35,030 bases of DNA from a virus. Below, piece after piece: positions 1 through 35,030 of this stretch. Below the pieces are notes generated by a model. The model was not told the DNA's origin. It made no database searches and worked only from the letters and a program-made list of their open reading frames with translations. Each line of letters opens with the position of its first letter. Position 1 is the stretch's first letter. The translations under genes and the position numbers were made by a program. The stretch lies in IMG/VR virus record IMGVR_UViG_3300014501_000046, positions 1-35,030 of that record. One strand, 5' to 3'.

Positions 1-124
1 AGTAACACTTCAGCCGTGTGCAGCGCCGTCCGGCGATTCGGATGACTAAATACGTTGTTCGGCGCATGTAAGGTATTGCGCCGGCGCGGTGCCTCTGCTA
101 CATAATCCGGGATGTCGCTCCGGC
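1..124. other. Left flank, probably outside the phage
   Basis: This stretch lies outside the outermost left-end repeat and holds no gene I can support. A short minus-strand frame opens at an ATG at position 67 and runs off the window edge (22 codons), too short to judge. It is probably host DNA next to the prophage. I could not match a short target-site duplication to the right flank, so the exact junction is unresolved. Confidence 0.35.
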
Positions 125-183
125 TGTAGTTGGGCAAAAAAAATTAGAAATCTGGGCGGCGAGATTAGAAACGGGGCGGGCGC
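125..183. repeat. Left end of transposable phage, transposase-binding repeats
   Basis: Two TTAGAAA cores lie at 144-150 and 165-171, 21 bp apart. The inner one sits in GCGAGATTAGAAA, whose reverse complement TTTCTAATCTCGC occurs almost exactly at 34797-34809 at the other end of the window. Just outside, GGCAAAAA is also matched in inverted orientation on the right. Multiple inverted copies at both ends are what MuA-type transposases bind. A TG at 125-126 could be the terminal dinucleotide, but no target duplication was confirmed. Confidence 0.65.
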
Positions 184-271
184 GCGGGATGAGCCGGCCA
201 TTCGGCCAGCTCGTTTTCGCACGGGTCCTCAATTGTCAATCGACGGGCGTTCGATCAGCCGTCGATCACCG

Positions 272-1840
272 TCACGGACAGACAAAGCCGGCCGTCCAAT
301 CGACCAGCAGGATCACACCGTCAATCGTCATCCCCCGACTCGCCGCGGAGCCGGAGACGGACGGCCACGCCGGCTTGGTCCCGCCATAGATCGTCGCGCC
401 GACAGACTCGCCGAACACGTCGCCGCCCGTCCCCGGCAATGCCGTCGTGTCGAACAGCGACCAGTACCCGTCCACCACGCCAGTGCCATTGTTGTCCACC
501 GTCGTCCATGGCGAACCCAGGCCAAGCAGGTAGGTCTGCATCGATCCGGCGCGGCCCTGGTAGACGCCCTGGCTGCCAAAGCGGCATTCGCAATCCTCAA
601 TTGTCGCGCCGAAGCCGCCCGTACCGCCGCTGAAGAAATAGCTTGCCCCTAGCCCGATCGCGGGGCTGGTGACGCTGCCTGCGGCGAGTGCCGATGGTGA
701 GCCCGGCCAGATCGCATCAGCGGCGGCCATCGCGTCGGCGGCCGTCGCGTAAGACGCGCCGACAGCGAGGTGGGAAGCCCACGTCGTGTCGTAGCCGCCG
801 GTTAAACCAGACATGTCACAGGCGAACGGCGCCGCCGAGGAAAAGGCCGGCTGCCCGGTCATAAAACCAATCAATAAGCGGGACAGGTTGTGGCAGCAGT
901 TGTACAGATCCGTCCAGATCCACGGGCCGTACAGGTCGCCGTGCTGCATCCAATAGGGGGCGCAGTAGTTGTTGCTGCCTGGCGTTTCAGTGGAGCTGAG
1001 AAGGTCGGGCACATCGCCGGGCACGGCGGATGGCGTCCATGTGCCGCCGCCCTGGTAGACGTAGACGCCCTTGTAGACGCCGGCCGTGCCGCCAATCAGG
1101 CCGACTCCGGGAACGGCCGTGGCGTATTGGCCACCCTCATACAAGATCGCCTTCATGCCCACCACCGCGGCCGGCGCGGAGGCGAGGTCCCAGGGAGCGC
1201 CGGTGCCGCCGTACCAGTGATTGCTGAGCGTATTGCCGGTGGCGTAGAAGATCTGGCGGAATCGCTGGCGCGTGAAGGGCAAGTAAGTCACCACGCCACC
1301 GACAGCCGGCGGCGCGGCGACGCCTACCAGGTCGCTGAGCCGCTGAAGAGTCATCATCAGGCCGGGCGGCGGCGAATCGACGTTGTACAGCGGGTAGTAG
1401 CTGTTGGCGGCGACTCCGGCCAGGTTGAAGGTCGGATCGGTCCACACCGCGCCCATCAACACCATGTCGCAAATCGCCTGCTGCATCTCAGCGACCGTGA
1501 AGCTGGTCAACTGCAGCGGGCCTGGCCAGGGGAACGGGAAGGCGGCCGCCGTCATCGCCGAGCCGGTCCCCTGCAGCTCCGTCGCCTGCACGGCCGGCGG
1601 CCCAGCCGAGTAGAGTTTCACTTTGGGGGGCCGCGCGGGATTGACCGGCGGCGCCGTCGTCGGCGTCGCGCCGCCGCCGGCCGGATAGCTGGGCTGAGCG
1701 TAGAACATGCCGCTAACCAGCAGCCGCTCCCAGACGGCTGCGAGAAACGTGTTGTAGAACGACTGGTTCGACCAGTCGTCGGTAGCAGCGTAGGGACCGC
1801 CCCAACCGGGGTTCGTGTGCGTCGGTGTAGGGCTAGGCAT
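272..1840 (-). CDS. Tail-tip or fibre-like structural protein
   Basis: This is the last gene of the late operon, 522 aa, directly inside the left phage end. The start is the ATG at 1840, just behind the stop of the upstream tail gene (1833). The N-terminus is rich in Pro, Thr and Gly, with a second Pro-rich stretch near residue 60. The rest is rich in Trp, Tyr, Gly and Ala, has scattered Cys, and shows no enzymatic motif. No transmembrane segment or signal peptide is seen. Its place after the tape measure and tail-tip genes, and its low-complexity entry linker, suggest a tail-tip accessory or receptor-binding protein. I do not recognise a named family; the function is inferred from position. 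Confidence 0.6.
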   Translation of the reverse strand: MPSPTPTHTNPGWGGPYAATDDWSNQSFYNTFLAAVWERLLVSGMFYAQPSYPAGGGATPTTAPPVNPARPPKVKLYSAGPPAVQATELQGTGSAMTAAAFPFPWPGPLQLTSFTVAEMQQAICDMVLMGAVWTDPTFNLAGVAANSYYPLYNVDSPPPGLMMTLQRLSDLVGVAAPPAVGGVVTYLPFTRQRFRQIFYATGNTLSNHWYGGTGAPWDLASAPAAVVGMKAILYEGGQYATAVPGVGLIGGTAGVYKGVYVYQGGGTWTPSAVPGDVPDLLSSTETPGSNNYCAPYWMQHGDLYGPWIWTDLYNCCHNLSRLLIGFMTGQPAFSSAAPFACDMSGLTGGYDTTWASHLAVGASYATAADAMAAADAIWPGSPSALAAGSVTSPAIGLGASYFFSGGTGGFGATIEDCECRFGSQGVYQGRAGSMQTYLLGLGSPWTTVDNNGTGVVDGYWSLFDTTALPGTGGDVFGESVGATIYGGTKPAWPSVSGSAASRGMTIDGVILLVDWTAGFVCP

Positions 1841-4016
1841 GAGCAAACACCCAACTCCAGATCGGCTGGCTGATGCCCGTCGAGTCTGGCTTGATTAACA
1901 CCTGGTACTGCTGGCCGCCCGGCGGAACGCCGTCGATCGGCGGCGAATACGGTTGCACCGGCGCGACTGGGACAGTCGCGCCGCACTCGCCCAGCGCCGA
2001 GCGCGTCTCCTGCGTCTTGCTCTGGTTGGGGTACGCCTCGCCCTCCTTCTGGCTCTCCAGCTTTTTCACCGCGCCGAGGCTCACCGCGCCGCTGGGCTGC
2101 CACCAATTGAGGATGATGGCGTCTGTCCGCACCGCTTCCTGGTCCCAGCGGATCTCGCTGACCAGGCCGGAGATCTGGGCTGCCTGGAAGCCCCGCGCCG
2201 ATGCGAGCTTGGTGGGGTTGGCGCTGTTGGCCAGGTATTGAGTGGCCAGGTAGCGGGCATAGCTCACCAGCGACGTCTGGTTCTGGTCCGCGCCGTTGTA
2301 GGTGCGGGCCCTGAAGTCGGGGCGGCAAATGACGAACGTGTCGCGAGCCGATGCGTTGCCGTCGAGGGCGTTGTCAATCTCGTCGTTAGTGAGTGCCACC
2401 AGGCTGCCGTTGACGAGCTTGAAGCCGCAATGGAAGTAGCTCGGTACCCAGTTGCCGGCGCTGTCCTGGAAACAATCTTCGTAGGAGACATGGAAGGTCA
2501 TGCCTCCGGACGATACCTCCTGAAAAAAGAGGTCGGGGTCGCTCACGTTGGGCTGGCTCACCTGGCCGATGCGCGTGGCAAGCTGGAAGATGTTGCCTTC
2601 ATTGAGGAACTGCGCCGGCACGGTCAATCCGGTGCTATTGGAGTAAAGGCCAGAGGTCGGGTCCTGCTGCACGACCGACGCGGTCATGTAGATCTCGGCG
2701 GGGTTGCCGCTGTTGTCGAAGGTCGAGGTCAGCATCGGGCTGAGCGCCGGCGGCATGAATGCGCTGGCCATCCGGATGAAGCGGTACGCCTGCTCGGCAA
2801 CGTATGGCGGCTGCCCGGCGAACCCGGCCTGCACGATCGGCGGCAAGCCGCCGACGCCGAACGCGGCGTCGATCGACTGCCACCCCGAACCGCTGTTGAC
2901 CACGAACTCCCAGGTATCGCCGCCGGGGCCCTGGACATCGTCGGTGCAGGTGACGCGCGTCGGGTAAGAGCTGAAGATCACCGCAGCGCCGCGTCGGTCA
3001 AGTGCCGGCACCTGCACGATCGGCAGGGCATCGGCGCCATAGCTGGGCATGTCGCCATCGCCAATTTTGCGGATCTGGCCTGTCCCATCGAGGTTTGGGC
3101 AATAGACACAGTTCGCAAGCTCCAGGAGCTTTTCAAGCTCTGTGGGTGCATGGTTGCCGAACCATTTCGCGTCCTGGGGCGCCGGAGTCACATCGAGGCC
3201 GTCCGGCACGCTCACATTGTTCAGGCCCATCGTCAACAGACACTGGTAGATCATGTCCGTCAGAGTCATCGTCCAGGTGCCGTCGTCAGCCTGCGTGCCG
3301 GTCGGGCTCGGCGTGGGCGTCGGCGTGGGAGTCGGCGTCGGCGTTGGGGTTGGGGTTGGCGTAGGGGTCGCGGTGTCCTGCGGCGGCTGGGGCCGCGTTG
3401 GGTTGATGATGCCGTACCGCAGCCTGCCGCCGCGAGGCTCGACGAATCGATCGCGTGAGTCGCACAGGCTAATGTGATACTCGCTAATGAGCGGCGTGGA
3501 AGTGCCGGGCACCTCGCCGATCTCGCCGATCTGCACGTCGCAGATCGACACGCCTTGGATGCTCACGTCCGACTGTTGGCCACCGGCGCCCATGCCTTGC
3601 GGCGAGCTGTTGTACCAGAGGTCAAGCGTGCCCTGAACGGCGATCACTTTGTTGAGCTTGGCGAACTCGACATAGCTCACCTTCGCGGACCAAACGTTCG
3701 GCTTCAGCCCGGCCGTCAAGACGATCGGCCCCTGCATGGTGATGGCCATCGGCCCGGCGTTTTGAGCGCCCTGCTCAATGGGCTCAAAGGTCACCAGCGG
3801 GGTCGGGGTCGGCGTCGGCGTAGGCGTAGGAGAATCGCCCGCGCCGGCACTTGGGTCACCGGCCGGATCGCCCGTCGAGCCGTCGCCGGCCACCGTGCCG
3901 GCGTCGATGTCGCTCGCGCCGCCGTCCGAGTCGGAGCTGGGGTTGGCCGTCGCCGAAGCCGGCGGCTTGGGCGTGAAGGTGACGATGGCGAATTTGGGTC
4001 CGGGGGTGCTTCCCAT
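1833..4016 (-). CDS. Large tail-tip protein with Thr-Pro linkers
   Basis: 727 aa, ATG at 4016 with AAGGA seven bases upstream. The N-terminal ~60 residues are Ser/Asp/Gly/Pro rich. Thr-Pro repeat linkers at about residues 62-73 and 215-239 separate a first domain (about 75-212) from a long C-terminal part (about 240-727). This arrangement, and the position two genes after the tape measure, fit a siphovirus tail-hub or tail-associated protein. No peptidase or lysozyme motif is evident. The linkers are coded by GC-rich dinucleotide-like DNA prone to slippage, so linker length may vary between relatives. The gene ends 8 bp into the next gene, indicating coupling. Hub function is inferred from synteny. 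Confidence 0.6.
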   Translation of the reverse strand: MGSTPGPKFAIVTFTPKPPASATANPSSDSDGGASDIDAGTVAGDGSTGDPAGDPSAGAGDSPTPTPTPTPTPLVTFEPIEQGAQNAGPMAITMQGPIVLTAGLKPNVWSAKVSYVEFAKLNKVIAVQGTLDLWYNSSPQGMGAGGQQSDVSIQGVSICDVQIGEIGEVPGTSTPLISEYHISLCDSRDRFVEPRGGRLRYGIINPTRPQPPQDTATPTPTPTPTPTPTPTPTPTPSPTGTQADDGTWTMTLTDMIYQCLLTMGLNNVSVPDGLDVTPAPQDAKWFGNHAPTELEKLLELANCVYCPNLDGTGQIRKIGDGDMPSYGADALPIVQVPALDRRGAAVIFSSYPTRVTCTDDVQGPGGDTWEFVVNSGSGWQSIDAAFGVGGLPPIVQAGFAGQPPYVAEQAYRFIRMASAFMPPALSPMLTSTFDNSGNPAEIYMTASVVQQDPTSGLYSNSTGLTVPAQFLNEGNIFQLATRIGQVSQPNVSDPDLFFQEVSSGGMTFHVSYEDCFQDSAGNWVPSYFHCGFKLVNGSLVALTNDEIDNALDGNASARDTFVICRPDFRARTYNGADQNQTSLVSYARYLATQYLANSANPTKLASARGFQAAQISGLVSEIRWDQEAVRTDAIILNWWQPSGAVSLGAVKKLESQKEGEAYPNQSKTQETRSALGECGATVPVAPVQPYSPPIDGVPPGGQQYQVLIKPDSTGISQPIWSWVFAHA
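3302..3372 (-). repeat. Low-complexity (Thr-Pro)n coding tract
   Basis: A run of about twelve Thr-Pro codon pairs in the tail-tip gene, read on the minus strand as degenerate ACC/ACG-CCG/CCC hexamers. A shorter tract of the same kind lies at 3799-3832. Both code for stiff extended linkers between domains. Confidence 0.85.
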
Positions 4017-4018
4017 TC

Positions 4019-4065
4019 AGAGATCCTTCGCTTCGCTCAGGATGACGGCCAAAGCCGTCACCATC
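4019..4065. repeat. Dispersed-type repeat plus hairpin at gene junction
   Basis: GATCCTTCGCTTCGCTCAGG resembles a mobile repeat family familiar from many GC-rich genomes. It is followed by a hairpin with stem GACGGC/GCCGTC and a CAAA loop (4043-4058), extended by outer GGAT/ATCC pairing. The hairpin covers the stop of the upstream tail gene. On the coding strand the repeat contains AAGGAT, which serves as the Shine-Dalgarno of the 1833-4016 gene. Confidence 0.5.
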
Positions 4066-5440
4066 CTGCCTTGATAAAGCCGCCTTGTTGTGACCTGGCC
4101 AGGAATTTCAGACCTGTCCCGTTGACGTTGAACGCCGTGCCGCTCGGCGCCAGCGCCGCCGTCGGCGCTCCGGTAGATACGCCGCCATTGAGCTGCGTCT
4201 GCGTCGACGTCGTGAGGACGCCGATTGTTCCAGGCGTGCCGCCGCTCCCGCCACCGCCGGCCGTGTAGACCACATATTTCCAGGAGGTGCGGTACTGCAC
4301 GCCGTCGCCCAGGTCCTCATAGCGCACGTCCGGCGGCTCAAGGTAGGTGAGGTACAGGGCCGTCGGCGCTTTGAGGTACGCCCCCTGGCAGGTTGCCGAG
4401 CCGCTTTGAGTGAGAGTCTCCACCGTACTGGGACGCTGCACGACGATCGGGTCGGCGCCGGCATAAGTCTTCACCTCGTAGGTATCACTGAACGTGTTGA
4501 TCTCCAGCGACTGGGAAAAATTCATCAGCGGGTTGCCGCCGCCGGCCTGGAGAGTGACGAAGGAAGCGCGGAGCCGGCGCTCGCGGATGTACGTCGTCGA
4601 GCTGCTCTCTTTCCAGATGATCTGATTGGCGGCCGTCGCCTGCTGCATCACCGAATTGCGCAGCCAGGTGAGCATGTCGGTGGGGCTGCCGACAATCACC
4701 AAATCGTAGTCATAGGTAGTGACCAGCCGCTGCTGCTCATCGCGCTCGATCCGCGTGCTGCTGTCCCCATCCACCGCCTCGGCGAGCCCGCTGTTGGGCA
4801 GGGGCGTCGCCGTCTGCCGCGCCGATGTGCGGTAGCTGGCCTTGGTCTTATTGGCGTCTCCCGAGCTTTCGTACACGTACTCGGTCACCCAGTTGGGGTC
4901 CGGAAAAGCCTGTTCGAACTGCGGTAGAACGACGCTCAAAAAGTAGCTGGGGGCGCTGACCCCGCTCACTTCGCCGGTGCGGACGATCTCTTTGAGGTCG
5001 TCGACGCGGACGTGGGTGGAGAGCTTCCAGGTATCGACGGCGCTGGGCGGGTTGCCGATGCCGCGGATCTCGCCGTGGACCTTCAGCCTGAAGTCCATAC
5101 GGATCGGCGTGCCGCCTGGCTTGCAGTTCCATTCGATGTGCGGGCCGCCGTCGGCGCACTGGGCGGCATACAGGGCGAGCAGCGGGTTGCCGTTGATGCC
5201 GCTCACCACGCAGTCTTGCCCGTCGATGCCCAGGTTGGCGTAAGCCGCGGTGAGAGCGGTCGTGAGGTCGGCCGGATCGTCGGCGGAAATATAGCCGTCG
5301 ATTTGCACAGTGATCTTCGTGCCGGTGCGCCCCTCGTTCGCCTTGACGACTGGCACGCTGTCCACCGACACGTTCTCCACCTGGAAGGCGGACGTGCCGT
5401 ACGAGCAGCTCAGCAGCGTCGAGAGGTCGAAGCCAGGCAT
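4058..5440 (-). CDS. Probable distal tail protein
   Basis: 460 aa. The ATG at 5440 overlaps the TAA of the tape measure gene (TAATG), implying translational coupling. The protein is soluble, without transmembrane segments, rich in Ser, Thr, Val and Ala, and has a Gly-rich flexible patch near residue 395. Its place directly after the tape measure is that of the distal tail (Dit-like) or a tail-tip assembly protein in siphoviruses. I see no diagnostic motif, so the assignment rests on gene order and size. At 460 aa it is longer than a minimal Dit (about 250 aa), so extra domains are likely. Confidence 0.55.
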   Translation of the reverse strand: MPGFDLSTLLSCSYGTSAFQVENVSVDSVPVVKANEGRTGTKITVQIDGYISADDPADLTTALTAAYANLGIDGQDCVVSGINGNPLLALYAAQCADGGPHIEWNCKPGGTPIRMDFRLKVHGEIRGIGNPPSAVDTWKLSTHVRVDDLKEIVRTGEVSGVSAPSYFLSVVLPQFEQAFPDPNWVTEYVYESSGDANKTKASYRTSARQTATPLPNSGLAEAVDGDSSTRIERDEQQRLVTTYDYDLVIVGSPTDMLTWLRNSVMQQATAANQIIWKESSSTTYIRERRLRASFVTLQAGGGNPLMNFSQSLEINTFSDTYEVKTYAGADPIVVQRPSTVETLTQSGSATCQGAYLKAPTALYLTYLEPPDVRYEDLGDGVQYRTSWKYVVYTAGGGGSGGTPGTIGVLTTSTQTQLNGGVSTGAPTAALAPSGTAFNVNGTGLKFLARSQQGGFIKAGW

Positions 5441-6606
5441 TAGTGCCGCCCTCCCAGGCCCTTGGCCACAACGGCGCGGTGCGATGCCGTCTTAAACGCT
5501 TCCGTCTGCGCCGTGACCGCCTGTTTCAATTGAGGCGTGATCTTGGCGGCGACCTGGCTGCTGGCCTCATTAGCATCGAAGCCTACATTCAAATTCTGCA
5601 CAGTGACAGTAGTGCCGCCCTTGCCGCCGCCGCCCAAATCGTCGGCGAGCTTGCCCACCTGGTCGGCAGCGTCGGACGTCTTAGCGGCGGCATTCGCGGT
5701 AAGCCCCACGGCGTCGCTTACCTCGAGGATGCCGCTCAACACTCGCAGCAAGGCTTCGAGCGGCGGCAAGGCCAGTTCGGCTCCAACTTTGAGCAACTCG
5801 AGCGCCGGCGGGATCGCCGAGCGGATCACGTCGGCCACGTCCTTCATGATCGCCCCCAGCTCTTCGGTGTGATCGGCCAGGAACTGGAGGATCGGCTCGG
5901 ACGCCGCCCGCTCGATGCCGTCCAGCGCCTGATGCGCCTGCGCCTCCATGGCGATGTAGGCACGGCCGTTCTTGGCGCTCTGGTCATCGACCACCGCGCC
6001 CAGGGCCTCGGCGGTGTCCCCGAACTTTTTCATCTCCTGTCCGGTCAAATTGAAGATCGGGGTCAGTTCCGCGCCGCCGCGGCCCAGCAGCTCCATCTCA
6101 ACGCGGGTGCGCTGGGCCTGGTCGGGGATTTTCTGCAGGCCGGCATGGACCGCCTCGAAGATCCCCTGGGTGTTCCCCAGGTTGGCCTTGAGGAACTCGG
6201 CACTGATGCCCAGGTCCTGGAAGGCTTTCACATTTTTCTCCTGCCCCTCGACAGCGTCCGAGACGTTGCGCTGCAGCAGTTTGAATCCGGAGCTCAGCGA
6301 TTCGACGCCTACGCCGGCATCCTGGGCGACAGCCGACATGCGCGAATAGAACTCGACGCTGACCCCGGCCTTCTCCGCCGCCAGGCTGGCGTTGGCGCCG
6401 GCGTGCCCCACCTCGTCGAACATCTCCAGCAGCGACTTGCCCGCTTCGATCGCGGCGTCGGCCACGCCCAGCAGCGGATCGATCATCGACGCGGTCAGTA
6501 CCGACCCAAAGCCGCTCGCGCCGCCCTCGCCCGCGGAAATGCCAGCCAGGAACGGCGCGATGTCCAGCCCGAGCGAGCCTATCACTGATCCCGCGTCGAA
6601 GCTCAT
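5440..6606 (-). CDS. Tail tape measure protein (short)
   Basis: 388 aa, mostly alpha-helical, Ala/Leu/Glu rich. A hydrophobic stretch near residues 248-290 fits the membrane-active segments of tape measure proteins. The C-terminus carries Gly-Gly-Gly-Lys and a basic end. The ATG at 6606 overlaps the stop of the tail chaperone frame (ATGA). The position directly behind the frameshifted chaperone pair is diagnostic for tape measures. At the usual ~0.15 nm per residue the tail would be roughly 58 nm, very short for a siphovirus. An unlinked second tape measure piece is not seen. Confidence 0.75.
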   Translation of the reverse strand: MSFDAGSVIGSLGLDIAPFLAGISAGEGGASGFGSVLTASMIDPLLGVADAAIEAGKSLLEMFDEVGHAGANASLAAEKAGVSVEFYSRMSAVAQDAGVGVESLSSGFKLLQRNVSDAVEGQEKNVKAFQDLGISAEFLKANLGNTQGIFEAVHAGLQKIPDQAQRTRVEMELLGRGGAELTPIFNLTGQEMKKFGDTAEALGAVVDDQSAKNGRAYIAMEAQAHQALDGIERAASEPILQFLADHTEELGAIMKDVADVIRSAIPPALELLKVGAELALPPLEALLRVLSGILEVSDAVGLTANAAAKTSDAADQVGKLADDLGGGGKGGTTVTVQNLNVGFDANEASSQVAAKITPQLKQAVTAQTEAFKTASHRAVVAKGLGGRH

Positions 6607-6982
6607 ATTGCCGCTCCCAACGGTTTGCCGCCCCTGCCGGCATCGAACGCCGCTTTGGAGGGTGCCAGCAATCCCCGCATGGCAGCCGCCGCCGCGTCGC
6701 CGCTGTAATGCACCGACTGCCGGCCGCCGCCGAGGTCGATCGTCCGCTTGCCTGCGCCCGCGCCTGCGCCAGATGCGCCAGCCTGTGTCGCCATGCGGCG
6801 CTCGGTCCGCCTTCGGCGTGCGTCTATCAGCGTCAAGGCGAGTTCGAGCGGCATCTCTAAGGCCTCACAGATCCGGGTGGCTGGGCAAAACTCCATCACA
6901 GTGACCGCCAACTCCCACGAGCTGACCGCCGCAACTAGCTCTTCATCGTGGCGGTCGCCACTTCCGTAACGACCGCTTGGGA
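6603..6982 (-). CDS. T domain of tail chaperone, made by -1 frameshift
   Basis: This open frame lies -1 to the upstream chaperone gene and has no good start of its own. It is continuous from the slippery heptamer at 6983-6989 through the upstream gene's stop codon (6935-6937) to 6603, about 126 residues. The sequence after the shift is acidic then helical (Asp-Glu-Glu-Leu, then Trp-Glu-Leu), followed by an Arg-rich helix and a Gly/Ala-rich end. In lambda the homologous G-T fusion recruits the tape measure and major tail protein. Here the next gene is indeed the tape measure, overlapping by four bases. The fusion is inferred from frame, heptamer and synteny. Confidence 0.75.
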
Positions 6983-7261
6983 GTTTTTTAGGATGCGGCC
7001 CCGCTGGTAGCCGAGGACCGCGGCGACGACGTGGGAGACGATTGCAGGCGACCAGTCCTCGACCGGCGGCGCCGGCGAGACAAAGAGGTCTCGAACGGTT
7101 TCGTTCTGCCCTTCCCGCGACTGGGCCCCGATCTGCCCCAGGCGGTCAACGTCGGCGACCTGCAACGGCCGCACCGCCCAATTCTTGCCGTCGATGGCCA
7201 GCTCCAGCTCCCAGGGGATGCCGGAGATCTTCGCGATCGCATTGTCGATGTCGTAATGCAT
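6935..7261 (-). CDS. Tail assembly chaperone (G-like)
   Basis: 108 aa from the ATG at 7261, preferred because AGGA lies five bases upstream; an ATG at 7291 is in frame but lacks a Shine-Dalgarno. The protein has the size and mixed alpha/beta look of siphovirus G-type chaperones. It sits between the major tail protein and the tape measure and ends shortly after an A-AAA-AAC slippery site. Most ribosomes should make this short form; a minority should shift to -1 and make the G-T fusion. It is not part of the virion in characterised phages. Confidence 0.72.
   Translation of the reverse strand: MHYDIDNAIAKISGIPWELELAIDGKNWAVRPLQVADVDRLGQIGAQSREGQNETVRDLFVSPAPPVEDWSPAIVSHVVAAVLGYQRGRILKNSQAVVTEVATATMKS
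6983..6989 (-). promoter_or_regulatory. -1 ribosomal frameshift site A-AAA-AAC
   Basis: On the minus strand the zero-frame codons read CTA AAA AAC, giving the heptamer A-AAA-AAC, one of the most efficient -1 slippery sequences known. After a shift, the -1 frame is open to 6603 and passes the zero-frame stop about 46 bases downstream. Position and direction match the conserved frameshift of lambda-type tail chaperones. Confidence 0.8.
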
Positions 7262-7291
7262 GGTGTCCTGTAAACCCGATGGGACGGGCAT

Positions 7292-7482
7292 AATTCAGCG
7301 GGGCCGGGGCGGCCCTTAGTTTGGCGCTAATCCGCTCCCGGCTCCCACTGCGGTGCCTAGCATGCACACGTGTGCATAGCTTACCACACGCTCCGCGCGT
7401 ATCAAGTGCGATAGAGCGCCTGAGCGCCTGCGAGGGATTTGTACGCCTCGCGCGTCATTCCCAAGAGCAATAGGAGTTTAAT
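7292..7482. promoter_or_regulatory. Gap with 16-bp perfect palindrome
   Basis: This 190-bp gap has no minus-strand gene. At 7362-7377 lies the perfect palindrome ATGCACACGTGTGCAT, a typical dimer-binding operator shape. It is about 105 bp upstream of a small plus-strand gene (7483) and upstream of the minus-strand tail chaperone. I see no clean -35/-10 pair. It could regulate the plus-strand gene or serve a host regulator. Confidence 0.5.
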
Positions 7483-7629
7483 ATGGCTCAGACGAGCCCT
7501 TGGCATTCTGTGAAAGAGAGTCATCACCACAACAACACGAAGTGCGGACCTGGGAGCGAGATCCCGCCGCACAATCGCATTTCAGGCACCGGCAACAAGC
7601 CGCTCTGTCGGGATTGCGCTAAAACGTGA
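7483..7629 (+). CDS. Small Cys/His-rich moron protein, opposite strand
   Basis: 48 aa, transcribed against the late operon. The ATG is preceded by GGAG with seven-base spacing. The protein has a His-His-His-Asn-Asn stretch, then Cys-Gly-Pro-Gly, and ends Gly-Thr-Gly-Asn-Lys-Pro-Leu-Cys-Arg-Asp-Cys, a compact zinc-binding layout. Similar tiny Cys-Gly...Cys-x-x-Cys proteins occur in bacteria, function unknown to me. An isolated, oppositely oriented small gene with its own gap and upstream palindrome inside a tail cassette is the picture of a moron: an autonomously expressed cargo gene. What it does for the lysogen cannot be told. Confidence 0.6.
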   Translation: MAQTSPWHSVKESHHHNNTKCGPGSEIPPHNRISGTGNKPLCRDCAKT

Positions 7630-7639
7630 AAACGTGAAC
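7621..7639. repeat. Junction tandem repeat, CACGTTTT type
   Basis: Two copies of AAAACGTG (CACGTTTT on the late-gene coding strand), overlapping the stop of the small plus-strand gene and lying just downstream of the major tail protein gene. The same motif recurs at 18997-19015, 26907-26925 and 29252-29276, always in the same orientation relative to the local minus- or plus-strand operon. Confidence 0.7.
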
Positions 7640-7656
7640 CGGCAGCTTTGGCTCGA

Positions 7657-8172
7657 TCACGCTGTCGGCTCAGACCCCGAGGCCCCCATCCATCCGAACA
7701 CGATCACTGAAGGGGTTGCGAACAGTTTCGACAGGTCGGGATAGATCCACCAATCGACGATCAGCACATCGTCTTTCACTCCGTCGCGGTCGAGCGTCTG
7801 CGGCTTGAGCGGCACGGCCTTGACGAAGTTCTGGTCCTCCGTCGTGGCGCCGAGGTCGTGCGGATGCAGCGTCAGGAGCTGCGCGTAGTTGTATAAGTTG
7901 ATCACGGTGGACGGGTGCATGATCCCAGAATCGCTGGCGAAGGGGTTGATGTTGGTGAACAACGTTGGGCCGACGTCGGGCAGCTCGGTGCGGACGAGCC
8001 CCATGAGCCCGTAGACCCAGTGCCCAAGCACCATCTTTCCCGTGGTTCCCCGCGTGATCGGCTCCACGTTGTATTTGAGTTCGTTGGTCACCTTGTTGGT
8101 CGTGCCCAGAGCGTTGCCGTTCCAGGTCGGGTCCCAAGTAGTGCGGCGGGGAGTATAGGTAACATTGGCCAT
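7657..8172 (-). CDS. Probable major tail (tube) protein
   Basis: 171 aa, ATG at 8172 with GAGG nine bases upstream. A soluble beta-rich protein (many Thr, Val and Asn, with aromatic patches), of the right size for a siphovirus tube subunit. It sits between the tail terminator and the tail chaperones, the standard position for the major tail protein. No sheath gene accompanies it, so the tail is probably non-contractile. The identification rests on synteny and size. Confidence 0.65.
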   Translation of the reverse strand: MANVTYTPRRTTWDPTWNGNALGTTNKVTNELKYNVEPITRGTTGKMVLGHWVYGLMGLVRTELPDVGPTLFTNINPFASDSGIMHPSTVINLYNYAQLLTLHPHDLGATTEDQNFVKAVPLKPQTLDRDGVKDDVLIVDWWIYPDLSKLFATPSVIVFGWMGASGSEPTA

Positions 8173-8183
8173 AATCGGCGTCC

Positions 8184-8669
8184 TCAGCTCGTCTGCTGAA
8201 TCTCAACTTCGAAATTGAACGCGAACCGCGGACGGTTCCGGTCATCGCGCCCGGCCAGTCCGGGCCGCTGGATGCGGTCGGCGTTGACGATCAGCCAGTG
8301 CCCGCTGGCCGTGTTGTCTGCAGCCAGGTAGCCGGGGATCGTCTGCATCCGCATCGGCGTGCCGTCCGCGGCGGTCAATGCGTTGAACAGGATTTCCGCG
8401 CGGGCCACAGCCGCCTTGTTGCTCTGACCTACCGTCGCCACCTGCAGGTTGAGCCGGGGCGTCGGGCGCAGGTAATCCGGCTGCGCCGACCGGCCGCTGT
8501 AGATGGTGACCACGCTGTAGAGTGCCGGGTCGGCCGACGACTCATTCGCTTCCCAGCGGAACAATTGGTCCAGCGTGCCGGTGGCGTAGTTGATCCCGAC
8601 CGTGGGAATCAACGCGGCCGCCTGGGCAACCATCCAGCGGCAGAGGCTGTGCAAAAAATCGTCCAGCAT
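8184..8669 (-). CDS. Tail terminator-like protein
   Basis: 161 aa from the ATG at 8669 (GAGAAAG just upstream). The frame is open further to 8744 but only a TTG is there. The N-terminus starts with a short amphipathic helix, and the body has alternating beta strands ending in a Phe-Asn-Phe-Glu-Val strand, typical of minor capsid/tail-terminator folds. Directly upstream of the tail tube gene. It would cap the tail and join it to the head. Family assignment is tentative. Confidence 0.55.
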   Translation of the reverse strand: MLDDFLHSLCRWMVAQAAALIPTVGINYATGTLDQLFRWEANESSADPALYSVVTIYSGRSAQPDYLRPTPRLNLQVATVGQSNKAAVARAEILFNALTAADGTPMRMQTIPGYLAADNTASGHWLIVNADRIQRPGLAGRDDRNRPRFAFNFEVEIQQTS

Positions 8670-8738
8670 CACTTTCTCGGCACGTTCGACCGCTCGCACT
8701 CGCACTGCCTGGCTTGACAGGGCGACAAGGGGAGGGGG

Positions 8739-8794
8739 TGACAAGGCGAGGATCGCGGTCGCGTATTTCTCACGTTGTCACTTTCGCCTTGTCA
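8739..8794. repeat. 11-bp inverted repeat
   Basis: TGACAAGGCGA (8739-8749) is exactly inverted at 8784-8794, with a 34-base loop. It lies in the gap between the tail completion and tail terminator genes. Possible roles are RNA folding around the downstream start or remains of an insertion. Confidence 0.5.
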
Positions 8795-8932
8795 TCTTCG
8801 CCGGCCGGAAGAACCCTGCGCCGCTGGCGAGGCGGCGCAGGCTCGGGTGGGCCGTACCAATGCTCCTGTCTGCGAAACCTCCCCGCCTCGCCGCGCCTGA
8901 TCGGCGCTGTTCGCGGGCGGGATTTTCGTCAT
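8792..8932 (-). CDS. Possible 46-aa small protein
   Basis: The ATG at 8932 starts one base after the stop of the upstream tail completion gene, as expected for coupled translation. The product is 46 aa, basic, rich in Ala, Arg, Gly and Ser, with no motif. It fills most of an otherwise empty 260-bp gap, and its middle is formed by a 10-bp perfect hairpin. It may instead be non-coding spacer. Confidence 0.3.
   Translation of the reverse strand: MTKIPPANSADQARRGGEVSQTGALVRPTRACAASPAAQGSSGRRR
8815..8841. terminator. Strong 10-bp stem-loop between tail genes
   Basis: CCTGCGCCGC and GCGGCGCAGG form a perfect 10-bp stem with a seven-base loop. No T-run follows on either strand, so it is not a canonical intrinsic terminator. 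It may stabilise or process the late mRNA and modulate head versus tail gene expression. Confidence 0.45.
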
Positions 8933-8933
8933 G

Positions 8934-9317
8934 TCACCCCATCGCCGCCTTGATCGCATTCGCCACGAACGGCCCGTATTGAGGCGCCTTCGCTTTGAGC
9001 GCGTCCTCTAAAAACTTCGCCTGGCCCGTCTGGTGATGAGCATCGAGGTTTTCATGCACAAAGGCGGCATACGGGGCGTCGAAGCCGACCACGCAGCTTA
9101 CATTGCTGCCCCTCATCTCTGCCGGCTGCACAGTCCCGCTGGCTTTCAATTCGCCGGGTTCCTCTGCCCCGTGCGGGGCGTCCATCACAGGGCACAGCTC
9201 CTTCGCGTCGGCGATCACGCCCTGGGCAAACTGGTTGGTCGCCTGCAGCGCCGCCGGCACGATCTTGCCGGGGACGGCGGCGCGGGCGTTGGCGAAGAAT
9301 TTGGCGAAGTCGAACAT
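8934..9317 (-). CDS. HK97 gp10-like tail completion protein
   Basis: 127 aa, ATG at 9317. The N-terminal helix is followed by helical Ala/Gln-rich segments, then Val-Val-Gly-Phe-Asp-Ala-Pro-Tyr-Ala-Ala-Phe-Val-His-Glu. This matches the conserved apYAxyvHe signature of the HK97 gp10/minor tail completion family. The C-terminus is a helix ending in Ala-Met-Gly. Gene order (connector proteins above, tail terminator below) agrees. The family acts at the head-tail joint. Confidence 0.72.
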   Translation of the reverse strand: MFDFAKFFANARAAVPGKIVPAALQATNQFAQGVIADAKELCPVMDAPHGAEEPGELKASGTVQPAEMRGSNVSCVVGFDAPYAAFVHENLDAHHQTGQAKFLEDALKAKAPQYGPFVANAIKAAMG

Positions 9318-9320
9318 CGT

Positions 9321-9686
9321 TCAAACGCTCTTCAAAGTGACCCGGAAATGCCCGATCGATCCCTTGGCATTCGTCGCCACGTCCTCCACCCGCAAGCTCA
9401 TGGGCGCCGTCTCGTCAACCTGGACGCTCCAGATCTGGCCGGCGGCCGGGACCGTCCCGGCCGAATAGCCCGCGGCGATCAGGGAAGGCAGCAGGATCGA
9501 TCGCAGGACGGTAACCACCGTGGACACCCGCCGCTGGCTCTGATCAGTCCCGAAGCGTTCCAGGGCCTCTGGCTGGGTCGCCAGGCAGCGGACCTGGATC
9601 GCCGGGCCGGTCGTATACGCCACGTCGCCAGATCCGTCGGGGCTGCCGGGCGTGGCGATGGAGAGGATGGAGGCGTTGGCGATCAT
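9321..9686 (-). CDS. Head-tail joining protein (stopper-like)
   Basis: 121 aa. The ATG at 9686 overlaps the stop of the upstream gene (ATGA). The same frame stays open further upstream, but the overlap start fits the operon. Beta-rich sequence without motifs, ending Phe-Arg-Val-Thr-Leu-Lys. Located between the connector region and the gp10-like protein, where a head-closure or stopper protein is expected. Function is by position only. Confidence 0.5.
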   Translation of the reverse strand: MIANASILSIATPGSPDGSGDVAYTTGPAIQVRCLATQPEALERFGTDQSQRRVSTVVTVLRSILLPSLIAAGYSAGTVPAAGQIWSVQVDETAPMSLRVEDVATNAKGSIGHFRVTLKSV

Positions 9687-10282
9687 TCCCACTCCAGGGC
9701 AAGCATCGGCGCGCGGCCGGCCTCGTTGACCAGGCGTAGCTTCCAACTCCCGCAGTCGGCGCCGCATCGGTAGATCTTGCCTTCGGCGGCCAGAGGCGCG
9801 CTCTGCATAAGCGGCCGGCCGCACTGGGGGAATTCGATGAGGGCGAGCCGCACGATAAGCCGCAGGCCGCCCATGTCGGTCCGGCGCCCATACGGGATGC
9901 CGGGATAACTCTCGGCAGGCAGCAGGTCTTGTCGATCGTACGGGTCGCCCTGGATGACCAGGGTGTGCGGGTAGCCCATGGCGGAGGCCAGGTCGGGCGT
10001 GGAGCTGCCGGCGGATCGGACGCGCCAGACATCCGCCGGGCACTTGCTCTCCGGCTTGACCCGCCGCTCCCCAGTCCGCTCAATCCACTGGTCCCGGGCC
10101 AGCTCGGTGATGCGCCCGCTGATCGTGTGGTCCGGGACCTTGAAGAAAGCGCCCAGTTCCCACAGTGCCGACGGCTGCGCGCGGAGGCGGTCCAGGATCC
10201 GCAGCCGCCATCCGGTGGCTTTCAGAGCGGCGCGCTGGCCGGCGATCTGAGAGGTGCTCTGCGTCATAACGGCCTTTACCAT
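9683..10282 (-). CDS. Winged-helix-like protein in head-tail region
   Basis: 199 aa from the ATG at 10282, overlapping the upstream stop (TGATG); an in-frame ATG at 10267 with AAAGG upstream is an alternative. Residues ~20-70 read like a winged helix: a helix, Ala-Leu-Trp-Glu-Leu, Val-Pro-Asp-His-Thr-Ile-Ser-Gly-Arg-Ile, then a basic wing. The C-terminal half carries two Cys-x(8-10)-Cys-x-x-x-Cys-like positions that could bind metal. A DNA-binding-type domain is unexpected among joining proteins. It may instead be a connector protein that resembles one, or a late regulator. Confidence 0.45.
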   Translation of the reverse strand: MVKAVMTQSTSQIAGQRAALKATGWRLRILDRLRAQPSALWELGAFFKVPDHTISGRITELARDQWIERTGERRVKPESKCPADVWRVRSAGSSTPDLASAMGYPHTLVIQGDPYDRQDLLPAESYPGIPYGRRTDMGGLRLIVRLALIEFPQCGRPLMQSAPLAAEGKIYRCGADCGSWKLRLVNEAGRAPMLALEWE

Positions 10283-11079
10283 CACAGTAGCTGCCCCGAA
10301 ACCAACTCATACTTCTTCAACAGGTGCCACGCTCTCCTACACAGCCCAGTCCTGGCTCCGTGCGACTCGCCGTAGCTCTCTCCTACGCCGGCCGCCTGCT
10401 GGCTCTTGACGCCCTGATGCTGCTCATCCAGCCGCTCGACGCCCCAGCCGCCCAGGATCCAGTTGGCCTGCCACAACGTGGCCGCCAGCACGTCGGCCGG
10501 CACAACCGCCGTCTGATTCGCTTCGTCCCAGTCCCACACCGTCCGCGGCGTGGACTGGCCCCATTCCCCGGCATACCCGTAGCCGTAGCCGGGGAAGCCG
10601 TTGCTGGCATAGGCCAGCCTGGGGAACTGCAACGGCTGATCGTGACGATGCCGCTTGCCCTGGTAACGCATGGCGTTGTCAATGTCTGACGTGGCTTGAA
10701 CCAGCGCCGCCGCCTGGGCGCCGCTGTTCGCCGCGTCCCAGGCCGACATCGGCGGCAGGTTGGCGCGGACCTGGCCGGCGGCGGTCACTGTCAGATAGCT
10801 GACGCCGGGCAGGGGCGGCTCGATCGTGCCGGGCGCGTCTTCTGTGACGTTGTAGGTGACGCCGCCGTTGACGGGCGTCCAGACCACCTTGTACGTCAAT
10901 CCGTAGGCAGGGTCGGCGAGCGTGTAGCTGTACGCGCCAGTGCCGGTCGTGGTGGGGACCGTCAACGCGGGCACGACGTTCTGGCCGTTGTCGGTCCGCC
11001 ACACAGCCAGCGTGATCGACGTGGCGTTCGTGGCGATGCCGCCGACCAGGTTCGCGAAGCTGAGGGTCGTCGTGCTCAT
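10282..11079 (-). CDS. Head-tail connector-like protein with N-terminal beta domain
   Basis: 265 aa, ATG at 11079. The first ~95 residues form a Thr/Val-rich Ig-like beta domain. The remainder is helical with Arg-Tyr-Gln-Gly-Lys-Arg-His-Arg, a pattern of gp6/gp15-type connector adaptors, followed by a long helix pair (Val-Pro-Ala-Asp-Val-Leu-Ala-Ala-Thr-Leu). The order capsid, surface proteins, this gene, stopper, gp10 fits an adaptor. The fused beta domain is unusual and may add a surface decoration. No Shine-Dalgarno is evident. Confidence 0.5.
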   Translation of the reverse strand: MSTTTLSFANLVGGIATNATSITLAVWRTDNGQNVVPALTVPTTTGTGAYSYTLADPAYGLTYKVVWTPVNGGVTYNVTEDAPGTIEPPLPGVSYLTVTAAGQVRANLPPMSAWDAANSGAQAAALVQATSDIDNAMRYQGKRHRHDQPLQFPRLAYASNGFPGYGYGYAGEWGQSTPRTVWDWDEANQTAVVPADVLAATLWQANWILGGWGVERLDEQHQGVKSQQAAGVGESYGESHGARTGLCRRAWHLLKKYELVSGQLL

Positions 11080-11107
11080 TGTGCGGCTACTGTGCGGCTA
11101 CTGGCTA
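11080..11107. repeat. 11-bp tandem repeat at gene junction
   Basis: GTGCGGCTACT occurs twice in tandem, followed by the partial GGCTACC, filling the 35-bp gap between the beta-helix fibre gene and the connector gene. It resembles in position, though not in period, the heptad repeats at other junctions of this phage. Confidence 0.55.
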
Positions 11108-11114
11108 CCAGTTC

Positions 11115-12770
11115 TTACGCGATCCTGACGTACGTGAGAGTGCTCTGAAACCCGCTGGAGAGCGGCATCACAGAAAAGGTTGACCCCACTCCGGCGATCG
11201 CCTGCAGTGCGATCGTTCCCGTCGCCGAGAGTGTGACGATCGCGGAGAAGCTGCAGGTAATGTTCTGCGCGTTGTTCACGCCACCATTAATATTCAGATC
11301 TTCGAAGACAAACGGGCCGCCAACCACCGCAGAGGCGGTGGTGTTGTAAAGCTGCAGTGCGACATACGACGCGTTGTTGTACCCGCTCTGTACCCAAACC
11401 TGGACGTTGATCAGGTACGTTCCCGGATTAAGGTTCTGCGTCATCCCCGGCACGGTGGCGTAGGAGGTGGTCACGGCGTAGACGCCGGGGTTGGCTACCG
11501 TCCCGTAGTTCTCGCCTGGCTGGTTTGCCGAGTAGGCAGGCACCCCGGCGACCGAACAGCCGTACAGGACCGTGCCGTTCTGGGCCCCATTCTGCCAGAG
11601 GATCCCGGTCGCCAGGTCGGCGTTGGAAACCGACACGTTCGAATAGCCGGTGACGGCGTTGAACTCCATCCCGTATTGGATGCCAGTCCCAGAATCGACA
11701 TTTGCAAGCTGGATGTTTGAGATCGCAGCCGTATACCCGTCCACCGCTATGCCTTGCGCGGTCGTGCCGCTGCTGCCGATGGCCCTCGCTATGAGGTTGC
11801 TGGCGTTGCAGTCATGGCAGAGAGCATATGCGTCGCTCTTGAAGTAGATGTGGACCGTCCCCGCTCCGCTGGCGACGACGTCGCTTATGTCGGAGTCGAT
11901 CGCCTTGGCGACAAATCCGTACGTCCCATAGTAGGTCCTGACGGTTTCAACCTGCGCCCCGGTGACGTTCTCGCACCGGAATGAATGGGTGCCGGAGGTT
12001 GGGCTCTGCGCCAGCGTGACGACTTCTCTCGCAGATGGATTGTTGATCGGCGTGGTGCCGGTCGGATGGCCAACCGTGTCCGTGAGCGTGCCGCCGGTCA
12101 GGCTGCCAACGCCGATGGACGCGATGCCCCAGAAGAGCGGCACCGACGGAGTCACCAGCCAGTTGGCCGCCGAACCGGTTACGGTCACTCCGCTCAGCCC
12201 GAGCGTCGCCAGGGCCGTCGTCAATGCAGACTGGACCGTCGCCGTCGAAGCGTTGTAGGCGATTGCAGTCGTTGTGGCGGTGGCGCCGGCCAAGTTGGCG
12301 ACGGTGATCGTGAACGTGCCGCCGGTGGGGCTGCCTGCGACCGTGAAATTGTCGGGAACGTTGCTGATCGCCAAGGCGTCCACTGGGTTCCCGGCGTACA
12401 GCGCCGTGCAGACCGCCGATCCGCCGTCGAAGCCGATCTTCTCAAGCGAAATGTTATCGTTGGTCACGTAGAACGGAGCGGGGACGACGCATCCTTCAAT
12501 CAGCTTCGTCGGCGCGGTGAGACTGTCTGGCCGGGGCATCTTCGCGCCGCGCACCTTGACGCCTTCGGGAATAGTCACCGTGCACGGAGCGGCATAGACG
12601 TTGCACCCCAGGTCGAAAACATCGCCCGGCTGAAGAACGGCGGCGCCCCCGTTGAGCGTCGCGAACGCGAAATCGCTGCTGCCGCGCCGGCCGGTCGAGT
12701 CATTGCCGCCGACGGGATCGACGAAGACTACCGCAGTGCTCACTGTCGGGATTTCAAATGGGTCGCCCAT
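11115..12770 (-). CDS. Beta-helix surface fibre/spike protein
   Basis: 551 aa, ATG at 12770 just after the upstream stop. Residues 15-130 and 270-400 read as right-handed beta-helix turns (repeated Asn/Asp-Gly-Val and Ser-Asn-Val steps). Between them, about 140-235, is a module starting Gly-Gly-Thr-Phe-Thr-Ile-Thr-Val with Ala-Tyr-Asn-Ala-Ser-Thr-Ala-Thr-Val, like a repeat domain of planctomycete surface proteins. The C-terminal ~110 residues look like a jelly-roll trimerisation head. This is the design of a fibre or spike. Its position between capsid and connector genes, not after the tail tip, suggests a head fibre. Confidence 0.6.
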   Translation of the reverse strand: MGDPFEIPTVSTAVVFVDPVGGNDSTGRRGSSDFAFATLNGGAAVLQPGDVFDLGCNVYAAPCTVTIPEGVKVRGAKMPRPDSLTAPTKLIEGCVVPAPFYVTNDNISLEKIGFDGGSAVCTALYAGNPVDALAISNVPDNFTVAGSPTGGTFTITVANLAGATATTTAIAYNASTATVQSALTTALATLGLSGVTVTGSAANWLVTPSVPLFWGIASIGVGSLTGGTLTDTVGHPTGTTPINNPSAREVVTLAQSPTSGTHSFRCENVTGAQVETVRTYYGTYGFVAKAIDSDISDVVASGAGTVHIYFKSDAYALCHDCNASNLIARAIGSSGTTAQGIAVDGYTAAISNIQLANVDSGTGIQYGMEFNAVTGYSNVSVSNADLATGILWQNGAQNGTVLYGCSVAGVPAYSANQPGENYGTVANPGVYAVTTSYATVPGMTQNLNPGTYLINVQVWVQSGYNNASYVALQLYNTTASAVVGGPFVFEDLNINGGVNNAQNITCSFSAIVTLSATGTIALQAIAGVGSTFSVMPLSSGFQSTLTYVRIA

Positions 12771-12773
12771 GCT

Positions 12774-14015
12774 TTAGTTGCTCCCTACCATCAATCGCAC
12801 CGCACTCTGAATCCGCGCCTGCCCCGCCGATGGCGAGAGCGTGCCGGCTATCACCGCGTCGACCACGGGCGTCGGGTCGTAATCGATGCCCGCGTGCATC
12901 GTGAACCCGACTCCGCTCGCCGGGGACGCCCCGGCGAAATTGCCGCCGGGCCACGCGCCGCAGATCGTGCAGTTAGTGGCTGTCACCAGCGGGGCGCCGC
13001 CGGGCGGCGCCGTCCAGGGCGGCTCGCCGCCGTTTGCCCAGGCGCCGCCGGACACGATGCAGCCGGTGGGGTACGTCTCGGCGCCGGCGATCGTCGTGGG
13101 CGCCGCGCCCTGGCCGGGCACGGCGACGAATACGCAGTCGATCAGCTTGACCGGCCAGTAGGCATAGACCGCTGCATTGCCGGCCCACGCCGAGCCGCTC
13201 CAGTAGTAGTGGCCGCCGATGAACGTGCAGTTGCTGATCGTCGTCGGCCCCATCACGTTCAGCACGCCGATCCCGGAGTCCACGAACACGCAGGAATCGA
13301 TCGCCCCTCCTACCCTGGTCTGAATCTGGCAAGCCGAGTTGCTGGCATAGAGGCATCCGCCGATGGTCGGCGCCGAGTTGGGGGCGTTGAAGTAGTTGCC
13401 GTGATAGTACATCCCCCGCCCGCTGGAGGCCCCTGATGTCTGCCAGCCGTTCCAGGCGAAGCATGAGTTGGCGACGGAGATCGGTCCGGAGATCCCGGAG
13501 AAATACCAGCCCTGGCCGTCGAAGAGGTTGGCCGGGTCGTGCAGCGCATTGACGCTGATCACGCTGGAGATCGACAGGCCGCCGGCATACGTCTCCGAGC
13601 AGGCGTTCTGGTCGAAGCCGGAGATGTATTGGTTAGCGAACGACTGCGCCGCGGTGTGACCGACCGAATAGATGCCGTAGCCCTTGGGCGCGCTCCCCGC
13701 GACGTGGACCGCCCAACCGGCCGGGAACGTCGTCGGCAGCGGCGGCGTCTTCGGAGCATACACGCTCGGCTGTGTGACCGGTTGGGTCGCCGGGGTGACA
13801 GGCTGAGTGGCCGGTTGGGTAGAAGCTGAGCCGAGGGCGGCAGAGACGGCGGCAGTGACGGCGGCCGACGAGGTGAGGTCGTGCTGCACGCCGTCGCAGG
13901 TCGTGACCACGATCGAGCGGATGCAGGGAGGGACCGGCGAGACCTGCGCCAACGCCGCGACGGCCATCACCGGCAGGATCACAAAGCACAGAGTTTTAAT
14001 GATCGGTCGAGGCAT
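12774..14015 (-). CDS. Secreted beta-helix protein with signal peptide
   Basis: 413 aa from the ATG at 14015, chosen because it gives a textbook signal peptide: basic Pro-Arg-Pro-Ile-Ile-Lys-Thr, hydrophobic core, and Ala-Leu-Ala cleavage near residue 23. The frame is open upstream to 14084, but that part is not signal-like. A Thr-Gln-Pro-rich linker (about residues 66-86) leads to a parallel beta-helix of Asn-Cys-Xaa-Phe type turns with many Cys, resembling pectate-lyase-like folds. No catalytic set can be assigned. A Sec signal on a gene inside the virion cassette is odd; the product may act in the host envelope or be a surface depolymerase. Confidence 0.6.
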   Translation of the reverse strand: MPRPIIKTLCFVILPVMAVAALAQVSPVPPCIRSIVVTTCDGVQHDLTSSAAVTAAVSAALGSASTQPATQPVTPATQPVTQPSVYAPKTPPLPTTFPAGWAVHVAGSAPKGYGIYSVGHTAAQSFANQYISGFDQNACSETYAGGLSISSVISVNALHDPANLFDGQGWYFSGISGPISVANSCFAWNGWQTSGASSGRGMYYHGNYFNAPNSAPTIGGCLYASNSACQIQTRVGGAIDSCVFVDSGIGVLNVMGPTTISNCTFIGGHYYWSGSAWAGNAAVYAYWPVKLIDCVFVAVPGQGAAPTTIAGAETYPTGCIVSGGAWANGGEPPWTAPPGGAPLVTATNCTICGAWPGGNFAGASPASGVGFTMHAGIDYDPTPVVDAVIAGTLSPSAGQARIQSAVRLMVGSN

Positions 14016-14031
14016 CTTTGAACACCATGTT

Positions 14032-14050
14032 CGCAAAGGACAAAGGACTA
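14032..14050. repeat. Heptad repeat CAAAGGA
   Basis: CAAAGGA occurs twice in tandem, in the gap between the beta-helix gene and the next structural gene. The same unit appears four times, partly degenerate, at 21136-21167. Period 7. Confidence 0.6.
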
Positions 14051-14944
14051 CGTGGTGAAGACAAGGTCCACACGCACGCTGCAAAGGTTCAGATTAGGAG
14101 GAGCTCCGGTCGGCGTCAGAGTAAACACCAGCACGTCATTCGCGGCCGTCGCCAGGCCGCCGGACAGGACCAGCGAGCGGGCCTTGCCGACTTGCAGCGC
14201 CGATCCGCCGGTGGCTTTGGTCGTGTTGTCGGCGCCGGTGTCCAACAGGTTGTCGCTCCCCGTCCCGGTCGATCCCAGATCGACCAGGCTGAATGACCAG
14301 TAGTTGGCATCGCTCTGCGCCACCGCCGTGCCGGTGGAGAATACGACCTGCTCGATCGTGGCGGCGGTGTAGGGGCAGATCAGCACGAACGGCACTGCGC
14401 CGAAGCCGGCTTCGATCGTGCCCAGGGCGGCACACAATTCCTTGGTCTGGCCCGGGGCGGTCAGCATCACGCCAGGGATGCTGGCCGGTCCCAGGACGGT
14501 CAGCAGCGCCTTATACGACGTCCAGGCATTGTCGGGAATGGACGTCGAGCCGGTGACCACCGTATACAGAGGCATGCGGCCGGTGGTGAACGCGCTGGTG
14601 TTCGTCCAGACCGTGCCCGTCGAGTCTACCTCGATGTAGTTAGTGGCCGACGCAGCCAGCAGGATCGTGCCCGCCGCCACGACGATCTCATTCATGCCGC
14701 CATGGATCCGCCCGGCGTTGTAGCCGAGGGTCAGGCCCGTCGTCGTGTCGGGGTTGATCGTGAACGCGCCGCCGCCCAGGCACAGCGAGTCGATGTCCGC
14801 GCCCATCGCCGTTGACCCCGACGTCAATCCGTCGATGCCGTCGTAGAGCGTGTCGAGGACCTCGACGATGTCCAGACCCACCGCCTCGGGCGCGCGGGCC
14901 ATGCGGCGCAGGGCGTCTTGCTCGATGGCACTGAATTGACTCAT
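14048..14944 (-). CDS. Structural surface protein of the head module
   Basis: 298 aa, ATG at 14944 with AGGTGA four bases upstream. That Shine-Dalgarno is itself part of a junction repeat. The N-terminal ~45 residues form a helix (Asp-Ala-Leu-Arg-Arg-Met-Ala-Arg, Val-Glu-Val-Leu-Asp-Thr-Leu). The rest is beta-rich with Asn-Pro-Asp-Thr-Thr-Thr-Gly-Leu-Thr-Leu-Gly-Tyr-Asn-Ala-Gly, seen in fibre-base or decoration proteins. No enzyme motif. An N-terminal attachment helix plus a beta-rich body suggests a protein anchored on the capsid. The exact family is not recognised. Confidence 0.5.
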   Translation of the reverse strand: MSQFSAIEQDALRRMARAPEAVGLDIVEVLDTLYDGIDGLTSGSTAMGADIDSLCLGGGAFTINPDTTTGLTLGYNAGRIHGGMNEIVVAAGTILLAASATNYIEVDSTGTVWTNTSAFTTGRMPLYTVVTGSTSIPDNAWTSYKALLTVLGPASIPGVMLTAPGQTKELCAALGTIEAGFGAVPFVLICPYTAATIEQVVFSTGTAVAQSDANYWSFSLVDLGSTGTGSDNLLDTGADNTTKATGGSALQVGKARSLVLSGGLATAANDVLVFTLTPTGAPPNLNLCSVRVDLVFTT

Positions 14945-14945
14945 C

Positions 14946-14990
14946 GGTCACCTGTCACTGGTCACTACAAGTCACTAGCTACTAGAAACT
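14946..14990. repeat. Heptad junction repeat (GTCACTG / CTACTAG)
   Basis: On the plus strand the units read GGTCACC TGTCACT GGTCACT, four spacer bases, then GTCACTA GCTACTA. On the coding strand the last variant unit contains AGGTGA, the Shine-Dalgarno of the 14048-14944 gene. It fills the whole gap to the next gene. Confidence 0.7.
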
Positions 14991-14994
14991 GCGA

Positions 14995-15531
14995 TCAGAC
15001 GAGGACCTGCATCGTGGCTGACGCAGCCGAGCAGTTGCCGGTGCTGGCGCTGGTCGTGGCCGTGTAGCCCACGTAGCGCATGCCGGTGCCGCCGGGGAGC
15101 TGGCTGGGCAGGCGGAAACGGAAGGTCGCCGCGGCGGCACCGACGCCGCCAGCGCCGGTCTGTACGAGGCACGCGGGGAAGATCGTCGTCGGCGTGCCCA
15201 TGTTCGAGCTTGCCGAGCAGATGACAGCGTACGTGACCGTGTACGTATTGGGGAGCTGCGTGGCGTTCAGCGCCGGCGCGGTGAGAAGGAAGTCGACGTC
15301 GCCCGGCTGGTTGGCGTCGGCCGTGGTGACCCCGGTGTCGATGCCGGTGGCCGACGTGACGGTCGTGCTGGCGGCTGCCGGGAGCGCCAGGGCGATCGAC
15401 AGGCTGCCGTCCTGAACCTGGGGGACGGACGGGTTGGTGACGGCCATGGAGAGCATTAGGACAATGGCGATGCCCATGGCGATCGTCACGATCGCCAGGG
15501 GCTGGAGGATTGCGAGGATGATCGGAAGCAT
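14995..15531 (-). CDS. Probable capsid cement/decoration protein
   Basis: 178 aa, ATG at 15531 preceded by AAAGG. After a hydrophobic N-terminal helix (about residues 1-30), it is a beta-rich Thr/Ala/Val protein (Gly-Asp-Val-Asp-Phe-Leu-Leu, Pro-Asn-Thr-Tyr-Thr-Val-Thr-Tyr, then an Arg-Tyr-Val-Gly-Tyr strand). The beta part resembles Bbp16-type capsid cement proteins, and its place directly after the capsid gene agrees. The hydrophobic leader is unusual for a cement protein. An in-frame ATG at about residue 29 would remove it but has no Shine-Dalgarno. Confidence 0.5.
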   Translation of the reverse strand: MLPIILAILQPLAIVTIAMGIAIVLMLSMAVTNPSVPQVQDGSLSIALALPAAASTTVTSATGIDTGVTTADANQPGDVDFLLTAPALNATQLPNTYTVTYAVICSASSNMGTPTTIFPACLVQTGAGGVGAAAATFRFRLPSQLPGGTGMRYVGYTATTSASTGNCSAASATMQVLV

Positions 15532-15603
15532 TTGGGCCTTTCGTAGGGTGTCGCGGGGCTTCAGAAGCGCATCGCTGCGCGGCGGCGGTTAAACGTGAGG
15601 GCC

Positions 15604-16575
15604 TCACAGAGTGAGGGGCTCGTTGTTTGAGATTCCGTCCGTGACCTGGATCGGGATGTTCAGGCCGGCCAGCCCGGCGATGTGGGTCGGGATAGGCGGC
15701 GGCACGCCGAGCGGGTTGTACGTGGTCCGGCTGGCGCGTAGTTGGTAAAGCGATCGCCGGCTCATGAGGATCACGTCGGGCTGGGTGCCGGCAGGGAAGA
15801 GGCTAAGAGCGTTGTAGATCATCGCGTCGGTGAGAGTGCAGCCGCTGTCGGCGGTGATCTCTTTGACGCGGACGGCGCTCCACAGCGAGCCAATCTGCAA
15901 GCCGGGACGGTAGACCATGGTCTGGACGTAGCCGTCGAACCTCTTCTGGTAGGTGGCGTCGGTGGGATCGAGGATCGACTCTATCCGCACCGGGCCCCAC
16001 TGCATGCGGCCGCCGTTGCCCAGCACCCAGCGGATCATCTGCGGGCCGAAACGAACCAGCCACACGCTGGAGCCGGTGTTGGCGGTCGTGCCGCCGGCGT
16101 TGATAACGCGGTTGACGGAGTCGTATGCGTCGATCAGGCCGGGGAAGCCCAGGGCATTGCCGACGGCGCCGAGGCTGAATCCCTGGCCGGCGGAAGCACC
16201 ATAGTAGAACTGGCTGGAGAGGGCCTGCATCTCCCCCTCCATCGTGCCGCTCACGTCCATGGCAATGTAGGCGGCCGCTCCGTCTACGTAGGAGTCGGCG
16301 ATGGCCTTGTCGCTGGTGAAGCGCGGCTCGGCGAGGAAGCACTCGACTCTCCGGTTTTCATAGGTGTGGGCCGGCGGGGTGATGCCGCGGTTGCCGACGC
16401 GGAACGAGCCGCCGGTGTTGCCCAGGGCGGTGCGCACCAGCGTCTCGTAATGGATGCCGGGGATCTCGCGCGTGTCGGCGAGGTTGATCTCCGGATGGAG
16501 CCGCAAGGCTTCCTCGATCACGCCGACCTCTTTGTCAGCGTTGTTCGCTTTGACGATGTCTAAGAACGTTGCCAT
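15604..16575 (-). CDS. Major capsid protein
   Basis: 323 aa from the ATG at 16575 (AGGA six bases upstream), chosen over in-frame upstream codons. The sequence opens Met-Ala-Thr-Phe-Leu-Asp-Ile-Val-Lys-Ala-Asn, then Tyr-Glu-Thr-Leu-Val-Arg-Thr-Ala-Leu, Glu-Asn-Arg-Arg-Val-Glu, Ala-Ala-Tyr-Ile-Ala-Met, Gly-Ser-Ser-Val-Trp, Arg-Phe-Asp-Gly-Tyr-Val-Gln and Met-Ser-Arg-Arg-Ser-Leu. This string of blocks is that of a well-known siphophage major capsid family with the HK97 fold. No protease gene or long N-terminal delta domain is present. The scaffold-like gene lies immediately upstream. Confidence 0.82.
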   Translation of the reverse strand: MATFLDIVKANNADKEVGVIEEALRLHPEINLADTREIPGIHYETLVRTALGNTGGSFRVGNRGITPPAHTYENRRVECFLAEPRFTSDKAIADSYVDGAAAYIAMDVSGTMEGEMQALSSQFYYGASAGQGFSLGAVGNALGFPGLIDAYDSVNRVINAGGTTANTGSSVWLVRFGPQMIRWVLGNGGRMQWGPVRIESILDPTDATYQKRFDGYVQTMVYRPGLQIGSLWSAVRVKEITADSGCTLTDAMIYNALSLFPAGTQPDVILMSRRSLYQLRASRTTYNPLGVPPPIPTHIAGLAGLNIPIQVTDGISNNEPLTL

Positions 16576-16650
16576 GTTGGTCCTCGTGAAAAGGGTAGTG
16601 GGTCGTGTTTTTGTGTGGGTTTGGTAGTTACGCACTACCTTTCCACGAGC

Positions 16651-16687
16651 AGTCGCTGGTTACTAGCGACTGGCTACTAGCAGCTAG
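16651..16687. repeat. Heptad junction repeat (TTACTAG type)
   Basis: The plus strand reads AGTCGCT GGTTACT AGCGACT GGCTACT AGCAGCT: five degenerate 7-bp units between the scaffold and capsid genes. The same family occurs at 19749-19784. Confidence 0.7.
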
Positions 16688-17292
16688 GCCGCCGGCAGCT
16701 TCAATGACTCGGCGAACTTGGCCTGGCCGGGCGTCAGGTTGCGGGCCAGGCTCGCCTTGGCGGCCGCCTCGGGCGACGGCGTGCCGCCGGCCGCTCCGGC
16801 GCCTGCGCCTCCGGATACGTCCGGGGCCTTCAATCCCAGCGACTGCAAGTCCGCCTTGAAGTTTTCGCGGATGGCCTGCTCTTCAGCCGGCCATTTACTG
16901 GGATCGTTGCCGAGCTTGCCGTGGTAGGCGGCGGGCACGCCCTTCAACTTGTCAGCGATGAAGCTGTTGCGGGCGGCCGCGCCCTGGGCAACCTGGTCGC
17001 GAGCGGCCAGCGTGTCGTTGAGCAGCTTCGCCACCGCCTCGGCGGTGAGCCGCCGCTGCCCCGCCGCCGTCGTCGCTGTCGCCGTCGGAGTCGAAGTGGG
17101 CGACGCGGCGGCGGCCGTCTTTGCCGCCGCCTCGTCGGCCTTGGCCTTGGCATCATTGGCCATCGTGTCGGCTATCACCTTCTGGTTCGTCGCCAGCGCG
17201 CCCAGCGCTTCGGTGACCGGTTTGAGTGCGGCGGCGATCAGGCCGGTGATCGCTTCAGCGGTCAGCGGCGGCGTTGCTTGGTTCTCAGCCAT
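16684..17292 (-). CDS. Capsid scaffolding-like protein
   Basis: 202 aa, ATG at 17292 with AGGAG six bases upstream. Highly helical and rich in Ala, Lys, Glu and Thr. An Ala/Lys/Asp heptad-like region (about 45-65) may form a coiled coil. A Ser/Thr/Pro linker (about 65-75) and a second helical half end Pro-Gly-Gln-Ala-Lys-Phe-Ala-Glu-Ser-Leu, a C-terminal helix of the kind that binds capsid protein. No Ser-His protease motif. Between portal and major capsid genes, the classic scaffold position. Confidence 0.62.
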   Translation of the reverse strand: MAENQATPPLTAEAITGLIAAALKPVTEALGALATNQKVIADTMANDAKAKADEAAAKTAAAASPTSTPTATATTAAGQRRLTAEAVAKLLNDTLAARDQVAQGAAARNSFIADKLKGVPAAYHGKLGNDPSKWPAEEQAIRENFKADLQSLGLKAPDVSGGAGAGAAGGTPSPEAAAKASLARNLTPGQAKFAESLKLPAA

Positions 17293-17306
17293 GTCAGGCT
17301 CCTATG

Positions 17307-17327
17307 TAGGGCGTACCTTGGTACGCG
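17307..17327. repeat. Dispersed hairpin GTAGGGCGTAC type, copy 1
   Basis: GCGTAC-CTTG-GTACGC (17311-17326) preceded by GTAGG, in the gap between portal and scaffold genes. A second copy with loop TGAA lies inverted at 19361-19376, followed by CCTACGG. The shared GTAGGG lead shows they belong to one mobile-type palindrome family. Confidence 0.65.
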
Positions 17328-17345
17328 GGTATCTCTTCAGTGCGG

Positions 17346-18992
17346 CTACGCCGCCACTTCCACTGATTCGTCCTGCTCAACGTCCTCTTCGCCCGGCGCG
17401 ATCTCGCCGCCGCCGGTGTCGCCCGGCGTGGTCGGCGGGGCCTGCTGCATGCTCGGCGCCGCCGCCTTCTCTGCGGCGAGCGCCGCCAGCTCCGCGGCAC
17501 GGGCTTGCGGGTCGGAGATCTGCAACTCGACGGACCGTTTGACCGACATGCTTCCGCAGCCGCGGTATTTGGCGATCTCGCTGGCGAGCGCATCGGTGTC
17601 GATGGGCAAGCCGTCCTGCATTTCGATGGCGAGCGGCCGGCGGTCATACCGTTCGCCGGGCAACGTCTGCTCGAGGTCCTGGCACACGCTGAGCATGCGG
17701 CGGATGGACGGCTTCCAGATGAGGGCCTTGGCCTGCGCTTTAGTGAGGCTGGCCGTCGTCTCGATCCGGACCGACTTGTACGCGTTGTGCGAGGACTGCG
17801 CTCCCTCTCTGAGACCCAGCAGCAGCGGCGAGGTCTGGCTCATCAGCAGCATGGCCGACCGGGCCTGGTCTCGCTCGGACATCGCCGAGGCCAGCTCGGC
17901 GTTCCAGGTCAGGTACTGCGGGATCTCGTCTTTGGTACGGAAGAAGTAAACGTCATGATTCGTCGGCAGCGCCCCGTCGGGGGTTGCGGAGTGAGCGCTA
18001 GCGGCCAGCTTGGGATCGGAGTGCTTGGCCAGCACTCGGGCGATCTGCGTCTCTTTGGCGTTGAGCGCGTCCTGTTGTTCGACCAGGCCGTCATAGTCGC
18101 TCACCGGGAAATCTCGCACCAGCAGGTTGGGAACGTAGGTGATCGTGTTGGCCTTGATACCGGTATTGGTGACCGGATCGAGCGGGCCGTCCTCGGGATC
18201 TTCTTGCGGCCACTCGTTCAACGTGAGCACGCGCGGCATGATGATGCCCTTGTTATCCAGCGCCTTCACTTCCCGCGTGATCTGGCCGGGAAGGTAGCGG
18301 GTGACCAGCAGCCGCCAGTCCGGCTTAGCGGGGTCGGGGCTGATGTCCCGAGCGTTGTACTTGACGTAGCTCTTGTACTGCCCGTCCGGCTGGATTTTGC
18401 CCTCAGGGAAGATGTCCGCGGCATCGACTCGCTTCAGGTAGACCTGGCCATTCTCGATGCACGATTCGAGGAAGGCCTCACCGTCCACGCTGGCTTCCAG
18501 GGCGGTGTGATAGAGCAACCTGTGAAACGCGGTGCGATCGACCAATGCGCCCAGCTTCTGTTCTTGGATTTGCTGGGCGATGTCAATCACCGGCTCCGCG
18601 TCGGGGTCCGGGGTCGCTGCATCCGGCGCACTGTTTGCCGGGTCAGGGGGCGCCACCTTGATCGACGGCTGCGCGCCGAACAGCAGATTGGCCGACACGA
18701 TCGAGATCAGCTTGCACAGGTTATACGGCACGTAGAGCGGCGTTAAACGGCCGTTCGCGAGGACCGTGGGGAAGTCGAATTGCGTCCTCTGTTCGAACAA
18801 AAAGAGCCGCCAGTGCCGGCCATCGTGCAGCAGCCTGGCCTGGCGGATGCGCTCCAGGCGCGCCTGACGCAGCAGCGACAGGTAGGCCGGGTAGCCGATC
18901 TGCCGGAACTGGTTGTACAGGTTGAAATCGGAGAAGAGCCACACCTGGGGTGAGGTCCCGAGTCCGAAGCTGTTTTCGATGAGGCCTGCCAT
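17346..18992 (-). CDS. Portal protein, SPP1 gp6 type
   Basis: 548 aa, ATG at 18992. Key blocks: an N-terminal helical region with Tyr-Leu-Ser-Leu-Leu-Arg-Gln-Ala-Arg, Pro-Tyr-Asn-Leu-Cys-Lys-Leu-Ile-Ser-Ile-Val-Ser-Ala-Asn-Leu-Leu-Phe-Gly, and later Asp-Phe-Pro-Val-Ser-Asp-Tyr-Asp-Gly-Leu-Val-Glu-Gln-Gln-Asp-Ala-Leu-Asn. These are hallmarks of SPP1 gp6-like portals. The acidic Gly/Pro-rich tail (from about 500) is typical. It forms the dodecameric DNA gate and terminase dock. Mu itself uses a different (gp29) portal family, so the head module is mosaic. No MuF-like minor head gene follows. Confidence 0.8.
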   Translation of the reverse strand: MAGLIENSFGLGTSPQVWLFSDFNLYNQFRQIGYPAYLSLLRQARLERIRQARLLHDGRHWRLFLFEQRTQFDFPTVLANGRLTPLYVPYNLCKLISIVSANLLFGAQPSIKVAPPDPANSAPDAATPDPDAEPVIDIAQQIQEQKLGALVDRTAFHRLLYHTALEASVDGEAFLESCIENGQVYLKRVDAADIFPEGKIQPDGQYKSYVKYNARDISPDPAKPDWRLLVTRYLPGQITREVKALDNKGIIMPRVLTLNEWPQEDPEDGPLDPVTNTGIKANTITYVPNLLVRDFPVSDYDGLVEQQDALNAKETQIARVLAKHSDPKLAASAHSATPDGALPTNHDVYFFRTKDEIPQYLTWNAELASAMSERDQARSAMLLMSQTSPLLLGLREGAQSSHNAYKSVRIETTASLTKAQAKALIWKPSIRRMLSVCQDLEQTLPGERYDRRPLAIEMQDGLPIDTDALASEIAKYRGCGSMSVKRSVELQISDPQARAAELAALAAEKAAAPSMQQAPPTTPGDTGGGEIAPGEEDVEQDESVEVAA

Positions 18993-18996
18993 GGGT

Positions 18997-19015
18997 CTGA
19001 AACGTGAAACGTGAT
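18997..19015. repeat. Junction tandem repeat, CACGTTT type
   Basis: On the coding strand CACGTTT CACGTTT CAG lies immediately upstream of the portal start. It has the same motif and orientation as three other junction copies in the window. Confidence 0.7.
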
Positions 19016-19028
19016 CTGCGGCGGCGGG

Positions 19029-19313
19029 TTAGACCGGTCGCCACGAATCGGGCATTTTCCCGGTGTCGTCACGGGGGCTGCTGCGCAGGTTGTGGGGCAG
19101 CTCCTTGCGCTTGGGATCTTCGACCGGGCCGTCATAGGCGGGGGCACGGCCTTCGACCAGCAGGTCGGCCGTCCTGCCGTCCTGGCTGACTCTTACCACC
19201 TGCGCCGTGAGCGGCTTTTTCCATGGGGTCTGCACGATCACCGTGTCGCCCTTCTTGACGGGCTTGTCGGCGAGTTCGGCTGCTATTGCGGTGTCGATTG
19301 CTGCATCGGGCAT
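19029..19313 (-). CDS. Small protein with SH3-like core
   Basis: 94 aa from the ATG at 19313, preferred because AGGAG lies six bases upstream; the frame is open to 19349. The middle (Val-Lys-Lys-Gly-Asp-Thr-Val-Ile-Val-Gln-Thr-Pro, Gln-Val-Val-Arg-Val-Ser-Gln-Asp-Gly-Arg-Thr-Ala-Asp-Leu-Leu-Val) reads as a small SH3/KOW-like beta barrel. The charged tail has Pro-Lys-Arg-Lys-Glu-Leu-Pro. It lies between terminase and portal. Perhaps a virion or packaging accessory; no family recognised. Confidence 0.5.
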   Translation of the reverse strand: MPDAAIDTAIAAELADKPVKKGDTVIVQTPWKKPLTAQVVRVSQDGRTADLLVEGRAPAYDGPVEDPKRKELPHNLRSSPRDDTGKMPDSWRPV

Positions 19314-19340
19314 TGCGGTCTCCTGTGGGTGGGTGTGGGG

Positions 19341-19389
19341 GTTGGTCACTGGTCGTTAACGCGTACTGAAGTACGCCCTACGGCACCGG
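19341..19389. repeat. Junction repeat and hairpin, copy 2
   Basis: It begins with GGTCACTGGTCG heptad-like units and then carries GCGTAC-TGAA-GTACGC (19361-19376) followed by CCTACGG, the inverted relative of the hairpin at 17307-17327. It fills the gap between two small genes. Confidence 0.6.
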
Positions 19390-19731
19390 TCATTGGCTGG
19401 CCGCCTTGAGCGTCTCGACGCCTACGGCAGGGTCATAGCCGAGCTGGGTCAGCAGCGCGGCGAGGTCGGTTTCCGCCGTCGTCGTCGCCGCGGTGATCTT
19501 GGCCGCGAGCTGGTCGTGCTGGGTCTTGAGCGCCGAGATCTGTCCGAGCTGCTGGCCGTACGAGGCCAGCCGCTGGGCGTGCTGGGCGAGGTCGAACCCG
19601 CCGCCCGTCCCCGTAGGGCTCGCGAGACCCGTGGGGGCTGGGGCGACGGGGATCGGGATCGGCTGTGCTGGCGATTGAGCGGTCGGCGGCTGGGTAGTCA
19701 CGACTTTCGCGGCTGGGTTGGTCTGGTCCAT
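19390..19731 (-). CDS. Small protein with Pro/Thr-rich N-terminus and coiled coil
   Basis: 113 aa, ATG at 19731, CGGAG nine bases upstream. The first ~45 residues are Pro/Thr/Ala/Gln rich and unstructured. Residues ~50-100 are an Ala/Gln/Leu helix with heptad spacing (Leu-Ala-Ser-Tyr-Gly-Gln-Gln-Leu-Gly-Gln-Ile), probably a coiled coil. The family is unknown. Between large terminase and portal it may be a head accessory or terminase helper. Confidence 0.45.
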   Translation of the reverse strand: MDQTNPAAKVVTTQPPTAQSPAQPIPIPVAPAPTGLASPTGTGGGFDLAQHAQRLASYGQQLGQISALKTQHDQLAAKITAATTTAETDLAALLTQLGYDPAVGVETLKAASQ

Positions 19732-19748
19732 AGTCTTGTCTCCGTAAA

Positions 19749-19784
19749 GCGACTAGCAACTAGCCGCTAGTAACTAGCAACCGC
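19749..19784. repeat. Heptad junction repeat (GCNACTA)
   Basis: Five units GCGACTA GCAACTA GCCGCTA GTAACTA GCAACCG, each 7 bp, fill the gap between the large terminase and the next gene. The downstream Shine-Dalgarno (CGGAG) begins right after. Confidence 0.75.
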
Positions 19785-19787
19785 TCT

Positions 19788-21125
19788 TCACCATCCCGCC
19801 GGCTTCCGCTCCATCGGGGGCGGGAGCGGGACCGACAACGTGTCGGCGGCACTCACTGCCAGGGCCAGGGCCCAGAACCGGTCGGCGTGGCCGGCGTCGT
19901 CCGACTCCGTAACCAGCCGGACATTGCCGTTGGCGGCCGTCATCTTCTTGGTCTTGTGCAGGTCCTCGCGGATCGCGTCGGATGACGGCACGCGAACCAG
20001 CCGGTCCTGGAAGAGACGCAGCAGCGGCATGCCCATCGACACTTTGTTGACAGCGTTGAACTGCACGCCCTCCACGCGGCGGCCCCAACGCTGCTCTTGC
20101 CGTTCAGCGAGCATGCCGCCTATTAAACCCTTGTCGATGCACAGCCGCTTCACCGCATGGTTGCTCATGATTACGTTGAGCATCCCTTCCTGGGCGGTGT
20201 AGTTGGTCTTGGCCAACTCGCGGACCATCCGTGTGACATAGGTGTCGCCTACCTTCTGGAGGACCCAGAGGACCGACAGGTCGTGGGAGCGGCCCACGTC
20301 ATAGCCGGCGTAGTAGACGCCGCCCGGATCGAGTTGCTCTGGCGACGTGGCCAGCTTCAGGTCGGATCGCTCGCATGCCCCGATCAGGTCGTAAGAGAGG
20401 AAGGCGGATTCCTCGCTGCCGGCGATGCACAGGTATTCCTCCATCCACTCGCTTTCGTCCACGCAGTCGCCGTGCACGTCGGCGAGGAATTTGGCACGGG
20501 CCTCCGGGTCGATCGACGGGAGGTTTTGGATCTTCTCCGCCAAGCCTTGCCCAACAGCCTCGGGCAGTGAAACGTGGTGGTAGCCCCACGGCCGCTTGGC
20601 CTGTCTCACTTCCTGGCAGAGCCGGAAGAACAGGTTGGTGTCCCCATTGTGGGTCGAAACGATGCGCACTTCGTGACCCCAGATTTTGGCCGAAGCGTTG
20701 GCGCTCTTGAGCACCTTGCGGGGCTGGGGATGGAAGGCGAACTCGTCAAGCGTGATGTCGCCGCCCTTGCCGCGGAAGACCTCCGGGTTGGAAGACAGCG
20801 CCACGATCTTCGACCCATTAGCGAATCGCAGGACAAACGCCGTCAGATCTCGCTCTTTGTCGATCACCTGCTCGCCCATGTCGTCAGCCACCGCGCCGGC
20901 AACCCGCACGAACGTCTTGCAGTCGTCGATGAACAGCCCCGCGGTCTCCCGGTCCCGGCTGGCAAAGTAGTGGTTGGTCCCGAGCTTCAAACGGCGTTCG
21001 ACCGACCGATAAGCCTCGGCATAGGTGAAGCCCACGCGGCGGGATTTCTCCGCGATGGATGTGCGCGACTCATCTAAGATCCAGCGGACCTGGTAGGGAA
21101 GAAAATAGTTGAGCCTGGCCACCAT
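19788..21125 (-). CDS. terL: Terminase large subunit, Mu gp28-like
   Basis: 445 aa, ATG at 21125. The N-terminal ATPase has a Walker-A-like Glu-Lys-Ser-Arg-Arg-Val-Gly-Phe-Thr (26-34) and Walker B Asp-Ile-Thr-Leu-Asp-Glu-Phe (D127, E128). The RNase-H-like nuclease half has Gly-Tyr-Asp-Val-Gly-Arg-Ser-His-Asp (D276, D282) and a C-terminal His-Ala-Asp-Arg-Phe-Trp-Ala-Leu-Ala-Leu block. It packages DNA into the prohead and cuts at headful. The Lys-Ser-Arg-Arg-Val-Gly loop and small-terminase partner match the Mu-type family, as expected for a phage packaged from integrated copies. The Shine-Dalgarno lies in the upstream AAAGGAC heptad repeats. Confidence 0.85.
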   Translation of the reverse strand: MVARLNYFLPYQVRWILDESRTSIAEKSRRVGFTYAEAYRSVERRLKLGTNHYFASRDRETAGLFIDDCKTFVRVAGAVADDMGEQVIDKERDLTAFVLRFANGSKIVALSSNPEVFRGKGGDITLDEFAFHPQPRKVLKSANASAKIWGHEVRIVSTHNGDTNLFFRLCQEVRQAKRPWGYHHVSLPEAVGQGLAEKIQNLPSIDPEARAKFLADVHGDCVDESEWMEEYLCIAGSEESAFLSYDLIGACERSDLKLATSPEQLDPGGVYYAGYDVGRSHDLSVLWVLQKVGDTYVTRMVRELAKTNYTAQEGMLNVIMSNHAVKRLCIDKGLIGGMLAERQEQRWGRRVEGVQFNAVNKVSMGMPLLRLFQDRLVRVPSSDAIREDLHKTKKMTAANGNVRLVTESDDAGHADRFWALALAVSAADTLSVPLPPPMERKPAGW

Positions 21126-21135
21126 CGCTAACGCG

Positions 21136-21167
21136 GTCCTTTGTCCCTGGTCCTTTGTCCTTTGTTC
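21136..21167. repeat. Heptad junction repeat (GTCCTTT)
   Basis: The plus strand reads GTCCTTT GTCCCTG GTCCTTT GTCCTTT GTTC. On the coding strand this is repeated CAAAGGA. The unit nearest the large terminase start supplies AAAGGA as a Shine-Dalgarno about 11 bases before its ATG. The repeat starts in the gap and touches the last two bases of the small terminase gene. Confidence 0.7.
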
Positions 21168-21678
21168 AGCCGATGCCCAGAATCTCCCGGACCTTGGCTA
21201 CCACCGCTTCGCTCGAACCGCCCGCCTTGGCGGTTTTTTCCGCCGCTTCCAGTGCCGCTTTCTGGCGGGTTTCGAACTCGTCGCGCAGCTTCTCAATGTG
21301 CCTGCCCGCTTCGACAGCGGTCTTGATCGACACGCTCAACTTGAGCAGCTCGCCCGCGTCGGCGTCATCCGCGCCGAGCATGTGCTCGAAGAGGATCTGC
21401 TGGAACTTGAGCAGGGTCGCCGAGGCGATCTCGGCGGCGCCGGCGCCCTTGGCGACCGACAGGTATTCCCGGCTCACTTCGGAGGCGCGCCGGACCTTGT
21501 CTTCCAGATCGAACGAAACCTTCCAGTTGTAGACCGCTCCGCGCGACAAGGTAAAACCGTGGGCCAGGAGCCAATCGTGCACCATGTCCACCGTGCGCCC
21601 CGGCTCGCGAGTGAAGGCCTCCAGCTCATCGAGCTGGGGCCTGTCGAGCAGATCGTGGACCTTGTGGTGCCGGGGCAT
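21166..21678 (-). CDS. terS: Terminase small subunit, DUF3486 / Mu gp27-like
   Basis: 170 aa, ATG at 21678. The N-terminal DNA-binding part has the family pattern: Leu-Asp-Glu-Leu after a short basic start, then His-Asp-Trp-Leu-Leu-Ala-His-Gly-Phe-Thr-Leu-Ser-Arg-Gly-Ala-Val-Tyr-Asn-Trp (about 33-52), an HTH in which the last helix reads DNA. A long helical middle and an Ala/Lys-rich end follow. This is the Mu gp27 (DUF3486) type of small terminase. It sits right before the large subunit. Confidence 0.82.
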   Translation of the reverse strand: MPRHHKVHDLLDRPQLDELEAFTREPGRTVDMVHDWLLAHGFTLSRGAVYNWKVSFDLEDKVRRASEVSREYLSVAKGAGAAEIASATLLKFQQILFEHMLGADDADAGELLKLSVSIKTAVEAGRHIEKLRDEFETRQKAALEAAEKTAKAGGSSEAVVAKVREILGIG

Positions 21679-21684
21679 TGAGGG

Positions 21685-21858
21685 TTACTCGACTATGCTG
21701 GCCAGGATCTCGCCGAGGATCTCGCCGACTTCGCCAACCGTGGTTTCGCTCAACAGTTCGCTCAAGGGCATGGCCAGCATCTCCTTGATCTCGTCTGCAG
21801 TTAGTGCCGCCTGGATGGCTTCCTCGTCTGCAGTTAGTGCCGCCTGGATGGCTTCCAT
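21685..21858 (-). CDS. Small acidic protein with 11-aa internal repeat
   Basis: 57 aa from the ATG at 21858. It begins with Glu-Ala-Ile-Gln-Ala-Ala-Leu-Thr-Ala-Asp-Glu twice in a row, from a perfect 33-bp tandem duplication at 21797-21862, then an amphipathic acidic helix. No Shine-Dalgarno is seen at this ATG. The frame overlaps, in the -1 register, a 29-codon ORF that does have proper start signals. The two may be parts of one gene broken by a one-base indel, or joined by frameshifting. Confidence 0.4.
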   Translation of the reverse strand: MEAIQAALTADEEAIQAALTADEIKEMLAMPLSELLSETTVGEVGEILGEILASIVE

Positions 21859-21862
21859 GACG
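21797..21862. repeat. Perfect 33-bp tandem duplication
   Basis: Two identical 33-bp copies in tandem, in-frame, coding an 11-residue helix repeat. Complete identity points to a very recent duplication. Confidence 0.85.
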
Positions 21863-21923
21863 ACGCCAGCGCCTTTGCAGAGGCGGCGGCGATCAAGATG
21901 GCCTTCTTCACCGAGTCGCGCAT
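21834..21923 (-). CDS. 29-codon ORF with strong start, possible gene front
   Basis: The ATG at 21923 overlaps the upstream stop (ATGA) and has AAAGGA eight bases before it, the best start in this stretch. The product begins Met-Arg-Asp-Ser-Val-Lys-Lys-Ala-Ile-Leu-Ile-Ala-Ala-Ala-Ser-Ala-Lys, then stops inside the 33-bp repeat. It reads like the front of a helical small protein that continues in the -1 frame. A sequencing indel, a real pseudogene, or programmed frameshifting are all possible. Confidence 0.35.
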   Translation of the reverse strand: MRDSVKKAILIAAASAKALASSWKPSRRH

Positions 21924-22273
21924 CACGCAATCCTTTCGTCGTCTATGTCCGGGTCAACCGGCGCTGTTTCGTTAATCAGGCTCGAACCTCGCGAGCTGAT
22001 GCGCACCAGCAGGTAATCGAGCATGAAGGGCTGGCTCTTGCGCGTCCGTTCGTCCTCGATGCTCGCCAGCCCCTTGGCTTCCAAGTCGCGCAGCAGGCCC
22101 ATGGCATGGCCGTCGCCTTCGAATTGGTCGGACGGCGGGACAGCGTCGGCGACCAGATCGACAAGCCGCCGGGCATGCAGTCCGCCGCGAGGGGCGATCC
22201 GGGCGCTATGCAGGGTCCGCAGCAATTGCTTTCGCAGACGCCGGTCGCGAGCGAGTTCGCCTGCATCGTCCAT
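21923..22273 (-). CDS. Hypothetical protein, winged-helix-like, terminase neighbourhood
   Basis: 116 aa, ATG at 22273 overlapping the upstream TAA, GGAGGT upstream. Charged, with a helical N-terminus (Arg-Lys-Gln-Leu-Leu-Arg-Thr-Leu), Gly-Gly-Leu-His-Ala-Arg-Arg-Leu-Val-Asp-Leu, then Leu-Leu-Arg-Asp-Leu-Glu-Ala-Lys-Gly-Leu-Ala-Ser-Ile-Glu-Asp-Glu-Arg, a pattern suggestive of a winged-helix second half. Mu carries a gene of similar size (gp26) at the same place before the small terminase. The shared position is the main link; function unknown. Confidence 0.55.
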   Translation of the reverse strand: MDDAGELARDRRLRKQLLRTLHSARIAPRGGLHARRLVDLVADAVPPSDQFEGDGHAMGLLRDLEAKGLASIEDERTRKSQPFMLDYLLVRISSRGSSLINETAPVDPDIDDERIA

Positions 22274-22830
22274 TATTGACCTCCGCGCTTCGCGCCCTGC
22301 GCCTTCAACACGGCGACGTCTTGGCCGAGAACAGACAGCGTGCCGTTGACGTGCTTCAGCTCTGACGCCATCGTCTGCTGATGGCTCTCCAGGTCCCGCT
22401 TGCTGGCGAGGTGCTCGCGCATGTAGTCCTTCAACGCGTCAAGCTTGGCGACCGACCCCAGCTCAATATTGCGGGCCTTGTCGTCGAGTCCCTCGAAGTG
22501 ATCGTCGCCATCTTCCAGCCTGGATTTCATGAGGTCGATGGTCGAGAGCAGCCCTTGCATGTGATTTTGCACTTCGTGAGTCATCGCCCGAAAACGCTCG
22601 TCTACCAGCTTGGTGGTCAGGTCGTGCCGGTCTTTCACCGCGGCGGCCGCCTGTTCGTGCAGCCTTTTCTCCATCGCCTCCACCGAGCGGTCCTGCTTGC
22701 TCATCCCGTATAGCAGCCAGGTGATAAACCCCTGCCAGAAAAACGTCACGACGATCCCGATCACAAGCACGGGCAGGAGCCAGGAAACATAGCTTGGGAT
22801 GTCGGTAGCGATCGGGAACATATTTGGCAT
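22273..22830 (-). CDS. DUF2730-like membrane coiled-coil protein
   Basis: 185 aa, ATG at 22830 with GGAGCAAGG upstream. One transmembrane helix near residues 15-40 (Ser-Trp-Leu-Leu-Pro-Val-Leu-Val-Ile-Gly-Ile-Val-Val) is followed by a long charged helix/coiled coil up to about 175. This single-TM plus coiled-coil design before the small terminase is that of the DUF2730 family in Mu-like phages. The role is unknown; such genes sit next to lysis genes. Confidence 0.62.
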   Translation of the reverse strand: MPNMFPIATDIPSYVSWLLPVLVIGIVVTFFWQGFITWLLYGMSKQDRSVEAMEKRLHEQAAAAVKDRHDLTTKLVDERFRAMTHEVQNHMQGLLSTIDLMKSRLEDGDDHFEGLDDKARNIELGSVAKLDALKDYMREHLASKRDLESHQQTMASELKHVNGTLSVLGQDVAVLKAQGAKRGGQ

Positions 22831-22842
22831 CCTTGCTCCAGC

Positions 22843-22969
22843 GGTGGCCAGTGGCCGGCGATCAGTGGTCAGGAGGTTCGCGGACTTTGCAGTTAGCCTG
22901 TCTCGCCACGTCTCTGCCTGTACGGCTCATTCTGGCCACTGGCCACCGGCCACCGGTCACTGGCCGCTA
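22843..22969. repeat. Heptad junction repeats (GGCCACT family) around a gap
   Basis: Two blocks, 22843-22873 (degenerate GTGGCCA/GTGGTCA units) and 22932-22969 (GGCCACT GGCCACC GGCCACC GGTCACT GGCCGCT), sit in a 136-bp gap between the holin/lipoprotein-like gene and the DUF2730-like gene. The second block overlaps the stop of the former by a few bases. Nothing else is seen in the gap. Confidence 0.65.
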
Positions 22970-23761
22970 ATTCGCCGGCTTCGTCGCCGGCACCATCTTT
23001 ACCGAGGCCTTGGCGGCGACAACCGCCGGATGCGTCGTGAAGGCCGCCACGGCCGTCTCGGCGTTCTGAATGAGAGCGACGATCGATGAGAGGCTGCCGT
23101 TGCCCAGGGCCGTCTCGGCGAGACTGATCGCGTCGGCGGCGAGCTGCTCGGCGGCCAGGGCCGACGCGTAGTACTGCGGAGGTATCAGCGGCTGCACGAC
23201 GGCCAGCACGGCTGCGGCATCGTTCACCAGGAGCTGCAGATTCTGGAGCTGCGTGGTCAGTTGCGCCACGGTTGGGGCGGTCGGGTTTGCTGGCGCGGGG
23301 GCCGGCAGTGCCGTCGGCTGGGTTGTCGGGGCGACGGCAGGCTGCACGGCTCCGCACCCGGTCAACGCCAGGGCGGCCAGGGCGGCCAGCGACAAGCCGA
23401 TCAGCAGCAGGTTGGTCGCCGCCGCCTTCGCCTGGGCGGGGCTGACATTGGCCGGCGCCGCCGATTCCCGGTACGAGTGAACGATCTGCCCTTGCGGCGA
23501 GGCGTCGGGGGCGGCCGGGATGTTGAGCGCGGGGTTGCCGCCAGCATCGCCGAACGGGTTGCGCTTGCCGGCGCCGTCTTCGTAGCTGATGGCGGCGACC
23601 ACCACGCTCGACAGCGTCACGATGGAGGCGATCAGCGGAGTCCACTTGGCGGGATCGGCGCCGCACACAATCACCACGCATCCGGCGACGGCGGCCAGGG
23701 CGATCCAGACCTTGCGGCTGGAGAAAATCAGGGCGAGGGTTTTGGTGGGGTTTTGCAGCAT
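22967..23761 (-). CDS. Holin-like protein fused to lipoprotein-like domain
   Basis: 264 aa from the ATG at 23761 (GGAG eight bases upstream). Residues ~15-60 form two transmembrane helices separated by Ala-Asp-Pro-Ala-Lys-Trp-Thr-Pro, like small phage holin or holin-associated proteins. A third hydrophobic stretch (118-135) ends Leu-Ala-Leu-Thr-Gly-Cys-Gly, a perfect lipobox (C136) but internal. Then comes a Pro/Thr/Gln-rich linker and an Ala-rich helical domain. It reads like an inner-membrane lysis protein joined to an outer-membrane lipoprotein, which could span the envelope. A start for a separate lipoprotein was not found. Confidence 0.45.
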   Translation of the reverse strand: MLQNPTKTLALIFSSRKVWIALAAVAGCVVIVCGADPAKWTPLIASIVTLSSVVVAAISYEDGAGKRNPFGDAGGNPALNIPAAPDASPQGQIVHSYRESAAPANVSPAQAKAAATNLLLIGLSLAALAALALTGCGAVQPAVAPTTQPTALPAPAPANPTAPTVAQLTTQLQNLQLLVNDAAAVLAVVQPLIPPQYYASALAAEQLAADAISLAETALGNGSLSSIVALIQNAETAVAAFTTHPAVVAAKASVKMVPATKPAN

Positions 23762-24304
23762 GAGTAAAACTCCATTGGCAACGCCCTTGGTCCAGGGGGA
23801 CCAAGGGGTGATGCATTTGCCGCCACGGTGGCGGCGGTTCGCTAAAAAGGTGTCAGAGTTGGAAGTTTCGTAGTTGCCCAGGGCCGGCGGCACGATTGCC
23901 GCCGGCCCTGCGATCGATTCGCCGTCCCGGCTGTGGTTGGGGCGGCCAACGTGATGCGCGCGATGCGATTTATCGAGGGTGTAACGGGCTTCGAGGGAGT
24001 CGAGGATCGCTTCCCAATCTTGCGGCGAAGCGACCCCGTCGATGCCCCTGCTGATGGCGATCCGTGCCCGAGGTGGCAAAATTTCCACCCTTCGACTGCG
24101 CTCAGGGCAGGCCGGCAAAAAACAGGTCGCCGGGGGCGATGCATGCAACGCCCCCGGCGCCTGAACGGCCTGGTGATGGAGTCGGTTATGAGCCGTTCCA
24201 GCCTCAGAGGCGGCAACCTCCGAAGGGAGGGACAGCCGGCGCAGCTCCGCGCCGGACGCGTTGAAAAAAAGTAGCTCGAATGGAGATGACGGCTGATAGA
24301 ACAT
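23762..24304 (-). CDS. Uncertain ORF upstream of holin-like gene
   Basis: The frame of the holin-like gene stays open upstream to at least the ATG at 24304 (about 180 codons), continuous with it and without stops. Third codon positions remain GC-rich. Part of it (Ala-Arg-Ile-Ala-Ile-Ser-Arg-Gly-Ile-Asp-Gly, then Asp-Trp-Glu-Ala-Ile-Leu-Asp-Ser-Leu-Glu-Ala-Arg) looks protein-like. The middle is a dispersed repeat (24088-24112). The downstream ATG has a better Shine-Dalgarno, so this could be leader. An endolysin would be expected here but no lytic motif is visible. Confidence 0.25.
24069..24112. repeat. Inverted-repeat partner plus dispersed repeat
   Basis: 24069-24090 is 22 bases perfectly inverted at 27281-27302 inside the methyltransferase gene. 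It abuts CCCTTCGACTGCGCTCAGGG, a dispersed sequence type seen in many GC-rich genomes; GTCGAACTTATCGAAGGG at 24412-24429 belongs to the same style. Confidence 0.7.
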
Positions 24305-24513
24305 GCCGCGTCCGGAAACAAACGCGGCCCGGAGGTACACCTTGACCAAACGCTACACCGGCGGGGTCAAGGCCTCAGGGCCAAATCTGCTTTCGTTCGC
24401 TTTATGTCCCGTCGAACTTATCGAAGGGGGCGAGACGGTTCCAACACGGCTCGCTTGATTGACGACGACGACGAACCCTAGCGAGGTCTGCCAGGGCTGT
24501 CAAGGGGGTCGGG
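24305..24513. promoter_or_regulatory. Leader gap of the late operon with CCTTGACC inverted repeat
   Basis: No gene is seen. An exact inverted repeat CCTTGACC / GGTCAAGG (24340-24347 and 24365-24372) flanks a 17-base loop. It lies at the head of the late operon and could be the site of a late activator. The loop holds CGCTACACCGGCGG, repeated at 26152-26165, and CCAACACGGCTC at 24441-24452 recurs at 26137-26148. Confidence 0.4.
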
Positions 24514-24578
24514 AAGAAAAACCCGGCGGTCGAAGAAGAAAAGGGTGTCTGGCCTCACCTCTCCGCGGCACCGCCGGG
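24514..24578 (-). terminator. Intrinsic-type terminator of the repressor operon
   Basis: On the minus strand CCCGGCGGT pairs with ACCGCCGGG over a 39-base loop and is followed by TTTTTC. It starts two bases beyond the stop of the gene cotranscribed with the repressor, so it probably separates the lysogenic operon from the late operon. The loop is longer than usual. Confidence 0.45.
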
Positions 24579-24580
24579 AC

Positions 24581-25027
24581 TTAATCAGCGCGGCGCCAAT
24601 GCGGCGCCACGTAGCTGCCGTCGGCGCGAAAGTATCCTTTGACGTAGACCGTGCCTGCATGAGCCGTGCCTGCCGCGGCCGCGTCGTCGCTGGGCACGGC
24701 GTAAATGTTGTACTTCGGCGGCGTGTAGGCGCTGGCCGGCGCCGGAGGAGTTGCGGGACTTGCGGGAGTCGCAGGGGTTGCCGCCTGATCGGCCGCGCGA
24801 AGGATGATCGCCACCACGGAGATCGCGGCCATCGCGCCCAGCGCGCCGAAGAACCCGGCGGCGAAAGGCCGGGGCTTGGACTGCGGAGCGATGTAGACCA
24901 GCGGGTTGACGGATTGCGAGCGTGTGGCCGATCGCCGCGCGATCACCCGATGCGGCACGTAGGATTGCGCGGCGTTCGCCAGTTGGCTCAGGTCGTCTTG
25001 CCCAGGTTCCTCATTGAAGTCGCTCAT
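24581..25027 (-). CDS. Membrane protein cotranscribed with the repressor
   Basis: 148 aa. The ATG at 25027 overlaps the repressor stop (ATGA) and has AAGGAG seven bases upstream. The N-terminal ~50 residues are polar/basic cytoplasmic, and one transmembrane helix lies at ~54-77 (Ala-Ala-Gly-Phe-Phe-Gly-Ala-Leu-Gly-Ala-Met-Ala-Ala-Ile). Then come a Pro/Ala/Thr linker and a small C-terminal domain (Val-Tyr-Val-Lys-Gly-Tyr-Phe-Arg-Ala-Asp-Gly-Ser-Tyr-Val-Ala-Pro-His) outside. Coupling to the repressor means it is made during lysogeny, so a superinfection-exclusion or host-surface role is plausible. No family recognised. Confidence 0.6.
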   Translation of the reverse strand: MSDFNEEPGQDDLSQLANAAQSYVPHRVIARRSATRSQSVNPLVYIAPQSKPRPFAAGFFGALGAMAAISVVAIILRAADQAATPATPASPATPPAPASAYTPPKYNIYAVPSDDAAAAGTAHAGTVYVKGYFRADGSYVAPHWRRAD

Positions 25028-25782
25028 TTGGCACTCCTTCCTGGTGAAAGAATGGTGACAGGCGTGTATTTCCCCACGACTCGCCCGACGCGGGCGATGT
25101 TCTCGAAGAGCACGTCGAGCGGGGCGTATTTACTGTTGAGAGAGAGCAGGCGGATTTTGCCCTCTCCCACAACGACGACGCGCTTGAAGCACGACTTGCC
25201 GTCTTCGCCGCCGTCGAGCTGGATGAGGGCGTCCTCTCCGTCGTGCAGCTCTTCGCGCGGAACGGGACGCAGGATCACGCACTCGCCGGGCTGGTAGAGC
25301 GGGGTCATGCTGTCTCCGTCGATCTCCAGCGCGAACGCCGACGGGCAGTCCGGCAGTTCGATCGGCAGCCGCCGCACGTCCTCAGGGTCCCGATCAAATG
25401 TGAAACTTTCCACGGCCCCGCCGGCTGTGACCTTGCCCAGGACCGGTACGCCACGATCCTGGCCATCAGTCGCTCTGATCTGAGCCGTTGTTGTACCCGA
25501 TTCCAACCCCTTGAGTCCAAAAGGTTGTTCCCACTCGACAACCCGATCATCGGGTATCCATTTCACGTTGCCGGAATCGAGCTTCTCTAAGTCGCGCACG
25601 CTCACTTTGAGGGCGCGGGCGAGCCACAGCTTAGTGGAGCGTTCCGCCTTGGCCACGGTTCCGGTGGCATAAATCCGCGTGATGACGCGCATGGAAACGC
25701 CAGAGGCGTCGGCCAAGTCCTGCTGGGTATTGAGGCCTGCCAACTGCGTGCGATGTTGCAGCCATTCCAGGAAGCGCGACAC
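25024..25782 (-). CDS. CI/LexA-type prophage repressor (S24 peptidase)
   Basis: 252 aa from a GTG at 25782; no clear Shine-Dalgarno. The N-terminal HTH (Gln-Asp-Leu-Ala-Asp-Ala-Ser-Gly-Val-Ser-Met-Arg-Val-Ile-Thr-Arg, ~19-36) binds operators. The C-terminal S24 domain has the cleavage site Ala120-Gly121, Ser158 in Asp-Gly-Asp-Ser-Met-Thr-Pro, and Lys200 in Ser-Cys-Phe-Lys-Arg. This is the RecA-stimulated autocleaving type, so lysogeny should be SOS-inducible. That differs from Mu, whose repressor is not of this type. It lies divergent to the Cro-like gene, with which it should share operators. Confidence 0.85.
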   Translation of the reverse strand: MSRFLEWLQHRTQLAGLNTQQDLADASGVSMRVITRIYATGTVAKAERSTKLWLARALKVSVRDLEKLDSGNVKWIPDDRVVEWEQPFGLKGLESGTTTAQIRATDGQDRGVPVLGKVTAGGAVESFTFDRDPEDVRRLPIELPDCPSAFALEIDGDSMTPLYQPGECVILRPVPREELHDGEDALIQLDGGEDGKSCFKRVVVVGEGKIRLLSLNSKYAPLDVLFENIARVGRVVGKYTPVTILSPGRSAK

Positions 25783-25893
25783 GCCAAAAGGTTAGCGTTA
25801 GTTCGCGTCTACGCAATCAGATTTTACAGAAAACCAGAAATTCGCGACTTTTTGCGCTTGACGACTAGCCAAGTGGCGGATAATGTCCCGATT
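25783..25893. promoter_or_regulatory. Divergent switch region with early promoter
   Basis: AT-rich compared with its surroundings. Rightward: TTGACG (25858-25863), 17 bases, TAATGT (25881-25886), a near-consensus sigma70-type promoter. Transcription would start about at 25893, i.e. at or next to the ATG at 25894, giving a leaderless mRNA. Leftward: TAAAAT on the minus strand (25821-25826) could be the repressor -10. TTCGCG occurs at 25802-25807 and 25841-25846, and GCGT-CT-ACGC lies next to the first; these may be operators. Confidence 0.55.
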
Positions 25894-26124
25894 ATGCAAT
25901 CACGGAGGCTAGCCACGAGGCGAGTCACGCTTCGGCTGCTTAGGAAGAGCCAAGGGAAAACGCTTCAGCAGGTCGCCACCGAGCTGGGCACGGGGCGCCC
26001 CACGGTGTGCGACTGGGAGCGGGGCAGGCGACGGCCGCGACCGCGGTACATCCCGGCTTACGCGGCGATCCTCGGCGTGTCGCCGCTTGAGCTGGCCCAG
26101 ATGGTGGAGGCGACGGGCAAATGA
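25894..26124 (+). CDS. Cro-like HTH regulator
   Basis: 76 aa from the ATG at 25894; an in-frame GTG at 25873 lies inside the promoter spacer and is unlikely. It is a compact XRE/HTH_3 domain: Gly-Lys-Thr-Leu-Gln-Gln-Val-Ala-Thr-Glu-Leu-Gly-Thr-Gly-Arg-Pro-Thr-Val-Cys-Asp-Trp-Glu-Arg-Gly (about 20-43), followed by the usual Pro and Ala-x-Ile-Leu-Gly-Val-Ser-Pro-Leu-Glu-Leu. First gene of the early operon, divergent from the repressor: the Cro/Ner position. The start appears leaderless. Confidence 0.75.
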   Translation: MQSRRLATRRVTLRLLRKSQGKTLQQVATELGTGRPTVCDWERGRRRPRPRYIPAYAAILGVSPLELAQMVEATGK

Positions 26125-26147
26125 CGGGCGAATGAACCAACACGGCT

Positions 26148-26196
26148 CCCGCGCTACACCGGCGGCCGGCCTCAAAAAGCCGGCCGCCAGCGCGGG
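26148..26196. terminator. Large GC-rich stem-loop after the Cro-like gene
   Basis: CCCGCGCT, five unpaired bases, GGCGGCCGGC, loop CTCAAAAA, GCCGGCCGCC, AGCGCGGG: 18 base pairs in all. It is followed by GGTTTTGGG, a poor T-run, so it may be an attenuator or antitermination control point between the Cro-like gene and the rest of the early operon. Confidence 0.6.
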
Positions 26197-26205
26197 GGTT
26201 TTGGG

Positions 26206-26240
26206 AAATGCTGAATGCTGAATGAGGAATGCTGAATGGG
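26206..26240 (+). repeat. Heptad junction repeat (AATGCTG)
   Basis: AATGCTG AATGCTG AATGAGG AATGCTG AATGGG. The third, variant unit creates GAGGA, the Shine-Dalgarno for the ATG at 26236, which itself lies in the last unit. The repeat thus forms the translation start region of the next gene. Confidence 0.75.
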
Positions 26241-26466
26241 CGTTCGACGGGTCAATGTTGCGGGGGCCAAAGGCGACGTGCTCACTCACGAGCAGATGCG
26301 TGAGCGAGTTGACGGCATCTACGCCAAGGCCGTCGCCAACGGGACCCACAGCGACGGGCCGGCGTTGACCGTGTGCCAGGGATGCCGGCGGTGGGTTGAC
26401 TCCATCTCGTATGTCACGCTCGGCCACAAGCGGCTGTGCAGGGACTGCGACCCAACTCGTGTTTAA
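26236..26466 (+). CDS. Small zinc-ribbon protein
   Basis: 76 aa. Cys47-x-x-Cys50 and Cys68-x-x-Cys71 (Cys-Gln-Gly-Cys, Cys-Arg-Asp-Cys) make a treble-clef/zinc-ribbon site. The N-terminal half is helical with His-Glu-Gln-Met-Arg-Glu-Arg-Val-Asp. The basic C-terminus suggests nucleic acid or protein binding. Second gene of the early operon, downstream of the stem-loop. Possibly a transcription factor or antiterminator; no family recognised. Confidence 0.6.
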   Translation: MGVRRVNVAGAKGDVLTHEQMRERVDGIYAKAVANGTHSDGPALTVCQGCRRWVDSISYVTLGHKRLCRDCDPTRV

Positions 26467-26492
26467 CCGCAATCGATGCGCTGAAGGATGTC

Positions 26493-26903
26493 ATGAGAAA
26501 AGGACCAACTGCAAAGACCTACGTGATCGTCTTCGAGGTCAATGGGTTTTCCGCTGACTCACTGATCGGGAGCGTCCGCGCCGCGCTGTCTGGCGAGGGG
26601 CTGACCACGTCAGGAATCGAGGCGTTCGAAAAGGGGACGGATTCTCGCTCCAAAGCCCTGCAACGGATCAAGTCGGCAAAGACCTACGTGATCGTCTTCG
26701 AGGTCAATGGGTTTTCCGCTGACTCACTGATCGGGAGCGTCCGCGCCGCGCTGTCTGGCGAGGGGCTGACCACCGGGCCGTCAGGAATCGAGGCGTTCGA
26801 AAAGGGGACGGATCCCATCTCTCGCTCCAAAGCCCTGCAACGGATCAAGTCGGCACTGGACCGTATCCGGTCGCTCGACTCTATCAACCCCCGCCGTCGC
26901 TGA
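26493..26903 (+). CDS. Early protein with internal tandem duplication
   Basis: 136 aa from the ATG at 26493 (AAGGA five bases upstream). After Met-Arg-Lys-Gly-Pro-Thr, a ~55-residue unit begins Ala-Lys-Thr-Tyr-Val-Ile-Val-Phe-Glu-Val-Asn-Gly-Phe-Ser-Ala-Asp-Ser-Leu-Ile-Gly, continues with an amphipathic helix and ends Leu-Gln-Arg-Ile-Lys-Ser. It occurs twice, then a short basic tail. The unit looks like a small alpha/beta domain; family unknown. The unduplicated ancestor would be about 80 aa. The second copy carries extra Gly-Pro and Pro-Ile pairs. Whether the two-unit form is real or an assembly product cannot be told. Confidence 0.6.
   Translation: MRKGPTAKTYVIVFEVNGFSADSLIGSVRAALSGEGLTTSGIEAFEKGTDSRSKALQRIKSAKTYVIVFEVNGFSADSLIGSVRAALSGEGLTTGPSGIEAFEKGTDPISRSKALQRIKSALDRIRSLDSINPRRR
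26511..26852 (+). repeat. Two direct repeats of 165 and 177 bp
   Basis: Copy 1 is 26511-26675, copy 2 is 26676-26852. Apart from two 6-bp insertions in copy 2 (CGGGCC and CCCATC), I see no base difference. Both indels keep the reading frame. Identity with in-frame indels but no substitutions is unusual. Confidence 0.9.
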
Positions 26904-26906
26904 TCC

Positions 26907-26925
26907 TCACGTTTTCACGTTTTCG
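26907..26925 (+). repeat. Junction tandem repeat, CACGTTTT type
   Basis: CACGTTTT CACGTTTT C between the duplicated gene and the methyltransferase start, five bases before GATCCC-ATG. Same family as 7621, 18997 and 29252. Confidence 0.7.
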
Positions 26926-26930
26926 ATCCC

Positions 26931-28526
26931 ATGCCCCTCTTTGCCATCCATCCTCTGGCCAACCTGCTCCCGCGGATGACTCCCGGGGAGTTCGGGGCGC
27001 TGGTCGAAGACATCCGGCTGCTGGGATGGTTGCGCGAGCCGATCGTGCTGCTGGAGGGGAAGATCCTGGATGGCCGTCACCGTGCCGACGCTTGCGAGCA
27101 GCTCGGCATCGATCCCGCCACGGTCGATTATGACCCGGCGTGGGGCTCGCCGGTCCGGTATGTGTACAGCAAGGCTGTGCACCGCAACCTGACCGATTCC
27201 CAGAAGGCCGCGGCCGCGGTGCTGATCGCGGAAGAGATCGGCAAGGAAGCGAAGGAACGCTCCGCGGCCAACCTTAAGCAGGGTGGAAATTTTGCCACCT
27301 CGGAGCCACAGAGGGTCCTGGGGAAGCCGGCCGCTCAAACCGTTGAGGCGAAAACGGGCGCGTTGCAATGGCCCCAGCATGCGGGCAAGACCCGGCCGGA
27401 GATTGAAGCCTGGCTGAAGTCGCTGCCGCGCAAGTCGCTCGCCAGCGAAGTGGAAGTTTGCGAGATAGAGCGGAGCCGGCGGCTTGGGACCACCGTGCCG
27501 CCTGTCAAGCGATCGTACCTTGAGATGGTGGCGTTCGTCCTCGATGAGACGTTCGGGCCCAGCAGTGCCGGGCAAAAATCCCGAGACATCGCCGGCACTC
27601 TCTTCGGCGTATCCGGCCGCTATGTCCAGGACGCCAAGCTCGTCTACACGCAGCAACCCAAATTGTTCGCCGACGTGATGGCCGGCACGCTGACCCTCAG
27701 CCGCGCCAAGGCCGAAGTCCGCCGCCACGTCAAGCGGGACGCGCTGGCCAAGGCCGCCAAGGCGCCCGATGACCTCAACGGGAAATGGGAGATCATCCAG
27801 GGCGACTGCGTGGAGAAGATGGAGACGCTGGCCCGGCGGTCATTCAACCTGATCTTCGCTGACCCGCCCTACAACCTCGGCGTTGACTACGGCGACGGGG
27901 AGAAGGCCGACAAGCTCCCGGACGAAGACTTCCTGGCCTGGAGCCGCAAGTGGATCGGCCAGTGCGCCGAGCTGCTCTCGCCGGTGGGGACGATGCTGGT
28001 CCTCATCAATGACGAGTGGGCCGATCATTTTGGGCTGATGCTCCGCGACGCGGGTTTGACACGCCGGGCCTGGATCAAGTGGTATGAGAGCTTCGGGGTG
28101 AACTGCCTCGACAACTTCAACCGCTGCTCTCGCCACCTGTTCTACTGCGTCAAGACGACATCCGCCTTTACGTTCAACGCCGCCGTATTCCACCGCCAGT
28201 CGGACCGGCAAGTGAAATACGCCGACCCGCGGGCCAACCCGCGCGGCAAACTGTGGGACAACGTCTGGGGGATCAACCCGCCGATTCCGCGGCTGGTGGA
28301 CAACGCCGAAGAGCGTCTGCCCGACTTCAAGACTCAGCTCCCTCTGGCCCTGCTGACTCCAATCGTCGAAGGTTTCTCCAATCCCGGAGACGCGGTCCTC
28401 GATCCGTTCAGCGGGAGCGGCACGACAGTCGCCGCCGCGCACCGGACCGGGCGGATCGGAACGGGGATCGAGAAGAACGCGTCGCGGGCCAAGCAGTCGC
28501 GGATTCGCATCAAGGGAGGGCTTTAA
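26931..28526 (+). CDS. ParB-like domain fused to DNA methyltransferase
   Basis: 531 aa, ATG at 26931. Residues ~1-95 are a ParB/Srx-like nuclease-fold domain (Ile-Leu-Asp-Gly-Arg-His-Arg-Ala-Asp-Ala, then Val-His-Arg-Asn-Leu-Thr). A helical linker (~100-280) follows. The C-terminal N6/N4 methyltransferase has motif IV Asp-Pro-Pro-Tyr-Asn (from D311) before motif I-like Asp-Pro-Phe-Ser-Gly-Ser-Gly-Thr-Thr (from D491), the permuted beta-class order. It methylates DNA at unknown sites, perhaps to evade restriction or time replication. No restriction partner is seen. Such fusions are common in phages. A 22-bp block inside is inverted at 24069. Confidence 0.85.
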   Translation: MPLFAIHPLANLLPRMTPGEFGALVEDIRLLGWLREPIVLLEGKILDGRHRADACEQLGIDPATVDYDPAWGSPVRYVYSKAVHRNLTDSQKAAAAVLIAEEIGKEAKERSAANLKQGGNFATSEPQRVLGKPAAQTVEAKTGALQWPQHAGKTRPEIEAWLKSLPRKSLASEVEVCEIERSRRLGTTVPPVKRSYLEMVAFVLDETFGPSSAGQKSRDIAGTLFGVSGRYVQDAKLVYTQQPKLFADVMAGTLTLSRAKAEVRRHVKRDALAKAAKAPDDLNGKWEIIQGDCVEKMETLARRSFNLIFADPPYNLGVDYGDGEKADKLPDEDFLAWSRKWIGQCAELLSPVGTMLVLINDEWADHFGLMLRDAGLTRRAWIKWYESFGVNCLDNFNRCSRHLFYCVKTTSAFTFNAAVFHRQSDRQVKYADPRANPRGKLWDNVWGINPPIPRLVDNAEERLPDFKTQLPLALLTPIVEGFSNPGDAVLDPFSGSGTTVAAAHRTGRIGTGIEKNASRAKQSRIRIKGGL

Positions 28527-28528
28527 TC

Positions 28529-28771
28529 ATGCCTCTCATCCAACTGACCGACGCCGACATGGTCGCCGAGGCCGCCTACGACGTGAAATGCGAGGCGTGG
28601 CCGTCCTGGTCGGTGGACGTTTTCCTCTGCCACCCTGACGCCGCCATGCAGCTCTGCAAGGCGGTCAGGGTGAAGCTGCACCGGCGCAAGCTGACCGACT
28701 TCGAGATCCTCTGGACGCTGGTGAACGCCCGCAAGCGGAGCAAGCTGCCGACCGCGAAAGGGGGACGCTGA
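28529..28771 (+). CDS. Small conserved-looking early protein
   Basis: 80 aa from the ATG at 28529, three bases after the methyltransferase stop, with GGAGGG about ten bases upstream. It opens Met-Pro-Leu-Ile-Gln-Leu-Thr-Asp-Ala-Asp-Met, has Trp-Pro-Ser-Trp and Cys-His, and ends in a basic helix. No family recognised. Its stop overlaps the start of the next gene (ATGTA over TGA), so the three genes are translated as a unit. Confidence 0.55.
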   Translation: MPLIQLTDADMVAEAAYDVKCEAWPSWSVDVFLCHPDAAMQLCKAVRVKLHRRKLTDFEILWTLVNARKRSKLPTAKGGR

Positions 28772-29247
28772 TGTACCGCACGAATCGTTGGGACGGCGTC
28801 GATTGGAGCCGCAGCAACCTCTTTATTGCGGCGTCTCTGGGCGTGCATGTGGGAACGGTCAGCGCCGCCCGGAAGCGGCTGAAAATCCCTCGCCGCAAGA
28901 CCGGCCCAGAGCCGGCCATCTACGAACGCGAACTACCGTTTATCGCGAGCCTGCTGCGCGACGGCATCAAAAAGGTGGAAGTCGCCCGGCGCTACGGGGT
29001 GTCTCCCATGACGCTGCGCAGGCGAATTCGCGGGGTGCCGGGATGCAGCGAGCGGGAGCTGTGCGAGTGGCGGGAATCGCTCCGGGACACGGAGACGCGC
29101 GAGCGGGAGATAGCCGCCGAGCGGGAACGCAAGGCCATCAAGGAATCGCTACGCCGCCGACCCGAGCGGCCCGAATCGCCGTCCGCGCCGCTCCCTGCCC
29201 GCGAGAAGGCGGCGGTCCGCATGCGGGAGTTTTTGGCTTCTATTTGA
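28771..29247 (+). CDS. Double-HTH early regulator
   Basis: 158 aa, ATG at 28771 overlapping the upstream TGA. Two HTH-like segments: about 17-37 (Phe-Ile-Ala-Ala-Ser-Leu-Gly-Val-His-Val-Gly-Thr-Val-Ser-Ala-Ala-Arg) and about 65-87 (Val-Ala-Arg-Arg-Tyr-Gly-Val-Ser-Pro-Met-Thr-Leu-Arg-Arg-Arg). The second half is a long Arg/Glu-rich helix, perhaps a coiled coil. It resembles recombinase-type or transcription-factor HTH proteins without a catalytic domain. A regulator of early or late transcription is likely. Confidence 0.6.
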   Translation: MYRTNRWDGVDWSRSNLFIAASLGVHVGTVSAARKRLKIPRRKTGPEPAIYERELPFIASLLRDGIKKVEVARRYGVSPMTLRRRIRGVPGCSERELCEWRESLRDTETREREIAAERERKAIKESLRRRPERPESPSAPLPAREKAAVRMREFLASI

Positions 29248-29251
29248 GCAA

Positions 29252-29276
29252 TCACGTTTCACGTTTTCACTTTTTC
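29252..29276 (+). repeat. Junction tandem repeat, CACGTTT type
   Basis: CACGTTT CACGTTTT CACTTTTT C, directly followed by AGGAG, the Shine-Dalgarno of the next gene. Confidence 0.7.
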
Positions 29277-29289
29277 AGGAGTCATGCAA

Positions 29290-29925
29290 ATGACCACGCT
29301 GTTAGAGATCGACGGGAGGCCCGCAATGCATTCGGATTGCGGGACTCAGGGCATGATCGTTGGCCAGACCGACGAATACCGCTGTCCGCGGTGCGAGTCG
29401 CTCATCCCCTCCGTGGCGATGCGCCGGGTGGCGCCGGCGGAAGGGCTGGGCCGCGCCGCCGGGCGAGGCTTTGGCTTGCAGGTCTACTGCCAGCACTGCA
29501 ACGCCGGATTCGGCATCGACGCCGGCTACCAGGACGGCCGGGTCGTGCAATACGGGCCGGCGAGCCTGCTCATGGGCGAGTCGATCCGGGAGCTGAAGCA
29601 GCACGTCGGGGAGATGGCCGGCGACATTTCGACCACGCCCGACGACGACGGTCAGCAGAAGCGTCTGCTCGTCGACCTGGCCGAATTGCGCCGCCGCCAC
29701 GTCGAGATGCTGGAGGCCGCGATGGAGATCATCCAGAAGCTGGGCGCCGAGCAGTTCCTAGACCGTGTAGCCGAGGTCCGCGAGCAGATCGCCGCCGGCA
29801 CGTACGAAACCGAAGACAGGCTCGATCAGACCGCCGACGCGATCTTGGACGAACCGGGCCGCTCCCGCGTCCGAAAGACCCAGCCGACCGAAACCCCGGA
29901 CGCGCCCACAACGGAGGGAACGTGA
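29290..29925 (+). CDS. Zinc-ribbon protein with FlgM-like C-terminus
   Basis: 211 aa from the ATG at 29290, which has AGGAG at proper spacing; the ATG at 29284 is too close. Cys32-Pro-Arg-Cys35 and Cys67-Gln-His-Cys70 form a zinc ribbon. A helical middle follows. Residues ~156-188 (Arg-Val-Ala-Glu-Val-Arg-Glu-Gln-Ile-Ala-Ala-Gly-Thr-Tyr-Glu-Thr, then Asp-Arg-Leu-Asp-Gln-Thr-Ala-Asp-Ala-Ile-Leu) match the sigma-binding end of planctomycete-style FlgM anti-sigma factors. The tail is Pro/Thr rich. It could retarget host RNA polymerase. The FlgM match is from recalled pattern, not a search. Confidence 0.6.
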   Translation: MTTLLEIDGRPAMHSDCGTQGMIVGQTDEYRCPRCESLIPSVAMRRVAPAEGLGRAAGRGFGLQVYCQHCNAGFGIDAGYQDGRVVQYGPASLLMGESIRELKQHVGEMAGDISTTPDDDGQQKRLLVDLAELRRRHVEMLEAAMEIIQKLGAEQFLDRVAEVREQIAAGTYETEDRLDQTADAILDEPGRSRVRKTQPTETPDAPTTEGT

Positions 29926-30152
29926 ACCACGACAATCTTGCCCACGCCCTGAACGGCATCGGCCACCGAATGCGCGAGGACCGTGAAGAGCTCGACGCTG
30001 CAGCCGCCCTGTACGCGCTGGCCGACCTGGTGATCGAAACCAAGAAAGCCGCGCCACACAAAGCGGGGCTGACCAGGCTGCTGACCCGCGCCATGGTCCG
30101 ACGCTTCGACGCCGGAACGCCCATCGGCGACCTGGTCCGGGAGGGACTATGA
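29922..30152 (+). CDS. Small helical early protein
   Basis: 76 aa from the GTG at 29922, which overlaps the upstream stop (GTGA) and has GGAGGG upstream. All-helical and charged: Leu-Asn-Gly-Ile-Gly-His-Arg-Met-Arg-Glu-Asp-Arg-Glu-Glu, then Leu-Tyr-Ala-Leu-Ala-Asp-Leu-Val, ending Gly-Asp-Leu-Val-Arg-Glu-Gly-Leu. No family recognised. Operon context: between the FlgM-like gene and the tRNA-like element. Confidence 0.6.
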   Translation: MNHDNLAHALNGIGHRMREDREELDAAAALYALADLVIETKKAAPHKAGLTRLLTRAMVRRFDAGTPIGDLVREGL

Positions 30153-30202
30153 ACCTGTTCCGCCGTGGGCCCGATCCGACCGCCATCTGTGAATGCGATT
30201 GA
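30149..30202 (+). CDS. Possible 17-aa leader peptide before tRNA-like element
   Basis: The ATG overlaps the upstream stop (ATGA) and has GGAGGG upstream, so ribosomes should start here. The peptide ends Cys-Glu-Cys-Asp. It stops six bases before the tRNA-like fold. It may be a leader peptide or just spacer. Confidence 0.35.
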   Translation: MNLFRRGPDPTAICECD

Positions 30203-30208
30203 ACGGCA

Positions 30209-30302
30209 GCCGCGGTGGCGCAGCGGTCAGCGCGCATGCCGGCCACGCTATGAGATTCCCGTGGCAGGCATGAGGTCAGAGGTTCGAGTCCTCTCCGCGG
30301 CA
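30209..30302 (+). tRNA. tRNA-like gene with enlarged anticodon arm
   Basis: The cloverleaf is complete: acceptor GCCGCGG/CCGCGGC with A73, U8, D-arm GCGC-AGCGGTCA-GCGC (A14, G18, G19, A21), 5-bp variable AGGTC, T-arm AGAGG-TTCGAGT-CCTCT. No CCA is coded. But the anticodon stem CATGC/GCATG (30235-30239, 30268-30272) encloses 28 bases instead of 7. These form an extra stem GCCACG/CGTGGC (30242-30247, 30260-30265) with a 12-base loop. No normal anticodon can be assigned. It could be a tRNA with an insertion or intron, a degenerate tRNA, or a tRNA mimic. It ends 22 bases before the transposase start. Confidence 0.7.
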
Positions 30303-30324
30303 TTGCAAATGACCAGGGACGAAA

Positions 30325-32436
30325 ATGACTATGCAACCGTCCACGCCCGCACTTCCCGCCCCCACTACCGTGGCCGCATCGGTCAACATGGCCGGTGCCG
30401 TGTGGATTCCACTGCGCGTAGCGGCGCAAAGGTCGGGCAAGACGGAGCGGCGGCTCGCCCAGATCTGCCACGGCAAGTGGCTGGGCGAGAAGCTGGCCCG
30501 CATGCAGCAGCCCGAGGGCGGCAAGCCGATCTGGTACGTTCACGAGACGGCCGATCCGGCTTTCGCGCGGGTGAAATTCCCGGAACAGATGGCGGCGGAC
30601 TTGTCGAGCCTGAGCCAGGGCGCGCGCGGGAAGGTATTGTGTCGCCTGGGCATCCTGAAGGAGTGGGAAGAACAGGTGAAAGCGGGGTTCAAGCTGGGCT
30701 TCGACAAAGTCCGCACGACTCGGAACTTCCTGCTCAATCTGGAGGCCGGCAAAGGAACAGCCGATGGCCAGGCGGTCCGCATCAGCCTGGCAACCCTCTA
30801 TAACTGGCACACCGCCTACAGCGCCGATGGCCCGATAGGTTTGGTCGATGGCCGCGGGGCCGAGAAGACGGCGCCGGGCAAAGATGATCCGTTCTTGGCC
30901 GAATTCTCCCGGCTCTACCTCGACCAGCGCAAGCGCTCGGTGACCCTGTGTCACCAGATGGTGTCGGAGATTGCCCCGCTGCGCGGCTGGGAGGTTCGCA
31001 GCTACGACCAGGTCAAGCGGTATGTGAGGGCGATCCCTGCCGATGCTCTTTATCTGCATCGGCACGGCGAGAAGGTGTACACCAACATTGTCGAGCCATA
31101 CATCAACCGGGACACGTCGCAGATGCGCGCCAATGAGCAGTGGTGCGGAGACCATCACGTCTTCGATGTTATCGTCAACTGGGACGGCGAGTTGGTGCGC
31201 CCATGGGTGACCGCCTGGCAGGACATGCGTAGCAGGAAGATCGTAGGGCATCACGTCTTCAACGGCGATCCGTGCCAGGACACGATCTTTTCTGCCTTGC
31301 GCCACGCCTGCCATCCCGGCCAGCAGAATTGCGGCGTTCCAGAGGGCGTCTACATCGACAACGGCAAGGATTACGACTGCTACGCCTTGCAGGGGGTCAC
31401 CAAGAAAGAGCGGCACCAGAAGCGAAAGGTGACTGTCGAGTATGATGCGACCTATGTAAAGGGGTTGTGCGCCGCCTTGGGCATCAGCGTAACTCACTGC
31501 GAGAAGTACCACGGTCAATCCAAGCCTATCGAGCGATGGTTTGGCACGCTGGAGGACCGTTTCGGCCGGCGCTGGGACACCTATTGCGGCGGCTCGCCGG
31601 ACAAGAAGCCGGATGACCTGAAATTGCACCTGGAACGCGGCCACGCTCCCACCAAGGAGGAGTTTTGCGCGGCATTCGATGCGTACGTCAGGGACGGATA
31701 CAACGCACACCCGCACACGGGAGACGGGCTGGGCGGGAAAACCCCTGACCAGTGCTTCGCCGAGTCGCTGAACGTGCACGGCAAGCGCGTGGTTGTGCAA
31801 TCGACGCTCGACATCCTGCTCTTGAAGCAGACCCGCATGGTGACGGTGGGGCAGAATGGCGTGCAATACGACGGCCTGTTCTACGGCCAGTACGCGGCGT
31901 GGCGCCCGCAGTGGCTCGGCAAGAAGGTCTACCTGCTGATCGACTCCCGCGACATCTCGCGTGTGATGGTCTGGTCCCCGGATGGGACGGCCCTGGGCTG
32001 GGTGGAATCGAATGAGGCCGTTCCCCATAACGCCAAGGACACCAGCCGGCTCAAAGAGGCCAAGAAGATGAAGGCCCGCGCCAAGCGCGTGGCGGAGGAG
32101 TTTTTCGAGACCGGCCCGCGCCGGCACGAAAGCATCCCGGCACTGATGGCACAGGCAGAAGCGAAGCGCCGAGCCGAGACCGAGGCGGCCAACCCGCCCC
32201 CGGCGGGGCCAAGTTTGATCCCCGTTCGAACGCCACTCGATGGGCAGATCGCGACGTTCCAACGGCAAGAAGAGCGCCGCGTGTTCCGCAAGGCTGTCGG
32301 CGCGCCTGATGACCAGGGAGATCAGGGGCACATCAGCTTGCTAGATGCACTGTCTGGAATCGATGCTCCTGTCCGGCGGCAACCGGACAGGGAGGCAATC
32401 AACCTGATGGACTTTATCAACGGAGGTGACTCGTGA
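30325..32436 (+). CDS. DDE transposase, MuA-like
   Basis: 703 aa, ATG at 30325 with AGGGA five bases upstream. The N-terminal ~240 residues are HTH/DNA-binding regions (Arg-Arg-Leu-Ala-Gln-Ile-Cys and Leu-Ala-Thr-Leu-Tyr-Asn-Trp motifs). The catalytic core has D276 (Trp-Cys-Gly-Asp-His), D345 (Tyr-Ile-Asp-Asn-Gly) and E403 (Ser-Lys-Pro-Ile-Glu-Arg-Trp-Phe). MuA has D269, D336 and E392, so spacing is nearly the same. The C-terminal part has a beta-barrel-like section and an Ala/Arg/Glu-rich helix, then the end that would contact the B protein. It catalyses strand transfer during integration and replicative transposition, binding the end repeats at both phage termini. Confidence 0.92.
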   Translation: MTMQPSTPALPAPTTVAASVNMAGAVWIPLRVAAQRSGKTERRLAQICHGKWLGEKLARMQQPEGGKPIWYVHETADPAFARVKFPEQMAADLSSLSQGARGKVLCRLGILKEWEEQVKAGFKLGFDKVRTTRNFLLNLEAGKGTADGQAVRISLATLYNWHTAYSADGPIGLVDGRGAEKTAPGKDDPFLAEFSRLYLDQRKRSVTLCHQMVSEIAPLRGWEVRSYDQVKRYVRAIPADALYLHRHGEKVYTNIVEPYINRDTSQMRANEQWCGDHHVFDVIVNWDGELVRPWVTAWQDMRSRKIVGHHVFNGDPCQDTIFSALRHACHPGQQNCGVPEGVYIDNGKDYDCYALQGVTKKERHQKRKVTVEYDATYVKGLCAALGISVTHCEKYHGQSKPIERWFGTLEDRFGRRWDTYCGGSPDKKPDDLKLHLERGHAPTKEEFCAAFDAYVRDGYNAHPHTGDGLGGKTPDQCFAESLNVHGKRVVVQSTLDILLLKQTRMVTVGQNGVQYDGLFYGQYAAWRPQWLGKKVYLLIDSRDISRVMVWSPDGTALGWVESNEAVPHNAKDTSRLKEAKKMKARAKRVAEEFFETGPRRHESIPALMAQAEAKRRAETEAANPPPAGPSLIPVRTPLDGQIATFQRQEERRVFRKAVGAPDDQGDQGHISLLDALSGIDAPVRRQPDREAINLMDFINGGDS

Positions 32437-33602
32437 AGATCGCCGGAAGTGAATATGAAGGACGCGGTTTGAGCACCCGATTCAGCCACGGCGGCGAGTG
32501 GGTGGAGAAGCTGGCCGCACAAGCCAAAATAATGGGAGAAGCAAGGATGCTCAGGGACGAACAGCCGCTGACCGAGGAAGTCAGCAAGTCGATTGTGGCG
32601 AGATTCAAGGCGTTCCTGGAACGCACCGGGAAAAGCGCTGCCTGGGCGGCGAGGTCGCTGGGCATATCGCCGGGCACGCTCACGCCGGTGGTCGCGGGTA
32701 ACTATGCAGCGGACGCCGAGCCTCATCTGCGCGCTATTGACAAGTGGCTTGAGTCCCAGCTCATGAAAGAGGCGGCGCCCAAGCCGGCCGGATTTGTGCG
32801 CATCAAGGTGGTAGATCGGATCTACGGCGTGGCCCGCTGGGTACAGCAGAGCGGCTGCATCGGAGTCATCCACGGCCCGGCTGGCATCGGCAAAACTATG
32901 ACGTTGAAGGCGATCCGGTCGGAAACGCCGGGCTGCATCTTTATCTCAATTACCACGGCCGGGCAGAGCAAGCTGTCGGTGTATGAGACGCTCGCCCAGG
33001 CGGTCGGGCTCACTGGGCTCAAACTGACCAGCTTTCAGATAGAAAGAATGCTCGTGGAGAAGCTCAACGAGTCGGGGCGGCTCATTATAGTGGACGAAGT
33101 GCACAAACTAGAGGGTCGCCGCCATGACGAGGCCCTCCATGCCCTCAGAGACCTGCACGACGCCACGGGTTGCCCGATGCTGTGGAGCGGGATGACGAAC
33201 ATCGCCAACTACATCCAGCAGGGTCAGACCAAATGGGAGCCACTCGACCAGCTCGCCAGCCGCATCGGCTTCTGGCTGAACCTCACCGACGCGATCGAAG
33301 CGACGGATGGCGGCAAGGGGGCTTATTCTGAGGCGGATATTCGCAAAATCATCGGCACCTACAAGCTGCGCATCACGCCGGACGGCGAGGCGTGGCTGCA
33401 CGCGCTCGCCAACACGCCTCGGCTGGGCGCTTTGCGGACCATCGACAAGCTGCTGCGCGTGGTAGCCCACGTCTACGCAGACAAAGTGATCACCGCTTCG
33501 TTGCTCCAGTCGGCCCGCATCGAGCAGCTCGGAGCGAGGATGGCAGACAATTACGAGCGGCAGATGGAGAGCTGGAGCGAGCGGCGCGCTGTGGCGGGGT
33601 GA
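32433..33602 (+). CDS. AAA ATPase, MuB-like transposition protein
   Basis: 389 aa from the GTG at 32433, overlapping the transposase stop, with a perfect GGAGGTGA. The N-terminal HTH (about 60-95: Ala-Ala-Trp-Ala-Ala-Arg-Ser-Leu-Gly-Ile-Ser-Pro-Gly-Thr-Leu) is typical of MuB. Walker A is Gly-Pro-Ala-Gly-Ile-Gly-Lys-Thr (148-155). Walker B is Leu-Ile-Ile-Val-Asp-Glu (D221, E222). It uses ATP to bind target DNA, choose insertion sites and stimulate the transposase, keeping the phage from inserting into itself. Longer than MuB (312 aa). Confidence 0.9.
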   Translation: MKIAGSEYEGRGLSTRFSHGGEWVEKLAAQAKIMGEARMLRDEQPLTEEVSKSIVARFKAFLERTGKSAAWAARSLGISPGTLTPVVAGNYAADAEPHLRAIDKWLESQLMKEAAPKPAGFVRIKVVDRIYGVARWVQQSGCIGVIHGPAGIGKTMTLKAIRSETPGCIFISITTAGQSKLSVYETLAQAVGLTGLKLTSFQIERMLVEKLNESGRLIIVDEVHKLEGRRHDEALHALRDLHDATGCPMLWSGMTNIANYIQQGQTKWEPLDQLASRIGFWLNLTDAIEATDGGKGAYSEADIRKIIGTYKLRITPDGEAWLHALANTPRLGALRTIDKLLRVVAHVYADKVITASLLQSARIEQLGARMADNYERQMESWSERRAVAG

Positions 33603-33646
33603 CACGGGCAATGTTTTAACCGCGCAGCGTCAGAACGGAGTCAGAC

Positions 33647-33940
33647 ATGGCTGAGAATTGGATGGCGGTCGAGAGGCCGACCGTGGCGAGGGTGACGCGG
33701 ATCATGGGGTGGGTTGACGGCGACATCTTCGCGGACGCCAAGTGGTATCCCGATCAGGACATGGGAGACCACTGGACGGTGCGGGTCGCCAACATCGTCT
33801 ATTCGCCGTTCTTCGGAACGAGCGCCGAAGAGATGATCGCCTGGGCGCGCGGGCACGGGTGCGATCGCGTGGAAGTGGTGGCCAAAATGGACGTTTACCA
33901 GAGGAAACATGAGCCAGCCGACGCCGCTTGTACCGGGTGA
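33647..33940 (+). CDS. Small early protein of unknown function
   Basis: 97 aa, GGAG six bases upstream of the ATG. Trp-rich N-terminus (Trp-Met-Ala, Trp-Val-Asp-Gly-Asp, Trp-Tyr-Pro) with beta-strand character and a helix around 58-70 (Glu-Glu-Met-Ile-Ala-Trp-Ala-Arg). No family recognised. It follows the MuB-like gene in the early operon; the next small gene starts inside its end. Confidence 0.55.
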   Translation: MAENWMAVERPTVARVTRIMGWVDGDIFADAKWYPDQDMGDHWTVRVANIVYSPFFGTSAEEMIAWARGHGCDRVEVVAKMDVYQRKHEPADAACTG

Positions 33941-34064
33941 TGTGCCGGGCGAATTCACGCCCATCGCGTACTCCGTTACCCAGCAGGGCATCCTCATGAC
34001 AGTTCGTCTGGCCCGCGCTGTCGGCGTAGATGACATCCAAGTCCGCATTTATCCGACAGCTTGA
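33909..34064 (+). CDS. 51-aa early protein
   Basis: 51 aa, GAGG directly upstream of the ATG, overlapping the preceding gene by 32 bases in another frame. It starts Met-Ser-Gln-Pro-Thr-Pro-Leu-Val-Pro-Gly-Asp-Val and then shows two beta-strand-like stretches (Ile-Leu-Met-Thr-Val-Arg-Leu-Ala and Ile-Gln-Val-Arg-Ile-Tyr). Function unknown. Confidence 0.5.
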   Translation: MSQPTPLVPGDVPGEFTPIAYSVTQQGILMTVRLARAVGVDDIQVRIYPTA

Positions 34065-34129
34065 AGTGAAACCCGCTCCCTGTCTCGGTACGGGAATTCT
34101 ACCAGCCGCCACAGCTAGACTATATCAAC

Positions 34130-34486
34130 ATGGTACCAGGACCCACTAAAGGCCAATTGCGAGTCATCCACACCGGCGCCCGCGCGGTCCGGCTGATCGA
34201 CCTGGATGGCAGCGACGCCCGCTACCGCATGATGCTGCGCAGTGTAGGCGGCGTCGAGAGCGCCATCGAGCTGGATAACCGCGGCGTCGAAGATGTGATG
34301 GCTGTGCTGGAGGACATGGGCTTCGACGACCACCCCAGCGGCAGGCGTTACTGGCGAACCAAGATCGAGCGCCGCGGGTCGTGCTGCTGCGAGCGCATGG
34401 CCCACAAGATCCACGCCCTGGCCAAAGAGCCTGGGCAAAGATATGAGCTGGGCGCGCTGCCTCCGCTTCAGCGTCAAGCGGACTAA
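34130..34486 (+). CDS. gemA: GemA/Mu gp16-like protein, first part
   Basis: 118 aa from the ATG at 34130; no clear Shine-Dalgarno. Ile-His-Thr-Gly near residue 13, then Asp-Ala-Arg-Tyr-Arg-Met-Met-Leu-Arg-Ser-Val-Gly-Gly-Val-Glu-Ser-Ala, Leu-Asp-Asn-Arg-Gly-Val-Glu-Asp-Val-Met-Ala-Val-Leu-Glu-Asp-Met-Gly-Phe: the DUF1018/GemA signature. In Mu, gp16 is an early regulator linked to gyrase or DNA relaxation and late gene activation. The normal protein is about 165-185 aa; here the C-terminal third lies in the +1 frame (see next entry). Confidence 0.72.
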   Translation: MVPGPTKGQLRVIHTGARAVRLIDLDGSDARYRMMLRSVGGVESAIELDNRGVEDVMAVLEDMGFDDHPSGRRYWRTKIERRGSCCCERMAHKIHALAKEPGQRYELGALPPLQRQAD

Positions 34487-34613
34487 TATTGTCGAGGCGC
34501 TCTACCCGAAAGAGGCGTGGAACCTGATCGAGATGTTGAAGGCGGTCGGCGAGCGGGGCCAGCCTGACGCAACGGCGGGGCATTCTGGGAGTGGTCAGTT
34601 GGGAGGCCATTGA
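34443..34613 (+). CDS. C-terminal part of GemA-like protein in +1 frame
   Basis: 56 aa from the ATG at 34443, overlapping the first part in the +1 frame. The text Met-Ser-Trp-Ala-Arg, then Asn-Ile-Val-Glu-Ala-Leu-Tyr-Pro-Lys-Glu-Ala-Trp-Asn-Leu-Ile-Glu-Met-Leu-Lys, reads like the expected GemA C-terminus, including its helix. Joining at about 34430 gives a 161-residue protein. Either one gene with a +1 frameshift, an indel, or a separate reinitiated protein. Confidence 0.5.
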   Translation: MSWARCLRFSVKRTNIVEALYPKEAWNLIEMLKAVGERGQPDATAGHSGSGQLGGH

Positions 34614-34750
34614 CTGCGTTGGAGAGAATGTTCGTTGTCGTCGCGAGCATCCCATTGCTCGCCATGCCCTTCCGATTTCCGATGCTGATCAAACGCTCAT
34701 CAATTACTATAAGTCGAGCATTTAGGTTTGCCTGCGCCGCGCCGCCGCAA
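34614..34750. promoter_or_regulatory. Non-coding right-end region with hairpin
   Basis: No gene is seen. A hairpin GCGAGCA-TCCCAT-TGCTCGC lies at 34643-34662, after the last early gene; it lacks a T-run and may be a weak terminator. An AT-rich stretch follows at about 34680-34725, just before the end repeats. Confidence 0.4.
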
Positions 34751-34900
34751 CGGAAGTTTTTCTAAAGTCGCCACGCCTCGCTCGCCAATCCCGCCTTTTT
34801 CTAATCTCGCAACTTTTTGCCTGGCATGACGTAACTCTTGGCGCCGCATGCCCTAGCCGTTCATCCATATCCAGCCGTGTTTTTCTAAGTCCACCTGCCC
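34751..34900. repeat. Right end of transposable phage, transposase-binding repeats
   Basis: Three TTTCTAA cores, at about 34759, 34797 and 34882, all in one orientation and inverted relative to the two at the left end. The second one (TTTTTCTAATCTCGC) best matches the inner left site. The same orientation and a shared flank (GGCAAAAA reversed, 34814-34822) identify the right end. Terminal CA could be 34825-34826 or one near 34900. The exact end is unresolved. Confidence 0.65.
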
Positions 34901-34911
34901 GCCCACACCGG

Positions 34912-35030
34912 ATGCAAACGCCGTCGCCAACTCCCGCCCTTGACGTGGGCGCGTTGGTCGACGCATTGCTCCAGGGGAAGCTGACGGCAGAAGATGCCGC
35001 ACGGCTGGCCGCGGCCGGCGATGAGATGAT
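34912..35030 (+). CDS. Partial ORF leaving the window, host or last phage gene
   Basis: The ATG at 34912 opens a frame to the window end (39 full codons). The product is Ala/Leu rich: Val-Gly-Ala-Leu-Val-Asp-Ala-Leu-Leu-Gln-Gly-Lys-Leu-Thr, then Ala-Ala-Arg-Leu-Ala-Ala-Ala-Gly-Asp-Glu. The Shine-Dalgarno is weak. It begins just outside the right-end repeats, so it may be the first host gene or a fusion with it. Confidence 0.4.
   Translation, partial: MQTPSPTPALDVGALVDALLQGKLTAEDAARLAAAGDEM

Follow-up and report, generated by a model that had tools for sequence, protein, structure and literature searches.

Transfer RNA folds are known to serve as processing signals: in the tRNA punctuation of mitochondrial transcripts and in mascRNA of MALAT1, folds cut by RNase P and RNase Z set the ends of RNAs. 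Self-cleaving ribozymes near the genes of Mu-like phages are also known. In bacteria, the hammerhead and twister ribozymes have their strongest association with the genes of Mu-like phages, for a reason given as unknown (PMC10085705), and a hammerhead is located 13 nt upstream of the start of an early helicase gene in a halovirus (PMC3088659). In the literature that we searched, mostly outside subscription journals, no description was found of phage tRNAs with enlarged anticodon arms, of an anticodon-less tRNA body in the slot before a phage transposase, or of a tRNA-type processing signal at a phage transposase.

Here, we analyzed a whole stretch of 35,030 nt from the virus record IMGVR_UViG_3300014501_000046 (the window), in which a tRNA-like element lies in the early operon of a divergent Mu-like phage of 35 kb, just before the transposase gene. 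Its position is like that of the Mu-like phage ribozymes (hammerhead II, pistol, and twister), which lie on the sense strand of the early operon, often just before the transposase, but the element has no ribozyme core and its cleavage would need host enzymes. As in mitochondria and mascRNA, a tRNA fold is placed in or between transcripts; unlike the element, those signals have an anticodon arm of the ordinary type or are small tRNA-like domains.

The Mu-like phage and its early operon

The window was assigned to the Mu-like (transposable) phages by the presence of MuA and MuB, a divergent S24 repressor, relatives of GemA and gp27, and terminal repeat sites. The DDE residues of the transposase (D276, D345, and E403) occupy invariant alignment columns. 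The following features were identified:

150 and 171 (-); 34757, 34796, and 34880 (+): TTTCTAA end-type sites, close to the two ends and inverted relative to each other
25024-25782 (-): S24-type repressor (PF00717), divergent from the early operon
26931-28526 (+): DNA methyltransferase of the early operon (phrog_67; PF01555)
28771-29247 (+): HTH protein of the early operon (phrog_664; HTH_23)
30149-30202 (+): 17-aa ORF, overlapping the preceding stop and stopping 6 nt short of the tRNA-like element
30209-30302 (+): tRNA-like element, 94 nt, no encoded CCA (ARAGORN; Rfam RF00005; fold)
30303-30324 (+): 22-nt leader with a Shine-Dalgarno-like AGGGA at 30315-30319 (sequence)
30325-32436 (+): MuA-type transposase (phrog_310, E 2e-99; PF02914, DDE_2, and PF09299, Mu-transpos_C)
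32433-33602 (+): MuB-like DNA transposition protein, an ATPase (phrog_296; AAA_22 and TniB)
34130-34486: GemA-like gene
Strand opposite to the early operon: Mu gp27-like gene

The early genes form a same-strand run (+) from 26436 to 33602, in which the gaps range from -4 to 44 nt with one exception. This sole large gap of 122 nt (30203-30324) is made up of 6 nt, the 94-nt element, and the 22 nt that separate its 3' end from the transposase ATG at 30325, in agreement with the early-operon site and the 22-base distance given by an earlier reading of this DNA from its sequence only. A search of 26800-34800 revealed no promoter-like site, and terminator-like matches in the early region were at the chance level. 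Additionally, a tandem duplication is present at 26511-26855 of the window (blocks of 98, 36, and 35 nt with 100% identity and spacings of 165-177 nt), and a perfect 24-nt inverted repeat pair (24068-24091 and 27280-27303, 3.2 kb apart) flanks the repressor and the early control region.

A tRNA body with an enlarged anticodon arm

ARAGORN identified a single gene in the whole window, at exactly 30209-30302 (+), and labeled it 'tRNA-???'. The same bases matched Rfam RF00005 over model positions 1-71 with 56.8 bits against a gathering threshold of 29 (E 7.3e-10), 27 bits above that threshold. The parts of the element, all on the plus strand, are as follows:

30209-30215: 5' strand of the acceptor stem, GCCGCGG, pairing with 30295-30301 at 7 of 7 positions (sequence)
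30218-30233: D arm, GCGC-AGCGGUCA-GCGC, with A14, G15, G18-G19, and A21 (sequence and RF00005 match)
30235-30272: enlarged anticodon arm, consisting of a 6-bp outer stem, a G/A mismatch, a 6-bp inner stem, and a 12-nt loop (fold)
30235-30240/30267-30272: outer stem of the arm, CAUGCC/GGCAUG, 6 bp
30241 and 30266: mismatch of the arm, G opposite A, 1x1
30242-30247/30260-30265: inner stem of the arm, GCCACG/CGUGGC, 6 bp
30248-30259: terminal loop of the arm, CUAUGAGAUUCC, 12 nt
30278-30294: T arm, AGAGG-UUCGAGU-CCUCU (sequence and RF00005 match)
30295-30302: 3' strand of the acceptor stem, CCGCGGC, and A73 (sequence)

The element also has U8 and G26 and a variable loop of AGGUC (G46 and C48), and its tRNA body is far beyond chance. 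Direct reading bore out the cloverleaf landmarks of the sequence-only reading (U8, A14, G18-G19, the T-loop, the 7-bp acceptor stem, and A73), and the covariance model (56.8 bits) and ARAGORN (the same 94 nt) agree with them. The element thus shares the acceptor, D, and T arms, the variable loop, the signature bases, and A73 with canonical bacterial tRNA (RF00005), from which it differs by an arm of 6 bp, G/A, 6 bp, and a 12-nt loop. It has no ordinary anticodon because this arm is two stems capped by the 12-nt loop; lacking a 7-nt anticodon loop, U33, and an anticodon, it does not qualify as a decoding tRNA. Counted with a canonical 5-bp anticodon stem, its loop is 28 nt, holding the 6-bp stem and the 12-base loop as first described, and the RF00005 alignment puts 27 nt at the anticodon loop. 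An ARAGORN scan of the window for tmRNA, in which a tRNA-like domain is combined with a tag ORF, was negative.

In shuffled 28-nt loops, a 6-bp stem as near to the loop base was found in 2.4%, and therefore the arm alone is no proof of selection. The isolated RNA is predicted to fold into the cloverleaf (-47.7 kcal/mol, z -2.67), whereas the minimum predicted for the element plus about 60 nt at either end is a rival fold with a broken acceptor stem (z 0.21); the long arm is kept in both predictions. This qualifies the earlier remark that the fold is seen directly. Since the folding program ignores tertiary contacts, translation, and co-transcriptional folding, the flanked result is a caution and not a refutation. 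The complement of the loop had no match of at least 9 nt in the window. The inner hairpin was also considered as a dispersed repeat, and this was rejected: the only second copy, in the structural-gene half (9619-9656), is at the chance rate.

Related loci and other tRNA-like RNAs

The DNA near the element had no match among phage records, and a strict D-arm pattern had none in the viral contigs. Searches by transposase alone or terminase alone yielded no relatives among the viral contigs, and neither did transposase alone among the genome contigs. The transposase alignments took in proteins of 25-38% identity (loci L009-L088 and L350-L428), the nearest being L350 (38%) and L351-L355 (32-34%). 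None of these aligned loci, the nearest included, has a recognized tRNA in the transposase slot, and a homologue close enough for a conservation test of the element was not found in these searches. A tRNA-Arg call in L354 was dropped, as its whole record has no Rfam tRNA match and the call lies in an apparent coding sequence.

The Mu-like relatives often have a self-cleaving ribozyme (hammerhead II, pistol, or twister) directly before the transposase. A hammerhead-II model built from Rfam-confirmed examples gave 50 matches (E < 1e-8) spread over 30 related loci, each of them on the same strand as the transposase, and three further loci contained 7 more matches, so that all hammerheads (57 of 57) are in the sense orientation. 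Among the 78 loci with an intact 5' flank, 18 have a hammerhead or pistol whose end lies no more than 150 nt upstream of the first start usable for the transposase, and the distance is commonly 12-25 nt; in three additional loci, a hammerhead ends 14, 25, and 51 nt before this start. The slot of L014 is occupied by a pistol, and twister-P1 matches lie in the same slot of L036 (44.5 bits, E 1.5e-6) and L026 (56.8 bits, E 4e-10), both scoring under the curated cut-off. A twister-core pattern matched on the sense strand in 42 of 43 cases, some of them probably by chance. Ribozymes also occur at other gene junctions of the related loci, and many loci have none. In the window, Rfam gave no ribozyme match at 24300-35030 (E <= 1), so there is no ribozyme core at the element, and the hammerhead model scored only at the chance level in the rest of the window. 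In L087 (2540-2696), a hammerhead is preceded, at a distance of about 20 nt, by a mini tRNA-like structure, and a second hammerhead directly precedes the transposase. L014 also has a sub-threshold group I intron match (2280-2708 (-), 29.7 bits, E 0.0012), which runs antisense to the transposase.

Other Mu-like phages contain tRNA-like RNAs in their early regions. L090 (38 kb, GC 63%, transposase phrog_310, E 1.7e-81), for which a search for close relatives returned L090 alone, has a tRNA body of 101 nt (43.4 bits) that is like the element in its intact body, its GUGGCGCAG D arm, its enlarged hairpin arm, and its site at an early-operon junction on the strand of the early genes. It differs in sequence and has a 4-bp outer stem and an interrupted inner stem; it starts at the stop codon of one early gene, ends about 39 nt before the next, and, instead of preceding the transposase, is located about 2.7 kb downstream of the MuB-like gene. 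An AUG within the loops was considered as a start codon or motif common to the window element and the L090 element, but it was seen in these two cases only. At an early-operon junction of L409 (5271-5342), 9 nt after one gene and 38 nt before the next, there is a tRNA-Met-like gene with a CAU anticodon in a 7-nt loop, C33 instead of U33, an initiator-like D arm, and a U1-U72 mismatch. Five Mu-like phages have in common a small tRNA-like RNA, consisting of an acceptor, a T arm, and one hairpin, about 3 kb after the transposase:

L056, 7716-7786: small tRNA-like RNA, early region
L062, 7757-7833: small tRNA-like RNA, early region
L064, 8078-8154: small tRNA-like RNA, early region
L067, 7774-7850: small tRNA-like RNA, early region
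L069, 7731-7808: small tRNA-like RNA, early region

Those of L064 and L067 have a weak Rfam likeness to mascRNA (25 bits), and in that of L069 the hairpin stem is swapped for a different paired stem with the loop AGUUGUGA retained.

Viral contigs were also scanned for tRNA bodies with an over-long distance from the D to the T arm. At least 110 bodies had at least 6 acceptor and at least 4 T pairs, and at least 61 had no normal anticodon arm and at least 4 bp closing an enlarged one; the window element is included in both counts. Among the 61 listed, U8 and the D-loop GG are present in all, A73 is the commonest base at its position, CCA is encoded in 15, and 15 have, within 60 nt downstream, a Shine-Dalgarno sequence and the beginning of an ORF that is 40 codons or longer. 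The search pattern demanded D and T motifs and partly favored the D-loop GG, so the conservation of these motifs is not independent evidence. Of the 50 expanded-arm records listed, L090 is the only one with a convincing Mu-type transposase, L268 having weak matches only. A common transposase link for the viral expanded-arm tRNAs was therefore rejected, and, if these tRNAs form a class at all, it belongs to viruses and is not specific to Mu-like phages. Some of these bodies may be intron tRNAs or decaying tRNAs. A stricter GTGGCGCAG pattern, which 7 of the listed viral bodies match, the window included, was run on the cellular genomes of 84,980 species and gave 36 well-formed bodies, of which 34 were archaeal, as expected for introns, and 2 were bacterial. 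As to individual arms, L218 has a 15-bp inner stem with a G/A mismatch like that of the window element, and L268 has an uninterrupted arm of 15 bp. In L259 and L106, an enlarged-arm tRNA body lies 14 nt before a thymidylate synthase-like gene and 17 nt before an HNH endonuclease, respectively.

Proposed role and rival readings

We tentatively propose, with slightly less than even confidence, that the element is a tRNA-body processing module placed before the transposase, with its arm turned into a non-decoding hairpin and host RNase P and RNase Z making the cuts. The tRNA body would have been kept for its elbow and acceptor domain. The early-operon transcript would run through the element. Host RNase P would cleave it at 30209, and RNase Z, or whatever 3' tRNA-processing route the host uses, would cleave it after 30302, the latter site being predicted from known tRNA processing. 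The cuts would release a stable tRNA-like RNA of 94 nt and might affect transposase expression. The remaining transposase-MuB mRNA would begin with the 22-nt leader and its own ribosome-binding site; since the AGGGA lies 5 nt upstream of ATG30325, the message would be self-sufficient. Host enzymes would thus act in the slot that ribozymes occupy in Mu-like relatives, and the arm would be free to vary because nothing decodes.

As read from the bases, the parts recognized by RNase P, RNase Z, and the CCA enzyme are complete and the decoding part is gone, which argues for the cutting module. The only large gap of a tight operon in which no promoter-like site was found, the ribozyme slot of the relatives, and the junction tRNAs of L090 and L409 suggest the same, and the sense-strand ribozymes lend indirect support to the earlier proposal of RNase P and RNase Z processing before the transposase, in which cleavage itself remains a prediction. 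On the other side, no homologue has the element at the same place and the L090 element does not precede a transposase, the flanked minimum is predicted to disrupt the acceptor stem, and cutting alone would not need a 13-bp arm. Furthermore, most listed viral expanded-arm tRNAs lie outside Mu-like phages, and only the 15 of 61 noted above have a ribosome-binding site and ORF start downstream.

In the main rival, a serious reading that we consider somewhat unlikely, the RNA set free would be the functional product: a stable tRNA scaffold that acts as a small RNA, or whose hairpin serves as a decoy or sponge, for example for an anticodon nuclease or some other host factor that binds tRNA. The arm is well formed and enlarged, not merely lost, and because nearly all of the roughly 60 listed viral enlarged-arm bodies are in phages without a Mu-type transposase, a trans-acting role would explain this wider set better than operon cutting does. 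The wider viral set favors such a product more than the position of the element does. For mimicry, however, there is no anticodon-like 7-nt loop; no target is known; the loop complement has no long match in the window; and the position before the transposase and the slot ribozymes of the relatives are left unexplained. Decay of a former decoding tRNA gene after a small insertion in its anticodon loop would fit the lack of a homologue demonstrating conservation, the ordinary look of a body with A73 and G1-C72, and the frequency of nested 6-bp stems in shuffled loops. Nevertheless, all pairs of the acceptor (7), D (4), and T (5) stems are intact, as are the bases for tertiary contacts, the inner stem is perfect with a single G/A mismatch beside it, and L090 has the same kind of arm independently. 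With every stem and signature base intact, decay, which the sequence-only reading had listed among its alternatives, looks unlikely.

That reading had also offered an intron-containing tRNA, in which splicing would give a normal anticodon loop. On paper, a loop like that of Ala-GGC, CUGGCAG, remains when 21 nt are excised between positions 32 and 33, and most cellular matches to the same pattern are intron tRNAs. Archaeal intron-containing tRNAs likewise have their extra nucleotides within the anticodon arm, but the junction here is a continuous helix with a 1x1 mismatch and not a bulge-helix-bulge of two 3-nt bulges around a 4-bp helix, and the genes present are those of a Mu-like phage of bacteria. 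To our knowledge, bacteria have no protein-type tRNA splicing. The tRNA introns of bacteria splice themselves and greatly exceed 21 nt in length. Unlike a group I intron-containing tRNA, the element has only 21 extra nt and no intron core, and no Rfam intron match was found in 24300-35030 (E <= 1); an intron is scarcely credible here. It is also very improbable that the feature works at the DNA level, with the inverted repeat 30235-30272 serving as an operator or transposition enhancer in a tRNA fossil. A near-perfect inverted repeat does adjoin the transposase gene, but outside this arm the cloverleaf is intact and has a tRNA-level score, the inner arm motif recurs once in the window (9619-9656, chance rate), and the TTTCTAA end-type sites lie at the prophage ends and not at the element.

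Beyond this locus, viruses of bacteria could possibly have an undescribed class of non-decoding RNAs in which a complete tRNA body carries an unrelated hairpin where the anticodon arm would be, and some of those in Mu-like phages could be host-enzyme-dependent equivalents of ribozymes at early-operon junctions, the transposase junction included; we regard this as a conjecture with the balance moderately against it. If a tRNA body can fill the ribozyme slot, the shared property would be the cutting of the message at a junction and not ribozyme chemistry. Ribozyme cleavage yields a 5'-OH end and RNase Z a 5'-phosphate end. If the cutting module is real, the question of why ribozymes gather at Mu-like genes becomes testable by module swapping. 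The element also suggests that the engineered 'tRNA scaffold' has a natural counterpart, and it draws attention to many viral tRNA calls that are unable to decode and ought to be left out when codon-usage helpers are counted. In Streptomyces sp. NRRL WC-3618 (L298), a tRNA-Pro-like gene has an anticodon arm and variable loop that are apparently duplicated in tandem (CTTGACTGGGGGTCAAGGGGT twice).
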